From positions 186,001 to 250,000 of the forward strand of contig JAFLVO010000001.1 in assembly GCA_022508245.1 (NCBI GenBank): DNA of 64,000 nt, in the 5' to 3' direction. Within the stretch, counting starts at the first letter, position 1; every line of letters begins with the position of its first letter. Positions 1 through 64,000 of this stretch are shown here, one piece after another. Made by a program: the position numbers and the translations under genes. This DNA comes from Clostridiales bacterium. Its GTDB lineage: Bacteria > Bacillota > Clostridia > Christensenellales > Borkfalkiaceae. The notes beneath the pieces are model-generated. The model was not told the origin of the DNA. It saw only the letters and a program-made list of their open reading frames with translations, and did no database searches.

Positions 1-251
1 TCGCACTCGGAAAACCCCTGATAGTGTCCGACAAGGGCGGTCTGCCCGAGCTTGTCAAGGACGGAGAAAACGGTTACATCTATTCTGACTACGAAGGCTT
101 GAAATCGAGCATTTCGAAGATTTTTTCTTTGGACGGCGACAGTTACTCCGAGCTTTGCAAAAACGCCATGGAGTTTGCAAAAGCGCATTTTGACCCCGTA
201 GTATATGCCAAACAAATACTTTCGTTAAAGGATAAAATTTCTAAACAATGA
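1..251 (+). CDS. Glycosyltransferase, GT4-like (C-terminal part, 5' truncated by window edge)
   Basis: The open frame runs in from the window edge (reading from base 3: A-L-G-K-P-L-I-V-S-D), so the apparent GTG start at 24 is internal. The visible ~83 residues contain the GT4/GT-B donor-site pattern, a 'GKPLI' strand followed by 'GGLPELVKDGENGYIY', in which the Glu binds the nucleotide-sugar ribose in this family. A short helical C-terminus follows. The stop overlaps the start of the next gene by 4 bases, so it is probably the preceding gene of one surface-glycan operon. The sugar donor and acceptor cannot be told from this fragment. Confidence 0.8.
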   Translation, partial: ALGKPLIVSDKGGLPELVKDGENGYIYSDYEGLKSSISKIFSLDGDSYSELCKNAMEFAKAHFDPVVYAKQILSLKDKISKQ

Positions 252-1426
252 AAAAATTAAACGGAACGGTAATAGTGACTTACCGCTGTAATGCACGCTG
301 CACGATGTGCAACAGATATAAGGCTCCGTCAAGACCGGACGAGGAAATCTCGGTCGAAACGATAAAAAAACTGCCCCCCATGTACTTTACGAATATAACT
401 GGCGGAGAGCCCTTTATACGTCAGGATTTAAAGGACATAGTGCGCGAGCTGTATAAAAAGAGCGACAGAATAGTAATTTCCACGAACGGCTTTTTTACCG
501 ACAGAATAGTCGATTTGTGCAAGGAATTTCCCGACATAGGTATAAGAATTTCAATCGAGGGATTGGAGCGGACAAACAACGAAATAAGGGGCTTGGACGA
601 CGGTTTCAACCGCGGCTACACCACCTTAAAGACCCTCGTTGAAATGGGCATGAAGGACGTGGGCTTCGGCATGACGGTGCAGGATAAAAACGCCGCCGAC
701 CTCGTACCCCTTTATAAAATCTCCGAAGAGATGAATATGGAGTTTGCAACGGCATCGCTGCACAACAGTTTCTATTTCGTAGAGGCAAAAAATATAATTC
801 ACGACCGCCCGAAGGTTGCACAGCACTTTGAAGATTTAATCAACGAACTCTTGAAGTCCAACAGCCCTAAAAAGTGGTTCAGGGCGTACTTTAACCACGG
901 ACTTATCAACTATATTTACGGTCAGAAGAGGTTACTTCCCTGCGATATGAGCTTTGACACCTTCTTTATCGACCCCTACGGCGACGTAATGCCCTGCAAC
1001 GGCACGAAAGATAAAGAGGTAATGGGCAACTTAAACGAACAGACCTGGGACGAGCTTTGGAACAGCTCAAAGGCGGAAGAGGTGCGCAAAAAGGTGCGCT
1101 GTTGCGATAGGGAGTGCTGGATGATAGGCTCGGTTTCCCCCGCAATGCACAAGTATATCGGCAAGCCCCTCTGCTGGGTCATAAAACACAAATTTTTGCG
1201 GCTTTTCAAAAAGAAAAAGTACAGCATGTACGAAAATAAAATTGTGCGCGACTTGCGCGACGGCAAGGTTACAAAGGAGGAGTTGGACGCTCTGTCTACC
1301 TGCGATCTGTGCGCGGAGGTAAACAACGGACTTTCCGAAGCTTCGCTCAAACAGCTTGAAACCAAATCGGGCGAAGAGATAGTGGACGAGGACATCAAGG
1401 GACAAACGAAAAACATAGGAGAATAA
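248..1426 (+). CDS. Radical SAM/SPASM domain protein
   Basis: 392 aa. The N-terminus has the radical SAM cluster motif C14-x3-C18-x2-C21 ('CNARCTMC') and a 'TGGEP' SAM-binding loop near residue 52. A SPASM-type region follows around residues 230–290, with cysteines in 'CDMSFDTFFIDPYGDVMPC' and a later C-C/C-x-C group that could hold auxiliary 4Fe-4S clusters. The last ~100 residues are a charged extension with two more Cys ('TCDLC'). The ATG overlaps the upstream stop (ATGA-type coupling) and the next gene starts 2 bases after the stop, so it belongs to the same operon. SPASM proteins next to glycosyltransferases often modify sugars or attached groups; the actual reaction here is unknown. Confidence 0.85.
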   Translation: MKKLNGTVIVTYRCNARCTMCNRYKAPSRPDEEISVETIKKLPPMYFTNITGGEPFIRQDLKDIVRELYKKSDRIVISTNGFFTDRIVDLCKEFPDIGIRISIEGLERTNNEIRGLDDGFNRGYTTLKTLVEMGMKDVGFGMTVQDKNAADLVPLYKISEEMNMEFATASLHNSFYFVEAKNIIHDRPKVAQHFEDLINELLKSNSPKKWFRAYFNHGLINYIYGQKRLLPCDMSFDTFFIDPYGDVMPCNGTKDKEVMGNLNEQTWDELWNSSKAEEVRKKVRCCDRECWMIGSVSPAMHKYIGKPLCWVIKHKFLRLFKKKKYSMYENKIVRDLRDGKVTKEELDALSTCDLCAEVNNGLSEASLKQLETKSGEEIVDEDIKGQTKNIGE

Positions 1427-1427
1427 A

Positions 1428-3236
1428 ATGAGGGCTGTAATTTTAGCCGCGGGAATGGGCAAAAGGCTCAAGGATTTAACGCAGGACAACACCAAGTGTA
1501 TGGTAAAGGTCAACGGCGTAACGCTGATAGAGCGGACTTTACGCCAGCTTGACAGGTTGAATTTGTCCGAAATAGTGATTGTTGTGGGCTATAAAAAAGA
1601 AGGGCTGAAAAAGTTTATTTCAACGCTCAAAACAGCTACGCCCATCAAATTTATAGAAAACAACGTCTACGACAGGACCAATAATATCTATTCGCTGTAT
1701 CTTGCAAAGGACGAGCTTTTGAAAGAGGACGTGCTCCTGCTGGAATCGGACTTAATCTATGAGGACAGCGTTTTAAAATGTCTTATAGAGGATGAGAGGG
1801 AAACGCTTGCGCTCGTGGACAAGTACGAGAGCTGGATGGACGGAACGTGCGTAAAACTCGGCGCAGACGACGTTATAGAGAGCTTCATTCCCGGCAAAAA
1901 ATTCGTCTTTGACGATATCTCCAACTACTACAAAACGGTAAATATCTATAAATTCAGCAAACACTTCTCGCAAACGCACTATGTTCCTTTTTTAGAGGCG
2001 TATTCAAAGGCGCTCGGCAACAACGAGTACTACGAACAGGTTCTGCGCGTAATAACCATGCTCGACGACCCCGCAATTCGGGCAAAGCGCCTGCAGGGTC
2101 AGCGGTGGTACGAGATAGACGACATTCAGGACCTCGATATCGCCTCGTCAATCTTTGCAAATTCCGAGGAAGAGCATTTGGACCTCATCTCTGCGCGCTA
2201 CGGCGGGTATTGGAGATATCCCAAAATAAAGGACTTTTGCTATCTCGTAAATCCCTATTATCCCCCGCGAAAGCTTATAGACGAAATGAAAGCCAACTTC
2301 GAAACTCTCTTAACGCAGTACCCCTCAGGTATGCGGGTAAACAGCCTGCTTGCGGCAAAGTACTTTGGAGTAAAAGTTGAGCATATCGCGGTGGGCAACG
2401 GCGCGGCGGAGCTTATAAAATGCGTAATGGACGGTATGCAGGGTAAGGTGGGGTTTATAAGACCCACATTCGAAGAATACCCCAACAGATACTGTAAAGA
2501 AAACAGCGTCGTATACGTTCCCGAAAAAGACGGGTTTGCATACGACGAAAGCGATATTATAAAATTTTTCGACGATAAAAATATAAGCTGTCTTGTGCTT
2601 ATCAACCCCGACAACCCGAGCGGAAATTATATAAATTACAAAGGGCTTTTAAAGCTTATAAAGTGGTGTTCGGAAAAGAATATTCAGATTATAGCTGACG
2701 AATCCTTTGTTGATTTTGCCGAAGAGGAGAACACTCTTATAGACGAAAACGTTCTTTCAGCTTATAAAAATCTCGTCGTTATGAAGTCGATTTCCAAATC
2801 CTACGGCGTGCCGGGAATAAGATTGGGCGTTATTGCAAGCGCGGACGAAGAATTGATTGCAAAAATCAAAAAGGACGTTGCGATATGGAATATCAACTCC
2901 TTGGGAGAGTTCTATCTGCAAATTGCCGAAAAGTACAAAAAAGACTATGAAGAAGCGCTTAAAAAAATAAAAAATGAGCGCGCTCACTTAATTTCGGAGC
3001 TTAAAAAATTACCTCATATAAAGGTTTTTCCCTCGCAGGCAAACTATGTAATGGCAGAGCTTTTAAAGGGCACTTCAAGGGAGCTTGCAACGCGGCTTTT
3101 AAGCGAATACAATCTTTTTATCAAGGACTTATCTCAGAAAATAAAGAACGGCAGGCAGTATATCCGCCTCGCCGTCCGCAACAGAGAGGATAACGAAGCG
3201 CTTTGTCAAGCGCTCAAAGATTTACTCAAAGAATAA
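1428..3236 (+). CDS. Bifunctional nucleotidyltransferase (LicC-like) – PLP aminotransferase (HisC/CobD-like) fusion
   Basis: 602 aa in two parts. Residues ~1–240 are a LicC-type nucleotidyltransferase: start 'AAGMGKRL', then 'NTKCMVKV', and acidic 'LLESDL' for metal binding. Residues ~245–602 are a fold-type I aminotransferase of the HisC/CobD kind, with 'NPDNPSGNYI', 'DESFVDF' and the PLP lysine K457 in 'SKSYGVPGIRLG'. The ATG follows an AGGAG site. HisC-like enzymes in capsule loci can make ethanolamine phosphate or serinol phosphate (known for the Campylobacter Cj1436/Cj1437 enzymes). One chain making and then CMP-activating such an amino-alcohol phosphate is my inference. A phosphonate substrate, as in PntC fusions, is the alternative. 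Confidence 0.85.
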   Translation: MRAVILAAGMGKRLKDLTQDNTKCMVKVNGVTLIERTLRQLDRLNLSEIVIVVGYKKEGLKKFISTLKTATPIKFIENNVYDRTNNIYSLYLAKDELLKEDVLLLESDLIYEDSVLKCLIEDERETLALVDKYESWMDGTCVKLGADDVIESFIPGKKFVFDDISNYYKTVNIYKFSKHFSQTHYVPFLEAYSKALGNNEYYEQVLRVITMLDDPAIRAKRLQGQRWYEIDDIQDLDIASSIFANSEEEHLDLISARYGGYWRYPKIKDFCYLVNPYYPPRKLIDEMKANFETLLTQYPSGMRVNSLLAAKYFGVKVEHIAVGNGAAELIKCVMDGMQGKVGFIRPTFEEYPNRYCKENSVVYVPEKDGFAYDESDIIKFFDDKNISCLVLINPDNPSGNYINYKGLLKLIKWCSEKNIQIIADESFVDFAEEENTLIDENVLSAYKNLVVMKSISKSYGVPGIRLGVIASADEELIAKIKKDVAIWNINSLGEFYLQIAEKYKKDYEEALKKIKNERAHLISELKKLPHIKVFPSQANYVMAELLKGTSRELATRLLSEYNLFIKDLSQKIKNGRQYIRLAVRNREDNEALCQALKDLLKE

Positions 3237-3252
3237 TTTGAATTGGTGACAT

Positions 3253-4320
3253 ATGCGCATAACCGTAATCGGCGGCGGAAATATTGGTACTTTGATGGCT
3301 GCGGAGATTTCCCGCAAGGGACACGAAGTTACAATCTGTACTTCAAAGGCACAGCTTTGGAAAAGCCCCATTGAAGTATACGACAGAGATAATAATTTTC
3401 TCTTTTGCTCGGGCAATATAAAAATTACTTCTTCGTATAAAGACGCATTGTCCGACGCCGAAATTATATTTATAACGCTTCCTTCGCATCTTTTACATGG
3501 TGCGGCGGAAGAAATTTTACCGTATATTTCTGCCGGACAAAAAATAGGAATAATCCCCGGCGGAGGCGGTGCGGAATTTTCATTAGCAAATATAGTAAAA
3601 CTCGGCGCAGAGCTATTCTGTTTTCAGCGTGTGCATTGTATTGCAAGGCTTAAAGAATACGGTAAAAGTGTCTGCGCGCTCGGCAGAAAACAAAGCGTCG
3701 AGATAGCCTCAATCCCCTCTCAAAGCGCAAATGAAATCTGCAAAATTATATCTTCGTTTTTTGATATTCCCTGCAAGGCAATGCCGAACTATCTCTGCTC
3801 CACGATGACTCCTTCGAACAACGTCTTGCATACGGCACGGCTGTATACCATGTTTTCTGATTATCACGAGGGTAAAGTATATTCCCAAAGCTGTCCTTTT
3901 TACGAGGGGTGGACGGACGACGCCTCGTCGGTTTTGTTAGAACTCGATAGAGAACGCAAAGCGGTATGCGACGCAATTCCCGCAGATTTAAGCCTTGTCA
4001 AAAGTATAGACGAGCATTACGAGAGCTTCACGCCCGAGGATATGACCAGGAAAATAAGAAATATCCCCGCGTTTAAAGGTATATTGACGCCTATGATAAA
4101 AGGGGAGAAAGGGTATACTCCTGACTTCAACAGCAGATATTTTGCTGCCGACTTTTCATACGGCTTGAAAATTTATAAAGATTTAGCCGAAGTTTTCGGT
4201 GTAAAAACGCCGAAGATTAACGAAGTACTCAATTGGTTTATAAAGGTTTCTGGCGTTGAAGAAAGAGATATGTTCAACCTGCGTATGGATAGAGAGCAGA
4301 TAGTTGCAATATATTCTTAA
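3253..4320 (+). CDS. NAD/NADP octopine/nopaline-type (opine) dehydrogenase family protein
   Basis: 355 aa. It begins with a Rossmann dinucleotide loop 'VIGGGNIGTLMA' and a following 'KGHEVTICTS' strand, as in opine dehydrogenases. The middle has the 'IIPGGGGAEF' segment and the C-terminal half the all-helical octopine-dehydrogenase-like region. The family reductively condenses an amino acid with a 2-keto acid, giving an N-(carboxyalkyl) amino acid. Inside a polysaccharide operon the plausible role is making an opine-like substituent for the glycan, but the substrates cannot be read from sequence. It starts 16 bases after the fusion gene and is followed 26 bases later by the next gene, consistent with one transcript. 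Confidence 0.75.
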   Translation: MRITVIGGGNIGTLMAAEISRKGHEVTICTSKAQLWKSPIEVYDRDNNFLFCSGNIKITSSYKDALSDAEIIFITLPSHLLHGAAEEILPYISAGQKIGIIPGGGGAEFSLANIVKLGAELFCFQRVHCIARLKEYGKSVCALGRKQSVEIASIPSQSANEICKIISSFFDIPCKAMPNYLCSTMTPSNNVLHTARLYTMFSDYHEGKVYSQSCPFYEGWTDDASSVLLELDRERKAVCDAIPADLSLVKSIDEHYESFTPEDMTRKIRNIPAFKGILTPMIKGEKGYTPDFNSRYFAADFSYGLKIYKDLAEVFGVKTPKINEVLNWFIKVSGVEERDMFNLRMDREQIVAIYS

Positions 4321-4346
4321 CTCGGAAATGTTTAAAGGATAATAGC

Positions 4347-5300
4347 ATGAAAAAGCTTGCTTTGATAGTCGTATATTTTGGAAAGCTGCCGGAGTGGTTC
4401 CATCTCTTTCAGCTTTCTTTAAAATATAATAGCGATATCGACCTGTTTTTATTTACGGACAACGATATAGAGTCCTGCGACAATCTCATCGTTCATAAGA
4501 CTACTTTCGCGGAGATGAAAGAGTATATTCAGTCCAAGTTTGATTTCCCTATCCGCTTGGACAACCCGTATAAGCTGTGCGACTACAAGCCCGCGTACGG
4601 ATATATCTTCGGGGAGCACATTAAGGATTACGAATTTTGGGGACATTGCGATATCGATATGATATTGGGCGACGTCCTCAAAAAACTTACGGACGATATT
4701 TTAAACAGTCACGATAAATTCTACAAGCACGGACATCTTGGCGTCTACCGCAACACCGAGGAAAACAATTTAAGATTTACCTCAGACAAGGGCTTAAACT
4801 ATAAAAACGTCTTTACCTCGCGTTCGATAAAGGTATTCGATGAATACGAAATGCAGAAAAAGTTCGAACTTATGGGGGTAAAAACCTACGTTTCGGACGA
4901 CTTTGCCGACATTACCGCCTGGCATGAAAATTTCCGCAGAGCCGTGCCCGACGAGGGAGGGGTAGAGAGCAATTTCAATTACGAAAGGCAGGTCTTTTTC
5001 TGGGAAAACGGAAAAGTCTTTCGTGCGGGAATAAATACAGCAAACGAAATAATTTACGACGAATTTATCTATATACACTTCCAAAAGAGGAAACTGCCCG
5101 TAAATTTTGAAGATTTAACCCCTTCGGCGTACTATATAACAAAAAAAGGATTTTACAAAAAGGAAGAGGGACAGACCGTTACACCCGAGCTTATCGAGTT
5201 ATACAACGGATTGGATAAAAAGGCGGAGAAAAAAACTCGGAGAGCGCGCAAGGTTTTCGTATTCAAGCGCAGACTCAAAAAATACCTCTTGCGCAAATAA
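4347..5300 (+). CDS. DUF6625-type putative glycosyltransferase
   Basis: 317 aa. The start 'LALIVVYFGKLPEWFHLFQLSLKYN' followed by 'FLFTDN' is typical of the DUF6625 family found in capsule and LPS loci. 'FWGHCDIDMILGD' around residue 100 supplies a DxD-like acidic motif (D-I-D) expected for a metal-dependent, GT-A-like transferase. No signal peptide; it ends in a lysine/arginine-rich tail (last ~30 residues) that could hold it at the inner face of the membrane. It lies in the polysaccharide operon, so transfer of a sugar or substituent is a reasonable inference; specificity is unknown. Confidence 0.7.
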   Translation: MKKLALIVVYFGKLPEWFHLFQLSLKYNSDIDLFLFTDNDIESCDNLIVHKTTFAEMKEYIQSKFDFPIRLDNPYKLCDYKPAYGYIFGEHIKDYEFWGHCDIDMILGDVLKKLTDDILNSHDKFYKHGHLGVYRNTEENNLRFTSDKGLNYKNVFTSRSIKVFDEYEMQKKFELMGVKTYVSDDFADITAWHENFRRAVPDEGGVESNFNYERQVFFWENGKVFRAGINTANEIIYDEFIYIHFQKRKLPVNFEDLTPSAYYITKKGFYKKEEGQTVTPELIELYNGLDKKAEKKTRRARKVFVFKRRLKKYLLRK

Positions 5301-5363
5301 AAACTCTTATTCTTTCAATCAATTTACCGCGCGCAACGGACAAACAGACCGGGGAAAGATAAA

Positions 5364-7010
5364 ATGGCTGCAACCCGTACTAAAAAATCTATTAAAAATA
5401 CGCTCGTCGGCTTGGTGGGGCTTGTTTTAAGCCTCATTGCGTCTTTCGTGTCGCGCTCGGTATTCATAGACATTCTCGGGAAGAGCTACAACGGAGTAAA
5501 CGGACTTTTCGCCAATATTCTGCAAATGCTCAATATGGCGGAGCTAGGCTTCGCCGCCGCTATCGCGTACTCTTTATACAAGCCCATACAGGAGGGCGAC
5601 GAGAGGGCGACTTCCGCAATAATGAACTTTTTTGCAAAGGTATATAGATGTATTGCGCTTATAGTCGGCATTGCGGGCGCGCTGTGTATTCCCTTTTTGC
5701 AGTATCTTATCGCGGAAAACCTGTCCAAACTTCCGTTTACGCTGTTAGAGCTTAAGCTGTATTTTGCAATGTATCTTGCAAACACCGTTTGCAGTTACCT
5801 TATTGCCTATAAGCGCACCTTAATCCGCGCCGACCAGAACGCGTATATTATTTCGACGGTTGACTATTCAAGCAATATAATTATGAATATATTGCAGATA
5901 GTCCTTTTATATTTAACAAAAAACTTCTATTTGTATCTTGCAATAATGATTGCAAGGACTGTACTCAGCAATCTTATTCTCGATATAATTGCCCGTAAAA
6001 AATATGCCTACTTAAAAACTTACGCAAAAGAAAAAATTCTGCCCGCAGAGAGCAAAAAAATCGTTGACAACGTAAAGGTGCTGTTTCTGAACAGAATAGG
6101 GCATGTAATTATGTTCAGCACGCAGAATATTTTTATTTCGTCGCTTATAGGCGTTAACGTGACCGGCGTATATGCAAATTACGCGCTGATTGCAAACAAC
6201 GTATCGCTTTTCGTAACTCTTTTATTCAATTCGGTAATGTCAAGTATCGGCGACCTCGGCGTCAGCGAGGGCGACGAACATAAATACGCAGTTTTCAAAA
6301 AGTTAGAGTATATTTCCAATTTCATAATTATATTCGCAACTGTATGCTATATCTGTTTCTACAACGATTTCATAAGCGTATGGATTAACGAGGAGGGCTA
6401 TACGTTCCCGCTGTTTGTCGTCATAATGATTGCTTTGCACTCCGTTTTGAGCTTTTTAAGAACACCTATTTTAACCTTTAAAGAGGCATTCGGACTGTTC
6501 AGACAGGACTGGTACAGACCGCTCGTCTGTTCCGCGCTCTGCATAGGCGGCGCAATAGGTCTCGGCTACGCCTTCAAACCATTGAGCGACGCGTGGGGGG
6601 TATTCGGTATATTGCTCGCATACGTATCAACGGTGCTTTTGGTATCCATTCCTATCGAAACGGCAGTTCTTTTTAAACACGGATTCCATAAATCGTGCTT
6701 AAAGCAAATACTCAAAACCTTTATACTTCTTTTAGTTGCGGCGGCAGCTACTGCAGGATTCTATTTGCTTTGCTCACTATTGCCGGGCGGTATTTGGGGA
6801 CTTATTGCCGAAATAGCAATCTGCTTTGTCGGTGTTCCGCTTCTGTATATCCTCTGCACCATTAAAACGAGCAACTTTAAATTTTATAAAGAGCTTGCCG
6901 CAAAGCTTTTAAAACGCAGAAAAAGAGCTCCCGAACCCCAATCCGCCGCAGATACGGCTTCTCAACACGCTGATTCCGCGCCGACGCCCGAACAGCAAAA
7001 CAACGACTAA
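5364..7010 (+). CDS. Polysaccharide flippase / Wzx-like MATE-superfamily exporter
   Basis: 548 aa integral membrane protein with about 12–14 hydrophobic segments from residue ~12 to ~505. The N-terminus ('KNTLVGLVGLVLSLIASFVSRSVFIDILGKSYNGVNGLF') is typical of oligosaccharide flippases that move undecaprenyl-linked repeat units across the membrane. The C-terminal ~45 residues are cytoplasmic, first basic (KRRKR) and then rich in Ala, Pro, Gln and acidic residues with low complexity. A GGGGA ribosome site precedes the ATG. It is the last clear polysaccharide gene; the LRR lipoprotein follows after 28 bases. Confidence 0.88.
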   Translation: MAATRTKKSIKNTLVGLVGLVLSLIASFVSRSVFIDILGKSYNGVNGLFANILQMLNMAELGFAAAIAYSLYKPIQEGDERATSAIMNFFAKVYRCIALIVGIAGALCIPFLQYLIAENLSKLPFTLLELKLYFAMYLANTVCSYLIAYKRTLIRADQNAYIISTVDYSSNIIMNILQIVLLYLTKNFYLYLAIMIARTVLSNLILDIIARKKYAYLKTYAKEKILPAESKKIVDNVKVLFLNRIGHVIMFSTQNIFISSLIGVNVTGVYANYALIANNVSLFVTLLFNSVMSSIGDLGVSEGDEHKYAVFKKLEYISNFIIIFATVCYICFYNDFISVWINEEGYTFPLFVVIMIALHSVLSFLRTPILTFKEAFGLFRQDWYRPLVCSALCIGGAIGLGYAFKPLSDAWGVFGILLAYVSTVLLVSIPIETAVLFKHGFHKSCLKQILKTFILLLVAAAATAGFYLLCSLLPGGIWGLIAEIAICFVGVPLLYILCTIKTSNFKFYKELAAKLLKRRKRAPEPQSAADTASQHADSAPTPEQQNND

Positions 7011-7038
7011 AACATTAACCTCACTTACAGGAGATTAT

Positions 7039-9189
7039 ATGAACTTAAAGAGAAAAACGCTAATAGTGCTTTTATCGGTATTGTTTGCCGTAGTTGCCTC
7101 GTTATTTTTTATTACCGCTTGCAAAAAAAAGGGCAGTACCTCCGACGGGGAGGACGTATTTACCTACTCGGTTTCGGGCGACAGGGCAACCGTAACTGGC
7201 TACAAAGGCAAGAGTGCTGATATAGAAATTCCCGCAGAGTGGAACGGCTATCCCGTATCGGCTATCGGGAGCAGTGTATTTTATGGGAATACAAACCTTA
7301 AAAGCGTAAAAATTCCGTACAGCGTCATTTCAATCGGTAATTTTGCATTTCAGAGGTGTTCAAATCTTGAAAGCGTAAATATTCCGTACACCGTAACGTC
7401 TATCGGCGAGTATGCATTCAATGAAACCGCGCTTAAAAGTATAGAAATTCCCGAAAGTATTACCGCTATCGGTAACGGACTGTTCAAAGACTGCGCAAAC
7501 CTTAAAAGCATAGAAATCCACAGCGGCGTAACCTCAATTGAAAGTAGTGCGTTCTCAGGCTGTACAAGCCTTGAAAGTATAAGCTTCGGCAACAACAGTC
7601 AACTGACTTCTATCGGCACCGATGCGTTTGCGGATTGCATAAACCTTAAAGGCATAGAACTCCCCGATGGTTTAACTTCCATAGGACAGCTCACGTTTAG
7701 AAATTGTAAAAGTTTTAAAAGTATAGAAATACCCGAAAGCGTAACCTCTATAGGTATGCATACGCTCTATGGATGCGACAGCCTTGAAAGCATTACAATA
7801 CCTTTTTTAGGCGAAACGGAGGATGACACTTCAAATGCTTATCTGGGCTTTATGTTCGGTGCTTCAAACAACACGTTTAATTCAACCAACGTTCCGTCGT
7901 CTTTAAAAACCGTAACGGTAAAGAGCGGAGCCTTCGTAAGCGATCACGCTTTTTATGGTTGCAAAAACCTTAAAAGTATAACTATATCAAAAGAAGTAAC
8001 TTCCATCGGCACTTCAGCGTTTTCAGGGTGTTCAAGCCTTGAAGGCATAATTATTCCCGATAGCGTTACTTCAATAGGCGAGTACGCATTTTCTAATTGC
8101 TCAAACCTCAAAACTATAACAATTCCCGATAGCGTTACTTCAATCAGCGATTTTTCTTTCAACGGTTGCTCGGGGCTTGCAAGTATAGAGGTATCAAACG
8201 GCAACAACGTCTATCACAGCGCAGGCAACTGTTTAATAAAATCTGCCGACAAAGCTTTGATTGTGGGCTGTAAAAACAGCGTAATTCCCGCAGACGGCAG
8301 TATAACTTCCATAAGCGCCGCGGCATTCTATGGCTGTACGGGACTTAAAAGCATTGAAATTCCCGATAGTGTAAATTCTATCCACTTCTGGGCGTTCAAC
8401 GGTTGCACGGGGCTTGAAAGTATATTGGTTGCAAGCGGCAACAACGTCTATCGAAGTGAGGGGAACTGTTTAATAGAAATGGCGTCTAATACCCTGATTG
8501 CAGGCTGTAAAACCAGCGTAATCTCTGCGGACGGCAGTGTAACCTCTATCGGAGCGTATGCGTTCGACGGCTGTTCTACTCTTACAAGCATAGAAATTCC
8601 AGAATGTGTTACGACAATAGGGAATAGCGCGTTCGACGACTGCACTGGTCTTAAAAGCGTTACTTTCGGCGAAAACAGTCAGTTAATCTCTATTGGCATA
8701 GCGGCATTCAGCGGGTGCACAAGTTTAAAAAATATAACTATCCCCGACAGCATAACCTCGATAAGCGACGGGGCGTTCAGCGACACCGGACTTGAAAGTA
8801 TAATCATTCCCGACAGAGTAACATCTATCGGTATGTCTGCGTTCGATAAGTGTACAAGCCTTAAAAAGGTAACTCTCGGTAGCGGTATGCTTACTATAGG
8901 TACTGCTGCTTTCTATGACTGTTCAAACCTTAAAAGTATATTCATTCCCGAAAGTGTAACCTCTATCGGAATGTATGCGTTCGAGGGGTGCAAGAGCCTT
9001 GAAGCTATTTACTACGGCGGAACCGTAAGCCAATGGAACAATATATTGAGAGGCAGCAATAATACCGAGCTCCTGTTTGCAACGCGCTACTATTACAGCG
9101 AAAGCTACCCGTTTGACGGAGGACAAGAGGGTAATTTCTGGCACTACGACGAAATTACTGGCGAAATCGTCATTTGGAAAAAGCAATAA
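7039..9189 (+). CDS. BspA-type leucine-rich repeat (LRR_5) surface lipoprotein
   Basis: 716 aa. The N-terminus is a lipoprotein signal: basic start, long hydrophobic stretch and lipobox 'ITAC' with Cys28 as the probable lipidated residue. After a short linker come about 22 units of ~23 residues of the LRR_5 form (…L-x-S-I-x-I-P-x-S-V-T-S-I-G-x-x-A-F-x-x-C). Two units are lengthened by 'GNNVYxSxGNCLI' inserts (near residues 385 and 470). The C-terminus 'GEIVIWKKQ' is conserved enough that a copy survives at 33100–33129. Such proteins are usually adhesins or binding proteins on gut Firmicutes; the ligand is unknown. The AGGAG site precedes ATG at 7039. Confidence 0.9.
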   Translation: MNLKRKTLIVLLSVLFAVVASLFFITACKKKGSTSDGEDVFTYSVSGDRATVTGYKGKSADIEIPAEWNGYPVSAIGSSVFYGNTNLKSVKIPYSVISIGNFAFQRCSNLESVNIPYTVTSIGEYAFNETALKSIEIPESITAIGNGLFKDCANLKSIEIHSGVTSIESSAFSGCTSLESISFGNNSQLTSIGTDAFADCINLKGIELPDGLTSIGQLTFRNCKSFKSIEIPESVTSIGMHTLYGCDSLESITIPFLGETEDDTSNAYLGFMFGASNNTFNSTNVPSSLKTVTVKSGAFVSDHAFYGCKNLKSITISKEVTSIGTSAFSGCSSLEGIIIPDSVTSIGEYAFSNCSNLKTITIPDSVTSISDFSFNGCSGLASIEVSNGNNVYHSAGNCLIKSADKALIVGCKNSVIPADGSITSISAAAFYGCTGLKSIEIPDSVNSIHFWAFNGCTGLESILVASGNNVYRSEGNCLIEMASNTLIAGCKTSVISADGSVTSIGAYAFDGCSTLTSIEIPECVTTIGNSAFDDCTGLKSVTFGENSQLISIGIAAFSGCTSLKNITIPDSITSISDGAFSDTGLESIIIPDRVTSIGMSAFDKCTSLKKVTLGSGMLTIGTAAFYDCSNLKSIFIPESVTSIGMYAFEGCKSLEAIYYGGTVSQWNNILRGSNNTELLFATRYYYSESYPFDGGQEGNFWHYDEITGEIVIWKKQ

Positions 9190-9507
9190 GAATCTGAAAT
9201 TAAAACCGCTATATATTCACCCCGCCGGTCGGCGGGGTGTTCTGTTTATAATACGCCAAAAAGCGCGTAAATTCGATTTATTTCAATTTATTTCGAATAA
9301 TAGATACAATTTAATGCATATATTTTACTACTTGATATTAGTCGGGTTGTGTCAGATTATATATCTGAAACAGCCTCATTGCGGGGTAAAATATGTGGGA
9401 TTATATAAGCGAGAGAGTAGTAAAGGAAGCCGAGTACATAATAGCACAAAACGCCACTGTGCGCGCCGCCGCTTCACATTTTAATATATCCAAATCCACA
9501 GTACATA
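9160..9507 (+). repeat. Left copy of ~348-bp direct repeat flanking the genomic island
   Basis: This stretch (LRR gene tail, terminator, spoIIID leader and first codons) matches 33100–33448 at roughly 94% identity by eye, with scattered substitutions and one length difference in the terminator loop. Homology begins at 'ggcgaaat' inside the LRR gene and stops after 'gtacata' in the spoIIID coding region. The two copies bracket everything between 9.5 and 33.1 kb. Confidence 0.9.
9218..9248 (+). terminator. Rho-independent terminator of the LRR lipoprotein gene
   Basis: Nine-base-pair GC stem CACCCCGCC / GGCGGGGTG with loop GGTC, followed by a T-rich stretch. The equivalent hairpin in the right repeat (near 33158–33190) has one stem mismatch and a longer loop. 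Confidence 0.8.
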
Positions 9508-9521
9508 CGGTAGTGACTTAA
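9393..9521 (+). pseudogene. spoIIID: Truncated spoIIID (left repeat copy)
   Basis: Reads M-W-D-Y-I-S-E-R-V-V-K… for 42 codons and stops at TAA 9519–9521. The first ~38 residues match the intact SpoIIID at 33334 apart from one substitution (E for D at residue 7), including nearly all of the helix-turn-helix ('TVRAAASHFNISKSTVH'). After 'TVH' the homology ends and the frame reads T-V-V-T-stop. It lacks the basic C-terminal half, so it is probably non-functional, although its leader and ribosome site (GCGGGG, then ATG) are intact and a small HTH peptide could in principle be made. Confidence 0.85.
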
Positions 9522-9557
9522 CAGAACGGTTTGTGTTTTTATTGAAATAAATTATCA

Positions 9558-9598
9558 AAGCAGGGCAGATTTTTTTGTGAAATCTGCCCTGCTTTTTA
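9558..9598 (+). terminator. Strong hairpin terminator downstream of truncated spoIIID
   Basis: Stem AAGCAGGGCAGAT / ATCTGCCCTGCTT closed by a T-rich loop and followed by TTT. It lies just inside the left border of the island and isolates it from chromosomal read-through. Bases 9599–9732 between it and the MATE gene show no further clear feature. Confidence 0.8.
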
Positions 9599-9732
9599 CG
9601 TTTTTAGCCCGAATAAGCCAAAGATCTGTTAAAAATGCTCAAAATCCTTGCGAAATACACGGAGGGTATATATAATTTTTATTGTTATAAGAATTAGCAA
9701 AAAAAAGACGAAGACTATGATTAGGTAAAAAG

Positions 9733-11052
9733 ATGAAAGAAAAGTTTAAACAACTAAAAAATTTTAACTGGCGACTGTTTGCGTCGCTTTGTGCTCTTGC
9801 GCTCATTCCCGCAGTATATCAAACGGTCAGAACCTTTATTATTTCATCCAACGGTGAAAGCAGCGCATTCGATATAATCGGGCAAATTGAGTGGTTTGAT
9901 TTAATCGACGAAACATTGAGAGCGTTTCTTATAATTCCGCTTTATTCTGTATTGAACAAGTTATTAAAACAAGACGAAGAAAACTTTGCAAAACATACTT
10001 TTAAGGTAGGTGTAATCGCTTTTGCATTATACACTTTGTTTTCTGTCGGAGTTTTAATTTACGGCTCTGTATTGGTAGCCGCAATGAATCCTGCGGAAGT
10101 CGATCTTGCCGTAACAAATCAATACCTGCAACTTGAAACGGTTGCTTTTATGGTCGGAATTTTGCCGAGTTTTTTCAATGTGGTTTTCGTTGTAGTCGGT
10201 AAAGATAAAAACGTGTACATATTTTTAGGCGTGCAAACGGTATTGTCGGTTATTGCAGATTTTTTATTGATTCCGGCAATGGGTGTTTACGGAATAGCCG
10301 CTTCTAATATTATAGTAAACGCATTGCTTGCTGCGGCAGGGTTTTTGGTATTGTTTTTACAAAAGCTTATCAGACCTGCCTGGTATAAAAAGAGCGATTT
10401 GCAAACATTTAAGGAGTGGGGTAAGGTAGGCGTATTTTCCGGAGTACAACAATTCATCGACAACTTAATATATGCCGTAATGATTGGAAAAATGGTAAAT
10501 ATGGTTGCCGAGCAGGGCAACTATTGGATAGCAAACAACTTTATATGGGGTTGGATGCTAATTCCTATAACGGCATTGAGTGAAGTCATTCGTCACGACT
10601 GTAAGGATGGTTATATTGCCTTAAAACAATTCAATTACTATTTTATCGCCGCTTGCGTTGTTCTATTATGGGCTGTCACGATTCCGTTATGGACTCCGTT
10701 CTATCGCTATGCGGAAGGGCTTGAAAATTCGCATGAAATATTTTTAATTACAATCAAGCTTGCACCGTTCTATATTGCTTATGCAGGTTGTGCTATTATT
10801 GACAATTATTTTGTTGGCACTGGACACACCATATATAATGCAGTTAATTCATTGATTATAAACCTTGTGTACTATGGCATTTTCTTTATTCTTTATTTGA
10901 CGAAAGCAATTACTTTTACAATGGACGTTATTATTTTGATGTTCGGTTTCGGTATGGTGGTGCATTTAATTATTTCCATAATAGAAGAACGGCTTTTTTT
11001 CCGTAAACGGGAATTTAAAATATTAAAAACGGAGCAAACGAATTCGGTATGA
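9733..11052 (+). CDS. MATE-family efflux transporter
   Basis: 439 aa with about 12 predicted membrane segments in two similar halves, as in MATE/NorM-type exporters that expel cationic drugs or metabolites using Na+ or H+. Polar residues within the segments fit the family ('LIPAVYQTVRTFIISS' in segment 1; 'GVYGIAASNIIVNALLAAAGF' in segment 6). It overlaps the Smr-type gene by 4 bases (ATGA), so the two are translationally coupled. It sits at the left edge of the island, and no dedicated regulator is beside it. A substrate link to the biosynthesis-like operon at 13–20 kb is possible but unproven. Confidence 0.8.
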   Translation: MKEKFKQLKNFNWRLFASLCALALIPAVYQTVRTFIISSNGESSAFDIIGQIEWFDLIDETLRAFLIIPLYSVLNKLLKQDEENFAKHTFKVGVIAFALYTLFSVGVLIYGSVLVAAMNPAEVDLAVTNQYLQLETVAFMVGILPSFFNVVFVVVGKDKNVYIFLGVQTVLSVIADFLLIPAMGVYGIAASNIIVNALLAAAGFLVLFLQKLIRPAWYKKSDLQTFKEWGKVGVFSGVQQFIDNLIYAVMIGKMVNMVAEQGNYWIANNFIWGWMLIPITALSEVIRHDCKDGYIALKQFNYYFIAACVVLLWAVTIPLWTPFYRYAEGLENSHEIFLITIKLAPFYIAYAGCAIIDNYFVGTGHTIYNAVNSLIINLVYYGIFFILYLTKAITFTMDVIILMFGFGMVVHLIISIIEERLFFRKREFKILKTEQTNSV

Positions 11053-11387
11053 AAAGGTTAAAAGAAATCAATCTGGAAGACGGTAAGCCCACGGTTTCAG
11101 ACGCTCTTATTATATTAAAGTCAAGTATAAACAATGCCAAAAGCGGAAATGTCGGTTGCCTTTATATTATCCACGGTTACGGCAGCAGTGGAAAGGGCGG
11201 AGCTATCAGAGAAAAAGCTCGACAATGGTTGAATGCACAGGCAAGAAACGGCGTTGTAAAATGCGTGATAAACGGCGAGGATTTTAATCTATTCAATTTC
11301 AAGGCTTTGGAGCTTAAAAATACATATAAGGAATTAGAGCAACTATTAAAAGTCTGCAATCACGGCGTTACCGTAGTCGAACTTTAA
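11049..11387 (+). CDS. Smr (small MutS-related) domain protein
   Basis: 112 aa. The Smr signature is visible: an N-terminal 'INLEDGKPTVSDALIILKSSINNA' helix region and the loop 'LYIIHGYGSSGKGGAIR' (family pattern HGxGxGxLR, here slightly altered) near residues 38–55, followed by 'ALELKN'. Stand-alone Smr domains are nicking endonucleases or RNA-processing nucleases in known cases; the Gly-rich HG loop is the active-site region. The coupled position behind a MATE transporter is unusual. The altered loop (SSGKGGAIR instead of GTGVLR) makes activity uncertain. Confidence 0.7.
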   Translation: MKRLKEINLEDGKPTVSDALIILKSSINNAKSGNVGCLYIIHGYGSSGKGGAIREKARQWLNAQARNGVVKCVINGEDFNLFNFKALELKNTYKELEQLLKVCNHGVTVVEL

Positions 11388-11405
11388 CAATCTCAGTCTG
11401 ACAAA

Positions 11406-11446
11406 GCGGCTAATTCGGAACTAAATTCCGAATTAGCCGCGTTTTC
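11406..11446 (+). terminator. Strong 15-bp stem terminator after MATE–Smr operon
   Basis: Perfect 15-bp stem GCGGCTAATTCGGAA / TTCCGAATTAGCCGC with a CTAAA loop, followed by GTTTTCT. Confidence 0.9.
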
Positions 11447-11494
11447 TATCTTTTTATAGGCAATATTCGACAAAATATATGCGAAAAACAAGTT

Positions 11495-11590
11495 AAAATC
11501 CGAAAAAATTTCGTATGTGCCATTGACTCTATGTGCTATTCGTGCTATAATATTCGAAAATATATTAAAAATCCGAAAAAATTTCGTATG
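11495..11590 (+). promoter_or_regulatory. Promoter with flanking perfect 23-bp direct repeats (probable operators)
   Basis: TTGACT (11523–11528), a 17-bp spacer and TATAAT (11546–11551) form a near-consensus sigma-A promoter. An identical 23-base element occurs upstream (11495–11517) and downstream (11568–11590), 73 bp apart. Its core CGAAA-aaa-TTTCG is an inverted repeat, as expected for a dimeric repressor, and the second copy overlaps the ribosome-site region of the ATPase gene at 11602. The layout suggests looping or cooperative repression. Confidence 0.75.
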
Positions 11591-11601
11591 GAGTATAGGA
11601 T

Positions 11602-12891
11602 ATGATCGAGCGTAATAGATATTTAAACCAATTAATCAGTAAAAAAGAAAACGGTATGGTCAAAGTAATAACAGGAATAAGAAGATGCGGTAAATCTTAT
11701 TTGCTGTTCAATATTTACCGTCAGTATTTGCTTTCATTGGGGGTTGACAGCAGTCATATTATCGAGCTTGCCTTGGATGAGGTGGAAAATATTAAGTACA
11801 GAAATCCATTGGAGTTGGCGGAATATATAAAAAGCCTTCTTGTTGATAGAGATAAAATGTATTACATTTTCTTGGATGAAATACAATTGGTAAAAACCAT
11901 AGAAAACCCCTATCTAAAAGGGGATTATGTTAGTTTTGTGGATGTATTACTCGGTCTTATGAAAAAACCTAACGCCGATGTTTACGTTACGGGTAGCAAT
12001 TCCAAGATGTTATCTTCGGATATCTTAACCGAGTTTCGCGGAAGAGGAGATGAGGTACACATTTATCCGTTGTCATTCAGTGAGTTCTATTCTGCGTTTA
12101 AAGGAGATAAACAAGAGGCATGGCGGGAATATTATATTTACGGCGGCATGCCTCACATTTTAAGTCTCGCAACCCACAATGAAAAAAGTAATTATTTGCA
12201 TGAGCTGTTCGATAAAATTTATCTTGACGATATTATAAACAGAAATAAAATTTCCAAGAATAAAGTTGTTTTAGATGATATTTTGGACATTATTTCTTCA
12301 TCGGTTGGTTCATTAACCAATCCTTCGAAAATAGCTAATACATTTTTAAGTGTAAAAAATATTAATATTTCAGACGATACTGTTTCAAGGTATTTAGACC
12401 ATTTCATTGATGCGTTTATGATTTTTAAAGCTAAACGCTACGATGTAAAAGGAAGGAAGTATATCGGTTCACCGGTAAAATATTATTACTCTGATATCGG
12501 ACTCCGAAATGCAAGGCTGAATTTCCGCCAGACAGAAGGAAATCATATTATGGAAAATATCATTTATAATGAATTGCTTATAAGAGGTTTTTCGGTTGAC
12601 GTCGGTGTTGTTGAATATAACTATAAAGAAGACGGAGTAAATAAAAAAACAAATTTGGAAGTTGATTTCGTTGCTAATCTCGGTAGTAAGAAATATTATA
12701 TACAATCCGCTCTGACCGTCGGCGACGAAGAAAAAAGAAAACAGGAAGTAAGGCCTTATAGTAGAATCGCCGATTCGTTTAAAAAGATTGTAGTTGTCAA
12801 AGACAATATCATTCCCTGGCATGACGAAAACGGAATTTTGTATATAGGAATAGAACAGTTCTTGTTGGAAGAGAATGCAATGGATATATAA
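11602..12891 (+). CDS. AAA_14 / DUF4143 ATPase
   Basis: 429 aa. The P-loop 'GIRRCGKS' (residues 25–32) and Walker B 'YYIFLDEIQLV' (~90–100) are followed by 'VYVTGSNSKML', a sensor-like strand with the AAA_14 hallmark 'TGS'. The C-terminal part from ~215 matches DUF4143, including a PD-(D/E)xK-like fold segment 'NLEVDFVAN' with Glu/Asp. Members are common as single genes in anaerobes and are often horizontally acquired; their biological role is not settled. The start is placed at ATG 11602 after GGAG. It is monocistronic, with its own promoter and terminator. Confidence 0.85.
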   Translation: MIERNRYLNQLISKKENGMVKVITGIRRCGKSYLLFNIYRQYLLSLGVDSSHIIELALDEVENIKYRNPLELAEYIKSLLVDRDKMYYIFLDEIQLVKTIENPYLKGDYVSFVDVLLGLMKKPNADVYVTGSNSKMLSSDILTEFRGRGDEVHIYPLSFSEFYSAFKGDKQEAWREYYIYGGMPHILSLATHNEKSNYLHELFDKIYLDDIINRNKISKNKVVLDDILDIISSSVGSLTNPSKIANTFLSVKNINISDDTVSRYLDHFIDAFMIFKAKRYDVKGRKYIGSPVKYYYSDIGLRNARLNFRQTEGNHIMENIIYNELLIRGFSVDVGVVEYNYKEDGVNKKTNLEVDFVANLGSKKYYIQSALTVGDEEKRKQEVRPYSRIADSFKKIVVVKDNIIPWHDENGILYIGIEQFLLEENAMDI

Positions 12892-12937
12892 TACTAACAT
12901 ACCAGAACGGTTTGTATGGATCATACCAAATAACGAT

Positions 12938-12972
12938 AAAACGAGGCAAATCCAGCGTTTTGCCCCGTTTTA
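12938..12972 (+). terminator. Terminator of the AAA_14 gene
   Basis: Stem AAAACGAGGCAAA / TTTGCCCCGTTTT (one A–C mismatch) with a 7-base loop. The intergenic stretch 12892–13283 also holds a short palindrome GTATG-GAT-CATAC near 12915 and otherwise only the promoter described next. Confidence 0.7.
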
Positions 12973-13150
12973 TCTGTTCCGTTACGCATATATGGATGTA
13001 ATCGAGCTGTCGTATTTTTCGCCAATCATCGGAAAAGTAATGATTTTAGGTTGTAACTATGCCATATTTTTATGGACACTTTTAGTCCATAATTATAGTG
13101 AGATTTTACAAGCTAAATTTTTAATATCATTATAAAAGAACGTGAGTTTC

Positions 13151-13179
13151 TTGCTTTATTTTTAATAATATGATATAAT
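13151..13179 (+). promoter_or_regulatory. Sigma-A promoter of the 13.3–20.1 kb operon
   Basis: TTGCTT (13151–13156), a 17-bp spacer and TATAAT (13174–13179), about 105 bases before the first gene of the operon. Confidence 0.6.
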
Positions 13180-13283
13180 TTTTAAAATCGTGCTAATATA
13201 AGATGCTACGCAAGAGATGTTCAGGTTTGTTTGATATTTTCGACATTCACTAAATAAGAACAACTCTGCGTCGGGATATACTT

Positions 13284-15086
13284 ATGAAGAAAAAACCCCG
13301 TAAAAAATTAAATTTGATTAGAGAAAATAAAGAAATATTAAAGTGGGTAATTTTTGTAGTTCAGACGCTTATATCCGCGTTTGTGGGCACATTAATTGCC
13401 TTAATATTTGGTGCAAATTACTATTTGGCACTTATAACCTTTGGCGTCTTAATGGGTTTTTTAATTTTGATGTCGATAGTTATAATTGTAATACAAAATC
13501 AAATTAGTTTGCTTTCTATAATGCAAAAAAGCATTGATGATAAACGATATGAAGAGGCAATACAATATGGTATTGCTATGAGTAAAGTACTATTCTCTTC
13601 AAATAAGAATCATGAGCGTATTCAACTGGGGGAAAAGATAAATGATGCTTGTAAAAAATTGCGCAGTAAGGATAGATCTAATAAAATAAAAATTAATAAT
13701 TTCTCCCTTGATGAGGTGCAGGCAGGCGTTCTTATTGATGACCTTGGTTGGTCTATGCATCTATGTAATCAAAATATTACAGCAATAAATAATATTTTAA
13801 GAGGTATGAATATTGCGAGAACTGCAGCTTCAATTCATATCAGAAATACAGCTCCAAATGAAGACGCCAATGCACTCAAAGGCTACGTTGCTATCATATT
13901 AAAAGGTTATCGGCATTTAACGGGAATTTATTATGAGAATTCCGACACTTTAGAAGAGGCGACGTATTATGAGAATATTACAAAACTAATTTTATCAAGC
14001 GGTAAGGCACTGAAACAAGGGGGGCCGTGTTCAAATTCTGACGAAGGACATTGCTGTGAACTCCCTGGATTAGTATGTGTTAAAGATGGTGATGAACAAA
14101 AGCGTTGTGTTTTAAAGAGTATATTGGCATTATTTTTTAATGAGGACAAAATTGAAAATTTAACAGGTCATGAAATAAGCAAATACATAGGATATACACC
14201 TACTGGAGATGTTGATATATCGGATGTTCAGAAAGATATTGAATTATTTAGTAAACTCACTTATGATGATAAAATGGCGCTTCTTAGTGAGCAGAGTTAT
14301 GCTTGGAGTAGGAACATCATTAAAAAATTAAAGATAACACGGCACATGTCCCTTGTGGAAGAGTATTTTTCTGATAACGAAATTGATTGTAGGCTTTGCG
14401 AAGCAGAAATATATGCCTTAGTATATTATTTCGGGAAACAGTTAGTTAATAACGCTACCGATATGACATTTAGTAATTATCGAGGGCTTATAGAAGGCAA
14501 AGAGGATATGTCAACAAAAGATTTGCGGTTTATTAGCATAATCAATGAAATTGAAATGGATACTTTATCTCTTGGTCTATCTCGAGAAAGTGGTGAGTTT
14601 CAGGATGAAAAGAATCAAAGGATTGCTAAAGTTAAAAGTAATTTAGAATTCACGATGAAAAGTTCGGAAACTCCACGCGTCGACCTGTATGTTCGCAACG
14701 CTTGCCGTTTGTTGGAGTTGTATTTAATTGAGTTTAATGCGCTTCATCGATATAGAAGTTCACATGAATGTAAAATAAATGCCGCAATTTACCTTAAGGA
14801 GACAGACAGAGTGTATGGAGAGCTCCGTAAACATGCAAATCGATACAATGAGGTAAACGAAACATATAATGAAGTTAAACGCGAGTTTACGCACGCTGCC
14901 CATATTTCTCCCAAAAAAGTGGTGATTAAGGATTTAAAGAAAGTTGGAGAAGATAAAATCATTAGTCTTTTAGCCAACATCCCATCGGATTATGCGAAAT
15001 GTTCAATTTGTGAAAACGTGTATGTTTCACCTGATGTTGAGGAAAGAGTTGCAAAAATAAATGAGAAATGGAGAATTAAATCATGA
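13284..15086 (+). CDS. Unknown two-TM membrane protein, first gene of biosynthesis-like operon
   Basis: 600 aa; I do not recognise the family. A basic N-terminus (KKKPRKK) precedes two membrane segments at ~20–43 and ~47–71. The remaining ~530 residues are soluble and mostly helical, with a repeat-like opening ('KSIDDKRYEEAIQYGIAMSKVLF', resembling one TPR-type helix pair). A Cys-rich insert lies around residues 248–274 (Cys in 'PCSNSDEGHCCELPGLVC' and a following 'KRCVL'), and a C-x2-C ('KCSIC') sits near the C-terminus. It overlaps the next gene by 4 bases. It could be a membrane scaffold or sensor for the pathway that follows. Codons are AT-rich compared with the flanking chromosome. Confidence 0.7.
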   Translation: MKKKPRKKLNLIRENKEILKWVIFVVQTLISAFVGTLIALIFGANYYLALITFGVLMGFLILMSIVIIVIQNQISLLSIMQKSIDDKRYEEAIQYGIAMSKVLFSSNKNHERIQLGEKINDACKKLRSKDRSNKIKINNFSLDEVQAGVLIDDLGWSMHLCNQNITAINNILRGMNIARTAASIHIRNTAPNEDANALKGYVAIILKGYRHLTGIYYENSDTLEEATYYENITKLILSSGKALKQGGPCSNSDEGHCCELPGLVCVKDGDEQKRCVLKSILALFFNEDKIENLTGHEISKYIGYTPTGDVDISDVQKDIELFSKLTYDDKMALLSEQSYAWSRNIIKKLKITRHMSLVEEYFSDNEIDCRLCEAEIYALVYYFGKQLVNNATDMTFSNYRGLIEGKEDMSTKDLRFISIINEIEMDTLSLGLSRESGEFQDEKNQRIAKVKSNLEFTMKSSETPRVDLYVRNACRLLELYLIEFNALHRYRSSHECKINAAIYLKETDRVYGELRKHANRYNEVNETYNEVKREFTHAAHISPKKVVIKDLKKVGEDKIISLLANIPSDYAKCSICENVYVSPDVEERVAKINEKWRIKS

Positions 15087-15673
15087 AGACTTTATTTCTT
15101 GTAGTTGGTGCAATTGGAAGCGGTAAAAGCAGTGTATGCAAATACTTATTCTCTGAAAGCAAGCTTGGCAAAATAGCTTTCATTGCTTCTGATGAATATA
15201 AGATAAAATATTTTAATGTGGAAGTAACAAAAGGAAATAAAGGTTATCGTGCTGCTGATGAACTAATGATGGAAGCATTAGAGATGGCTGCCGCTGATAA
15301 TAATGTTGATAACATACTTGTTGAGTTTTGTCCAATGAGACAAAATAAGATAAGAACAATATTATCTATCGTGAACAAGTATAATTTAAAAGTTATTTTA
15401 TTTTTAGTCCATACAGAAGGTTCAGATGTAAACGTAAGTAGAACTTCATTGAGAAATGAGACATCGGATAAAGTAGATCAAAAGAAAGTATTGAAAAGCT
15501 ATGAGTATGTTTTCATTAACTCGTTTATATTTATGGAATCGGCATCAAGAGTATACTTTATAGACAACTCGAAAACAATGCCCAGAGTTGTCGGCTTTTT
15601 AAAAAATAACACAATGAGCATCTTAGATACTAAATGCCGTTGGATAAAAAAAATAAGTGAAAGGTTATCTTAG
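15083..15673 (+). CDS. P-loop kinase-like protein (AAA_33/zeta-toxin-like)
   Basis: 196 aa. Walker A 'GAIGSGKSS' (residues 9–17) lies at the very N-terminus, followed by 'IASDEYKIKYF', where the Asp is placed like the catalytic/metal Asp of small-molecule kinases. 'NILVEFCPM' near residue 75 plays the Walker B role. Overall it resembles AAA_33 or zeta-type kinases that phosphorylate small metabolites or sugars. Its stop lies 9 bases before the next ATG. The substrate is unknown; the neighbours suggest a sugar or polyol intermediate. Confidence 0.7.
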   Translation: MKTLFLVVGAIGSGKSSVCKYLFSESKLGKIAFIASDEYKIKYFNVEVTKGNKGYRAADELMMEALEMAAADNNVDNILVEFCPMRQNKIRTILSIVNKYNLKVILFLVHTEGSDVNVSRTSLRNETSDKVDQKKVLKSYEYVFINSFIFMESASRVYFIDNSKTMPRVVGFLKNNTMSILDTKCRWIKKISERLS

Positions 15674-15682
15674 GAGGGTAAA

Positions 15683-16366
15683 ATGGTTGTAAAAACGTCT
15701 GACGAACTCATTAATGCTTTGGTTGGCTATGCACTTGCAAAGAAAAAAAGATTTATCTTCATTTCTGGTAATGGCGGTTCTGGGAAATCTGAGTTAGCAA
15801 AAAGAATTGTTGCATATGCTTCACAATTTGGTCATTCTAATGCGATTGATATGGACGAGTTTGTGGTAGACACTGCTCTAAGAAAGAGTGCATCATTGGA
15901 ATGGGAATTTGATGGCGAGAAATTGACTGGTAGGTGTACTACTTCGTTTAAGTCCGCATACTTCATTCAAAATATTCACGCCATAATTGCCAATGTTGCC
16001 CTTAATAACAATTACTATCATTGGCCCAAAAAAGCTAAAAGCATTGACGAGTGCAAGCTGATTTATGGTGATGCGGTCATCACTGTGGTTGAAGGAATAG
16101 GCAGTGTTTTTCTTAATAAAAGCCTAGTGGACTCGATAAGTATCTTTATCGAGTGCGATGAGGATATTGAAATTGCACGCAGACTTCAAAGAAAAAGGTT
16201 CTCTAATGAGCAGACCATAGAGGATATAAAGAAAAGTTCTGTTGAAAGAAATTCACAATACAAAGCGCTGATATTGCCCCATCGAGATGAACACGATTTG
16301 ATTTTAACAAGCAATGAGGACTACTCTTTCTCAATTGCAAAAGACAAACTGAATATTATCCTCTGA
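15683..16366 (+). CDS. Uridine kinase/phosphoribulokinase-like P-loop kinase
   Basis: 227 aa. The P-loop 'GNGGSGKS' (residues 29–36) is followed by 'IDMDEFVVD', the acidic strand for substrate binding, and by 'TVVEGIGSVF' near residue 135, the 'hEGI' strand typical of uridine kinase and phosphoribulokinase relatives. A lid region 'RRLQRKRF' holds the arginines expected to clamp ATP. A strong AGGAGG site stands 7 bases before the ATG, and the gene shares its stop with the start of the HAD gene (TGATG). A second kinase in the same operon suggests two phosphorylation steps. Confidence 0.75.
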   Translation: MVVKTSDELINALVGYALAKKKRFIFISGNGGSGKSELAKRIVAYASQFGHSNAIDMDEFVVDTALRKSASLEWEFDGEKLTGRCTTSFKSAYFIQNIHAIIANVALNNNYYHWPKKAKSIDECKLIYGDAVITVVEGIGSVFLNKSLVDSISIFIECDEDIEIARRLQRKRFSNEQTIEDIKKSSVERNSQYKALILPHRDEHDLILTSNEDYSFSIAKDKLNIIL

Positions 16367-17052
16367 TGTATAAATTACTTATTTTTGATTTGGATAACAC
16401 TCTGATTGACTATTCGACAACCGAACGACTGGCTATTGAGAATATTTGCCAAAAGTTGTGCATTGCCACTAAGGACTGTTATCGATTATACAGAGACAGT
16501 AATCGTCTTGCACGTGAAATTTATCCAAATATAACGCATGAAAAGCTTCTCGATTTTCGTAAAAAACGGGCTGAATATTTTTTACAGTCTGTAAGTTGTT
16601 CCGATACGGCATCAGTGGATTGCTTTCTTGCTCTCTATTTGGCAGAAATGAGCAAGGGAATTGTTTTTGACGACGTAATTGAATGTTTAGAAAGATTAAA
16701 AGGTCAATGTGTGATGGTGATAGGTACAAATGGCGATAATGTCACCCGATACAACAAGGTCAAAAGCGCCAATTTGACGGAATACTTTCCATGGGTGTTT
16801 ACGAGTGAGATGCTAAATTGCAGTAAACCGCAAAAAGAGTTCTTTCTAAAAATTATTGAGCAGTTTCCATATGATGTCGAAAGTGTTCTTGCAATAGGCG
16901 ATGATTTAAAAAATGATTATATCTGCGCAAAAGATGCTGGGATTGATTTTTGTTTTATCAATAGAAAAAGAATTGAGCTAAATAAAAACGTCAAACCACA
17001 ATATGTAATTTATTCTTTGGCAGAGTTGGAGCATATTGTCAACGCCAATTAA
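16366..17052 (+). CDS. HAD-superfamily hydrolase
   Basis: 228 aa with all four HAD motifs: motif I 'FDLDNTLID' (nucleophile D8, acid/base D10), motif II 'VIGTNGD', a conserved Lys in 'CSKPQKEFF' and motif IV 'IGDDLKNDYICAKDAG'. The helical cap lies between motifs I and II (~residues 20–95), as in subclass I phosphatases. Typical activity is phosphate removal from a small phosphorylated metabolite. It is translationally coupled to the kinase upstream. In a route with two kinases it may trim a phosphorylated intermediate. Confidence 0.85.
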   Translation: MYKLLIFDLDNTLIDYSTTERLAIENICQKLCIATKDCYRLYRDSNRLAREIYPNITHEKLLDFRKKRAEYFLQSVSCSDTASVDCFLALYLAEMSKGIVFDDVIECLERLKGQCVMVIGTNGDNVTRYNKVKSANLTEYFPWVFTSEMLNCSKPQKEFFLKIIEQFPYDVESVLAIGDDLKNDYICAKDAGIDFCFINRKRIELNKNVKPQYVIYSLAELEHIVNAN

Positions 17053-17062
17053 AGAGGTGCTA

Positions 17063-19177
17063 ATGAAAAAATACATTAACTTTAACTATGGTTACAAAGA
17101 GAATACGGATTACAAGACAAGAGCCCAACTTATCAAAAAGTTAGGCTTTGACGGTGTTTTTTTATATTCTCAATACACTCCGGAAGATTACATTTGTGAC
17201 GTGTTAGATGCGGGATTGGAAATTGGCAGTTTGCATTTATCATATAAAAAATTTGATTGCAATGGTCAGCTCATTGACAAGGAATATGTAAATGTTCTTT
17301 GGCAAGAACCGGGATTGTCTAATGAATATCTTGATACCCTTTTGGGAGAGTTGGAGTTTGCGCACAAGTATAGCATTAAGACTATCGTTATGCACATTAC
17401 TGGTGGAACAAATCCGCCTCCATTCAGTCAATATGGCGTAGAGTTTATTCGGACGATTTTAAACAAATGCAAAGAATACAATATGACGCTTTGTTTGGAA
17501 AATCTTAGACGATTAGACTATTTGATCCAAGTTTTCGAATGCATTGAAGACAATTCTTTAAAATTCTGTTTCGATAGCGGTCATGCAAATTACATGACAA
17601 ACAACGTCGATACGTTCCCTTGGGACAAGTTAGGCAATAAGCTTTATTATCTGCATTTAAACGACAACAATACTTTGCATGACCAACACTTCCCTCCATT
17701 TTATGGCAATATCAAGTGGCAAAAAGTAATCAACAGAATTTTCTTCTTTAATCGTAGGATTGATCTCACTTTAGAAGTTCGAAACAAGGATAAATTCCAA
17801 GACGTGTCGGAGCTTGAATTTTTGAGTACTTGCATGAGAAGTTTGAAACGTCTTGAGAAGAAAATTGAAATCAGAGAATATGCCTTGATAGACGAATACA
17901 TAAAAGGTTATCCGAACTCAATGGCTTATGTAGAGAGATATTTGAACGACGGATCGGATAGCGGTTTCTCGGTCAATTCAACTTATCGTTCTACCAGTCC
18001 CAAATATGGCAAAAGAAAATTCTATTTAAAGAACATTACCATCGATAGTGAAGACAAGACTATGGATTTCGGTGATATAGACAGATATCTGCCCGTAGGA
18101 GAGATCTGTGTCCATCCCGACATTTTTCTCTCTAACTCAAATAATAATAGTCAACAAGGCGTGGATGTTTCTCCGACTGCAAGCGGCAGGACACTAATGC
18201 ATATTGAGAACGATGAGTTTTTCTTTTTTAAGGTAGCTTACACTCGTTGCCTTGGCAGATTGACGAGACATTTGGGCTCTGACAAGATAAAATCTGCTGT
18301 TGAAGTGACTGATTTGCTAATAAACGCCGTGCAATCTGGTCAAGTAAATTCCAGATTTGCATTTTTACGCGAGGATAAAGGACGGGTTGTCTTACTGAAT
18401 GAAAAAAATCTGTTTATCAAGAACCTCTCATCGTCCGAGTACGCAGAAAAAGATTACGAATATGGTGTAATCGTGCGAGAAGGCAAGCCTTATCCCTACA
18501 TTGATAAGAAAGAGTATTTGATTCCGTTTTTCTCGCTATTCTCCAAAGAATACTATCCTGTCTCCGGCGAGTTGATTGATTCAGCCAACTCCTACGAGCC
18601 ATTATTGATTCAACTTTACAAAAAGCAATCTAAGTCCATGATGGATTTTGTTTTAGAGGATATAGTGTATCCACTATTCAATACGTACTTCGATGCGTTG
18701 ATTTATGCAGGTGTAGAGTTGGAAGCACATGCTCAGAATATGTTGTTATCTATTGACGAGAATGGACATATACTGAGAATTGTTTGTAGGGATCTAGAGT
18801 CGGCAGGTAGAGATATCCCCTTGATGGAATATTTTCACATCAGTAATAAGGAGCCGGTTTCATACAAACGAAACGAATTGTTGCCCAAACAAGAGGGACA
18901 AAAATATGCCAAATATTACATTACCCACAGCTTTATGTTCGACTTTAAGCTTGGCGAGTATTTAGTGTCGAAGATTTTAAAAATAGCGGAAAACTACGAT
19001 GGGGCATTCTCAATGCAAATAGCGCAGGGCAAGATTAAACAGTTCAATAAACGGTTTATCGACAAATTGCCTGCCGACTTCTTCCCTCCAGACTGGTGTG
19101 ATTACGCAAAAGAAAATTTTGAAAAAACAAAGAAACCTCGTGTGTATATGTGGCACGAAAATCCAAAATATCGGTAA
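17063..19177 (+). CDS. Sugar-isomerase-type TIM barrel fused to IucA/IucC-like ligase domain
   Basis: 704 aa from ATG 17063, which has an AGAGGTG site; an earlier TTG at 17036 lies inside the HAD gene and has none. Residues ~1–265 are an AP-endonuclease-2/xylose-isomerase-like barrel with metal ligands in 'CLENLRR' (Glu), 'CFDSGHANYM' (Asp/His), 'LHLNDN' (His) and 'LTLEVRN' (Glu). Residues ~290–700 resemble the later two thirds of IucA/IucC (NIS siderophore) synthetases: 'FFFKVAYTRCLGRLTRHL', 'GVIVRE', 'VELEAHAQNMLL' and 'RIVCRDLESAGR'. The usual N-terminal GHPxHP nucleotide motif is not obvious. A fused epimerase/isomerase and amide- or ester-forming ligase points to a small natural product. 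Confidence 0.75.
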   Translation: MKKYINFNYGYKENTDYKTRAQLIKKLGFDGVFLYSQYTPEDYICDVLDAGLEIGSLHLSYKKFDCNGQLIDKEYVNVLWQEPGLSNEYLDTLLGELEFAHKYSIKTIVMHITGGTNPPPFSQYGVEFIRTILNKCKEYNMTLCLENLRRLDYLIQVFECIEDNSLKFCFDSGHANYMTNNVDTFPWDKLGNKLYYLHLNDNNTLHDQHFPPFYGNIKWQKVINRIFFFNRRIDLTLEVRNKDKFQDVSELEFLSTCMRSLKRLEKKIEIREYALIDEYIKGYPNSMAYVERYLNDGSDSGFSVNSTYRSTSPKYGKRKFYLKNITIDSEDKTMDFGDIDRYLPVGEICVHPDIFLSNSNNNSQQGVDVSPTASGRTLMHIENDEFFFFKVAYTRCLGRLTRHLGSDKIKSAVEVTDLLINAVQSGQVNSRFAFLREDKGRVVLLNEKNLFIKNLSSSEYAEKDYEYGVIVREGKPYPYIDKKEYLIPFFSLFSKEYYPVSGELIDSANSYEPLLIQLYKKQSKSMMDFVLEDIVYPLFNTYFDALIYAGVELEAHAQNMLLSIDENGHILRIVCRDLESAGRDIPLMEYFHISNKEPVSYKRNELLPKQEGQKYAKYYITHSFMFDFKLGEYLVSKILKIAENYDGAFSMQIAQGKIKQFNKRFIDKLPADFFPPDWCDYAKENFEKTKKPRVYMWHENPKYR

Positions 19178-19178
19178 A

Positions 19179-20120
19179 ATGGTAGAACTAAAAGACTATA
19201 TAGAAGAGCTGAATAGACTGGAAGATCTTGATTGTGCCTGTGTGATTTACAAGGGGGCAACACATTACTTATTGGAAAACAATCATAGCAATATGTTGCA
19301 CGGCGTTCGTTCCCTTAGCAAATTGGTTGTTTCTCTTTGCGTAGGAATTTTGCTCGACAAACAACAAGAATTTGGCGTGGAACTTGCGTTAGATACGACA
19401 GTTTGGACTTTTATAAAAAACCACGCAAGTGCAAATGGTGATAATCACAGTTTATTGGAAAAAGTAAAGATTATAGATTTGCTTAACCAAACAACAGGTT
19501 TTTCTGACGAAACGCTAATGTTCAGAAGCACTATTGATTTCAACAACGCCGACAGTTTAATGGATGTGGTAGTAAATTCACCTATCACCTACATGCCTGG
19601 CGAACAATTTGTCTATTCCAATGCATCTGCTTATATTTTGTCTTGTTTTGTGCAAGAAATAACTGGATACAGATTGGACGAATTCGCACGAAAATATCTA
19701 TTTGAACCATTGGGAATTGAAGAGTTTGAGTGGGATATTTATGGTAAATTTTGTGCAGGAGCTTCTGGGCTAAAATTGTCCTTTAATTCGTTTAGAAAAA
19801 TTGTAGAATTGATAAGGAGCAATTATGTTCATAGAGTGTCTAAAATAATTTCCTTTGATTACATTAGATATTTTGTAGAAGAGCAAAAAATGATTAAAGG
19901 AAATAGATATCTGACTGCTCCTATGGAACCGATTGCCTATGGTTTGCTTGTATATAGGAGCAAGGCAAATTTTATCTATGTAAACGGTGCGGGCGGGCAA
20001 CTGTTTGTATATGATCCCGATAAAGATATCATTGTTCTCGTTTTTTCACATATGCAACACTCTACAGAATTGGCTAATTTAACATATGACTTTATAAAGA
20101 AATGCAAAAAAGAAACATAG
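19179..20120 (+). CDS. Serine hydrolase / beta-lactamase-family protein
   Basis: 313 aa from ATG 19179; a longer frame from 19098 runs into the fusion gene and was not used. The active-site S-x-x-K is S45-L-S-K48, the Y-x-N motif appears in 'FVYSNASAY' near residue 145, and a Gly-rich 'NGAGGQLF' near residue 270 takes the place of the third (H/K-x-G) motif. No signal peptide is seen, so it probably acts in the cytoplasm, unlike secreted penicillin-binding relatives. Class C-type esterases and peptidases of this fold also act as acyltransferases in natural-product pathways, which would suit its position as last gene of the operon. Confidence 0.8.
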   Translation: MVELKDYIEELNRLEDLDCACVIYKGATHYLLENNHSNMLHGVRSLSKLVVSLCVGILLDKQQEFGVELALDTTVWTFIKNHASANGDNHSLLEKVKIIDLLNQTTGFSDETLMFRSTIDFNNADSLMDVVVNSPITYMPGEQFVYSNASAYILSCFVQEITGYRLDEFARKYLFEPLGIEEFEWDIYGKFCAGASGLKLSFNSFRKIVELIRSNYVHRVSKIISFDYIRYFVEEQKMIKGNRYLTAPMEPIAYGLLVYRSKANFIYVNGAGGQLFVYDPDKDIIVLVFSHMQHSTELANLTYDFIKKCKKET

Positions 20121-20161
20121 ACCTATATATAATTGTACTAGTCCATTTAGATTGTAGACAG

Positions 20162-20196
20162 AGCCTCAAACAGCAACAAGTTATTTGAGGCTTTTA
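20162..20196 (+). terminator. Terminator of the biosynthesis-like operon
   Basis: Stem AGCCTCAAA / TTTGAGGCT with a 13-base loop, followed by TTTAAATTT. Confidence 0.75.
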
Positions 20197-20313
20197 AATT
20201 TGTATGATATTTTTGAGGAACTGCTACGTGGAAAAGCAGGGAAGACGAAAAAGCATATGCCTTTATTCTGCCTGACATTTATTTTGTAAAATGAGTTAGC
20301 ATCATTAATATGC

Positions 20314-20350
20314 AAAATCCGAACATATCAATAACGTGTTCGGATTTTTT
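20314..20350 (+). terminator. Second hairpin terminator
   Basis: Stem AAAATCCGAACA / TGTTCGGATTTT with an 11-base loop and T-run. The sequence between the two terminators (20197–20313) shows no gene. Confidence 0.75.
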
Positions 20351-20465
20351 AGCAACATGAATTTACGCTGTTGTACTCATTATGTCTAATTATATGCTCT
20401 AACCCTGCCATGCGTTATTATTTTGAGACTTCAGACTATATTTTTGTATATGTTGGATACCTTGT

Positions 20466-20603
20466 ATGGCGCATGGTAGGAGGACTCAGACGGATAAGTT
20501 TCATTATAAATCTGATTGGAGAAATGCTAAGATATTGATTGTGGCTATCCAAGGTGGTATAACGGAATACTGGCTTGTGGCAGAAGGTAAAAGAGCCGAA
20601 TAA
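20466..20603 (+). CDS. Possible small protein, 45 aa (or 5' part of a frameshifted gene)
   Basis: ATG at 20466 opens a 45-codon frame (M-A-H-G-R-R-T-Q-T-D-K…) ending 'GGITEYWLVAEGKRAE'. One base after its stop (TAA-A-ATG) a second small frame begins. The close spacing suggests either two coupled small genes or one gene broken by a +1 frameshift. No family is recognised and the ribosome site is weak (GGATACC). Confidence 0.3.
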   Translation: MAHGRRTQTDKFHYKSDWRNAKILIVAIQGGITEYWLVAEGKRAE

Positions 20604-20604
20604 A

Positions 20605-20823
20605 ATGATAGGCTGCGGACATTGGCAGACTTCTTACGAACATAGTAAAATTGAAGGAATGGGATCGAAACGTGGAGAAGTCGCAATATTCACGCATTTT
20701 ATTGCCGAGGGTATTATTGCTTTAGATGAGTGTACTGCCCATTCCGATTTTGTCAATTGCATTGTGATCGAGGAAAATATTGACGGCTTGTACTATTATT
20801 ACTTGACAAAACAAAGTAAATAA
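20605..20823 (+). CDS. Possible small protein, 72 aa (or 3' part of a frameshifted gene)
   Basis: ATG at 20605 is one base after the preceding stop and preceded by AGAG. The frame reads 72 codons with a balanced composition (Trp, His, Glu, Cys), unlike random intergenic sequence, ending 'GLYYYYLTKQSK'. The frame is open back to ~20563, so it overlaps the previous frame and both might be one disrupted coding region. The family is unknown. Confidence 0.35.
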   Translation: MIGCGHWQTSYEHSKIEGMGSKRGEVAIFTHFIAEGIIALDECTAHSDFVNCIVIEENIDGLYYYYLTKQSK

Positions 20824-20827
20824 TTTA

Positions 20828-20964
20828 AAATGTAACTACCATAAAGAGTGTACGAGGGACAAGCCCGTTGACTACACAGCAACCTACCATATGGCAAGGT
20901 GCTAATGCTTGAATAGATGGGATAATATGAGTTAATGCCCATCTTAGCGATGGGTTTTCTTTTT
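20828..20964 (+). ncRNA. SAM-I (S-box) riboswitch with intrinsic terminator
   Basis: Diagnostic S-box blocks occur in order: AAGAG, a P2 stem GTGTA…TACAC enclosing GGGACAAGCCC, then CAGCAACC, AAGGTGCTAA and GATGGGA. P1 can pair TAACT/CAT (20830–20841) with ATGAGTTA (20929–20936). CCCATC (20938–20943) can pair with GATGGG (20949–20954) as a terminator with a T-run, or with AGATGGG (20915–20921) as an antiterminator. Block order and sequence match the metK leader of this window (45427–45541, minus strand). SAM binding should switch the gene off. Finding it before a non-methionine gene in an island is unusual. Confidence 0.85.
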
Positions 20965-20991
20965 ACCTCTTTGTGGAAAAAACAAAGAGGT
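20965..20991 (+). promoter_or_regulatory. Hairpin sequestering the ribosome binding site of the 88-aa gene
   Basis: ACCTCTTTGT (20965–20974) pairs perfectly with ACAAAGAGGT (20982–20991). The 3' strand contains AGAGG, the only Shine–Dalgarno candidate for ATG 20998, and is followed by ATTTTT. It could act as a second terminator or as a translational lock. Confidence 0.65.
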
Positions 20992-20997
20992 ATTTTT

Positions 20998-21264
20998 ATG
21001 AACAACCAAAAATTGAGCAATTTAGTATGTGACGGCGTGGTCATATTGTTTGATAATAAGACCGATTTTATCTGTTTTTTGAAAGAAATAAAGCCTTTCG
21101 GCGGCAAGTGGCAAAATGGAGAGGATATTGTAATTCCGGAAGAAGCGGACGTTCAGTCATATTTCAGAGTGTATATCAACAGATATTATAACGTCGCTTT
21201 TGTTTCGGGTATTTGCTATCATTACAGCACTTATCCATCAATTAGCTATGCTAAAATCAAATAA
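20998..21264 (+). CDS. Small protein of unknown function controlled by a SAM riboswitch
   Basis: 88 aa starting M-N-N-Q-K-L-S-N. The frame is open back to 20935, but that part is the riboswitch terminator, so ATG 20998 is the start. No membrane segment or signal peptide. The sequence has a hydrophobic core with aromatic residues (…'FICFLKEIKPFGGKWQNGED'…) and ends in a Tyr/Ser-rich stretch. I do not recognise the family. It is transcribed toward the XRE regulator and the helicase–methylase operon, with 153 bases to the XRE gene and no clear terminator between. Possible roles: SAM-responsive effector, toxin or accessory protein; all are inference. Confidence 0.6.
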   Translation: MNNQKLSNLVCDGVVILFDNKTDFICFLKEIKPFGGKWQNGEDIVIPEEADVQSYFRVYINRYYNVAFVSGICYHYSTYPSISYAKIK

Positions 21265-21361
21265 AAGAAATAGTATAACTTTTAGTGTGTTTGTTGTAAT
21301 TGAACTTGCAGAAAATATGAAAAAATATTAAAAAATATTAGCGAAAACTAATTTTTGTCTA

Positions 21362-21390
21362 TTGCAATATTTGTCGTTTTGTGCTATACT
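21362..21390 (+). promoter_or_regulatory. Promoter of the XRE regulator
   Basis: TTGCAA (21362–21367), a 17-bp spacer and TATACT (21385–21390), about 27 bases before the ATG at 21418. Confidence 0.55.
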
Positions 21391-21417
21391 TATAATAGCG
21401 TAATATGGGGTATTAAT

Positions 21418-21627
21418 ATGACTATTAGTTATAAAAAACTTTGGAAATTACTTATTGATAAGGATATGAAAAAGAGTGATTTAATCAAAGTTTCAGGCAT
21501 CAGCGGCTATACGCTTAATAAGCTACTGAACGGTAAAACAGTTACAAGTGAAACGCTTATGAAAATTTGCATTGCGCTTGATTGTAGCTTTGACGATATT
21601 ATGGAAATTGTAGAAGTGAAAATTTAG
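21418..21627 (+). CDS. XRE-family (HTH_26-like) transcriptional regulator
   Basis: 69 aa from ATG 21418, which follows GGGG; the longer frame from 21355 would include the promoter. Residues ~5–65 form one Cro/C1-type helix-turn-helix: 'LWKLLIDKDMKKSDLIKVSGISGYTLNKLLNGKTVTSETLMKICIALDCSFDDIMEI'. No other domain is present. Small regulators of this form often control the adjacent cargo and their own promoter, so it is the natural repressor for the operon at 21741–31913. A 9-bp inverted repeat (TCATCTTTC 21649–21657 / GAAAGATGA 21688–21696) and a tandem TTGCAC-TTGCAC (21669–21680) lie between it and that operon and could be its operators. Confidence 0.85.
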   Translation: MTISYKKLWKLLIDKDMKKSDLIKVSGISGYTLNKLLNGKTVTSETLMKICIALDCSFDDIMEIVEVKI

Positions 21628-21648
21628 AATTTGTAATAATAATATAAA

Positions 21649-21696
21649 TCATCTTTCTGCAACAACAATTGCACTTGCACGAATAATGAAAGATGA
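21649..21696 (+). promoter_or_regulatory. Inverted repeat and tandem hexamer before the defence-like operon
   Basis: TCATCTTTC and GAAAGATGA form a 9-bp inverted repeat with a 30-base gap holding TTGCACTTGCAC. There is no T-run, so an operator is more likely than a terminator. It lies 45 bases before the first operon ATG. Confidence 0.4.
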
Positions 21697-21740
21697 ATTA
21701 ATTAGTTGCGAATTTATCTTGTGAATAGCGAAAGAAGAAA

Positions 21741-23147
21741 ATGAGATTTGCTTATAATAATTTATTAAAATTAAGAGTGGATGCTTATAAATATAGATCT
21801 TCCAAATTTTCAACTGAAAGACTATATTGTCCATGCTGTGGGGAACGTGTCACTTTTTTCCCTGAGAGTGCTGATGGAAAAAGTGCGCATTTCAGACACT
21901 ATCATGGAACGTATAGAGAAGATTGTGAAAATTATGTTAGTGGATACGACGCTTATGGGCAGCGAGTAAATAATAGTGAAATAAAGAATGAGTCCATTTT
22001 TTTCGAAAAGCGGGGGAATAGATATTTATTTACTATAAGAGTTTCTTTTTCAAAGGAAGAGTTAGATAAATATGAATTCAGCGAAGCAATTATGTATTTT
22101 AAAATTGTACATAATAATAATCCGGTTGAGTTCCAGCAGGCGCTTGATAGAAGATTTTTTTATGATAACCAAAAAGCATATATAGAGTTAAAGTCAGTCG
22201 GTGAGCATGTAATTAAAGTTTTAGATGGTGAATCTCAGAAATTTGAATTTATAAAAGGTATAACCTTTTTTAAAATGTTAGGCGATGCGGAATGGAACGA
22301 TAATACTTTTATTACAAAAAAGATTAATAAAAATGGCGATAACAGATTGTACTTAAATGAAAAATATGTACTAGTTGTGCCTAAATATAGCGTTATAAGC
22401 AATTCCTTTCGGATTATTCGCGCTGAAAGATCTCTGTCTCCAGTTGTGGATATTTACTTTATAGAAATAAATGACAGATCGCCATCCACAATAGCATTCT
22501 GTGAAAAGGGCGGATATGAGCTTTGTAACGTTAAAGAAAAGCTTACTATTTTATGGCCACCAGTTTTACAATGCGATGACGAGTTAATTACAAATCAAAA
22601 TGAAGTATTTCTAGATGCAAACTTTGATTTCATTTATGGGGCTACGATCAATACAAATGCCATTGATAGACTCAACGGATATAGCAGAGTTCGTATTGAT
22701 CCAGAAATAATAGTCGACGCAGGTAATATTCACGCAGTAATAAAATGTGACGAAATAAATCCAGTTGAAGAACTCCTTTTGGAAACCGTAATGCAAACTG
22801 CAAAAGAATATACGGTTGAAGAAAATAATGTATGCCTTGTTTCTTCCTTAGGTATTGCGAGGCTTGAAAAAAATGCCACTGTGAGATTGAATCGGAGAAG
22901 AGAAGTTAGAAGCTATTTGTCGACATATTTGTTGAAAAAAATTTCTTATGATTTGGAAGCTAAAAGCTATAGGGGTTTTTTGTTAGACGCTGTTCAGTAC
23001 GGGAAAACCACTAGAAAGTTTTTAGCGTCGGAGGTTTGTTATTACGGAGATAATCCATACGTATGGAATTATCTTATAGATTGTAGGAAAAACAAAAAAA
23101 TTAGTGAAGCTGCTTTAAAACTTATTAATGAGGTTAATCATGATTGA
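21741..23147 (+). CDS. CoiA-like zinc-binding protein, defence-operon gene 1
   Basis: 468 aa. The N-terminus carries 'CPCCGERV' (C30, C33) followed by 'AHFRHYHG' (H50, H53, H55). This C2H2-type arrangement is the one seen at the start of CoiA-like/nuclease-associated proteins that bind DNA. The rest (~90–468) is mostly beta-rich with no recognised catalytic motif; no PD-(D/E)xK pattern is evident by eye. It opens a tightly packed operon, its stop overlapping the next gene by 8 bases. Candidate role: DNA or modified-DNA recognition subunit for the helicase. This is inference from the zinc motif and position. Confidence 0.65.
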   Translation: MRFAYNNLLKLRVDAYKYRSSKFSTERLYCPCCGERVTFFPESADGKSAHFRHYHGTYREDCENYVSGYDAYGQRVNNSEIKNESIFFEKRGNRYLFTIRVSFSKEELDKYEFSEAIMYFKIVHNNNPVEFQQALDRRFFYDNQKAYIELKSVGEHVIKVLDGESQKFEFIKGITFFKMLGDAEWNDNTFITKKINKNGDNRLYLNEKYVLVVPKYSVISNSFRIIRAERSLSPVVDIYFIEINDRSPSTIAFCEKGGYELCNVKEKLTILWPPVLQCDDELITNQNEVFLDANFDFIYGATINTNAIDRLNGYSRVRIDPEIIVDAGNIHAVIKCDEINPVEELLLETVMQTAKEYTVEENNVCLVSSLGIARLEKNATVRLNRRREVRSYLSTYLLKKISYDLEAKSYRGFLLDAVQYGKTTRKFLASEVCYYGDNPYVWNYLIDCRKNKKISEAALKLINEVNHD

Positions 23148-24915
23148 TTTGATTAAAGTATTTAGCGATAAAGAACTGAAATATATAATAAGCGTAATAC
23201 CTACCCCTATTATAAGAGATTACTTTAAAAGGCATTCCAAAGATTTTCAAAGAATATTCCCTGGTTTTAGAGCAAAAGCAAATTTGCCGGCCGAACGGTT
23301 TTTAATTGAAATAAAGCGCAATAATGATTTCATTATTAACTTGGTTTCTGGTTTTTTAGAGCAAAGCGTTAAAGAAATAGATGAAGCCCTTGAGGAATTT
23401 AAAAAAGAAAATGATTGTGAAACAGCTCTTATAAAGACTTTAAGTAACAGTCATTTTTCGGGTAATCCTAACATCTATTTTAAACTAAAAAATGAAGAGA
23501 CAGATGAGCAAGCCGTCAGTATATTGTTAGCGGCAATAAAAATGTATGGGCAGCTTTCTAAGGAGAACAATTCCTTAAAAAGCGAACATGATAATTTAAA
23601 AAAGAAATTTGATGACGAATGCAAAACAAGTAAAGAGAATGCTGATATTATCAGCTCTATAAAAACGGAATTAGAAAGCTATAAAAGTACTAATAAAGAA
23701 TTAAATCAAAAAATTATTAAAAGAGATGAAGATCTTGAACAATTAAAATACGCTAACGAGATACTACGAGCTGATCTCAACAAGGCAAATGATGAAATAG
23801 AGCCATTAAAAACAGAACTATTAGAAGCAAAAAAGCAGATTAAAGTATTGCAAGAGGCTAAAAAAACTTTAATTTCTGATTTGGAAAGTTTAAAACTTAA
23901 GCTAAACGCTACATCAGATAATGCAGAAGAATTGCAAACTCGAATTGAAATTTTATCTAAAGAACTTGAAACGAAAGATTCGGAAATAATGGAGTTGCAA
24001 GAAAAACTGGCTGCAGCTCTTGAATCAAACACAACTAAAATAGAAGATACATCTAATCTTGAATTTCATGACGTCATTGCTGGCAATCAAAATAACGATC
24101 TTGTTCCAACTATTGAAGTAATAAAGGGAATTGCCAAAAATCATAATACATATTATTTTGTTGCTGATCATGAAGAGTTTAAAACTGATCTGGATTATTG
24201 CCTCATGGATGCCAATATTAGTGAGGGCAGAGAAGTTTTGAGCAACTATTTGGACAGGTTATATTCTGATGGAAAAATAATTGTCGGCAACAGAAAAGAT
24301 TGTAAATTTGTAGCCGAGTGTTTTTCATCTATTTTATGTGCAAGTGAATATACGAAAATTACGTATTTTGACGGCATAAAATTGCGTGATATCATTACCG
24401 CGGTTGAAAATGGCGGTAGAATTATTTATTTTGATAATTTTATAGGAAACTATAATGAGACAGTGCTAATATCTTTATTAAGCGGATTTAGGGATAAAAT
24501 TATTATAATCAGCGCAATGTACGATAAGATGTTTATGTATATTACACCAGATATTTTAAGGGATTGTAATTATATAAATTTGCAGCGATTAAATGTGCCT
24601 GATGATGTTGATTTTGAAAAATTCACCCGTGCAGAGCAGGCATCCATACATAAAAAAGAAATATTAGACAATGCTCCGACAGCAGCGTTGTTATCTATTT
24701 TGAGAGATCTTAAAATATCTGAACAAGTAAGGCGTTCATTGGCTATAAACATTAATAACCACGTTGATTCTGATGCGATTTTAACATTTGGGATACTTCC
24801 TTATCTGGTTGATGTGAGGGGGGAGACTCCTTTTGAGAATAGTGATAGACTGATGTCATATTATGAGAAGAACAAGAATAATAAATTTACTTTGAAGTGG
24901 TTTATATATGGATAA
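23140..24915 (+). CDS. Coiled-coil protein with AAA-like C-terminal region lacking Walker A, defence-operon gene 2
   Basis: 591 aa from ATG 23140, chosen because TGAGG stands 5 bases upstream; ATG 23128 lacks a site. Residues ~1–130 are globular. Residues ~135–300 are a long heptad-type coiled coil rich in Lys, Glu and Leu. The C-terminal ~270 residues look AAA-like: a Walker-B-like strand 'GGRIIYFDNF', a sensor-1-like 'KIIIISAMYDKM' and an ending helix bundle. No GxxxxGKT is present where Walker A should be ('IIVGNRKDCKFVAE' occupies the place). It may therefore be a non-hydrolysing scaffold. The stop overlaps the next gene by 8 bases. Confidence 0.65.
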   Translation: MIDLIKVFSDKELKYIISVIPTPIIRDYFKRHSKDFQRIFPGFRAKANLPAERFLIEIKRNNDFIINLVSGFLEQSVKEIDEALEEFKKENDCETALIKTLSNSHFSGNPNIYFKLKNEETDEQAVSILLAAIKMYGQLSKENNSLKSEHDNLKKKFDDECKTSKENADIISSIKTELESYKSTNKELNQKIIKRDEDLEQLKYANEILRADLNKANDEIEPLKTELLEAKKQIKVLQEAKKTLISDLESLKLKLNATSDNAEELQTRIEILSKELETKDSEIMELQEKLAAALESNTTKIEDTSNLEFHDVIAGNQNNDLVPTIEVIKGIAKNHNTYYFVADHEEFKTDLDYCLMDANISEGREVLSNYLDRLYSDGKIIVGNRKDCKFVAECFSSILCASEYTKITYFDGIKLRDIITAVENGGRIIYFDNFIGNYNETVLISLLSGFRDKIIIISAMYDKMFMYITPDILRDCNYINLQRLNVPDDVDFEKFTRAEQASIHKKEILDNAPTAALLSILRDLKISEQVRRSLAININNHVDSDAILTFGILPYLVDVRGETPFENSDRLMSYYEKNKNNKFTLKWFIYG

Positions 24916-25903
24916 GTTAATAGAGCAGATATCTCGTGATTTGAAAATTCCTCTATATAGTGACGAGGGATATGACAGCTTTTGTCAAAGAATTTTATAT
25001 TCTTCTCTAGGGATATGGTGCTTAAGCTATGCTAATAGAATGATTGAAAATCAAACTGGAATAAGTAAAAATGCTCTAACTAGGAAGGTTACTTCCTTAA
25101 TAGATTCTTATCTAAAGATATTCCCAAATTCGCAGAGCTATTTTAAAAGTGATAATTCTAGCGGATTACAAATCAGGCAAATTTATGAGGAGTTGGGATA
25201 CTTAATTTTAGAGGATCAAAGGCTCAAAATAGCCCCTTTTGGTAGAGGGTTAAAATTAGATAACGAGCGTTATTTGTATTACGGATTGCAAAAAGATTTT
25301 GAATATATGTCAGGTTTGGCAATTGTTACTTCTAGAGTAAAATACGTGGATTCAATAACGAATGTTTTGGTACGTGATGAAATTAACCCCATAGCGTATG
25401 TAAAATCTAATTACGATCCAGTTCTATTTAATAAATGGGATGCTGTTGTTGATGAGTTATTGTTTTTCGATCCATTGCATTCAGGGAATATTTCAAGTTC
25501 TTGGAAAAGCGAGCCGACAACTGAACTATCAATAGCAAAAAATGAACAATTAAATGTTTTTTATAAAGTAATCTGTAAAGATGGGAAGATATTATACTAT
25601 GTGAGTGAAAAAAGGGAAACCGACAAAGAGTCAATCTTCGGCTATGATTATCGAAGATTGTATTACTCGTTAAAATATTTCTATGGTAATCCATTTTCAC
25701 TTAAAATTAATGAATTGGATGATAATTATATTAAAATTAAAACATACGGCAGATTTCCGAATAGAGAACAATATTTTCTTTCGTTAATTGGTTGGCCATT
25801 GAATGATTTTGACAATAGGGATGAGTATATTGTTCGAAGGGATTTTTATCGTGTAGTTAAAGAAGCTATGCTAAAAATAGGTATTATTACAAATGAGGAT
25901 TAA
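24908..25903 (+). CDS. Unknown protein, defence-operon gene 3
   Basis: 331 aa; family not recognised. The N-terminal ~110 residues are helical and end in a strand pair ('EELGYLILEDQRLKIAPFG') that could form a winged helix. The C-terminal half is mixed alpha/beta with many Tyr, Phe and Asp residues and no nuclease or ATPase motif visible. It starts inside the previous gene and ends 3 bases before the helicase ATG, so its product should be made stoichiometrically with both. Small partner proteins of DruE-type helicases are poorly conserved, so a remote DruF/DruG-like subunit is possible. Confidence 0.6.
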   Translation: MDKLIEQISRDLKIPLYSDEGYDSFCQRILYSSLGIWCLSYANRMIENQTGISKNALTRKVTSLIDSYLKIFPNSQSYFKSDNSSGLQIRQIYEELGYLILEDQRLKIAPFGRGLKLDNERYLYYGLQKDFEYMSGLAIVTSRVKYVDSITNVLVRDEINPIAYVKSNYDPVLFNKWDAVVDELLFFDPLHSGNISSSWKSEPTTELSIAKNEQLNVFYKVICKDGKILYYVSEKRETDKESIFGYDYRRLYYSLKYFYGNPFSLKINELDDNYIKIKTYGRFPNREQYFLSLIGWPLNDFDNRDEYIVRRDFYRVVKEAMLKIGIITNED

Positions 25904-25906
25904 AAT

Positions 25907-28900
25907 ATGAAAAATGTATACGGCGTAAATGAAACATACACAAGCATACGGAATAGACTTGTAAATTATATAAAATCTGACTATTTAGCCAATAGTGAGC
26001 TTCTTTTAAATTACGCTGACGAATTGCTCTTAAATAATGATAAAAATCAAGCATTAAGTACAGAACCGTATATAGAGACATCAGCTTCATATGAACGCAA
26101 ATTAAACGGTATTAGTACTGCAAATATTGATGAAAAAGCTCGAGAAATTATGGCGGAACTAGCTGATAAGAAAATCGGCTTTTTTAAAGATCCTTTTTCT
26201 CATCAAATTCAAGCACTAGAGGCATTTAATAATGGGCAAGATGTGTTCGTTTCAACAGGAACGGGTTCAGGTAAAACCGAATGTTTTTTATGGCCAATTA
26301 TCTACAATTCAATTTGCGAAGGATTACATCGCCCTGATCAGTTTGCGATGCATGCCATGCGCACTTTGATTATTTATCCGATGAATGCGTTAGTATCGGA
26401 TCAAATTGGGAGATTTAGGAAGGTTTTAGGCTCTCAAGATTTTAGAGAAACATTTATTAGTAAAACACATGCTGAGAGAATTCCTTGTTTCGGAATGTAT
26501 ACGGGAAGAACAGCATATTCAGGGGATTCTTTAAGACAAAAGAACAGCGAACTTGCCGCACTTTATAGTAGTAGGTTTATTTATAAAGAGGGGGAGGATG
26601 AAAGCAAACTTAAAAGTATTGAAGCGCTAAAAAGTATTAATAAATATCCTGCAAAGTATGATTTTGATAACTTTATTAAAAATTTAGAAGAAGGCAAACA
26701 TATGCCTCATCCATATGATGCGGAATTGATTACTAGGTTTGAAATGCAAAAGCAAACTCCAGATATCTTAGTTACCAACTATTCTATGCTGGAATATATG
26801 CTTATGCGTAAAAAAGAATCAAATATATGGGACGATACTAAAAAATGGCTCAATAAATCAAAAGAGAACAAGCTGTTAATTGTATTAGATGAAGCTCACA
26901 TGTATAGAGGTTCTTCAGGTGGTGAAATTTCATTACTGATTAGCCGATTGTTGTCAAGGATTGGTATAAAATCAGATCGAGTTCAATTTATTATAACAAC
27001 AGCAAGTATGCCTCAGGATGATTTGGAAGTTATCCATAATTTTTATAGTGGGTTAACCGGGAAAGCACCCAATGAATTAATATTGTTTGGACAAAGAGAA
27101 GTTTTGTCGGATGACTTCTCAGTAACGACAGATATTGACAAATTATGTGAGGTATGGGTTCCTGAAAAGCTAGATACTGACCAAGATGTGGTTTCGCATA
27201 TTATAAAAGTTGCGAAAATAATTTTCAATACTGAACTGGCAAAAGACATTAGTCTTAACTCTGCTGAAGAGTGGCTTTATGATAACTTACTAAAATATGA
27301 GGCTTTTATAAAACTAAAAAAAGAATGTAGAGAAGGAGCGAAAAGCTTAACAGAATTAAAAGAGAGCATTTTTAATAGCGCAGTAAATAGTGAGAAGGCT
27401 TTGGATGCCCTGATTTCAATTGCACCTTTGGCAAAGAAAGATAACTCCGTGCTTTTCCCTGCACGTCTTCATCTATTTGTTCGTGGCTTACAAGGTATCT
27501 ATGCGTGCGTTAATCCTTATTGTCATTGTGCGAAAAGCGGCGTCAACGACGAGGTAAAAATTGGTCGCATAACATCAGTCCATAAAGAGAAATGTGAGTG
27601 CGGCGCAAAAGTATATGAACTTATAAACCATGTTAGATGCGGAGGGCTATTTATTAAAGGATGGATGGCTGAAAAGCAATCACAGAAATATGTGTTTGCC
27701 TCTCCCGGATTAAATGACGACAATTCTGAAGTTCGAGAAATTCATTTGTATTTAAGACCGGATAATTATTCTAAAGAAAGAGGGGAATCAGGTCATGTGT
27801 TAGGCTTGTTAGATCCTTTTTCTGGGATGCTGTACGATGACGATGGTACTGGATCAAGGCAAGGATGTCTTCCTGTCTTATACGGTGCTTATGTAGAGAG
27901 GGTTAAGGCTAGAACATTCAACACGTGTCCCAAATGCAAAAAACAAATGCAATTTAAAAGATTGACTGACTTATCGACAAAGGGCAATATACCATTTTAC
28001 AATCTTGTTAAAGCACAATTTGATACTCAGCCCGTAGTTAAGCCTGCGCTTAAAAATGGCGGCAAAAAAGTGCTGGTATTTTCAGATAGTAGAAATAATG
28101 CATCCACTTTAGCTAAAGATTTGTCAGATTCATCCGATGCGGATGCATTTAGGCAAATTGTTGTGTTGGCAATAAAAAAGCTTGAAGAAGCAAGCCGAGT
28201 TAATAATCAATCTTATAGTATAAATTCGTTATATGCGGCATTTTTGCAAATGTCAGCAGAGAATAATATAGATTTCTTTAGCGGCGATGACAGGCAAACA
28301 TTCCTGCTAAACAGAGAAAAGTTTATGTCTATGGTGACACGAGCTACTGCTAGGGGAAGAATTCCTGATTATAATTCGAGTTTTGTGGTACAGTCCCAGT
28401 ATTACAAGCAGCTTCTTACTTTTCTTTGTGAAAGTCCTCGTTCCATTAAAGACATAAGCATTGGTTGGGTTGAGCCGACTGCGCAAAGGTTGGAAGATTG
28501 TTTAGATGACTTAAAACAAAAGAATATAATGGTTTCCCAGGAAGAATTATATAAGTTAATCGTATTAGTGTTCTGGGATATTATGGACAAATATTGTGCC
28601 CTTGGTAATACAATAGAGGATGGTGTTAGAAAACTTCTGCCGGGTCGCTCACAATCTGAATTAGGATTAATAAAACCTTTGATAGAATCGATAGATTCGG
28701 CTATGTTTGATACATTAAAAAGCGTTCTGCATTTAACTGATATTCAAGCAACGGAGGTTATCAATACAATAGAACGCAATTTCTTGGATGTAAACAATGA
28801 AGGGAGAAAATATATTTCATTAGAAGCATCTATGATTCATTTACCAGGCGATGACCATGAGTGGATAAAGTGCTTAAGATGTGGTAAGATATCGTCATTT

Positions 28901-31075
28901 AAACTTGGTAATTATTGTGGCGATTGCTTCAAATCTAAAGATATTATTGTAGTAAAATCTGATGCGCTTAGCCGATTTGAATTTTGGCGCAATCCATTGA
29001 TAAAAGCTGATGAAGGAGTACATAAAATCGATACGGAAGAGCATACTGCTCAATTATCGCATAAGGGCGAGGAAGATATTTGGTCTATTACTGAAGTGTA
29101 TGAAATGCATTTTCAGGATGTTGATGTGGGAGAAAATGGAGAAAACTCAATTGATGTTTTGAGCTGTACAACCACAATGGAAGTGGGTATTGATATTGGT
29201 TCCTTGACTGCAGTTGGGATGAGAAATATTCCGCCCATGCGAGAGAATTATCAACAAAGAGCCGGTCGTGCAGGCAGAAAAGGTTCGCAAGTTTCTACTA
29301 TTATTTCCTTTGCAGGGGCGGGTGTTCATGATAGTCATTTCTTTAAGCACCCTGAAGAAATGATATCTGGTAAACCTAGGAAACCATGGATAGATAGGGA
29401 TAATCCTCGAATATTAGATAGGCATTATGCAATGCTTTTATTTAATGATTTTATGAATTCGTCTCAGAATATGAGTAGAGTTGATAGTATAGAGGCTTTA
29501 GGAATTCTGGATTTTTGCGAGAAATACTTTGATGAATTTAAGATGTATTTAAATACCTTTGATAAAATCCCAGAGAAAAACAAGGTATCTTTATTAAGTA
29601 AGTTATGTTTAACTAAAGATAAAATTTTGAGTAATAGGGATAGGTATATAAAAAATAATAATTCCCAAAGCAATGTTTTGGAGATATTACAACAAGAAGG
29701 AATAATTCCTACATATTCTTTTCCGAGAGACGTTGTTAGTTTTTTTGTTGAAGAACAAGCGAGCAGATTTGAAACTCCAAAGGTTAAATATGCTCCGAGT
29801 AGAGATTTAGCGTTAGCTATTAGTGATTATGCGCCTGGAAGATTTATAACCATTGATAAAAAAATCTACAAGAGTGGTGGAATTTATTGTAATCCTAGAC
29901 CCAAAGGGTTTAACGATAATCAAGCAGAATATTACTTTAGAGAAAGAGATTATATATGCTCCATCTATTTTTGTGAAGATTGCAATTGGTTTGGTGAGCA
30001 ACCAGAATCGGGAGTTTGTCCCTTCTGTGGAGCAAATGTATCAGAACGTAAAGTGCTTAGACCTTGGGGGTTTGCGCCAGAAAGAGCTACTTCAGTAAAA
30101 TATGAGGATGTAGAAGAGGAAAAAACTTTTGCTAGTGTTCCTTATTATTCTCATGTTCCTAAATCAGAGGATATGCTTCATACAGCATATAAAAATATAC
30201 GAGTGGCAAAACCAGAGGCAATGACAGATAAGCCCGTAATTATTGTAAATATGGGAAATTCTAGAAATCAAGGTTTTGATATTTGTACTGTTTGTGGTGG
30301 CGCTCAAGTTTCTGATGATGCTGAACCACACGTAAGTCAGCCATACCATAGCCCTCATCTCTGCAGAAATCACAGGTATGAGCATAATGTTTTTTTGGGC
30401 TATGAATTTAGAACCGATATGTTTATGCTAGAGATGGTTTATGATAAATTACAGTTGTCTGATGATAGACGCATTCAGAAATCTGCGATTGAATCATTAA
30501 TGGAAGCGTTGCACCGTGCAATTACTCTAGAATTGGATATTGATTATAATGAGATAAATTGCGGATATATCACAAGACGTTCTGATACGCATAGTAATAT
30601 TTTCTATATAGAAATGTTTTTCTATGATAATTTGTCAAGCGGTGCAGGATATTCCTCACAAATAGGTTCGATTTTGCCTATGGTTTTTGACAGGGCAAAG
30701 GATCTTTTGAATTGTGATTGTGATAAATCTTGCCGTCATTGTTTAGATAATTTCTGGAACCAAAGAAAACATAATTTGCTTGATCGAAAGTTGGCGTTGC
30801 AATTATTAAACTGGGTTGTTCAGGAAGAAAAGCCTACTAACTATTCATTTGTGCAGAAAAGTAATTTATTATCACCTTTGCGCGCAATGTTTAAGGATAT
30901 AGGCGATGACTTGACTAAAACGTCAGATTCGTATTATTATAATGGATGTAAAATAGAAGTTATCCCTTCTTTGTTGCGCAAACCTTCAGATACAAGTGAT
31001 ACTATATTTTTAAATAGACATGATTTGACTGATTGGCTTCCGGATTCATTTATGCGAGTTTTCAGAAGAAAATAA
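25907..31075 (+). CDS. DruE/DISARM-type SF2 helicase with C-terminal DUF1998
   Basis: 1722 aa. The helicase core has Walker A 'STGTGSGKT' (K123), a 'YPMNALVSDQ' motif Ia, 'DEAH' (328–331), 'TTASMP' as motif III, 'TTTMEVGIDIG' as motif V and 'QQRAGRAGR' (1116–1124) as motif VI. The two RecA lobes are separated by a ~700-residue insert. Cysteine pairs forming about five zinc ribbons lie near residues 530–580, 680, 990–1010, 1350–1380 and 1465. The DUF1998 end carries C1603/C1605/C1609/C1612. Single chains combining a DEAH helicase and DUF1998 at this size are typical of DruE (Druantia); DISARM splits the same parts into DrmA and DrmB. It should track on DNA and drive the system. Confidence 0.9.
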   Translation: MKNVYGVNETYTSIRNRLVNYIKSDYLANSELLLNYADELLLNNDKNQALSTEPYIETSASYERKLNGISTANIDEKAREIMAELADKKIGFFKDPFSHQIQALEAFNNGQDVFVSTGTGSGKTECFLWPIIYNSICEGLHRPDQFAMHAMRTLIIYPMNALVSDQIGRFRKVLGSQDFRETFISKTHAERIPCFGMYTGRTAYSGDSLRQKNSELAALYSSRFIYKEGEDESKLKSIEALKSINKYPAKYDFDNFIKNLEEGKHMPHPYDAELITRFEMQKQTPDILVTNYSMLEYMLMRKKESNIWDDTKKWLNKSKENKLLIVLDEAHMYRGSSGGEISLLISRLLSRIGIKSDRVQFIITTASMPQDDLEVIHNFYSGLTGKAPNELILFGQREVLSDDFSVTTDIDKLCEVWVPEKLDTDQDVVSHIIKVAKIIFNTELAKDISLNSAEEWLYDNLLKYEAFIKLKKECREGAKSLTELKESIFNSAVNSEKALDALISIAPLAKKDNSVLFPARLHLFVRGLQGIYACVNPYCHCAKSGVNDEVKIGRITSVHKEKCECGAKVYELINHVRCGGLFIKGWMAEKQSQKYVFASPGLNDDNSEVREIHLYLRPDNYSKERGESGHVLGLLDPFSGMLYDDDGTGSRQGCLPVLYGAYVERVKARTFNTCPKCKKQMQFKRLTDLSTKGNIPFYNLVKAQFDTQPVVKPALKNGGKKVLVFSDSRNNASTLAKDLSDSSDADAFRQIVVLAIKKLEEASRVNNQSYSINSLYAAFLQMSAENNIDFFSGDDRQTFLLNREKFMSMVTRATARGRIPDYNSSFVVQSQYYKQLLTFLCESPRSIKDISIGWVEPTAQRLEDCLDDLKQKNIMVSQEELYKLIVLVFWDIMDKYCALGNTIEDGVRKLLPGRSQSELGLIKPLIESIDSAMFDTLKSVLHLTDIQATEVINTIERNFLDVNNEGRKYISLEASMIHLPGDDHEWIKCLRCGKISSFKLGNYCGDCFKSKDIIVVKSDALSRFEFWRNPLIKADEGVHKIDTEEHTAQLSHKGEEDIWSITEVYEMHFQDVDVGENGENSIDVLSCTTTMEVGIDIGSLTAVGMRNIPPMRENYQQRAGRAGRKGSQVSTIISFAGAGVHDSHFFKHPEEMISGKPRKPWIDRDNPRILDRHYAMLLFNDFMNSSQNMSRVDSIEALGILDFCEKYFDEFKMYLNTFDKIPEKNKVSLLSKLCLTKDKILSNRDRYIKNNNSQSNVLEILQQEGIIPTYSFPRDVVSFFVEEQASRFETPKVKYAPSRDLALAISDYAPGRFITIDKKIYKSGGIYCNPRPKGFNDNQAEYYFRERDYICSIYFCEDCNWFGEQPESGVCPFCGANVSERKVLRPWGFAPERATSVKYEDVEEEKTFASVPYYSHVPKSEDMLHTAYKNIRVAKPEAMTDKPVIIVNMGNSRNQGFDICTVCGGAQVSDDAEPHVSQPYHSPHLCRNHRYEHNVFLGYEFRTDMFMLEMVYDKLQLSDDRRIQKSAIESLMEALHRAITLELDIDYNEINCGYITRRSDTHSNIFYIEMFFYDNLSSGAGYSSQIGSILPMVFDRAKDLLNCDCDKSCRHCLDNFWNQRKHNLLDRKLALQLLNWVVQEEKPTNYSFVQKSNLLSPLRAMFKDIGDDLTKTSDSYYYNGCKIEVIPSLLRKPSDTSDTIFLNRHDLTDWLPDSFMRVFRRK

Positions 31076-31088
31076 ATAGGAGATTCTA

Positions 31089-31913
31089 ATGATTTCTTCA
31101 CCGTTAAGATATCCAGGCGGAAAGGGACGTATGTACCAATTCGTCAAGAACTTAATTATTGAAAATGGTTTTGAAGAACTTATCTATGCCGAGCCTTTTT
31201 CTGGAGGGTTTGGGATAGGAATTAAACTATTAACCGCTGGCGATATCAAAAGAGTTATTATTAATGACTTTGATGAACATATTTATGCCTTTTGGGTTTC
31301 AGTTTTTAAGTATAGCAAAAGATTAATTAAACTCATAGAAGAAACTCCGGTTGATATGGAAAACTGGAATACGCAAAAAGAAATTTATAACACCTATAAA
31401 GGGAAATCATTAGTTAAGAAGGGATTTGCTGCGTTTTATCTTAACAGGACTAATTTTTCCGGAGTCATTACGGGTGGTCCGTTAGGTGGTATTGCTCAGA
31501 AAAGCAAATACAATTTGGGTTGCAGGATGAATAAACAGCAACTTATTGACCAAATAAAGGAGCTTGCGCAGTATAAAGATTCTGTGGAAATTTATAATTA
31601 TGATGCTATACAGTTTATTTCTAAAATAGTGTTGCCCAAACAAAAAAAGATTTTTCTGAATTTGGATCCCCCCTATGTTATCAAGGGCTCGGAATTATAT
31701 AGAAATTTTTATGAATATGAGGATCACATAAAACTGGCAAGATTTATTAAAGATAATCTTAAAGAGGCTTATTGGATAGTAACATATGATGATTGTGATT
31801 TAATACGAGAATTGTTTAGTGAATTTGATTTACAGGAATATACACTAACCCATATGGCAGGAAAGTCAAAAGTTGGTAAAGAATTACTTATAAAAAATTT
31901 TAATATAAATTAA
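31089..31913 (+). CDS. D12-class DNA adenine-N6 methyltransferase (Dam-like)
   Basis: 274 aa. The family order alpha is visible: 'SPLRYPGGKGR' near the N-terminus, SAM-binding motif I 'YAEPFSGGFG' (~34–43) and catalytic motif IV 'DPPY' (193–196). The target-recognition helical region lies between them. AGGAG stands 7 bases before the ATG and only 13 bases separate it from the helicase stop, so it is part of the operon. It probably marks host DNA so that the helicase complex spares it. The recognition sequence cannot be read from the protein. Druantia II is known for a cytosine methylase and DISARM class 1 for an adenine one, so this pairing is a mixed layout. Confidence 0.9.
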   Translation: MISSPLRYPGGKGRMYQFVKNLIIENGFEELIYAEPFSGGFGIGIKLLTAGDIKRVIINDFDEHIYAFWVSVFKYSKRLIKLIEETPVDMENWNTQKEIYNTYKGKSLVKKGFAAFYLNRTNFSGVITGGPLGGIAQKSKYNLGCRMNKQQLIDQIKELAQYKDSVEIYNYDAIQFISKIVLPKQKKIFLNLDPPYVIKGSELYRNFYEYEDHIKLARFIKDNLKEAYWIVTYDDCDLIRELFSEFDLQEYTLTHMAGKSKVGKELLIKNFNIN

Positions 31914-32008
31914 TATGTCTCAATTTCAGTCTTACAGAAAGACTAAAAATTGATTTCAGTTTAACGGATTATTAGTGAAAATGTTTTGCCTATTTTATGC
32001 GCATTTTT

Positions 32009-32075
32009 TGGCACAAAAATGGCACAAATTTGGCAGAGTTTTGCCGTTGACTTGTAAATGACAATGTGTTAAACT
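32009..32075 (+). promoter_or_regulatory. Promoter with three helically phased TGGCA sites
   Basis: TGGCA occurs at 32009, 32020 and 32031, exactly 11 bases apart, and GTTTTGCC is found on both sides (31983 and 32039). Directly after comes TTGACT (32047–32052), a 17-bp spacer and TAAACT (32070–32075). It precedes the mobile-element relic at 32256. The remaining bases of 31914–32255 hold only the hairpin at 32109. Confidence 0.5.
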
Positions 32076-32108
32076 GATATCGTCAAAAATTATATATCTA
32101 AGGCGTAG

Positions 32109-32140
32109 CGTCGTACCAAAACCGGTACGGCGTTATTTTT
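32109..32140 (+). terminator. Hairpin terminator or leader attenuator
   Basis: Stem CGTCGTACC / GGTACGGCG (one T–G wobble) with loop AAAACC, followed by TTATTTTT. It lies ~35 bases after the putative promoter at 32047, so it may act as an early attenuator for the next gene as well as ending the defence operon. Confidence 0.6.
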
Positions 32141-32255
32141 ATGCCTTTATTAAATTGAAGGTGGAAGCATGAAGTTTTATTCGGGATTTACGTAGCGAAA
32201 GCTTATCAGACAAAAAGCAAGTTCAATAAATAATAAAGAAACAGGAGGTTTAAAT

Positions 32256-32948
32256 ATGGCTTGTAATGATTATTTTGAAAAAACTTTTATTAATTTGGAA
32301 AAACACTACAATAAGCTCGGCAAGGAAATTGAAAATACAAGAATGCTAATGAAGGGATGGAATACGGATTTTGCGTATGCATATTCGCTGCGTGTTCACG
32401 AAGAAGCGAAAAGAATTGCGCTGCTTGCCCGCGACTTGCCCTGTCATTTGGGAATACGTGACGCAGAAGAAAGAGTGCGGAGCGAGATGGAGAAGATTGT
32501 TCCCATTGAAATCGGTTATACGGAAGAAGGCTGGTTCAGCATAAAGATGTTCTCGCTTCTTCCGAGAAAAGAACACGGAAACGTCAACTACATAAAGCAG
32601 TTTCTATATTACGAAATGCGAAAATTTTTCAAAGAGCAGATACGTGAGTTTCAGAAAGACTGTGTACTCATTTACAGACACGTTTATTATAACGGTTTTC
32701 CCGAACGTCAGATGCGCGACCACGATAATATCCAAATCAATATGGTTACGGATATCCTGGCAACGTTTGTGCTACGTGATGACGGCCCGTCCGTTTGCAG
32801 GCATTAATATTGTTCCGCAAAGGGAAGCGAGAATAGATGCGAAGTATACGTTGTTCCTCAAACCGATTTTGAAAAATGGCTGAAGGCAGAAGCAAAAATG
32901 CCGGATGAAGGCATAAAACTCTTTCCCGAAAGCCCCAAAAAGATATAA
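32256..32948 (+). pseudogene. Mobile-element-associated protein (tentatively DUF6100-like) with in-frame stop
   Basis: An AGGAGG site precedes ATG 32256. The frame reads 183 residues to TAA at 32805–32807 in '…DGPSVCRH-stop'. It then continues in the same frame for 46 more codons ('YCSAKGSENRCEVYVVPQTD'… ending '…ESPKKI') to a TAA at 32946. The downstream part is clearly coding in character, so one nonsense change has split the gene. The 'RDHDNIQINMVTD' block resembles small proteins of conjugative or phage-like elements in Firmicutes; the DUF6100 label is from memory and uncertain. It is the only trace of a mobile element in the island. Confidence 0.65.
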
Positions 32949-33099
32949 GATAAGTGGCAAAAAACGGTCAAAGTTTTCTTATATGTTTTGGTTCGGATAA
33001 CCGCTACCGTTAAGAGCGTGTAAATAAGCAACAGTAACAAGTTCCTGTTCTCAACTTTGATAAAATGCAAGGAATGTGGTTGGTCGTTTCGGCAAGGCG

Positions 33100-33448
33100 G
33101 GCGAAATTGTCATTTGGAAAAAACAATAAGAACCTGAAATTAAAAACGCTATATATTTACCACGCCTTTTTGGCGGGGTGTTTTGTTTATAAAGCGTCAA
33201 AAACCGCGCAAATTCGATTTATTTCAATTTATTTCGAATAATAGATACAATTTAATGCATATATTTTACTACTTTATATTAGTCGGGCTGTGTCAGATTT
33301 GATATCTGAAACAGCCTCATTGCGGGGTAAAATATGTGGGATTATATAAGCGATAGAGTAGTAAAGGAAGCCGAGTACATAATAGCACAAAACGCCACCG
33401 TGCGCGCCGCCGCTTCACATTTTAATATATCCAAATCCACAGTACATA
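33100..33448 (+). repeat. Right copy of ~348-bp direct repeat flanking the genomic island
   Basis: Begins with the last codons of an LRR lipoprotein gene ('GEIVIWKKQ', stop 33127–33129), without the rest of that gene. It then repeats the terminator, the spoIIID leader with its TCAGAT…ATCTGA hairpin (33293–33308), and the spoIIID start. Bases 32949–33099 before it show no gene. Confidence 0.9.
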
Positions 33449-33591
33449 AGGACGTGACGGAGAGGTTGCGCAGCGTTGACGAGGAGCTCTTTGAAAAGGT
33501 GCGCGAGGTCTTAAACAAAAACCTGTCTGAAAGGCACATCCGCGGCGGTCAGGCAACGAAAAACAAGTATATGCATTGCGATCACGGCTAA
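33334..33591 (+). CDS. spoIIID: SpoIIID, sporulation transcriptional regulator (mother cell)
   Basis: 85 aa. The start 'MWDYISDRVVKEAEYIIAQNATVRAAASHF' and 'SKSTVHKDVTERL' match the SpoIIID family closely in order and length (Bacillus protein ~93 aa). Residues ~22–46 are the helix-turn-helix, and the C-terminal 'ERHIRGGQATKNKYMH' is the second DNA-binding region. SpoIIID switches mother-cell genes on and off between sigma-E and sigma-K during spore formation, so its presence argues that the host sporulates. GCGGGG stands before the ATG. Only this copy is complete; the left repeat carries the truncated one. Confidence 0.92.
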   Translation: MWDYISDRVVKEAEYIIAQNATVRAAASHFNISKSTVHKDVTERLRSVDEELFEKVREVLNKNLSERHIRGGQATKNKYMHCDHG

Positions 33592-33628
33592 TTTTTTATT
33601 TTTTAGTAAAAATTGTATGTTCATAAAT

Positions 33629-33658
33629 TTGCACAAGAAAAAAATTTTATGATATAAT
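33629..33658 (+). promoter_or_regulatory. Promoter of the dehydratase-activase operon
   Basis: TTGCAC (33629–33634), an 18-bp spacer and TATAAT (33653–33658), 37 bases before the ATG. Confidence 0.6.
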
Positions 33659-33695
33659 CATAATCAGCGAAATATACGGTCATACGGAACACAGA

Positions 33696-36620
33696 ATGCA
33701 AAAGCTTTTGGGCATAGACGTCGGCTCAACCACGGTCAAAGCGGCGGTTATCGACGAAAACAACAACGTAATATACAAGTCCTACGTCAGGCACTATTCC
33801 AAGGTTAAGGAAACCGTGCTTGCCGAGCTGAACGAAGTTAAAAAGCTCGGCGGCGAGTTTTCTGTATGCATTACGGGAAGTGCCGGACTCGGACTTTCAC
33901 AGCGCAGCGGCGTAAATTTCGTTCAGGAAGTGCAGGCTGCGTTTATTGCTATACGCAAATATTATCCTCAGACGGACGCGGCTATAGAGCTGGGCGGCGA
34001 GGACGCAAAAATTATATTTGTCACGGGCGGAACCGAACAGCGCATGAACGGCAGCTGTGCGGGCGGAACGGGAGCGTTCATAGACCAAATGGCTACCCTC
34101 TTGAATATATCCGTTTCCGAGATGGACGAGTACGCGCTGCGGGCAAAGAAGACCTATCCCATAGCTTCGCGCTGCGGCGTATTTGCAAAGTCGGATATTC
34201 AGCCCCTTTTAAATCAGGGCGCGAAAAAGGAAGACATTTCGGCTTCAATTTTCCAGGCTGTCGTCGACCAAACGGTGTCGGGGCTTGCACAGGGCAGAAG
34301 AATTAAGGGCAATGTCCTTTTTTTGGGTGGACCTCTGCACTTTTTAAAGGGACTTAGAAAGGCTTTCGTCACGACTTTAAAGCTCGACGACGAAAGCGCA
34401 ATTTTCCCCGAAAACGCCCCCTGCTTTATGGCGATAGGCGCGGCGCTGTATTCCGCAAATTTCGAGGCGGAATCCATTGAAGGAATTATCGAGAGAATAT
34501 CCTCCTCCAAATCAAGTGACGAAATTATCACGGGCAAGCCTCTCTTTTCAAGCAAGGAGGAGTACTCCGAATTTGTCAAAAGGCACAGAGCAACCGACCT
34601 CAAATTTGCGGACATTGCAACCTATAAGGGTGACGCATATTTAGGAATAGACTCGGGTTCTACGACTACCAAGCTTATGCTTATTACCAGGGACTGTCGA
34701 ATTTTATGGTCGCACTATCAGACGAACAACGGTCAGCCTCTCGATATAGTTGTCAAAAAGCTCAATGAACTATATCAGCTTCTCCAAGACAGAATTAATA
34801 TACGCGCCGCAGCGGTAACGGGCTACGGCGAGGATTTAATAAAGAACGCAATAAAAGCCGACTTCGGAATCGTTGAAACGGTTGCGCACTTCAAGGCGGC
34901 TCTGCATTTCAACCCCAAGGTCGATTTTATTATCGATATCGGCGGGCAGGACATAAAGTGCTTCAAGATTAAAAACGGCGCAATCGACTCCATAATGCTC
35001 AACGAGGCGTGTTCCTCGGGTTGCGGTTCGTTCATTCAGACCTTTGCCCGCGCAATGGGCATGGAGATAAACAAGTTTGCCGAGAAAGGACTGTATGCAC
35101 AGCATCCCGTAGAGCTTGGCTCGCGCTGCACTGTATTTATGAACAGCGCCGTAAAGCAGGCGCAGAAAGAGGGTGCAACGGTGGACGATATTTCGGCGGG
35201 ACTGTCCTCGTCAATCGTCAAAAACGCAATTTACAAGGTTATCCGTGCAACGAGCGCGGACGAACTCGGTAAAAACATAGTCGTTCAGGGCGGAACATTC
35301 TTAAACGACGCCGTTTTGCGCTCATTTGAAATGGAGACGGGCAAAGAGGTGGTAAGACCGGGAATTGCAGGGCTCATGGGTGCGTTCGGTGCGGCGCTGT
35401 ACGCCAAGGAAAACATAAAGAGCGAGAGCACCGTTGCAACGGCGGAGGAGCTCAAAGAGTTCACTTACACCGCGCAGGGCGCAAATTGCGGCGGATGTAC
35501 CTCAAAATGCCATATAAACATAATAAGATTCAGCGACGGCAGAAAATATATTTCGGGCAACAAGTGCGAGAAGGGCGCGGGCAAAAAGGTTGCTTCCAAC
35601 CACCTCGATATATACGCTTTCAAGCAGGCGAGGCTTCACGACGCTATTCATGGCGTAACGCATACGGCACCCCGCGGTAAGGTGGGGCTTCCTCTTCAGC
35701 TCGGCATGTACGAACAGCTTCCTCTCTGGGCTGGCTTCTTTGAAAAGCTCGGCTTTGAAGTAGTCTTATCCGACAAATCGACGCGAGATTTATACTTCAG
35801 AGGTCAGCACACAGTCGCTTCGGACACGGCTTGCTATCCTGCTAAACTTATGCACGGGCATATTGAAAGCCTTTTAGACAAGGGTGTGGACTTCATCTTC
35901 CTGCCCTGCGAAAGCTATAACATAGACGAGCACTGCTCGGTAAATCACTTCAACTGCCCCGTCGTTGCGTACTATTCCGAGCTTTTGAAAGCCAACAACG
36001 AGCGGCTTACGGACGCAAACTTTTTGATGCCCTACATAGATTTGAATATGCGCGCTTCAACCGTGAAGAAACTGCGCGCTGCGCTCTCCAAATACAATTT
36101 CAAAAAGAGCCAAATCGACGAGGCGCTTGACGAGGGCTTTGAAAGGCTAAAATCCTACAAAGAGGACGTCGTTGCAAAGACGGACGAAATTTTATGGAAA
36201 GCCGAACAGGAGGAAAAGCAAGTAATAGTTCTCGCCGGCAGACCCTATCATCTCGACCCAGAGATAAATCACGATATAAACAAAATTTTGACCTCGCTCG
36301 GCTTTGCCGTTTTATCGGAGGACGGTGTGAGCGAAAAAGGCGCAAAGGTCAAAGTCAACGTATTAAATCAATGGACGTATCACTCACGGTTATACCGTGC
36401 GGCGGACTTCGTATCGCACAGAAAGAACGTAAATCTCGTTCAGCTCGTATCGTTCGGCTGCGGACTTGACGCAATAACCGCGGACGAGGTTCGTGCCATA
36501 TTAGAGAAAAACGGCAAACTCTACACACAGATTAAGATAGACGAAATCAACAATTCTGGCGTTGTAAAAATAAGACTTCGGAGTATGCTTGCGGCAATAC
36601 AAGAGGCAAGCGGCAAGTGA
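33696..36620 (+). CDS. Acyl-CoA dehydratase activase-like protein (double BcrAD ATPase + DUF2229), N-terminal part
   Basis: 974 aa. Two ASKHA-fold BcrA/BadF/HgdC-type domains are seen: the first opens with 'LGIDVGSTTVKAAV' (residue ~4), the second with 'LGIDSGSTTTKLML' (~315). The 4Fe-4S cysteines are in 'GSCAGGTGAFIDQ'/'SRCGVF' and 'EACSSGCGSFI'/'SRCTVF'. From ~655 a DUF2229 region follows ('KVGLPLQLGMYEQLPLWAGFFEKLGF'). Related proteins in other Firmicutes are usually single chains of ~1400 residues. Here the chain stops at 974 and the rest is encoded by the next, overlapping gene in another frame. It is expected to pump a low-potential electron with ATP; the physiological substrate of these stand-alone versions is unknown. 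Confidence 0.88.
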   Translation: MQKLLGIDVGSTTVKAAVIDENNNVIYKSYVRHYSKVKETVLAELNEVKKLGGEFSVCITGSAGLGLSQRSGVNFVQEVQAAFIAIRKYYPQTDAAIELGGEDAKIIFVTGGTEQRMNGSCAGGTGAFIDQMATLLNISVSEMDEYALRAKKTYPIASRCGVFAKSDIQPLLNQGAKKEDISASIFQAVVDQTVSGLAQGRRIKGNVLFLGGPLHFLKGLRKAFVTTLKLDDESAIFPENAPCFMAIGAALYSANFEAESIEGIIERISSSKSSDEIITGKPLFSSKEEYSEFVKRHRATDLKFADIATYKGDAYLGIDSGSTTTKLMLITRDCRILWSHYQTNNGQPLDIVVKKLNELYQLLQDRINIRAAAVTGYGEDLIKNAIKADFGIVETVAHFKAALHFNPKVDFIIDIGGQDIKCFKIKNGAIDSIMLNEACSSGCGSFIQTFARAMGMEINKFAEKGLYAQHPVELGSRCTVFMNSAVKQAQKEGATVDDISAGLSSSIVKNAIYKVIRATSADELGKNIVVQGGTFLNDAVLRSFEMETGKEVVRPGIAGLMGAFGAALYAKENIKSESTVATAEELKEFTYTAQGANCGGCTSKCHINIIRFSDGRKYISGNKCEKGAGKKVASNHLDIYAFKQARLHDAIHGVTHTAPRGKVGLPLQLGMYEQLPLWAGFFEKLGFEVVLSDKSTRDLYFRGQHTVASDTACYPAKLMHGHIESLLDKGVDFIFLPCESYNIDEHCSVNHFNCPVVAYYSELLKANNERLTDANFLMPYIDLNMRASTVKKLRAALSKYNFKKSQIDEALDEGFERLKSYKEDVVAKTDEILWKAEQEEKQVIVLAGRPYHLDPEINHDINKILTSLGFAVLSEDGVSEKGAKVKVNVLNQWTYHSRLYRAADFVSHRKNVNLVQLVSFGCGLDAITADEVRAILEKNGKLYTQIKIDEINNSGVVKIRLRSMLAAIQEASGK

Positions 36621-37876
36621 TGGAAGAAAAGTTTACAGACTATACAACTGAATACCCCAAGTGGGACAAGCAGATGAAGAGCACGCACAAAATTCTTGTG
36701 CCCGATATGCTTCCATACCACTTTCTGATAATTGAGAAAGTACTCCGTGACGAGGGCTACAACGTTGAAATTCTCAAAAACGACGGGCGCGCGGTCATTG
36801 ACGAGGGACTTAAACACGTCAATAACGATACCTGCTATCCCTGTCTTTGCGTGGTGGGGCAGTATATCGATGCCTTGAAGAGCGGGAAATACGACCCCGA
36901 GCATACCGCACTTTTAATATCCCAGTCGGGAGGCGGTTGCCGTGCTTCTAACTATGTTTCGCTCATTAGAAAGGCTATAAAGAGCGAATTTCCCAAGGTT
37001 CCCGTAGTCTCTATAAACTTCTCGGGACTTGAAAAAGACAGCTCGCTTAAAATAGGTGTAAAGCTCTTTTTAAAGCTTTTATACGCCATACTCTACGGCG
37101 ACGCCGTGATGTGGTGTTACAATCAGACCAAGCCCTACGAAATAAAAGAGGGTGCAACCGACAAGGCAAGAAATAAAGCCGTCGACTTTGCCGTAAATAA
37201 ATTCGTAAAGGGCGGATATAAAAATTATAAGAAGATAACTTCGGAAATTATAAAGATTTTTGCCTCAGTAGAGCGCAGTAAAGAAAAGAAGGCAAAGGTG
37301 GGAATAGTCGGCGAAATTTACGTAAAATATTCTTACCTTGGCAACAACAATCTCGAAAAATTCCTGCTTTCTGAAAATTGCGAACCCGTTGTTCCCGCGC
37401 TTCTGGACTTCGTTTTGTACTGCATAGTCAACGTTATAAACGACGGCGATTTCTACGGTATCAACAAGTTTACCGCCTCGATTTATAGATTCGTGTACAG
37501 AATAATACACAAAATGCAGAAAAAAATCATAAGGATTTTTGAAGAGGACGGAAATTTTGAACCCGTACACGACTTCGAGCATCTCCGTGCCTGCGCCGAC
37601 AAGGTAATAAATCAGGGCGTGAAAATGGGAGAGGGCTGGCTTATTCCCGCGGAAATGGCGGCTCTTGCCGAAACGGGCGTCAAGAATATAGTATGCGCCC
37701 AACCCTTCGGGTGCCTTCCAAACCATATTGCGGGCAAGGGTTGCGTGCGCACTCTTAAGAGCATTTACGAGGACGAAAATATCGTCGCTGTCGACTACGA
37801 CCCGTCGGCAACCCGCGTAAATCAGGAAAACCGTATAAAGCTCATGCTCGCCACTGCAAAAGAAAATTTAAATTAA
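36620..37876 (+). CDS. Acyl-CoA dehydratase (HgdB/DUF2229-type) part, separate C-terminal half
   Basis: 418 aa from ATG 36620, which overlaps the upstream stop (TGATGG); GTG 36617 is possible. Residues ~25–150 hold 'ILVPDMLPYHFLIIEKVLRDEGY' and 'DTCYPC' with the cysteines typical of HgdB-like subunits; 'CAQPFGCLPNHIAGKG' near 360 supplies another Cys group. Length plus the upstream 974 aa gives ~1390, the normal size of the fused family. The two frames differ, so this is a real gene split with translational coupling or a recent frameshift. The end '…ATAKENLN' is duplicated at 39774–39799. Confidence 0.85.
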   Translation: MEEKFTDYTTEYPKWDKQMKSTHKILVPDMLPYHFLIIEKVLRDEGYNVEILKNDGRAVIDEGLKHVNNDTCYPCLCVVGQYIDALKSGKYDPEHTALLISQSGGGCRASNYVSLIRKAIKSEFPKVPVVSINFSGLEKDSSLKIGVKLFLKLLYAILYGDAVMWCYNQTKPYEIKEGATDKARNKAVDFAVNKFVKGGYKNYKKITSEIIKIFASVERSKEKKAKVGIVGEIYVKYSYLGNNNLEKFLLSENCEPVVPALLDFVLYCIVNVINDGDFYGINKFTASIYRFVYRIIHKMQKKIIRIFEEDGNFEPVHDFEHLRACADKVINQGVKMGEGWLIPAEMAALAETGVKNIVCAQPFGCLPNHIAGKGCVRTLKSIYEDENIVAVDYDPSATRVNQENRIKLMLATAKENLN

Positions 37877-37924
37877 AAAATAATATTACAGCTCCTAGAT
37901 TTCGGTAAACGATAGCCCACCATA

Positions 37925-37956
37925 AAAAGAGTCAAGCTATTTGCTTGACTCTTTTG
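37925..37956 (+). terminator. Terminator after the activase operon
   Basis: 13-bp stem AAAAGAGTCAAGC / GCTTGACTCTTTT with loop TATTT. Confidence 0.8.
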
Positions 37957-38033
37957 TTGTAAATAAGATATACATCTATAAAATTCAGTAGAAAAACGCG
38001 CTTATATCTTTACAGAACAAATAAGATGTATAC

Positions 38034-38062
38034 TTTACATATAATTTATTTTGTGGTAGAAT
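38034..38062 (+). promoter_or_regulatory. Promoter of the surface metallopeptidase gene
   Basis: TTTACA (38034–38039), a 17-bp spacer and TAGAAT (38057–38062), directly before ATG 38069. The gap to the ATG is very short (6 bases), so the mRNA would be nearly leaderless. Confidence 0.5.
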
Positions 38063-38068
38063 TAAGAT

Positions 38069-39724
38069 ATGAAAACTTTTAATAAAAATTTATTCATTAA
38101 AATTTTGTGCATAAGTTTATTTGTTTTAACATTTATCGGTGCGATTGTATTTTTGGTAGTTAAAACAAAAAGGCCGGACGATACTACACCGAAAATTGAT
38201 TACGTTGCAGTTCAATATAGTATTGATTCCGAAAAATGCGGAACATTAAAAGGCAATACTCATCAGTATTTTGAAAAAGGCGGGAATGCGACAAAAATAA
38301 CTGTAGTGCCAAACATTGGCTATATGTTTCTGGGTTGGGAAGAATTGAAAAGTGCTCCGGGCGTCTATGTTGACGCAGATAAATTTACAAGACGCGAAAC
38401 TAACGTACAAAGTGATATGTGGTTTGTCGCAAGATTTAGAGGACCGGTAGAAAGTCGTGTAATATTCATAGCAGGCAAAGGCGGTACGGTAGAGGGTGAA
38501 CTCGAACAAACGGTATTGTACGGTGCTGCAGGGAAAACTGTGACTGCTATTCCGGATAATGGATATAGGTTTGTAAGATGGTCTGACGGGGAAACAGAAG
38601 CAATTAGGGAAAATTCTTCGTTGTGTCATTACGGTTTCTCGTCTCCATATATAGAAGCCGAATTTGAAAGGTATTCAAGAACGTTTGAATATATATGCAA
38701 CGATGGAATTTTGGCAACGGAAAAAACGCAGATAGAAATAAATCTTGATAATATAAACAGCATAACTTTACCTGTTCCCAAAAGGCAAAATTGCAGGTTC
38801 GCAGGTTGGTATTCAGATTGGCATTATACAATTCAGATAGCCGATAAAAATGGACTATTGGTTGTTGATAAGGATTGGATTAGTAAAGATTACTACTATT
38901 CTCCATACAATCGGGAAGGTTATCTTTATGCGAAATGGGAGCCGTTAGCCGAGCTTCCCACATATAGGGTGCTAATGGTTTTTGTTACGGAAGTTCACGG
39001 TGATTTTATCGCAGGTAATAATATCAAACCAGAAACGTTAAACAACGTAAGAGTTGATTACGTTATGTCTGAAACCGAAAAAAAGGTAGCTAATAAACTT
39101 GTAGGATACTTTGGTGATTACTTAAATGCAATACTAAATGCAAAGGTCAATTTTGAAGTGGATTTATTTTTTACTACACAGCCATGGACAAAAAATAATT
39201 TCATTAAAGGATCTGACGGCGGGGTAATCAGATATTCCCCTTATGAAAAATTGATGCCTGAAGAAGTTTTAAATTTGGTCGAAGGCTATGATAGTGTTAT
39301 AACAACATTTTGCTTATGTGGTTATGAGAACGGATACGTTTTAACAGGGAATACGGCAGGTACCGGTCGCGCAAAGTTTGCCGAAGTTACTTGGGAAGGG
39401 GTAACAGATATAGGTACCTCAGAAGGGACACCATTTGAAAAATTATTGGATCCCAATGACCCTAATACTTTTTGGTGTTGGGAGGCGAATATTGAAACTT
39501 ATATTCATGAATTTATCCATACTGTTGAAGGGCAGATGGGTGAACTCGGTCTGTTGCATGTTCTTCTACAATATCATTTTGAGAATTTTCAAAACACCTC
39601 ATCGTTTGACCTGATGAGGCAGTATTTAGGTGGATATTATATAAAAGACGGTGAAAACGTCGGAATTCCTTATGAATTTTGGGAAAGTAAGAATAGAAAA
39701 AATAAAAAGATAACTAACTTTTAA
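38069..39724 (+). CDS. Surface-anchored metallopeptidase-like protein with InlB B-type repeats
   Basis: 551 aa. An N-terminal membrane segment (~10–32) serves as signal anchor. Three InlB B-repeat/List_Bact-type units follow at ~45–125, ~130–195 and ~205–295 ('GWEELK', 'VRWSDGE', 'FAGWYSDW…LYAKWE'). The C-terminal ~250 residues contain the zinc motif H480-E-F-I-H484 in 'YIHEFIHTVEGQMGELG', fitting an extracellular metallopeptidase; a third zinc ligand is not assigned. Codon use is AT-rich compared with the neighbours. The gene sits between two copies of the preceding gene's 3' end, suggesting it was inserted. Likely role: adhesion or cleavage of host or surface proteins. Confidence 0.7.
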   Translation: MKTFNKNLFIKILCISLFVLTFIGAIVFLVVKTKRPDDTTPKIDYVAVQYSIDSEKCGTLKGNTHQYFEKGGNATKITVVPNIGYMFLGWEELKSAPGVYVDADKFTRRETNVQSDMWFVARFRGPVESRVIFIAGKGGTVEGELEQTVLYGAAGKTVTAIPDNGYRFVRWSDGETEAIRENSSLCHYGFSSPYIEAEFERYSRTFEYICNDGILATEKTQIEINLDNINSITLPVPKRQNCRFAGWYSDWHYTIQIADKNGLLVVDKDWISKDYYYSPYNREGYLYAKWEPLAELPTYRVLMVFVTEVHGDFIAGNNIKPETLNNVRVDYVMSETEKKVANKLVGYFGDYLNAILNAKVNFEVDLFFTTQPWTKNNFIKGSDGGVIRYSPYEKLMPEEVLNLVEGYDSVITTFCLCGYENGYVLTGNTAGTGRAKFAEVTWEGVTDIGTSEGTPFEKLLDPNDPNTFWCWEANIETYIHEFIHTVEGQMGELGLLHVLLQYHFENFQNTSSFDLMRQYLGGYYIKDGENVGIPYEFWESKNRKNKKITNF

Positions 39725-39773
39725 ATATTAATTTTTGAGAAAAGAAGAGTAAATCAGCCGATTTTAATTCTCC

Positions 39774-39799
39774 GCCACCGCAAAAGAAAATATGAACTA
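39774..39799 (+). repeat. Duplicated 3' end of the HgdB-like gene
   Basis: The bases code A-T-A-K-E-N-M-N-stop, matching the last codons A-T-A-K-E-N-L-N-stop of the gene ending at 37876 (repeat core 37850–37876), with a few silent changes. It marks the right border of the segment that carries the metallopeptidase. Confidence 0.7.
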
Positions 39800-39802
39800 A
39801 AT

Positions 39803-39830
39803 AATTCCCGACGCGGACGCGTCGGGAATT
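39803..39830 (+). terminator. Bidirectional terminator
   Basis: 12-bp stem AATTCCCGACGC / GCGTCGGGAATT with loop GGAC. It serves the plus-strand genes and the minus-strand nitroreductase. Confidence 0.8.
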
Positions 39831-39833
39831 GAT

Positions 39834-40367
39834 TTATTTTATAATGTGAACGGTTTCGTTGAAATCTCTGCGGGTTTTCTCTCTTACGGGATAGCCCTCT
39901 TTTTTATGCCCCAAAGCTATGACAAGGGGGAAGGAAGTCCCGTCTGGAAGATTCAAAAATTTTGCAATTCCGCTCTCGTCGCGGAGCCCTACAATGCAGG
40001 TCTGAATATCCATATTCTCAGCGGCAAGTGCAATATACGCCGCAAGTATGCCTACGTCATTGCCTATAAACGGCGCGTTTGTTACCGTTCTTTCGCCGCG
40101 GGTAACGGCAAAGGGCTTTCTTGCCTCGATAACTATAAACGCGGGGCAGTTGCTTGCCCAAGAGTTTGCGCCCTTGACCTGCACGAGAGTACAAAAAGAC
40201 TTTGCCTTTTTTCCGCAGATTGCGTACAAATTATAAGGTTGCGCGTTGATAGCCGACGGCGCAAGTATTGCAAGCCGGCAAATTTCTTTCAGTTGTTCTT
40301 CGGTAACTTCTTCGTCGGAGTAGTCGCGCGTGGACTGTCTTTTTAAAAACAATTCCTCTAAATTCAT
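39834..40367 (-). CDS. Nitroreductase-family protein
   Basis: 177 aa. The N-terminal 'RQSTRDYSDEEVTEEQLKEICRLAILAPSAINAQPY' is the FMN-binding signature of small nitroreductases, and 'FPLVIALGHKKEGYP' near the C-terminus is the second conserved block. It is expected to be a homodimeric FMN enzyme reducing nitro compounds or quinones with NAD(P)H. The length is at the lower end of the family. GAGGAAA precedes the start. It lies behind transketolase on the same strand, but the hairpin at 40398 separates them. Confidence 0.85.
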   Translation of the reverse strand: MNLEELFLKRQSTRDYSDEEVTEEQLKEICRLAILAPSAINAQPYNLYAICGKKAKSFCTLVQVKGANSWASNCPAFIVIEARKPFAVTRGERTVTNAPFIGNDVGILAAYIALAAENMDIQTCIVGLRDESGIAKFLNLPDGTSFPLVIALGHKKEGYPVREKTRRDFNETVHIIK

Positions 40368-40397
40368 AATATTTCCTCAATAAATAAATTTAAAATT

Positions 40398-40419
40398 ACG
40401 GCGGCATTTTGCCGCCGTT
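40398..40419 (-). terminator. Terminator of transketolase
   Basis: ACGGCGGCA / TGCCGCCGT stem with a 4-base T loop, followed on the minus strand by an A/T-rich stretch. Confidence 0.7.
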
Positions 40420-40424
40420 AATAA

Positions 40425-42410
40425 TTATTTTTTAGATTTAGCTTTTTTTATGGAGCGCTTTGCGGCTTCCGCAACGTTTTCCTTAGTGAAACCGAAATGC
40501 TCGAAGAGCTTCTCTGCGGGGGCGGAGGAGCCGAACGAGTTCATTGCAACTATCTCGCCGCAGTCTCCGCTGTATTTGTACCAGGAGTAGTGCGAACCCG
40601 CCTCAACGCACACGCGCGCCTTTATATCCTTGGGCAGAACGTGTTCCTTATATTCGTCCGTCTGTTTTTCGAATTCTTCAATGCAGGGCATTGAAACAAC
40701 GCGTGCCTTAATGCCTTCGTCTGCAAGTAGCTTCTGCGCCCCTGTGCATACGTCCACTTCCGAACCCGTACCCATTAAAATTACGTCGGGAGTTCCCTTG
40801 CAGTCGGAGAGGATATACCCGCCAGCAACTGCGTGCAGACCAGAGTTTTCGTGTTGGTTGAGGCTCTGTCTTGAAAGAATAATCGCGGTGGGCGAGGTCT
40901 GCGTAAACGCCGAAACAAACGCCGCAACCGTCTCTTTGCCGTCGCAGGGACGGAAAACTTTGATGTTGGGAATAGAGCGGAGAGCGATCAAATGCTCCAT
41001 GGGTTGATGGGAGGGACCGTCCTCGCCGACGCCAATAGAGTCGTGCGTTAAAACGTAAATGACGGGGATATTCATAAGCGCACTTATTCTCATACCGCCC
41101 TTCATATAGTCGGTAAACGAGAAGAAAGTAGAGCAAGCTATTTTGAGTCCGCCGTGAAGCTGAATACCGTTTGAAATAGCCGCCATAGCGTGTTCGCGGA
41201 CGCCAAACCTTATATTGCAGCCCGCCCTGTAATCGGGAGCGAAGTAGCCCTTATTTTTAATCTCGGTCTTGGTGGAGGGGGCAAGGTCGGCAGAGCCCGA
41301 CATTAAATTGGGCATAAGCTTTGCAATTTCGTTTAAAATCTTGCCGCCGCTCGAGCGGGTTGCCTCGGGAGCAGAGAAATCGAAATTTTTAAAGAACTCC
41401 GTAAAATCTATTTCGTAGCCCTTCATAAAGCTCTCGTATTTTTTCGCAAGCTCGGGATAAACTCTCTGATAGCGTGCAAAAAGGGCATTCCACTTTTCTT
41501 CTGCTTTAAGCTTATTCTCCGCAATTTCAAGGCAATGCTTTTTAACGTCCTCGGAAACCTCGAAGGGCTCTTCCGTCCAACCGAGGTTGCGCTTGGTTCT
41601 TTTAAGATTTTCCTCGCCCAAGGGCGCGCCGTGTATGCTCGCCTTATCCGCAAGGGGAGAGCCGTAGCCTATGTGTGAAGTACAGATAATAACGGAGGGG
41701 CGGGTCAAATCCTGTTTAGCTTTTTCAATTGCAAGCTTTAATACGTTGAGGTCGTTTGCGTCGGGAACGCGGATAACCTGCCAGCCCTGCGCCGCAAAAC
41801 GGGTTGCGGGATCCTCGGTAAAGGCTGTGGAAATATCGCCCTCGATAGTGATGCTGTTTCTATCGTATAATAATATGAGCTTCCCAAGCTTTTGAGTTCC
41901 CGCAAATGAGCAAGCCTCGTAGCTTATGCCCTCTTCAAGACAGCCGTCGCCGCACAAAACGTAGGTGTAGTGGTCTACGACGTTGTAGTTTGGCCTGTTG
42001 AAAATCGCAGCAAGATGAGCTTCCGCGACCGCAAAGCCAACTGCGGTTGCAAGCCCCTGTCCGAGAAGTCCGGTGCTTGTTTCAACGCCGTCTGTAACTC
42101 CGTATTCGGGGTGTCCGGGGGTCTTTGAACCGAACTGACGGAAATTCATCAAGTCCTCTTTCGTGACGTTGTAGCCAAAGAGGTGAAGAAGGGAATAGAG
42201 GAGCATAGACCCGTGCCCCGCAGAGAGAATAAATCTGTCTCTGTTATCCCAATGGGGATTTTTGTAGCTGAAATTTAAAAAATCCGCAAAAATCTCGTAA
42301 CCAATCGGCGCAGCCCCTAAGCACATGCCGGGGTGACCCGATTTAGCACGTTCGACAGCTTCGGCAGACAAAATTCTTACCGCGTTTACGCATTTGTTTT
42401 GAATTGTCAT
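40425..42410 (-). CDS. tkt: Transketolase
   Basis: 661 aa from the ATG at 42410, which has AAGGAG 8 bases upstream; a longer frame from 42443 has no site. The thiamine-diphosphate signature 'GDGCLEEGISYEACSFAG' is near residue 155. The substrate-binding 'SADLAPSTKT' and 'FGVREHAM' with the catalytic Glu, and 'THDSIGVGEDGPSHQP' are all present. The order (ThDP domain, Pyr domain, C-terminal domain) and length match full-size bacterial transketolases. It transfers two-carbon units in the pentose phosphate pathway. Divergent from proS, the two share a ~200-bp promoter region. Confidence 0.97.
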   Translation of the reverse strand: MTIQNKCVNAVRILSAEAVERAKSGHPGMCLGAAPIGYEIFADFLNFSYKNPHWDNRDRFILSAGHGSMLLYSLLHLFGYNVTKEDLMNFRQFGSKTPGHPEYGVTDGVETSTGLLGQGLATAVGFAVAEAHLAAIFNRPNYNVVDHYTYVLCGDGCLEEGISYEACSFAGTQKLGKLILLYDRNSITIEGDISTAFTEDPATRFAAQGWQVIRVPDANDLNVLKLAIEKAKQDLTRPSVIICTSHIGYGSPLADKASIHGAPLGEENLKRTKRNLGWTEEPFEVSEDVKKHCLEIAENKLKAEEKWNALFARYQRVYPELAKKYESFMKGYEIDFTEFFKNFDFSAPEATRSSGGKILNEIAKLMPNLMSGSADLAPSTKTEIKNKGYFAPDYRAGCNIRFGVREHAMAAISNGIQLHGGLKIACSTFFSFTDYMKGGMRISALMNIPVIYVLTHDSIGVGEDGPSHQPMEHLIALRSIPNIKVFRPCDGKETVAAFVSAFTQTSPTAIILSRQSLNQHENSGLHAVAGGYILSDCKGTPDVILMGTGSEVDVCTGAQKLLADEGIKARVVSMPCIEEFEKQTDEYKEHVLPKDIKARVCVEAGSHYSWYKYSGDCGEIVAMNSFGSSAPAEKLFEHFGFTKENVAEAAKRSIKKAKSKK

Positions 42411-42560
42411 CTCTATACTCCTTACTATAATTATATTTTGCAATAATGTATGAAGTAATTTTACAATATTTTGGCACTTTTTACAAGTGTTTGACGGGAT
42501 TTAATCAAATTTTTGACGTAGGAAAAATAAATAACGCATAAAAAAGCAAGCTAAAATTAT

Positions 42561-42588
42561 TTGTATTTGGCGCCGATTGTGCTATAAT
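42561..42588 (+). promoter_or_regulatory. Promoter of proS
   Basis: TTGTAT (42561–42566), a 16-bp spacer and TATAAT (42583–42588). No T-box leader is seen before the ATG. Confidence 0.6.
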
Positions 42589-42619
42589 TAAACGGAAATT
42601 AAAATTAACGGAGATAGAT

Positions 42620-44047
42620 ATGGCAAAGGAGAATTTTGTTGAACAAATTGCCGATATTCAAAAGGATTTCCCGCAGTGGTACACCGACGTGGTTTTAAAG
42701 ACCAAGCTCGTTGACTACGGTCCCGTCAAGGGAACTATGGTAATACGTCCTTACGGTTATGCAATTTGGGAAAATATCCAAAGGGAGATGGACGCACGCT
42801 TTAAGGCAAACGGCATTGAAAACGCGTATTTCCCCTTGCTCATTCCTATGAGCTTCTTTACAAAGGAGGCGGAGCACGTAGAGGGCTTTGCTCCCGAGGT
42901 TGCAGTCGTAACGCACGCGGGCGGGGAAGAGCTTTCCGAACCCCTTGCAATCCGTCCCACTTCGGAGACGATTATAGGCAATATGTATTCAAAGTGGTTG
43001 CAGTCCTACCGCGATTTGCCCATTCTTATAAATCAGTGGGCAAACGTAATGCGCTGGGAAAAGACGACAAGACCCTTTCTTCGTACTTCGGAATTTTTAT
43101 GGCAGGAGGGGCACACAGCCCATTCCTCCGAAGAAGAGGCTATGGATATGACCCTTAAAATGCTCGAAGTCTACAAGGAATTTGCCGAAAACTGCCTTGC
43201 TATGCCCGTAATTACGGGCAAAAAGACCGAAAAGGAGAAGTTTGCGGGCGCGGTTGCTACCTACGGCATGGAAGCTATGATGAAGGACGGCAAGAGCCTG
43301 CAATCGGGTACCACCCACTTCTTGGGTCAGAACTTTGCAAAGGCGTTCGATATAAAGTATCTCGATAAAGACGGGGTGCAGAAATACGCCTATACCACAA
43401 GTTTTGGTGTCTCCACAAGGCTCATTGGCGGACTTATAATGACCCACGGCGACGAGAGGGGACTTATTCTTCCGCCCAAAGTTGCGCCCGTGCAGGTCGT
43501 AATTATCCCCATCGCAGCTAAAAAGGGCGGCGTTGTGGAAAAGTGCGAGGAGATAAAATCAAAGCTCGAAAAGGCTGGCTTGCGCGTTAAGTTCGATAAT
43601 TCTGACAACAGCCCCGGTTGGAAGTTCAACGAATGGGAGATGAACGGCGTTCCTTTAAGATTGGAACTCGGGCCCCGTGACATCGAGGAGGGCAAGGCAG
43701 TTATCTTCCGCCGCGACACCCTCGAAAAACAGGCATATGCACTTGAGGATATCGCAAACACAGTCGTAAATCTTTTAAATACCGTTCAAAAGGATATGCT
43801 TGAGGCGGCAAGGGCAAGGCGTGACAGCAGAATAGTCAAAGCCGAAAATTTAGACGGACTTTTAAAGGGCGTGGACGAGGGTAACTTTGTCAAAGCCGGC
43901 TGGTGCGGCTGCCGTGCCTGCGAGGACGAGGTAAAGGCAAAAACCGCGGCAACGGCAAGAGTTTTCGCCGAGGGCGAAACAAGCAATACCTGCGTTGTCT
44001 GCGACAAGAAGGCGGAGCACACCGTAATCTTTGCAAGAGCTTATTAA
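42620..44047 (+). CDS. proS: Prolyl-tRNA synthetase (archaeal/eukaryotic-like short type)
   Basis: 475 aa. Class II motifs are visible: 'AYFPLLIPMSFF', motif 2 'RWEKTTRPFLRTSEFLWQEGHTAH' and motif 3 'GVSTRLIGGLIMTHGDERGLILPP'. An anticodon-binding domain begins with 'VQVVIIPI'. The C-terminal zinc-binding segment has Cys in 'CGCRACEDE' and 'NTCVVC'. The lack of the ~180-residue editing insert and the length show the ProS3-type enzyme. It charges tRNA-Pro in the cytoplasm. GGAG precedes the ATG and the gene is monocistronic. Confidence 0.97.
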   Translation: MAKENFVEQIADIQKDFPQWYTDVVLKTKLVDYGPVKGTMVIRPYGYAIWENIQREMDARFKANGIENAYFPLLIPMSFFTKEAEHVEGFAPEVAVVTHAGGEELSEPLAIRPTSETIIGNMYSKWLQSYRDLPILINQWANVMRWEKTTRPFLRTSEFLWQEGHTAHSSEEEAMDMTLKMLEVYKEFAENCLAMPVITGKKTEKEKFAGAVATYGMEAMMKDGKSLQSGTTHFLGQNFAKAFDIKYLDKDGVQKYAYTTSFGVSTRLIGGLIMTHGDERGLILPPKVAPVQVVIIPIAAKKGGVVEKCEEIKSKLEKAGLRVKFDNSDNSPGWKFNEWEMNGVPLRLELGPRDIEEGKAVIFRRDTLEKQAYALEDIANTVVNLLNTVQKDMLEAARARRDSRIVKAENLDGLLKGVDEGNFVKAGWCGCRACEDEVKAKTAATARVFAEGETSNTCVVCDKKAEHTVIFARAY

Positions 44048-44223
44048 AGCTCCCGCCAACTGCGTATAAGCGTCGCATAACTTTGTCAAGTTTACGTTTT
44101 GCTCGGGTCACGTACGTCTATGTACGCTCCCCGTCGCAAAGCCGCACTTTCCTCGTTCTGCTCGCTTCTCCGCAGTTGCATAGACCGAACTAATAAGTTG
44201 TATTCACTCAACATAAAATTTAA

Positions 44224-44250
44224 TGCGCCCCGCGAATTTCGCGGGGCGCA
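44224..44250. terminator. Bidirectional terminator between proS and metK
   Basis: TGCGCCCCGCGAA / TTCGCGGGGCGCA, nearly perfect palindrome. Bases 44050–44200 hold a repeat-like intergenic element described among the findings. Confidence 0.8.
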
Positions 44251-44257
44251 AATGCTT

Positions 44258-45400
44258 TTATAAATACTTTTTCAAATCTTTAACCTTATCCAATCTTTCC
44301 CACGAAAGCCTGCTTTTCCCGAAATGCCCGTACGCGGAGGTCTGCGAAAAGACGGGTTTTTGAAGTCCGAGCGTCTGAATTATAGAATAGGGTCGCAAAT
44401 CAAATTCCTTTACCACGATGTCGGCAATTTCGCCGTCGTCAAGCTTTCCCGTGCCGTAAGTATTTACAAATACGGATACAGGGCGGGCAATTCCTATCGC
44501 GTACGCAACTTGCAACTCAACTTGGTCGCAAATTCCCGAGGCAACGAGATTTTTGCAGATATATCTCGCCATATACGCCGCCGAGCGGTCAACCTTTGTA
44601 GCGTCCTTTCCCGAGAACGCGCCGCCGCCGTGCGCACATCTTCCGCCGTAGGTGTCAACAATAATCTTTCTGCCCGTGAGTCCGCTGTCACCCTCGGGTC
44701 CGCCTATTTCAAACCTGCCCGTGGGGTTGACGTAATATTTAGTATCTCCGTCAACAAGCTCATTGGGGATAATAGAGGCAACGTACTTTAAAATATCTTC
44801 CCTTAGCTGCTCCTGCGTAACTTTGGTGTTGTGTTGGACTGAAATAACCACCGTCTCTACGCGAACGGGCTTGTTGCCGTCGTATTCAACCGTGACCTGC
44901 GTCTTGCCGTCGGGACGGAGGTAGGGGAGGGTGCCGTCCTTTCTTACTTCCGTAAGCCTGTATGCAAGTTTGTGTGCAAGCGAAATAGGAAGGGGCATAA
45001 GCTCTTCTGTTTCTCTGCATGCGTAGCCGAACATCATACCCTGATCGCCCGCGCCGAAGCTGTCGCAAATATCCTCGGTATCCCTGTTCACGCCCATAGC
45101 AATATCGGGGCTCTGGCTGTGAATTGCAACGTCAATTTTGCATGCATCATAGGCAAAAGACCCGTGAATATAGCCCACTTTCCGTATTTTTTCACGCGCA
45201 ATCTTTTCGTAATCAACACTGGCGGTCGTAGTGACTTCGCCCATTATAAGAAGTCTGTCAAATGCCGCACAGCACTCTATGGCACAGCGCGCGTCGGGGT
45301 CGGATTTTAAGATTTCATCAAGTACTGCATCCGAAATTCCGTCGCATACCTTGTCGGGGTGCCCTTCGGTAACGCTCTCGCTCGTAAAGTATTTTTTCAT
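44258..45400 (-). CDS. metK: S-adenosylmethionine synthase
   Basis: 380 aa. The signature '[13 protein letters not shown]' is at the N-terminus, with '[12 protein letters not shown]' near 120 and '[16 protein letters not shown]' near 260, all hallmarks of MetK. It makes SAM from methionine and ATP in the cytoplasm as a tetramer. AGGAAA stands before the ATG. The transcript starts with a SAM-I riboswitch (45427–45541), so expression should fall when SAM is plentiful. Length and gene order are normal. Confidence 0.98.
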
Positions 45401-45426
45401 AATATTTCCTCTCGTATAAAATTAAA

Positions 45427-45541
45427 ACCCTGCGTACCGCAGGGTCAAAGCACACTATGTTCCCATCGGTACGGCATTAGCACCTTGCAAGGCAGGTTGC
45501 TGTGTGGTCTCCGAGCCGTTCTCTCGCACACTCTTAATAGG
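45427..45541 (-). ncRNA. SAM-I (S-box) riboswitch upstream of metK
   Basis: Read on the minus strand: AAGAG, a P2 stem (GTGTG…CACAC) with an inner CGAG/CTCG hairpin, CAGCAACC, AAGGTGCTAATGCC, GATGGGA, then the terminator ACCCTGC-GGTAC-GCAGGGT followed by TTTTAATTTT. P1 can pair CTAT with ATAG. This is the standard position for the element, and it is a relative of the island copy at 20828–20964. Confidence 0.9.
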
Positions 45542-45586
45542 TTTGAATGTATTATATCATTGTGCAAAAGTGTTGTCAAACAAAAG

Positions 45587-45615
45587 TTGCATTTATTTTC
45601 GTATTATTATATAAT
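45587..45615 (+). promoter_or_regulatory. Promoter giving a leaderless radical SAM transcript
   Basis: TTGCAT (45587–45592), a 17-bp spacer and TATAAT (45610–45615). Transcription should begin at about 45622, the first base of the ATG. Confidence 0.6.
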
Positions 45616-45621
45616 AGCTCT

Positions 45622-46473
45622 ATGGAGTGTACGCAGTGCCCCGTAAGCTGCCGTGCCGACCGCGAATTAAATGCGGGCGCGTGCAAGGTAAAGGGAATTA
45701 AAATTGCAAAATATTATCTTCATCCCTTTGAAGAGCCGCCTGTATCTTTTAAAAGGGGGAGCGGCTGTATATTCTTTTGCGGCTGCTCATTGGAGTGTGC
45801 GTTCTGTCAAAACTATGAACTATCACGTAATTTGAGGGGAAAAGAGATATCCGTCTCGCACCTTGCCGAGATTTTCAAAGAGCTTGAAGATATGGGTGCG
45901 GAGAACATAAATTTAGTAAATCCCACCCATTATTTAAGGCATATTATGGGGGCAATTGAAATTTACCGCCCTAAAATACCCATTGTCTACAACACCCACG
46001 GCTACGAAACAATTGAAGCCTTACAGCTTGCAAACGAGTTTGTGGATATTTGGCTTACCGACTTAAAGTTTATCGACGGCGCGCTTTCAAAAAGGTACAC
46101 CGCCCGTTCAAACTATTCCGACTATGCCCTTCCTGCCGTAAAGCTTATGGCGCAAAAGCCCCTTAAAATGCGCGATGACGGCAAAATGCTGTCGGGATGT
46201 ATTGTAAGACATCTTGTACTGCCCTTGGGTGTTTACGACAGCTTAAACGTCGTTAAATTCGTCTCAAAGCTGCCCGAAAGCGTGTATTTCAGCCTTATGA
46301 GCCAATACACGCCCTGCGGGGATATTGAAAACTTAAAGGAGCTTCAACGGAGAATAACCCGCAGGGAGTATGAAAGAGTTGTTTCCGCCGTAAAAGAGGT
46401 TGGGCTTAAAAACGTATTTTTGCAGGAGTACGACAGCGCGGATGAGTCGTATATTCCTCAATGGGACTATTGA
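45622..46473 (+). CDS. Radical SAM protein (PflX/COG1313-like)
   Basis: 283 aa from ATG 45622; the frame is open back to 45547 but that part is the promoter. An N-terminal 'CTQCPVSCRADR' Cys group matches PflX-like proteins. The radical SAM motif is C-x3-C-x2-C in 'CGCSLECAFCQNYELS' (~50–65), and 'NLVNPTHYL' near 105 aligns with the family. The partners it activates are unknown; PflA-like glycyl-radical activation has been proposed. Its stop lies 2 bases before the ABC-F ATG. Confidence 0.85.
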   Translation: MECTQCPVSCRADRELNAGACKVKGIKIAKYYLHPFEEPPVSFKRGSGCIFFCGCSLECAFCQNYELSRNLRGKEISVSHLAEIFKELEDMGAENINLVNPTHYLRHIMGAIEIYRPKIPIVYNTHGYETIEALQLANEFVDIWLTDLKFIDGALSKRYTARSNYSDYALPAVKLMAQKPLKMRDDGKMLSGCIVRHLVLPLGVYDSLNVVKFVSKLPESVYFSLMSQYTPCGDIENLKELQRRITRREYERVVSAVKEVGLKNVFLQEYDSADESYIPQWDY

Positions 46474-46475
46474 TT

Positions 46476-48368
46476 ATGCTTGTCAATGCTGAAAACGTGC
46501 GCTTTTCGTACGGTGGCAATTTAATATTTTCCGACGTCTCTTTCACTCTCCATGAGGGGGAGAGGGTGGGGCTTATCGGCGCGAACGGAGAGGGTAAAAC
46601 TACCCTGATTAAGCTTATTTTAGGCGAATTGCCCCCTGACTATGGCTCAATTACGCAAAAAAACACAATTAAAATAGGCTATCTTGAGCAGAACGGAGGA
46701 TACGAGAGCGGCAATACCGTGTACGGCGAAATGCTTGAAATTTTTAAGGAGCAGACAGCGGCAATAGAAAAGCTCAACACGTTTTCACTTCGTCTTTCGG
46801 AGTGCGAATACGGCTCGAAAGAGTTTTTGGATATCTCGTCTAAAATAGAAAATCTCAACTCCTACATTGCCTCGCATGACAGCTACAATATAGAGGTCAA
46901 GATAAAAACCGTACTCAACGGTATGGGCTTTAACGGCTTGTACGGACAGATTGTGGACACTATGTCTGGCGGGGAAAAGACAAGGTTGAAACTTGCCCGC
47001 CTTTTGTTGGAAGAGCCCGATTTACTCATTTTGGACGAACCCACCAACCACCTCGATATCCCCACGCTGTTTTGGCTTGAGGAGTATCTTTCAAGCTTTA
47101 AAGGAGGGATACTCGTCGTCTCGCACGACAGATACTTTCTTGACAGGTTGTGCAACAGAATGCTAGAAATCGAAAACGGAAAACTTCTATCCTTTTCGGG
47201 CAACTACTCCAAGTATAAGGTTCTCAAAGCCGAGCGCAACGCAAGGCTTTTAAAAGAGTACGAAGCGCAGGTAGAGGAGCGGGCAAAGCTGCAAACCTAC
47301 GTAGACAAAAATATTGTACGGGCAACTACCGCAAAATCGGCGCAGAGCAGGGTCAAACAACTTGAAAAAATGCAAATACTCGAAAAGCCTTATACCCCGC
47401 CGAGCGCACCCAAATTCACGTTTACGTTTGAAGAGCAATCCTACGAAAACGTGCTTGAAATCAAAGATTTAAATCTTGAAATTGGCGAAAAACAGCTCAT
47501 ATGTGGGGGGCAATTGCAAATTAAGAGGGGAGAAAGAGTTGCTCTCACGGGCGAAAACGGCACGGGCAAGACCACCCTTTTAAAACAAATTGTTGCAAAT
47601 AAAAACCGCAATATCAGTTTGGGGCGGTTTGTTAAAATTGCCTATTACGACCAAGAGGGTTTGAACCTTAATACGCAAAACACAGTACTTTCAGAACTTT
47701 GGGAGAGGCACGTTTTATATACGCAGACCGAGATAAGGAGCGCCCTCGCCCGCGCAGGACTCTTTGAGGAGGATATGCAAAAGCCTGTAGGCGCACTCTC
47801 GGGCGGGGAGCGGGCAAAGCTCGCCCTATGTATTCTCGAAAGCGAAAGGGGCAATTTTCTAATTCTCGACGAGCCGACAAACCACCTTGACTTGCCTGCA
47901 AGGGAAAGCCTTGAAAGGGCTCTTTCTAATTTCGAAGGCACGCTTTTGTTCGTTTCCCACGACAGGTATTTTATCTCCGCGCTTGCGGGAAAGATTGTCG
48001 AAATCGAAAAGCAAGCTCTTAAAACTTATGACGGCGGCTACGAATATTTCACAAGCGAGAAACAAAAGCTTGCCGAAGCCGAGCGGCAAAGAGAGGAAGA
48101 GATAAAAAATTTTGAGTACAAAGAGAGGAAAAACGCCAGCTTCCGTTCGGCAAAGGAGCGGGCTTTAGAGGCTCGCAAAAAGGAGCGCATAAAACAAATT
48201 GAGGCGGATATATGTGCCGTTGAACGCGAGGAGGAGCAAATAAACGCCCAACTTTCCAACCCCGAAATTGCGGCAGACTATAAAAAGGTCGGGCAGCTTT
48301 TACAAAATTTGGAGGAGTTAAAAATACGCCTCGACGCTCTTTACAAAGAGTACGGGGAAGTGTTATAA
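46476..48368 (+). CDS. ABC-F family ATPase
   Basis: 630 aa from ATG 46476, 2 bases after the upstream stop; a GTG/ATG further upstream lies inside that gene. Two ABC domains with no membrane segment: Walker A 'GANGEGKTT' (~34–42) and 'GENGTGKTT' (~353–361), signatures 'MSGGEKTRL' and 'LSGGERAKL', Walker B 'LLILDEPTNHLD' and 'FLILDEPTNHLD'. A charged linker of ~80 residues separates them, followed by a C-terminal coiled-coil extension. ABC-F proteins act on the ribosome (translation factors or antibiotic protection); which one this is cannot be said from sequence. It ends 7 bases before the next gene. Confidence 0.95.
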   Translation: MLVNAENVRFSYGGNLIFSDVSFTLHEGERVGLIGANGEGKTTLIKLILGELPPDYGSITQKNTIKIGYLEQNGGYESGNTVYGEMLEIFKEQTAAIEKLNTFSLRLSECEYGSKEFLDISSKIENLNSYIASHDSYNIEVKIKTVLNGMGFNGLYGQIVDTMSGGEKTRLKLARLLLEEPDLLILDEPTNHLDIPTLFWLEEYLSSFKGGILVVSHDRYFLDRLCNRMLEIENGKLLSFSGNYSKYKVLKAERNARLLKEYEAQVEERAKLQTYVDKNIVRATTAKSAQSRVKQLEKMQILEKPYTPPSAPKFTFTFEEQSYENVLEIKDLNLEIGEKQLICGGQLQIKRGERVALTGENGTGKTTLLKQIVANKNRNISLGRFVKIAYYDQEGLNLNTQNTVLSELWERHVLYTQTEIRSALARAGLFEEDMQKPVGALSGGERAKLALCILESERGNFLILDEPTNHLDLPARESLERALSNFEGTLLFVSHDRYFISALAGKIVEIEKQALKTYDGGYEYFTSEKQKLAEAERQREEEIKNFEYKERKNASFRSAKERALEARKKERIKQIEADICAVEREEEQINAQLSNPEIAADYKKVGQLLQNLEELKIRLDALYKEYGEVL

Positions 48369-48375
48369 TACAGCT

Positions 48376-49395
48376 ATGGAAGATAATGAAAAGAAAGAAG
48401 AAAAAGTAAACATAAGGCACACCATTTCTGCGGAAGAAACGTTTACCCTTGCCAAGGACTTGTTCGATATACGTTGTTTTGTTAAAAACGTATATTCCAA
48501 CCGTGCGGTAATATCGAGGCGTATGAATGTACTTACGCTTGCTTTCAGCGCTATTTTTACAATCTTATATGCAGCCTACGTGCTGTTTACGGCACTCTAT
48601 AAGAAACTTTCGTTCGGCTTGAGCATCACTCTCTACGTTCTGCTCGGCGTGTACGCAGTACTGTTTATCGCGCTCTTAATTTTATTTATCTGCGGCGGCT
48701 CCGACACAAAGCATGTGTTGCGCACCAAAAGGACTTTAAAAGTATTTAAATTCCTTGTGCGCCTGCTCTCTATCGCAATTTCGATAATAGCAATAGTCTT
48801 TTCCACCGTAGGCGGTGAGTATGCTGCATCGCATGTCGCCCTCGACATAATAATTATTGTATTTTCTATAATAATGCTTATTGTGCAGATAATTCCGCTC
48901 TTGTTCGGCGGAATAGGGCAGCTTGCTCGGTGGCTCATATCACCCGTAAAGACAAAATACCGCTTTTCACACGTTATTTTGGAGTGGTATGATTTAGCCG
49001 TTTCGGGAAGTATAATAAAGGGCTCCAAACACAAAGTATCAAGCAAGTATTTTGAAGATATCGGAACGATTATTGACAACTACTTAATTCCCGCGCTCGG
49101 CAAAAAATACATAAGCACAATTAAGCCGGTTACAATCCTCAGCGTAGTTGATAGGGCAGAGGAGAGCATTAAACCCGTTATGGAGGGTGTGCTCAAAAAC
49201 GTGTTTGCATATGCCGTTGAGTGCGGCTACGTAGTTTTCGACCCTTGCAAAGATTTGAATTTTTCGGGCAGCGTGGAGGAAGAGGAGAAAAAACAGAAAA
49301 CTACTTTCAAAGAAAAGCTCTTCGGCGTCGGAAAAAAGATAGGCAAAAACATGCTTGAAAAATATATAAACGATAACTCCGGAAATAATGAGTAA
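48376..49395 (+). CDS. Unknown four-TM membrane protein
   Basis: 339 aa. Hydrophobic segments at ~50–72, ~78–102, ~118–138 and ~150–185 (the last long enough for two helices). A soluble C-terminal region of ~150 residues is hydrophilic and ends in a Lys/Glu-rich stretch. No recognised motif. The start is preceded by GGGG at 48354 and the gene follows the ABC-F stop by 7 bases. Expected in the cytoplasmic membrane; function unknown. Confidence 0.75.
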   Translation: MEDNEKKEEKVNIRHTISAEETFTLAKDLFDIRCFVKNVYSNRAVISRRMNVLTLAFSAIFTILYAAYVLFTALYKKLSFGLSITLYVLLGVYAVLFIALLILFICGGSDTKHVLRTKRTLKVFKFLVRLLSIAISIIAIVFSTVGGEYAASHVALDIIIIVFSIIMLIVQIIPLLFGGIGQLARWLISPVKTKYRFSHVILEWYDLAVSGSIIKGSKHKVSSKYFEDIGTIIDNYLIPALGKKYISTIKPVTILSVVDRAEESIKPVMEGVLKNVFAYAVECGYVVFDPCKDLNFSGSVEEEEKKQKTTFKEKLFGVGKKIGKNMLEKYINDNSGNNE

Positions 49396-49419
49396 AACAT
49401 AAGACAATCGATAAAATTA

Positions 49420-49449
49420 AAGCCGCCCGCAAAACTGCGGGCGGCTTTT
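49420..49449. terminator. Bidirectional terminator
   Basis: AAGCCGCCCGC / GCGGGCGGCTT with loop AAAACT, between the convergent membrane protein and glyS. Confidence 0.85.
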
Positions 49450-49468
49450 AAAATTTAAATTTTGTAAT

Positions 49469-50872
49469 TTAGAAGTCAAGACTTTTTTCAATATAGCTTT
49501 CAAGCTCGTCAATCTTTAATCTGATTTGCTGCATGCTGTCTCTGTCGCGCACGGTTACGGTGTCGTCGGTAAGCGTATCAAAGTCAACAGTAATGCAGTA
49601 GGGAGTGCCTATCTCGTCCTGGCGGCGGTATCTCTTGCCGATTGAACCCGTCACATCGTAGGTTACGGAGAACTTCTTTGCAAGTTTTTTGTAAACCTCG
49701 TCCGCCTTGTCAGCAAGTCCCTTCTGAAGGGGCAGAATTGCCGCCTTGTAAGGGGCAAGGAAGGGGTGCAGGTGCATAACGGTACGCACGTCGTTCTTTT
49801 CTGCGTCAAGAACTTCCTCGTCGTACGCGTCTGTAAGGAAGGCGAGTACGCACCTCTCCACGCCGAGCGAGGGCTCGATAACGTAAGGAACGTATTTCTC
49901 GTTCGTGACGGGGTCGGTATATTCCATACTCTCGCCGCTCTCTTCCTGATGTTGTTTAAGGTCGTAGTCCGTTCTGTCGGCAATTCCCCAAAGCTCGCCC
50001 CAACCGAAAGCAAAGTTGTATTCAAAGTCCGTCGTAGCTTTGGAATAGAAGCACAGCTCCTCGGGCGAGTGGTCTCTAAGTTTTAAATTTTCTTCTTTAA
50101 GTCCCAAAGAGAGGAGGAAGTTTTTGCAGTACTCCTTCCAGTAATTGAACCATTCGAGGTCGGTGCCGGGCTTGCAGAAGAATTCAAGCTCCATCTGCTC
50201 GAATTCGCGCACGCGGAAAATAAAGTTGCCGGGCGTAATTTCATTGCGGAAAGATTTACCCGTCTGACCTATGCCGAAAGGCACGCGCATACGCGACGCA
50301 CGCTGCACGTTTTTAAAGTTTACAAATATACCCTGCGCCGTTTCGGGGCGGAGATAAACGGTGTTTACGCTATCCTCGGTAACGCCCTGGAAAGTCTTGA
50401 ACATAAGATTAAACTTTCTGATCGGCGTAAAATCGCTCTTGCCGCATATGGGGCATACGATTTTCTTTTCGGTTACAAACTTTTCAAGCTCGTCGTTGTC
50501 CATAGCCTCAACCTTGACATCAAGGTTGTGCTTTTTGCAGTAATCTTCAACGAGGTTGTCGGCGCGGTGGCGTGATTTACAGCTTCTGCAATCCATTAGG
50601 GGGTCGGAAAATCCGCCGAGGTGTCCCGAAGCTACCCAAGTGCGCGGATTCATAAGAATTGCACTGTCAAGTCCCGTATTGAGGGTGCTTTCCTGAACGA
50701 ATTTTTTCCACCATGCCTTTTTTACGTTGTTTTTGAACTCAACGCCGAGAGGACCGAAGTCCCAGGTGTTCGCAAGTCCGCCGTAAATTTCACTTCCGGG
50801 GAATATAAAGCCCCTGTTTTTGCAAAGCGCCACAAGCTTTTCCATTGTGACGGATCTCTTTTTCTCTGCCAT
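49469..50872 (-). CDS. glyS: Glycyl-tRNA synthetase (single-chain dimer type)
   Basis: 467 aa from the ATG at 50872, which follows AAGGAG at the right distance; the ATG at 50890 has no site. Class II motifs: '[22 protein letters not shown]', '[16 protein letters not shown]' and '[33 protein letters not shown]', then '[18 protein letters not shown]'. A zinc-like Cys cluster ('[18 protein letters not shown]' and 'CPICG') lies near 100–155. It charges tRNA-Gly; many other bacteria use the alpha2beta2 form. Divergent from fhs with a ~180-bp promoter region (TATAAT near 51021 on the plus side). Confidence 0.97.
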
Positions 50873-51054
50873 AACTTTCTCCTTTGCCATATTTGGATAA
50901 TATGGACGTTTAACTGTGTTAATTTTAGTAAATTTACGCTGTTGTTGTCAAGCGGTTGAAAAGTTAATTTTTTTAAGAAAATCGGCTTTAAATAATGTAC
51001 ATCAATACTTTTCTTATGTTATAATAATAAAAAATTTATTTTAAGGGTAAAAAT

Positions 51055-52716
51055 ATGTTGACAGATATCGAAATTGCGGAAAGCTGTAAAATGCGCGACA
51101 TCCGCGAAATAGCAAAAAAACTCGGACTTGACGAGGATAATTTAGAGCTTTACGGCAAATATAAAGCCAAAATCGACCTCAAAAAGGTAAATCCCAAGTC
51201 AAAGCTAATACTCGTTACAGCCATAAACCCCACGGCGAGCGGCGAGGGTAAAACTACTGTGTCAATAGGTCTTGCCGACGGTATTTCAAAACTCGGCAAA
51301 AAGGCTTGCCTTACTTTGAGAGAACCTTCGCTCGGACCGGTATTCGGCATTAAAGGCGGAGCGGCAGGCGGCGGATATGCACAGGTCGTGCCTATGGCGG
51401 ATATCAATCTGCATTTCACTGGCGATTTGCACGCTATTACTGCGGCAAACAACCTGCTTTGCTCAATGATTGACAACCATATTCTCCGCGGAAACGTTCT
51501 CGACATAAAGGAAGTGTATTTCCGCCGCTGTATGGATATGAACGACCGCGCTCTGAGGGATATAACCCTGCATAGCGAAGCGGGCAACATGAAGGGCTGT
51601 GCAAGCTATGACAGGCACGAGGGCTTTGAAATTACCGCCGCATCGGAGGTAATGGCGGTATTGTGTCTTGCAACAGACCTTGTCGATTTAAAGAACCGTC
51701 TTGGCAATATTGTTATCGGTATTGACGGCAAGGGCAACTTCGTCCGCGCAAAACAGCTCAATGCCGAGGGCGCAATGGCAACCCTCTTAAAGGACGCAAT
51801 CAAGCCCAACCTTGTTCAGACGCTCGAAGGTACCCCTGCAATAATTCACGGCGGACCCTTTGCGAATATTGCACACGGCTGCAACTCGGTTCGTGCAACC
51901 TATACCGCGATGACGCTTGCTGACTACACAGTCACAGAGGCGGGCTTCGGCGCAGACCTTGGAGCGGAGAAATTCATCGACGCCAAGTGCAGAATTGCGG
52001 GAATTGCGCCCGACTGCGTGGTAGTGGTTGCAACCGTCAAAGCTTTAAAGCTTCACGGCGGGGCAGACAAGAGCTCGCTTTCAACCGAGAATATCGAGGC
52101 GCTGAATAAAGGACTTCCCAATCTCTTAAAGCACATTGAAAATATCAAAACTGTATTTAACAAGCCCGTAGTGGTGGCAATGAACAGATTTATAACCGAC
52201 ACGCAGGCAGAAATTGACGCCGTTTTATCGGCTTGCGAAACAGCGGGTGCAAAAGCCGTGTTTACCGACGTATTCCTGCACGGCGGCGAGGGCGGTAAAG
52301 AGCTTGCAAAAACCGTTTTGCAGGAGTGCGAAACTCCTTCGAAACTGTCGTATACTTACAATTTAAATGACGGTATCGTCAAAAAGACGGAGGATATCGT
52401 CAAAAAGATTTACGGCGGCGACGGCGTGGAGTTCTCCGAAACTGCACTTAAGAAAATCAAGGATATTGAGGCGAAGGGAATCAGCGGCACTCCCGTAATT
52501 ATCGCAAAAACGCAGTATTCGCTCTCGGACGACGCAAAAAAACTTGCCCGTCCTACGGGTTTTAAGGTCCACGTACGCGATATTATCTACAAGGGCGGCG
52601 CAGGCTTTGTCGTGGCGGTTGCGGGCGAAATAATGCTTATGCCCGGACTTTCAAAGGTTCCCGGCGCCGAGCATATCGATATCGACGAAAACGGCAAAAT
52701 CACAGGATTGTCATAA
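51055..52716 (+). CDS. fhs: Formate–tetrahydrofolate ligase
   Basis: 553 aa. The P-loop-like 'TAINPTASGEGKTTVSIGLADG' (~60–82) and the block 'EPSLGPVFGIKGGAAGGGYAQVVPM' are signature sequences, and length is normal. It joins formate to THF using ATP, feeding one-carbon metabolism or the Wood–Ljungdahl methyl branch. The short leader has no visible RNA element. It is followed after 44 bases by glnS. Confidence 0.97.
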   Translation: MLTDIEIAESCKMRDIREIAKKLGLDEDNLELYGKYKAKIDLKKVNPKSKLILVTAINPTASGEGKTTVSIGLADGISKLGKKACLTLREPSLGPVFGIKGGAAGGGYAQVVPMADINLHFTGDLHAITAANNLLCSMIDNHILRGNVLDIKEVYFRRCMDMNDRALRDITLHSEAGNMKGCASYDRHEGFEITAASEVMAVLCLATDLVDLKNRLGNIVIGIDGKGNFVRAKQLNAEGAMATLLKDAIKPNLVQTLEGTPAIIHGGPFANIAHGCNSVRATYTAMTLADYTVTEAGFGADLGAEKFIDAKCRIAGIAPDCVVVVATVKALKLHGGADKSSLSTENIEALNKGLPNLLKHIENIKTVFNKPVVVAMNRFITDTQAEIDAVLSACETAGAKAVFTDVFLHGGEGGKELAKTVLQECETPSKLSYTYNLNDGIVKKTEDIVKKIYGGDGVEFSETALKKIKDIEAKGISGTPVIIAKTQYSLSDDAKKLARPTGFKVHVRDIIYKGGAGFVVAVAGEIMLMPGLSKVPGAEHIDIDENGKITGLS

Positions 52717-52760
52717 TCGAATAAATTCAAATCATTTGCATAAATCAAAAGGAAACTAAA

Positions 52761-54407
52761 ATGAATCTTCCCGAGGCTACAAATTTTATTGAACAGATTA
52801 TAAACGAAGAGCTTCAGGCGGGCAAGTTCGAAAACCGCAACAACAAGCTTTTGGTGCGCTTCCCGCCCGAACCCAACGGTTACCTGCACATAGGTCACAT
52901 TAAGGCAATGTGCATAAATTTCGGCGTGAAGGAGAGGTACGGCTGTGAGCTCAATTTGCGAATGGACGATACCAACCCTGCAAAAGAGGACTACGAATAC
53001 GTAAATTCCATCTGCGAGGCTGTAAAGTGGCTTGGATTTGAGTATGACAGGCTCGTGTTTGCCTCCGACTACTATGACAGGCTCTACGAAATTGCCGAAA
53101 AGTATATTTTAGACGGCAACGCGTACGTCTGCGACCTCTCTGCCGAAGAAATTACGGCAACCCGCGGAACGCTCACGGAGCCTGGCACGCTTTCACCGTA
53201 CAGAAACAGAAGTATAGAGGAAAACTTAAAGCTCTTCCGCGAAATGAAAGCGGGCGTCTATCCCGACGGTTCAAAGGTTCTTCGCGCTAAAATAGATATG
53301 GCTTCGCCCAACCTGAATATGCGCGACCCCGTCGTCTACCGCATAGCGCACGTTCCTCACTACCGTACGGGCGACAAGTGGTGCATATATCCTATGTACG
53401 ACTTTGCGCATCCCGTATCCGACGCAATAGAGGGAATTACCCACTCGCTCTGTTCGCTAGAATTTGAAAATCATAGACCCCTTTATAATTGGTTTGTGGA
53501 AAAGGCTGGCTTCCCCGCACCTCTTCCCAGGCAGATAGAGTTTGCAAGGCTGAATATAACCAATACTTTAATGAGTAAGCGTTATTTAAAAAAGCTTGTG
53601 GACGAGAAAGTTGTCAGCGGCTGGGACGACCCCAGAATGCCCACTATAATGGGCTTGAAAAACAGAGGTGTTCCCCCCGAGGCTCTCAAAAAATTCTGTG
53701 CCGACGTGGGCGTAGCTAAGGCATATTCGGTGGTCAATTCGGCTCAGCTCGACAGCTGCATACGCGACAATCTCAACGCAAATGCCGAGCGCGCTATGGC
53801 GGTTATAAACCCCGTAAAGCTCACTTTAACCAACTATTCGGGCGAGGAAGAGTTGCCCTTTGAAATCAATCCCACCCGCGAGGACGGCGGCATAAGACAG
53901 GTTAAATTCACGGGCAGCGTTTACATCGACAGAAACGACTTTTCGCTCAATCCCCCGCCCAAGTATAAGAGATTGCAAAAGGGCGGCAACGTAAGGCTCA
54001 AAGGCGCGTATATCGTGCATTGTGACGACGTTAAGCTCAACAAAGATGGCGAGGTCGAAGAAATTCTCTGCACCTATTATCCCGAAACTAAGAGCGGAAG
54101 CGGCATTGAATCCGATATTAAGGCAAAGGGCGTCGTGCAGTGGGTTGACTGCAAGTACGGCGTGGACGCCGAGTTCAGACACTACGAGTCCCTTTTAAAG
54201 GACGAGGAATACCCCGACCAGGACTATGCCGAACGCCTCAACTACGACAGTGAAAAGATATTCCACGGAAAAGCTGAACCCTATCTTGCGGAGTGCGAAG
54301 AAAACAAAGCGTTCCAGCTTATCCGTGAAGGCTACTATAAAAAGAGCACCCAAAACAGACTTGTGCTCAGCGAAATAGTTTCCTTAAAGGACAATTTCAA
54401 CAAATAG
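52761..54407 (+). CDS. glnS: Glutaminyl-tRNA synthetase
   Basis: 548 aa class I enzyme. The HIGH motif is in 'PPEPNGYLHIGHIKAM' (~34–50) and the KMSKS-like loop in 'TLMSKRYLKKLV' (~270). The C-terminal beta-barrel anticodon-binding region from ~340 contains 'NPPPKYKRL' and ends with 'LKDNFNK'. 'RMDDTNPAKEDYEYV' distinguishes GlnRS from GluRS. Many Firmicutes lack GlnRS and use the GatCAB amidotransferase, so it is probably an acquired lineage trait. AGGAAAC precedes ATG 52761. Confidence 0.95.
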   Translation: MNLPEATNFIEQIINEELQAGKFENRNNKLLVRFPPEPNGYLHIGHIKAMCINFGVKERYGCELNLRMDDTNPAKEDYEYVNSICEAVKWLGFEYDRLVFASDYYDRLYEIAEKYILDGNAYVCDLSAEEITATRGTLTEPGTLSPYRNRSIEENLKLFREMKAGVYPDGSKVLRAKIDMASPNLNMRDPVVYRIAHVPHYRTGDKWCIYPMYDFAHPVSDAIEGITHSLCSLEFENHRPLYNWFVEKAGFPAPLPRQIEFARLNITNTLMSKRYLKKLVDEKVVSGWDDPRMPTIMGLKNRGVPPEALKKFCADVGVAKAYSVVNSAQLDSCIRDNLNANAERAMAVINPVKLTLTNYSGEEELPFEINPTREDGGIRQVKFTGSVYIDRNDFSLNPPPKYKRLQKGGNVRLKGAYIVHCDDVKLNKDGEVEEILCTYYPETKSGSGIESDIKAKGVVQWVDCKYGVDAEFRHYESLLKDEEYPDQDYAERLNYDSEKIFHGKAEPYLAECEENKAFQLIREGYYKKSTQNRLVLSEIVSLKDNFNK

Positions 54408-54424
54408 AACGAGAGTTAAAATCA

Positions 54425-54454
54425 GAGCGCAAGGCATTTGCCTTGCGCTCTTTT
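54425..54454. terminator. Terminator between glnS and the DUF1540 gene
   Basis: GAGCGCAAGGC / GCCTTGCGCTC stem followed by TTTT. Confidence 0.85.
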
Positions 54455-54473
54455 GGAGTAAAGCTATTTAAAG

Positions 54474-54626
54474 TTAAATCTTTTCGGAATAGCTTTCACA
54501 GCAGGTACATTCGCTCATACCGCAAGTGCAGCCGACCTTGATGTGGTCAAGCGTGCAGTTGCAGCCTGCGTGATTGTACTTGCAGCCTGCTACGTCGCAG
54601 GAAATTTTGGGATTAACGTTTTCCAT
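54474..54626 (-). CDS. DUF1540 small Cys-rich protein
   Basis: 50 aa from the ATG at 54626, which has GGAGGG upstream; a longer frame from 54686 has no site. Cysteines appear in 'SCDVAGC', 'GCNCTLDHIKVGCTCGMSECTCC', an arrangement typical of DUF1540 proteins that bind metal and are common in Clostridia. Function unknown; spore or metal-related roles have been suggested for relatives. Confidence 0.85.
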   Translation of the reverse strand: MENVNPKISCDVAGCKYNHAGCNCTLDHIKVGCTCGMSECTCCESYSEKI

Positions 54627-54679
54627 TATGAACCCTCCGAATTTATTTTGTGCGGAAAGGGTTAAAATATGCGGTACCC

Positions 54680-54708
54680 TTGACAAAAAGGGCGTGGAGT
54701 TGTAAAAT
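54680..54708 (+). promoter_or_regulatory. Promoter of rplI
   Basis: TTGACA (54680–54685), a 17-bp spacer and TAAAAT (54703–54708). Confidence 0.7.
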
Positions 54709-54738
54709 GATATATATCACTAAAGGAGTGTTGCTCAT

Positions 54739-55185
54739 ATGAAGGTAGTATTATTACAGGATGTCAAAGGACAGGGCAAAAAGGGAGAAATAGTAGAAGT
54801 TAACGAGGGGTATGCACGCAATTTCCTCATTAAAAAGGGCTTTGCGGAGGCGGCAACCGCATCTAAAATAAACGATATAAACCAAAAAAAGGCGGCGGCA
54901 GACTATCACAAAGCCGAAGAAATTAAGGCAATGCAGGCGCTTGCAAAGGAAATCAACGGAAAGCTCTTTACCGTAAAAATCAAAGCGGGTCTGAAGGGAA
55001 AGGTTTTCGGCTCGGTCACTGGCGCTAACATTTCGGACGCACTGCAGGAGGCGGGATATAATGTTGATAAGAAAAAAATTGTCCTTCCCCAGCCCATAAA
55101 GCTTGTTGGCGAGTACGAAATAGAGCTTAAACTTATGGAGGGCATTTCTTCTAAAATCAAAATCAACGTTGTCGGCGTTGAATAA
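54739..55185 (+). CDS. rplI: 50S ribosomal protein L9
   Basis: 148 aa, standard length. The N-terminal '[36 protein letters not shown]' is the L9 signature. The central helix follows at ~40–75 and the C-terminal RNA-binding domain from ~80. It binds 23S rRNA and helps hold the ribosome frame. AAAGGAG stands before the ATG. It is not grouped with rpsF/rpsR here but alone, between DUF1540 and DUF2207 genes. Confidence 0.98.
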
Positions 55186-55218
55186 TAACCCAAGCGTAAA
55201 ACTAAACTTACTAAAAAA

Positions 55219-55246
55219 ACTCAGGCAAGCTTGCCTGAGTTTTTTA
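55219..55246. terminator. Bidirectional terminator between rplI and the DUF2207 gene
   Basis: Perfect palindrome ACTCAGGCAAG / CTTGCCTGAGT followed by TTTTTTAA, with A-run on the other side. Confidence 0.85.
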
Positions 55247-55247
55247 A

Positions 55248-57140
55248 TTATCTTCCTCGGAAGCCTCCGCCGCCGTGACCGCCTCCGACGTGTCCTCCGC
55301 CGAAACCGCCTCGACCGCTTCCCCCGCGGGAGGATGGTGCGGTTATCATTTTTGCCGCCATTTTCAGCATGCTCGCTCTTAAAATGCTGTTTATAATGTG
55401 GAACTCTATCATACTGCCAAGCAAATCTCCGCTGCCCGTCGCCCAGGAAGGAGGCTCAACCGTAAGTCCTACAAACTTCTTTTCCCATATATCAGAAACG
55501 CCCAAAACCTGCGCGTAGGGCAGAATATGATAGTAGTACTGCGGGTCGGACTCCAACATTTTTTCAAGCTGGTCTTTTTCGGCGAGAGCAATAAAGTTTT
55601 TAAACCCTATAATTTCGCCCAATTCTTTGGTGTACTTTTCCGATTTGGTTATAAGCGAAACCGAAAGGCACACAATCAGCGAACTTATTATAGAGATAAC
55701 TGCTTTGGGAAGATAGTCTATAACGTAGCCCGGAACCGCAAAAATATAGATTACGCATAGAACTGCGCACAAAAGGGCAATTCCCACGCAGTACAGCGCC
55801 GTTTTTTTCTTTGAAATTTTAAGTGAGCTGTATTTGACCGATTCCGAAAGTCCGTAAACTACGAGAGCGGGCAACAGCGAAATAAATGGTATGATAAGAA
55901 AATAGTTGCTTGCGATTTGCTGTCCCAAAACAAAGGGTACAAGCCCGAGCAAGAGCCCGCCCAAAAGTGCAAAAACAACGGATAACGTGATACTGGTGCC
56001 CGTAAACAGCCCCTTGGTCTGCGAATTGACTATAGAAGTAACCCTCTGCGCGGTTGCATAGAATTTGCCCTCCAACGAACTGACCTTTACAGCATCGCCG
56101 CCCGCAAAAACACCTTTATACATAATTTTTTCGTAGTCGGGACAGCTATCGGGAAGATTTTTTACAACCCTTATAAGCACGGGGTCGTCCTTGTTGTCGA
56201 AATTGATTTTAATATACTTTTTGTCCGCCCAATAGTAAATCATAGAGGTAATGTCCTCGCTGTTTACCTTGTTGTCAACAAGCTTGCCTATCATAAGCGG
56301 GTCATAGCCCTTCGGCGCTTCGAAATTTACTACGGGGATTACCTTGCGGTTTTTAAACACAGCAAATTTCAGAAGAAGTAAAACCAATAAAATCGCTCCG
56401 CCGGCAATAGCAAACCAATAGGGGGTAAATTCGCTGTAAGTTGATAGCGCTCCGTCCTCGAATTCTAACCGTACGGTTATGCCCTCGTTGTATTTAAGAG
56501 CCGTAGGAGTAATTTCTATTTCCGTTTCGCTTTTAGTGATAAGGGGCAACTCTTTTTTGGAAAGAAGAGAGCCGTATGTGCATTTTCCGCTTAAATAACC
56601 CTTTGGAAGAATAAACTTTACGGTTGCGTTTTCGATATGGCAATATGCCGGTCTGTCAACGCCGATTGCATTTATAGCAAGTATATTTTTACCCTCTTGC
56701 GCCCGCGTCAGGCAGTATTTGTACTTAACGGTATAGGTGTGTGCGCCTGACTTGTGTGACGAACTGCCTATATCGAGGCATAAAAAAGTTACGCCGTCCA
56801 CGCTTTCGCTGTATACGGTAAACGGAACACTTTTTGAATTCTCGGTAACTTTTACGTCCCTTACCTGTTCGCCGGCGTTTACGGGAATATACTGTATAAA
56901 ACCCGTATTTGCGTAGCCCGTGTAGTTAACGGTAAGAACCTCTGTTACGTCAATTTCGCGGTTTTTCTTAACGTCGTAGGTCACGTCGTAGTTTTTAAAA
57001 TAAAAGTCGTATGCGCCCGTGCCATATGACGTCTCCGCGGAGGCGTAATTAACCGAGTGAAGGTTGAATACGCACAACGCAAGCGCAAAAATCAGCGCAA
57101 TAAAACTCAGATAAGGCAAAAATTTTACCTTTCTTTTCAT
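55248..57140 (-). CDS. DUF2207 membrane protein
   Basis: 630 aa. Signal peptide at 1–35 (…'FALALCVFNLHSVNYASAE'), then an extracellular DUF2207 beta-sandwich domain (~40–235). Membrane segments follow at ~245–265, ~385–435 (two) and ~455–500 (two). The last ~25 residues are Gly/Arg/His-rich ('GGGHGGGGFRGR'), common in this family. Partner gene lemA lies directly upstream on the same strand. Such pairs are widespread, with the function of DUF2207 proteins still open. AAGGAGC precedes the ATG. Confidence 0.88.
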   Translation of the reverse strand: MKRKVKFLPYLSFIALIFALALCVFNLHSVNYASAETSYGTGAYDFYFKNYDVTYDVKKNREIDVTEVLTVNYTGYANTGFIQYIPVNAGEQVRDVKVTENSKSVPFTVYSESVDGVTFLCLDIGSSSHKSGAHTYTVKYKYCLTRAQEGKNILAINAIGVDRPAYCHIENATVKFILPKGYLSGKCTYGSLLSKKELPLITKSETEIEITPTALKYNEGITVRLEFEDGALSTYSEFTPYWFAIAGGAILLVLLLLKFAVFKNRKVIPVVNFEAPKGYDPLMIGKLVDNKVNSEDITSMIYYWADKKYIKINFDNKDDPVLIRVVKNLPDSCPDYEKIMYKGVFAGGDAVKVSSLEGKFYATAQRVTSIVNSQTKGLFTGTSITLSVVFALLGGLLLGLVPFVLGQQIASNYFLIIPFISLLPALVVYGLSESVKYSSLKISKKKTALYCVGIALLCAVLCVIYIFAVPGYVIDYLPKAVISIISSLIVCLSVSLITKSEKYTKELGEIIGFKNFIALAEKDQLEKMLESDPQYYYHILPYAQVLGVSDIWEKKFVGLTVEPPSWATGSGDLLGSMIEFHIINSILRASMLKMAAKMITAPSSRGGSGRGGFGGGHVGGGHGGGGFRGR

Positions 57141-57156
57141 ATTTGCTCCTTAAAAA

Positions 57157-57184
57157 ACAAGCCGAAAACAAATTTTCGGCTTGT
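57157..57184 (-). terminator. Hairpin between lemA and the DUF2207 gene
   Basis: 12-bp stem ACAAGCCGAAAA / TTTTCGGCTTGT with loop CAAA. It could end part of the lemA transcripts and reduce DUF2207 expression. Confidence 0.65.
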
Positions 57185-57199
57185 AAAGAATTTTGGAAA

Positions 57200-57805
57200 T
57201 CAGAAGGAAACTTTTACGTTTTGTCTCTCTTCGGCGCTGTCCACTTCGTACAGCGAAGCCTTTTCAAGTTTCATCTTTTTAGCCACGATAGAAGTGGGGA
57301 AGGACTGAATTGCAATATTAAATTCGCGCACGTTTGCGTTGTAGTACTTTCTCGACTGCGCAATTTCGCCCTCCATAGATTTAAGCTGATTCTGTAAATC
57401 CATAAAGTTGGCGTTGGCTTTAAGCTCGGGATAGTTCTCCGCAACGGCAAAAAGGCTTCTTACAGCGGTAGTCATCTGCTTATCTGCCGCAATCTTTTCT
57501 TCGGGAGTGGTAGCAGAACCCAGCCTCGCGCGTGCGTCGGTAATTTTCTGATAGGTTTCACTCTCGTGTTTTGCGTAGCCCTTAACCGTTTCAACTACGT
57601 TGGGAATAAGGTCGAATCTCTTTTTGAGGTAGACGTCGATAGTTGAAAACGCCTCTTCAACGCCGTTTTTCATCCTTATAAGTTTGTTGTGTGTGGAAAT
57701 ATACCAGCCGATAATTATTACCGCAAGCAATAAAAGCACTGCAACGACGATAATAATAGCCAATCCCCAACCGGGCAAGTCCGCAAGTAATGTGTTAATT
57801 CCCAT
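57200..57805 (-). CDS. lemA: LemA family protein
   Basis: 201 aa. One N-terminal membrane segment (~14–36, 'LAIIIVVAVLLLLAVIIIGWYI') is followed by the helical LemA domain: 'YNKLIRMKNGVEEAFSTIDVYLKKRFDLIPNVV'-type segment near 40–70, and 'NANVREFNIAIQSFPTSIVAK' near 155. Found in the membrane with the bulk outside or inside according to lineage; function not established. GGAG stands before the ATG. Confidence 0.92.
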   Translation of the reverse strand: MGINTLLADLPGWGLAIIIVVAVLLLLAVIIIGWYISTHNKLIRMKNGVEEAFSTIDVYLKKRFDLIPNVVETVKGYAKHESETYQKITDARARLGSATTPEEKIAADKQMTTAVRSLFAVAENYPELKANANFMDLQNQLKSMEGEIAQSRKYYNANVREFNIAIQSFPTSIVAKKMKLEKASLYEVDSAEERQNVKVSF

Positions 57806-57817
57806 ATTTTTTCTCCT

Positions 57818-58309
57818 TTAAATTTTTTTAATTTCGGGCAAAGCATTCTTCAAGAACGCCTCTGCTGTAGAATCGTGTCTGATGTGCGAAAGCGCCTCGT
57901 CAACGGGGAACCATCTGACTTCTTCAAGCTCTTTTTCATCTATTACGGGCTCTCCGTCTTCGGCAACCAAAAGGTAGTTGAACATAAGCACGTTTCTGGG
58001 CTCGTGATAGCGGGAGGACATATACTTGAACTTAACCGTGTCAAGCTTAGTCTCCTCCTTGAATTCCCTCGTTACCGCTTTTTCTGCGGTTTCGCCTTTT
58101 TTTATATATCCCGCAAACAGAATATAATCTTGCTGACCCAAATGTCTTGCAAGTAAAATTTTATCCTTTTGTCTGTTGGTAACTACCATACATACGGCGC
58201 TTGCAAAGGGGGCAAACCTGAACTCCCCGCAATTTTTACAATAGGGTACTAGCCCCTCGCCCTCCGCATACATAAGCGTAAGTTTATCTCCGCATTGACT
58301 ACAAAACAT
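57818..58309 (-). CDS. NUDIX hydrolase with N-terminal zinc ribbon
   Basis: 163 aa. A zinc ribbon at the start (C-x2-C in 'FCSQCGD' and 'YCKNCGEF') is followed by a NUDIX box 'GYIKKGETAEKAVTREFKEETKLD' (~70–93), with the expected G-x5-E-x7-R-E-x2-E-E spacing. Relatives include NudC-type NADH/NAD-capped-RNA pyrophosphatases and MutT-like proteins; the exact substrate is not clear because the NudC-specific signature is not seen. GGAGGAG before the ATG; it ends 12 bases before lemA, so it is in the same operon. Confidence 0.9.
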   Translation of the reverse strand: MFCSQCGDKLTLMYAEGEGLVPYCKNCGEFRFAPFASAVCMVVTNRQKDKILLARHLGQQDYILFAGYIKKGETAEKAVTREFKEETKLDTVKFKYMSSRYHEPRNVLMFNYLLVAEDGEPVIDEKELEEVRWFPVDEALSHIRHDSTAEAFLKNALPEIKKI

Positions 58310-58413
58310 CTTATCTCCTCCGCGTTTAAGGCGGTCAAATCTGATATTATTATCACTATTATATAATAGTTTTACTCGAAATACAATAGATTATAGCAAA
58401 TTTACGAAATTAA

Positions 58414-58442
58414 TTGACATATTTTTCCTAAAAGTATATAAT
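58414..58442 (+). promoter_or_regulatory. Full-consensus sigma-A promoter
   Basis: TTGACA (58414–58419), a 17-bp spacer and TATAAT (58437–58442); the only perfect match to both boxes that I found in this window. Confidence 0.8.
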
Positions 58443-58476
58443 AAATTAACCATAAAATCAAATCTAAGGTATATAA

Positions 58477-59691
58477 ATGAATTTTGAAAGAACAAAGCTT
58501 TTCCTTGAGGACAGGGGACAAGCTCATCTTCTTGAATATTATGAAGAACTATCGGAAGCCGAGCGCAAACAGCTTCTGGAGGATATAGAAAATACAAACT
58601 TTTCAATCGTCAAAAAACTGCATACACAGTCAAAAAAGCGGGGCAAATTATCCCCAGTATCGGCGGTAACCGTTCAGGATATAATACGCAGAAAGAGCAA
58701 TTTCGAAACGGTGGGGCTCAATCTTTTGTCGGAAGGCAAGGTTGCGGCCGTGCTTTTGGCCGGCGGGCAGGGCTCGCGCCTTGGTTTCGCAAAGCCCAAG
58801 GGTATGTTCAATATCGGAGAAACGAGAGAGCTTTCCATATTCGAACAGCAGATGACAAACATTCAGGAAGTAACCGCGCGTACGGGCAGGCATTTTTTGT
58901 TGCTTGTTATGACCAGTATGGAAAATCACGACGATACGGTCAAATTTTTCGAGGAGCACAACTGCTTCGGCTATCCTCGCGACAGAGTAAAATTTTTCAA
59001 ACAGGACGTTGCCCCCACCTGCGACTTCGAGGGTAAAATTTATCTCAACGAAAAGCACCGTGTGTCCCTCGCACCCAACGGAAACGGCGGATGGTATTCC
59101 TCGCTTGTTAACAGCGGACTTTCAAGGGTCTTGGAGCGCGAAAACGTGGAGTGGCTCAACGTGTACAGCGTTGACAACGTTCTGCAGAGAATTTGCGACC
59201 CTGCCTTTATAGGCGCAACCGTTTTAAGCGGTTTACGCTGCGGTGCAAAGGTTGTAAAAAAGGTGTGTGCGGAAGAGAAAGTCGGCGTTTTATGTCTTGA
59301 AAAGGGCAAGCCTACGATAGTGGAATACTATGAGATGCCCGAGGAGCTCAAAAACAAGAAGAAAAAGGGCGAGCTCGTATACCGCTACGGCGTGACGCTC
59401 AACTATCTTTTCAACGTTCACGATTTAAACCTTACGCTTTCGGGCAAGCTTCCCTATCATCTTGCGGAAAAGGCTATACCGCATATTGAAAACGGTGAGA
59501 GGGTCACTCCCACCGAACCTTGCGGCTATAAATTCGAAACGCTTGTCGTGGATATGGTTGCGCATATGGGCAGCTGTCTTGCGTACGAGGTTGAAAGGGA
59601 CAAGGAATTTGCGCCCGTCAAAAACGCAACGGGGCCCGACAGTGTCGAATCCGCCCGCGAGCTTTTAAAGCAAAACGGTGTAATACTATAA
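58477..59691 (+). CDS. UDP-sugar pyrophosphorylase (UDPGP/UAP1-type)
   Basis: 404 aa. The nucleotide-binding 'VLLAGGQGSRLGFAKPKGMFNIG' (~90–112) is the signature of eukaryotic-like UDP-GlcNAc/UDP-Glc pyrophosphorylases, with 'NGNGGWYSSL' (~197) and 'NVYSVDNVL' (~225) as substrate-site motifs. It makes a UDP-sugar from UTP and sugar-1-phosphate in the cytoplasm, feeding wall and polysaccharide synthesis; the sugar (Glc, GlcNAc or Gal) cannot be decided. Driven by the full-consensus promoter at 58414. Confidence 0.9.
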   Translation: MNFERTKLFLEDRGQAHLLEYYEELSEAERKQLLEDIENTNFSIVKKLHTQSKKRGKLSPVSAVTVQDIIRRKSNFETVGLNLLSEGKVAAVLLAGGQGSRLGFAKPKGMFNIGETRELSIFEQQMTNIQEVTARTGRHFLLLVMTSMENHDDTVKFFEEHNCFGYPRDRVKFFKQDVAPTCDFEGKIYLNEKHRVSLAPNGNGGWYSSLVNSGLSRVLERENVEWLNVYSVDNVLQRICDPAFIGATVLSGLRCGAKVVKKVCAEEKVGVLCLEKGKPTIVEYYEMPEELKNKKKKGELVYRYGVTLNYLFNVHDLNLTLSGKLPYHLAEKAIPHIENGERVTPTEPCGYKFETLVVDMVAHMGSCLAYEVERDKEFAPVKNATGPDSVESARELLKQNGVIL

Positions 59692-59710
59692 ACATGTGCA
59701 ATATTATAAA

Positions 59711-59740
59711 TAAAAGTAACACACCCGTGTTACTTTTATT
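59711..59740 (+). terminator. Terminator of the pyrophosphorylase gene
   Basis: 12-bp stem TAAAAGTAACAC / GTGTTACTTTTA with loop ACCC, then TTGT. Confidence 0.8.
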
Positions 59741-59769
59741 GTATGGGTATATAATATTAAGGAGTAATT

Positions 59770-61209
59770 ATGAAAAAACTTTTAACTGCCGCAGTTTGTG
59801 CAATTTCTGCTCTTACAATAGGATTTTGCGGCTGCTTTATGTCGGCGGGACTGAACGGCGCCGACGGCGCTGACGGTAAAGACGGACGTGACGGACAAAA
59901 TGCAACCGCGTTCGACTACTACGAGCTTGCAAAGACTATTCCCGGGCAAGAAGATATGACCGTGGAGGAATTCCTTCAAAAATATCTCAGCTATACAAAA
60001 GATGAGCTTGAAGAGGAATTTGCGCCCCAAAGGAATGCAAACCGTTCTCTTTTATCCGCCGTTTCCATACTTACACGCTACCATTGTAGCACGAAGTACA
60101 GAGGAAGCATTGTAGAATATTATGCCGTGTATTCTGGCGCGGGCGTAATAGTCGATATAGATAAGGAAAAGGGCGATGCGTACGTTATTACCAACTGCCA
60201 CGTCGTCTACCTTGACAATGCAAAAGAGCCTATTTGTCCTGAAGTTCGCCTCTATCTTTACGGACAGGACACGCGGGGCGTAAACTATAATATCAACAGT
60301 ACGGTAATAAAGGCGCCGTCGGTAGCGTCTGACGGTATTTACGATACTGAAATTTACGGCGACGAGGACTACTGCATAAATGCAAAGGTCGTTGCGGCGT
60401 CCATCGCAAACGATATAGCTCTTTTAAAGGTAACGGGCAGCGAAGTTCTTAAAAACAGTAGTGCCATTGCCGCCGAGTTTGAAGAGAGCGACGACGTCTA
60501 CGTAAAAGAGGACGTCTACGCAATAGGCAATCCCGAGGGCGACGGTATGAACGTAACTTCGGGCACCATAACCAAGGAGAGCCAGATTATACAGTTAAAT
60601 TTATCCGATGAATATGCGAACAGCGAGGACTATTTTCTCGACTACCGTGTAATCGGCACGGACACTGCGATAAACGGCGGAAATTCTGGCGGCGGACTCT
60701 TTTCAAGCAAGACTGGCAAGATTATAGGTATAGTAAACTCAAAGAACGCGGCAGAGTATATAGATAATATGGGCTTTGCTCTGCCCGGGAATATAGTAAA
60801 ACGTCTTTGGAAGCTCATGCGCGACAATTTCGAAGGAAGGGGCGGCGGAAGTTACGCCACTACGACTGGAGTCGACTGCGTCGTATTCCCCGCAACCTGC
60901 GCAGCAAAGAGCACAGGCGCATATTGGGATAACGAGAAAAACGTTGCCGTAATCGAGGAAAAGGTTGTGGTCACTTCTAACAGACAGCTATCCGAAGACA
61001 ATGAATTTAAAATAAACGACGTCGTAACTCATATTAAGATTTCGGGCAGTGATGGAACGGTGTACGAGGACAGAGACGTCACGAGGGTATATCATCTAAA
61101 CGACACGCTCATCTCTGCACGCATGGGCGACACAATTCAAATTACCGTTCTTCGCGGCGGCGAAAAGGTAACAGTAACCTACACCGCAAAGACAAGCAGG
61201 GTAAAATAA
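59770..61209 (+). CDS. Trypsin-like serine protease (S1C/DegP-like) lipoprotein with collagen-like segment
   Basis: 479 aa. A signal peptide with candidate lipid-site Cys (C20 or C22 in 'FCGC') is followed by a short collagen-like G-x-D run ('GADGADGKDGRDGQN', ~32–47). The protease domain (~95–370) has the catalytic triad: His in 'ITNCHVVYLD', Asp in 'ANDIALLKV' and Ser in 'NGGNSGGGLFS'. The C-terminal ~100 residues are PDZ-like ('NDVVTHIKISGSDG'). It would be held on the outside of the cell, probably for surface protein quality control or processing. AAGGAG precedes the ATG. Confidence 0.88.
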   Translation: MKKLLTAAVCAISALTIGFCGCFMSAGLNGADGADGKDGRDGQNATAFDYYELAKTIPGQEDMTVEEFLQKYLSYTKDELEEEFAPQRNANRSLLSAVSILTRYHCSTKYRGSIVEYYAVYSGAGVIVDIDKEKGDAYVITNCHVVYLDNAKEPICPEVRLYLYGQDTRGVNYNINSTVIKAPSVASDGIYDTEIYGDEDYCINAKVVAASIANDIALLKVTGSEVLKNSSAIAAEFEESDDVYVKEDVYAIGNPEGDGMNVTSGTITKESQIIQLNLSDEYANSEDYFLDYRVIGTDTAINGGNSGGGLFSSKTGKIIGIVNSKNAAEYIDNMGFALPGNIVKRLWKLMRDNFEGRGGGSYATTTGVDCVVFPATCAAKSTGAYWDNEKNVAVIEEKVVVTSNRQLSEDNEFKINDVVTHIKISGSDGTVYEDRDVTRVYHLNDTLISARMGDTIQITVLRGGEKVTVTYTAKTSRVK

Positions 61210-61221
61210 TTTAAAAAATTA

Positions 61222-61258
61222 AATCCGACCGCGCAGATTTGCACGGTCGGATTTTTTT
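61222..61258. terminator. Bidirectional terminator between the protease and smpB
   Basis: Stem AATCCGACCG / CGGTCGGATT followed by a seven-base T-run. Confidence 0.85.
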
Positions 61259-61267
61259 GTGCAGTCA

Positions 61268-61720
61268 TTAAATTTTGTACTCTTTAATAGCCCTGTCGAG
61301 TGCACGCTTTTGGTCGCGTTCGGCAATTGTGCGCTTTTTGTCGTAGTTCTGTTTGCCCTTGCAAAGAGCAATTTCGGCTTTTATCAAACTGCCCGAAAAG
61401 TAGAGGGAGAGGGGAACTATCGTATATCCCTTCTCGTTAATCTTTCCCGCAAGTCTATCAAGCTCCTTTCTGTGCATAAGCAGTTTTCTGTCTCTTTTTG
61501 AATCTTTGGAAGAGTAAGCCCCAGCCTTATCGTAGAGGGTAATGTGCAGATTTTTCAGCGTAAGCTCGCCTCCGCTAAGTAGGCAAAAGCTGTCTTTAAG
61601 ATTGCAGTTTCCCGCCCTCAAAGACTTGACTTCGGCTCCTTCCAAAACTATTCCCGCCTCAAATTTTTCAATTATAAAATACTCGTAAGTGGCGTATCTG
61701 TTGTAAGCAATTTGTTTCAT
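61268..61720 (-). CDS. smpB: SsrA-binding protein SmpB
   Basis: 150 aa. The start 'IAYNRYATYEYFIIEKFEAGIVLEGAEVKSLRAGNCNLKDSF' and the 'LHITLYDKAG' and 'GYTIVPLSLYF' blocks are the SmpB fold (OB-type beta barrel). A basic C-terminal tail ('KRTIAERDQKRALDRAIK') is the part that enters the ribosome A site with tmRNA. Partner of tmRNA in rescue of stalled ribosomes; the ssrA gene itself is not in the window. It lies 42 bases behind rnr. Confidence 0.97.
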   Translation of the reverse strand: MKQIAYNRYATYEYFIIEKFEAGIVLEGAEVKSLRAGNCNLKDSFCLLSGGELTLKNLHITLYDKAGAYSSKDSKRDRKLLMHRKELDRLAGKINEKGYTIVPLSLYFSGSLIKAEIALCKGKQNYDKKRTIAERDQKRALDRAIKEYKI

Positions 61721-61762
61721 AAAATTATAATAACTCCGTCATATATTGGGGGCAATTGATTT

Positions 61763-63823
61763 TTAAGCGGGTATAAACAGCACTTTCATCGTGCCCAAAT
61801 CGCAGTCCGCAACTTCAACTTTTATACTGTCGCCAAGTTTAAAAGAGTGTTTCCGCCCCTTAAGCAAAAATTTGTTTTCAAAGAATTCGTAGGCGTCGTC
61901 AGGTAAATCTTCAAGCCTTATAAGTCCCTCAATTGCATTGTCAAGCTCGCAGAAAATTCCGAAGCCTGTCACACCCGAAATTACCGCGTCGTAGGTTTCT
62001 CCAAGCCGTTCGTTCATATACATCAACTTGTACAAATCGTCAACCTTTCTCTCTGCCTCGTCGGCTACGCGCTCTCTTTCAGAGCAATCAATGCCCGCCA
62101 TATTTGCAATTTGAGCGTATCTTTCAAAGCTCTTTCCGTCTAAAACACATTTAATAACTCTGTGAACGAACAGGTCGGGATAGCGGCGGATGGGGGAGGT
62201 AAAGTGACAGTAGCATTCTGATGCAAGCCCGAAGTGCTTTAAATTGCGCTCGCAGTACCTCGCCTTTTGCATAGTCCGCAGCATAATTTTATTTATTACC
62301 GAATATGCCGGCAGGTCTTGCGATTCAGTCAGAATATTGCGGAAATCTTTGGGTGTAACGTTATCGTAGTCGAGTTTGACTGTCAGCCCCAAATCGCGCA
62401 AAAAATCTGCAAATTTCTCGCACTTTTCGGGTGCGGGAGACTCGTGAATTCTGTAAAGGCAGGGTGCGCCCTTGCTCTGCAAAAATTCCGCAACCGCCTC
62501 GTTTGCGCAAATCATAAACTGCTCTATAATTCTATGCGCAATATTTCTCTCGGCGGTAGGTATAACTATTTCCCCGTCATTGTCAATATAAATATGCGCC
62601 TCTTTGACTTCAAGATTTACTTCCCCCGCACTTTTGCGCCTAGATTCAAGGGCGATACAGAGCTCGGCCATACCGCCCACAATTTCCGTTAAATCGCCGT
62701 ATTTGCGGCATACTTGGGGGTCTTTTTCGCAAAGCGCGGCAATTTCAGTGTAGGTGGTGCGGTGGGAAGAGCATATAACGCTCTTAAAAACATCGTAGGA
62801 CAGTCGCTCGCCGTTCTTTGAGAATTTCATCTCGCAGGAGAGAGCATATCTGTCCTCGCCCTCATTGAGTGAGCACGCTCCGTTGGAAAGAGCTTTCGGA
62901 AGCATAGGCAGAACTCTGTCGGGAAAGTACACGCTTGTCCCGCGGGCATAGGCGCTCTTGTCAAGTATAGAATTGTGCTTAACGTAATAGCTGACGTCCG
63001 CAATATGCACGCCCAGAATATAGTTTTCGCCCTCTCTTTCAAGGCTTACGGCATCGTCGATGTCCCGAGTATCCTCGCCGTCTATCGTAAATATCAATTT
63101 GCTCCGCAAATCACGCCTGCCGTCCAAAACTATCGGCGCCTTCGAAGCTCGCTCTGCTTCCTCCGAAACTGCGGGCAGAAAATCCTCTTCAAGCCCGAAT
63201 TCGCGGATAATAGAGAGTTCCTCGCTGTCTAAATCTCCGCCCTCGCCGAGCACCTCCACAACCTTTCCGCCGGGTGCTTTATCACTCGGATAGGAGGTTA
63301 TTTCACACACTACTTTGTCGCCGTTTTGCGCCCCTGAAATAAGCGTATTAGGCACATATATGCGGGGTAATCGCAAATTATCGGGATAAACGTAAGTCAT
63401 ATTTCTGCTTTTTGACAGCGTTCCTACAACCTGCTTATTCCCGCGTTCCAAAACCCTTACAACAAGTGCCTCGTCCTTTGTATCGGGTACATGAACGGCA
63501 AGCACGGTGTCGCCGTCGTACGCGCCGTTTACCGAGCGGTGGGGCACGAAATAATCGCTTCCGCCCGACTCGGGTGTGATAAAGGCAAACCCGCGTTCGT
63601 TGCCGCGAATGGTACCCCTAAACGCTCCCGCCTGTTCGGGAGTAAGAAATCCCCCGTGCGGAGTTTTAAAAAGCTCCCCATTATCGCAGAGCTTTAAAAG
63701 TAAGGTTTTTAAATTTTTCTTTTCGTTTTGGCGTAGCTTAAGTATTGAAAAGATTTCGCGGGCAGTCTTGTTTTTAAGCTGACCGCTCTTAACGCCTTCT
63801 AAAATCCTGTTTTCCGATAACAT
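61763..63823 (-). CDS. rnr: Ribonuclease R
   Basis: 686 aa. N-terminal helix-turn-helix (~1–60), two cold-shock domains (~70–220), RNB catalytic domain (~240–570) with active-site 'DGEDTRDIDDAVSLE' (Asp residues that bind Mg), and an S1 domain at the C-terminus. The family's long basic tail is lacking. It degrades structured RNA 3' to 5' and acts with tmRNA–SmpB, which agrees with the rnr–smpB order common in Firmicutes. Upstream sequence 63824–64000 has no gene on either strand visible within the window; it holds the repeat-like element noted in the findings. Confidence 0.97.
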   Translation of the reverse strand: MLSENRILEGVKSGQLKNKTAREIFSILKLRQNEKKNLKTLLLKLCDNGELFKTPHGGFLTPEQAGAFRGTIRGNERGFAFITPESGGSDYFVPHRSVNGAYDGDTVLAVHVPDTKDEALVVRVLERGNKQVVGTLSKSRNMTYVYPDNLRLPRIYVPNTLISGAQNGDKVVCEITSYPSDKAPGGKVVEVLGEGGDLDSEELSIIREFGLEEDFLPAVSEEAERASKAPIVLDGRRDLRSKLIFTIDGEDTRDIDDAVSLEREGENYILGVHIADVSYYVKHNSILDKSAYARGTSVYFPDRVLPMLPKALSNGACSLNEGEDRYALSCEMKFSKNGERLSYDVFKSVICSSHRTTYTEIAALCEKDPQVCRKYGDLTEIVGGMAELCIALESRRKSAGEVNLEVKEAHIYIDNDGEIVIPTAERNIAHRIIEQFMICANEAVAEFLQSKGAPCLYRIHESPAPEKCEKFADFLRDLGLTVKLDYDNVTPKDFRNILTESQDLPAYSVINKIMLRTMQKARYCERNLKHFGLASECYCHFTSPIRRYPDLFVHRVIKCVLDGKSFERYAQIANMAGIDCSERERVADEAERKVDDLYKLMYMNERLGETYDAVISGVTGFGIFCELDNAIEGLIRLEDLPDDAYEFFENKFLLKGRKHSFKLGDSIKVEVADCDLGTMKVLFIPA

Positions 63824-64000
63824 ATTAACATAAGTTTAGGAGAGCCGAACTCGCAAGGTTTTTGAAATAAAATCTTTGCGATACTTTGTCGTTTGTCCTT
63901 GACGTATATTCGATACGCCTGCGCCCAAACTCCTCGTCTTGCTTTGCTTTTTTTGCAAAAACTGCCGTGCACCCTAAGTAAGTATATTTTGATGATTTTT

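Follow-up and report, generated by a model that had tools for sequence, protein, structure and literature searches.

A DruA-less, Druantia type I-like operon with a D12-class adenine methylase in Bacillota

Introduction

We report a five-gene operon at positions 21741–31913 of the + strand of a 64-kb stretch of DNA (hereafter the window, meaning this whole stretch), in which DruB, DruD and DruE are encoded together with a D12-class N6-adenine DNA methylase and DruA is missing. Judged by sequence, the identity of the system as Druantia type I-like is firm, with genes 1, 3 and 4 corresponding to DruB, DruD and DruE, respectively. The pairing of a D12 methylase with DruBCDE without DruA recurs in other Bacillota, where the methylase itself appears to have been exchanged. 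Druantia type I is defined in one account as DruABCDE (PMC13316683). No description of DruBCDE with a D12 methylase and without DruA was found in the literature consulted, in keeping with the suggestion of the initial annotation that the locus may be an undescribed subtype.

Operon structure and genomic setting

The operon is real. All five open reading frames are on the + strand, and their coordinates give junctions of −20, −8, +3 and +13 bases for genes 1/2, 2/3, 3/4 and 4/5, respectively; these overlaps and small gaps bear out the earlier claim of tight packing. On the 3' side of the methylase gene, at 32105–32136 (+ strand), is a terminator-like hairpin of 13 pairs with a T-rich tail, a consensus match only, from a scan that gave 19 such sites against 6.4 expected from shuffles. 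The segment holding the operon is bounded by two direct repeat copies on the + strand, the left at 9160–9517 and the right at 33100–33458, which match each other over 67 nt (91% identical) and 287 nt (95%) and lie 23.9 kb apart, start to start. In a close relative, G1017 (L086), the 23.9-kb segment is absent and one repeat copy is present.

Protein components

Gene 4 (25907–31075, +; 1722 aa) matches the DruE1 model PDLC00013 with 1777 bits over residues 2–1719, the next best being DruE2 with 633 bits. Pfam recognizes DEAD (70.7 bits), Helicase_C (35.9) and MZB, which is the DUF1998 region (42.8). The protein is a YprA-family SF2 helicase with MZB/DUF1998 in one chain, as had been claimed from the sequence initially. 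The motifs GTGSGKT, DEAH and QRAGRAGR are invariant in 25/25 aligned DruE sequences, 24 of which were picked among the 120 relatives listed. That DruE might end in an active nuclease domain was considered and rejected, since this alignment contains no invariant D/E/K set behind DUF1998. Pfam found no nuclease family in genes 1–4, and the Vsr domains of Druantia types I and II are described as predicted to be inactivated (PMC12458937).

Gene 1 (21741–23147, +; 468 aa) matches the DruB1 model PDLC00003 in the defence-model search (145 bits, residues 1–464 of 468). An N-terminal zinc-finger-like C-x2-C...H...C pattern is followed by a beta-rich body, and C30, C33, H53 and C62 are near-invariant in an alignment of 33 sequences. 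The AlphaFold model (pLDDT 80, pTM 0.54) gave no PDB match at E 0.001 in a fold search. The pattern presumably resembles that of CoiA. Nevertheless, the label 'CoiA-like' given to gene 1 initially could not be confirmed, as no Pfam family is matched at E 0.1 and the pattern alone is near-invariant. A CoiA-type nuclease was likewise rejected: there is no Pfam family, and the near-invariant residues form no conserved nuclease motif.

Gene 3 (24908–25903, +; 331 aa) matches the DruD model PDLC00008 with 304 bits over residues 1–328; a fold search gave no match. Gene 2 (23128–24915, +; 595 aa) has an N-terminal domain, a long coiled coil and a C-terminal domain without a conserved P-loop. Its model matches are coiled-coil ones only, with DruC1 at 12 bits. 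The DruC models also matched none of its homologues (5/5) in L057, L047, L048, L062 and L083, which are 43, 27, 25, 28 and 25% identical to it, respectively. By position, gene 2 occupies the DruC slot and is a candidate DruC. Profile comparisons found no link between gene 2 and its counterparts in DruA-bearing loci, or between DruD and the DruD-position proteins of such loci; the DruA-bearing alignments comprised four viral loci and one genome, with the viral rows assigned as DruC and DruD by position only. On the DruB and DruD models used for the operon, the L083 proteins score 730 and 530 bits, respectively.

Gene 5 (31089–31913, +; 274 aa) matches MethyltransfD12 (PF02086) with 65.6 bits, in agreement with the Dam-type/D12 adenine methylase named at the outset. 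Its best methylase model is PDLC04018, PD-Lambda-5_B (333 bits). SPLRYPGGK, EPF.GG.G and DPPY are invariant across the six operon methylases discussed below, all of which keep DPPY and the motif I/X residues. In the window, the methylase gene adjoins putative effector genes.

Comparison with known systems

The initial annotation described three unfamiliar partners and placed the locus between Druantia and DISARM. Genes 1 and 3 are in fact recognizable as DruB and DruD (145 and 304 bits), and only gene 2 (DruC1, 12 bits) keeps that description; the HMM search it proposed thus places genes 1 and 3, but not gene 2, in a named system, and the gene set recurs elsewhere. Since genes 1, 3 and 4 match Druantia type I (145, 304 and 1777 bits), the locus does not fall between the two systems but is a branch of Druantia I that lacks DruA and has gained a methylase. 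It shares with type I the order B-C-D-E and near end-to-end DruB, DruD and DruE. The differences are the lack of DruA, a gene 2 without DruC recognition and an extra gene, that of the D12 methylase, on the 3' side.

Druantia type II (DruM, DruF, DruG and DruE) also combines a DruE helicase with a DNA methylase, DruM being a cytosine methylase. Placement there was rejected, as DruE2 gives 633 bits here against 1777 for DruE1 and none of DruF, DruG and DruM occurs in the family listings of the five proteins (the gene 4 listing covering the best 25 of 36). Druantia type IV, given as DruE, DruF and DruL (PMC8565338), likewise has DruE with an altered partner set, but its partners are others and DruE4 reaches 575 bits here. 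DISARM and ARMADA have in common with the operon a YprA/DUF1998 helicase and an adenine-type DNA methylase (for ARMADA, see PMC12458937), whereas no BrxHII/RapA helicase and no PglX-type methylase is present here. In DISARM, the DrmA helicase and DrmB DUF1998 proteins are separate; here, both lie in one 1722-aa chain and the DrmA match is 39 bits only, on which grounds placement in DISARM was rejected. PD-Lambda-5 shares its methylase model with gene 5, but genes 1–4 have no PD-Lambda-5 model match among the families listed.

Relatives and apparent exchange of the methylase

Four further genomes (L047, L048, L057 and L083) carry these five genes in identical order, and in a sixth, L062, DruBCDE has a divergent methylase nearby with a 565-aa gene between; the grouping thus exceeds chance. 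The co-occurrence that had been proposed as a check is therefore found in other genomes. These six D12-clade genomes represent five families, two loci coming from one genus. In five genomes of four families, the methylase is on the same strand, 3–24 bases behind druE (13 in the window; 24, 3, 7 and 4 in the others). A D12 methylase is present in 6/6 D12-clade loci, 0/12 sister-clade loci and 0/5 DruA-bearing loci. The methylase-linked DruE rows fall within one fully supported clade in a 48-row DruE tree (FastTree, with long-branch warnings), in which the DruA-bearing DruE proteins are a separate branch. We consider it likely that the methylase is linked to druBCDE in the D12 clade.

The 12 sister loci correspond to 11 independent ones because L002 and L003 are near-copies, or to 10 when each must have a complete downstream flank and one copy is counted (L002 has 252 bases behind DruE). 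The locus counts leave out one DruE-tree subclade (P0034 and five others), and the genome samples behind the locus set overlap in part. Also left out before counting were L055 (G630), whose DruD match is weak and whose stretch has no DruE; L049, where the contig ends within DruE; L067 and L078, with incomplete DruE; L072, with a short upstream sequence; and L073–L077, L079 and L080, which have other DruE kinds.

A search of the whole source genome, a 17-contig draft, gave no match to DruA (PF14236), consistent with the initial claim that DruA (DUF4338) is absent; the control genomes of that search also gave none, and the same search was positive in G330 (283 bits). DruA was lacking in 4/4 D12-clade genomes and in 9/9 other DruA-free, DruBCDE-like genomes searched whole. 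G1350, G1574, G1194 and G1294 were outside this search, their stretches being compared with the G330 DruA only. The sister clade has no D12 methylase in its 12 loci and no DruA where searched; thus, a self-mark is not required by every DruA-less DruBCDE.

The methylase has not been inherited in step with druBCDE. Identity correlates with that of DruE for DruB (r = 0.99), DruC (0.93) and DruD (0.98), but at only 0.27 for the methylase. A single clade of the six methylases was rejected (p-AU 2e-10), and a separate origin of the L062 methylase was marginal (p-AU 0.042); the two five-row clade tests were picked once the tree had been seen. Owing to this low correlation and the rejected single clade, we conclude that the methylase slot was kept while the enzyme appears to have been exchanged. 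Such exchange is also readable as that of a loose neighbour. The methylases of the window, L057, L047 and L083 form one clade across three families (support 100/97), whereas those of L048 and L062 fall among viral-contig methylases, the viral set being the best 80 matches listed.

Proposed mechanism and alternatives

The reading that we favour, with modest confidence, is a DruA-less branch of Druantia I with a predicted anti-phage role, whose own DNA would be spared by adenine methylation. DruB, the DruC-position protein and DruD would form with the DruE motor a complex engaging phage DNA. The methylase would mark host DNA at N6-adenine and keep the complex off self, by analogy with DISARM or restriction-modification. 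Because no intact nuclease was recognized in genes 1–4, it seems more probable that blocking proceeds by unwinding or translocation, or with help from an outside nuclease, than that the operon does the cutting. Since the methylase was exchanged while DruE remained up to 83% identical, the complex may read a mark that enzymes of several D12 lineages are able to place, or may have its specificity set by the methylase, instead of having a separate fixed target. A bolder version, possible if doubtful, is that the self-mark can be swapped like a cartridge: without a fixed site of its own, DruBCDE would use whichever D12 adenine methylase sits behind it, so that phage-related methylases could be captured as a host self-label in place of DruA.

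It is rather unlikely, in our view, that the methylase is a neighbour outside the system. Phages and islands commonly carry D12 methylases, defence genes cluster, and druBCDE may work by itself, as appears to be the case in the sister clade (no methylase in 12/12 loci). The r of 0.27 with DruE and the position of the L048 and L062 methylases among the viral-contig ones (best 80 matches listed) fit such a neighbour, as does the divergent methylase of L062, which is set off by a 565-aa gene and may be part of something other than druBCDE. Against this, the methylase has the same slot and strand in five genomes spanning four families, following druE by 3–24 bases, a methylase is present in 6/6 D12-clade loci but 0/17 others, and the single methylase clade of the window, L057, L047 and L083 across three families (100/97) argues for a long joint history there.

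Less likely still, the methylase would help to carry out or license the attack: by a methyl-dependent logic, it would mark incoming or replicating DNA, and the DruE complex would have methylated or hemimethylated DNA as its substrate. The nearest methylase model does come from PD-Lambda-5, which its finders describe as a compacted RM+Abi system and tested in a host without the mrr region (PMC9519451); however, Pfam recognized no modified-base reader domain in genes 1–4, and methylated host DNA would be hit too. An ordinary Druantia type I with an unrelated methylase, its druA lost locally, unlinked or missed in the 17-contig draft, would explain the recognized type I proteins DruB, DruD and DruE, but is very improbable given the whole-genome searches (no DruA in 4/4 and 9/9 genomes, found in G330) and the separate branch of DruA-bearing DruE proteins.

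Conclusions

This comparison suggests that the inherited unit in these Bacillota is DruBCDE rather than DruABCDE. In the literature that we drew on, we found no account of how Druantia I discriminates between self and foreign DNA. The DruA-less, methylase-bearing branch offers a direct handle on this question, as inactivating a single enzyme should reveal whether the complex is restrained by self-marking. Furthermore, since the core is conserved while methylases are exchanged, it can be tested whether the choice of target sits in the methylase or in DruBCDE.

Composition and identity of the operon

The operon comprises five genes on the + strand at 21741-31913, with junctions of -20, -8, +3 and +13 bases (ORF coordinates), which confirms the run of overlaps and short gaps described in the initial annotation. 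Three of its products match Druantia type I models in PADLOC: gene 1 is DruB (DruB1, 145 bits, residues 1-464), gene 3 is DruD (DruD1, 304 bits, residues 1-328) and gene 4 is DruE (DruE1, 1777 bits, residues 2-1719; next best DruE2, 633). Judged by sequence, the majority of the partners at first thought unfamiliar are therefore Druantia type I proteins. For gene 2, PADLOC matches are confined to the coiled coil (DruC1 among them, at 12 bits), and its counterparts at five of five related loci match no DruC model. The product of gene 5 belongs to the D12 adenine methylases (65.6 bits, Pfam); its closest PADLOC model is the PD-Lambda-5 methylase (333 bits). A helicase search of the assembly (1.66 Mb, 17 contigs, 97.6% complete) returned one match, the window's own copy.

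Absence of DruA and relation to known systems

Druantia type I is described in the text of one source as DruABCDE (PMC13316683) and is tabulated as such in another (PMC7251935), whereas the window operon lacks DruA and adds a D12 methylase. It also differs in composition from Druantia type IV, entered in PADLOC as DruE, DruF and DruL. The initial claim that DruA is missing was borne out: PF14236 (Pfam name DruA) has no match in the whole genome, and the control genomes of that search also gave none. Across 14 genomes with DruBCDE-like loci, G330 alone was positive, at 283 bits, so the search is able to find DruA; the 13 negatives comprise G000 (the window's genome), G884, G355 and G496 of the D12-linked DruE clade and nine others. 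Two genomes, G1350 and G1574, show no likeness to the G330 DruA within the 19.9 kb compared. The G330 locus (L046, 3431-15917) is a different variant, ordered DruB, DruC, DruD, DruE; a 391-aa gene whose product has Cas4/DruK-like PD-(D/E)XK matches overlaps its druE, and DruA follows that gene on the opposite strand.

The lineage is not new, because PADLOC models already match its DruB, DruD and DruE (at locus L083, DruB scores 730 bits and DruD 530 bits). In the part of the open-licence literature that was searched, we met no description of a DruBCDE operon that lacks DruA and carries a D12 methylase.

Recurrence and linkage to the methylase

In the class, 10 of 391 genomes matched the DruD1 model, and in the family 2 of 301; draws around other centres gave 3/295, 1/269, 1/29, 1/6 and 1/59, the draws partly overlapping. 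When 398 genomes of the phylum were searched with DruE1, three had strong full-length matches (>1700 bits), namely G330, G355 and G000. The window-type DruE was found at six loci from five families: the window, L057 (same genus), L047 (Hydrogenispora ethanolica), L048, L083 and L062 (Paenibacillus oralis), the two species being named from identical protein rows. In all but L062 the order is druB-C-D-E-methylase, so that the proposed check of co-occurrence recovered the gene set, in the same order, at four further loci. The druE-to-methylase gap is 13 bases in the window (ORF coordinates) and 24, 3, 7 and 4 bases in L057, L047, L048 and L083 (cross-locus comparison, whose own row for the window left out stop codons). 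At L062, druBCDE run in one direction, and a 565-aa gene followed by the methylase in the other. This 565-aa protein (L062 15257-16954), encoded between the divergent druB and the methylase, has a long Gly/Ser-rich repeat stretch, no Pfam family and an N-terminal start that we take to resemble ParB.

A motif scan that did not rely on predicted genes placed a D12 methylase at 6/6 window-type loci, 0/12 loci of the neighbouring DruE group (the sister clade) and 0/5 DruA-bearing loci, and profile scans agreed; for one sister locus, L002, a near-copy of L003, only 252 bases are visible downstream of druE. Sister loci with druBCDE-like operons are L050-L054, L056, L063-L066, L002 and L003, and eight of the clade's genomes, searched whole, contain no DruA. 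Pfam searches of 20 hand-picked neighbour proteins identified several varied defence genes (GmrSD, McrBC-like, type I and type III restriction). An Eco57I-class methylase and a ResIII gene directly follow druE in L051, and HsdM is nearby in L053; the sister clade is therefore without the D12 methylase, yet not without all methylases. It is apparently a four-gene form among varied restriction genes.

Evolution of DruE and the D12 methylase

In a FastTree phylogeny of 48 DruE proteins, computed with long-branch warnings, a 30-row clade with support 100 contains all six D12-linked rows. The 12 sister loci group together (93), and the DruA-bearing loci are set apart on their own branch (100). One subclade of six rows, P0034 among them, is represented by protein sequences alone. 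Since the deepest split within the 30-row clade has some of the six loci on either side, the link between DruE and the methylase is probably old.

Identity across the six loci (15 non-independent pairs) follows that of DruE for DruB (r 0.99), the DruC-position protein (0.93) and DruD (0.98), but not for the methylase (0.27); L047 and L062 share 83% identity in DruE and 42% in the methylase. The methylases of the window, L057, L047 and L083 are monophyletic (100/97), and those of L048 and L062 fall among viral ones, the background being methylases from the best 80 viral-contig loci among the matches listed. A single clade of all six was rejected (p-AU 2e-10), as was one joining the four with L048 (2e-64); the four with L062 was marginal (0.042). 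These values make one methylase replacement well supported and a second likely. All six enzymes look active, because SPLRYPGGK, EPF.GG.G and DPPY are invariant among them.

Genomic setting

Genome G1017 encodes a protein 98% identical to the 974-aa protein at 33696 in the window. There the counterpart of 7038-9517 directly joins that of 33098-33903, and a direct repeat of ~358 bp (91-95%), present in the window at 9160-9517 and 33100-33458, is single; the operon thus sits in 23.9 kb present in the window and absent in G1017. This segment appears to have been gained or lost through an event that left or used the repeat. Counting against a simple gain or loss, synteny left of the repeat depends on a single leucine-rich-repeat gene, beyond which the adjacent gene shows only 30% identity. 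Three more distant relatives share the right flank alone with the window. Among the 301 family genomes, which by numbering include G1017, DruD1 matched only G000 and G884. Pfam recognised no integrase in nine scanned non-operon genes of the segment (9160-33458), whose other cargo includes AAA_14/DUF4143, kinase-like and HAD genes, a TIM-barrel/IucA_IucC fusion, a beta-lactamase-fold gene and a DUF6100 gene. Two SAM riboswitches were seen, at 20836-20923 (+, 52 bits) and 45460-45543 (-, 54 bits). The first, 0.8 kb upstream of the operon, is followed by a small ORF and then by an HTH gene of the Xre/VanU-like kind (21355-21627; 61 bits, under that family's cut-off); it may have some bearing on the operon, whose last gene encodes a SAM-dependent methylase.

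Implications for mechanism

Beyond the composition, conservation, association and methylase exchange observed here, a complex driven by DruE may act on phage DNA, and adenine methylation would shield the host's own DNA from that complex. Because the methylase has been exchanged on a conserved core, either all of these enzymes would place the same mark or the core would have no fixed target, and both alternatives are testable.
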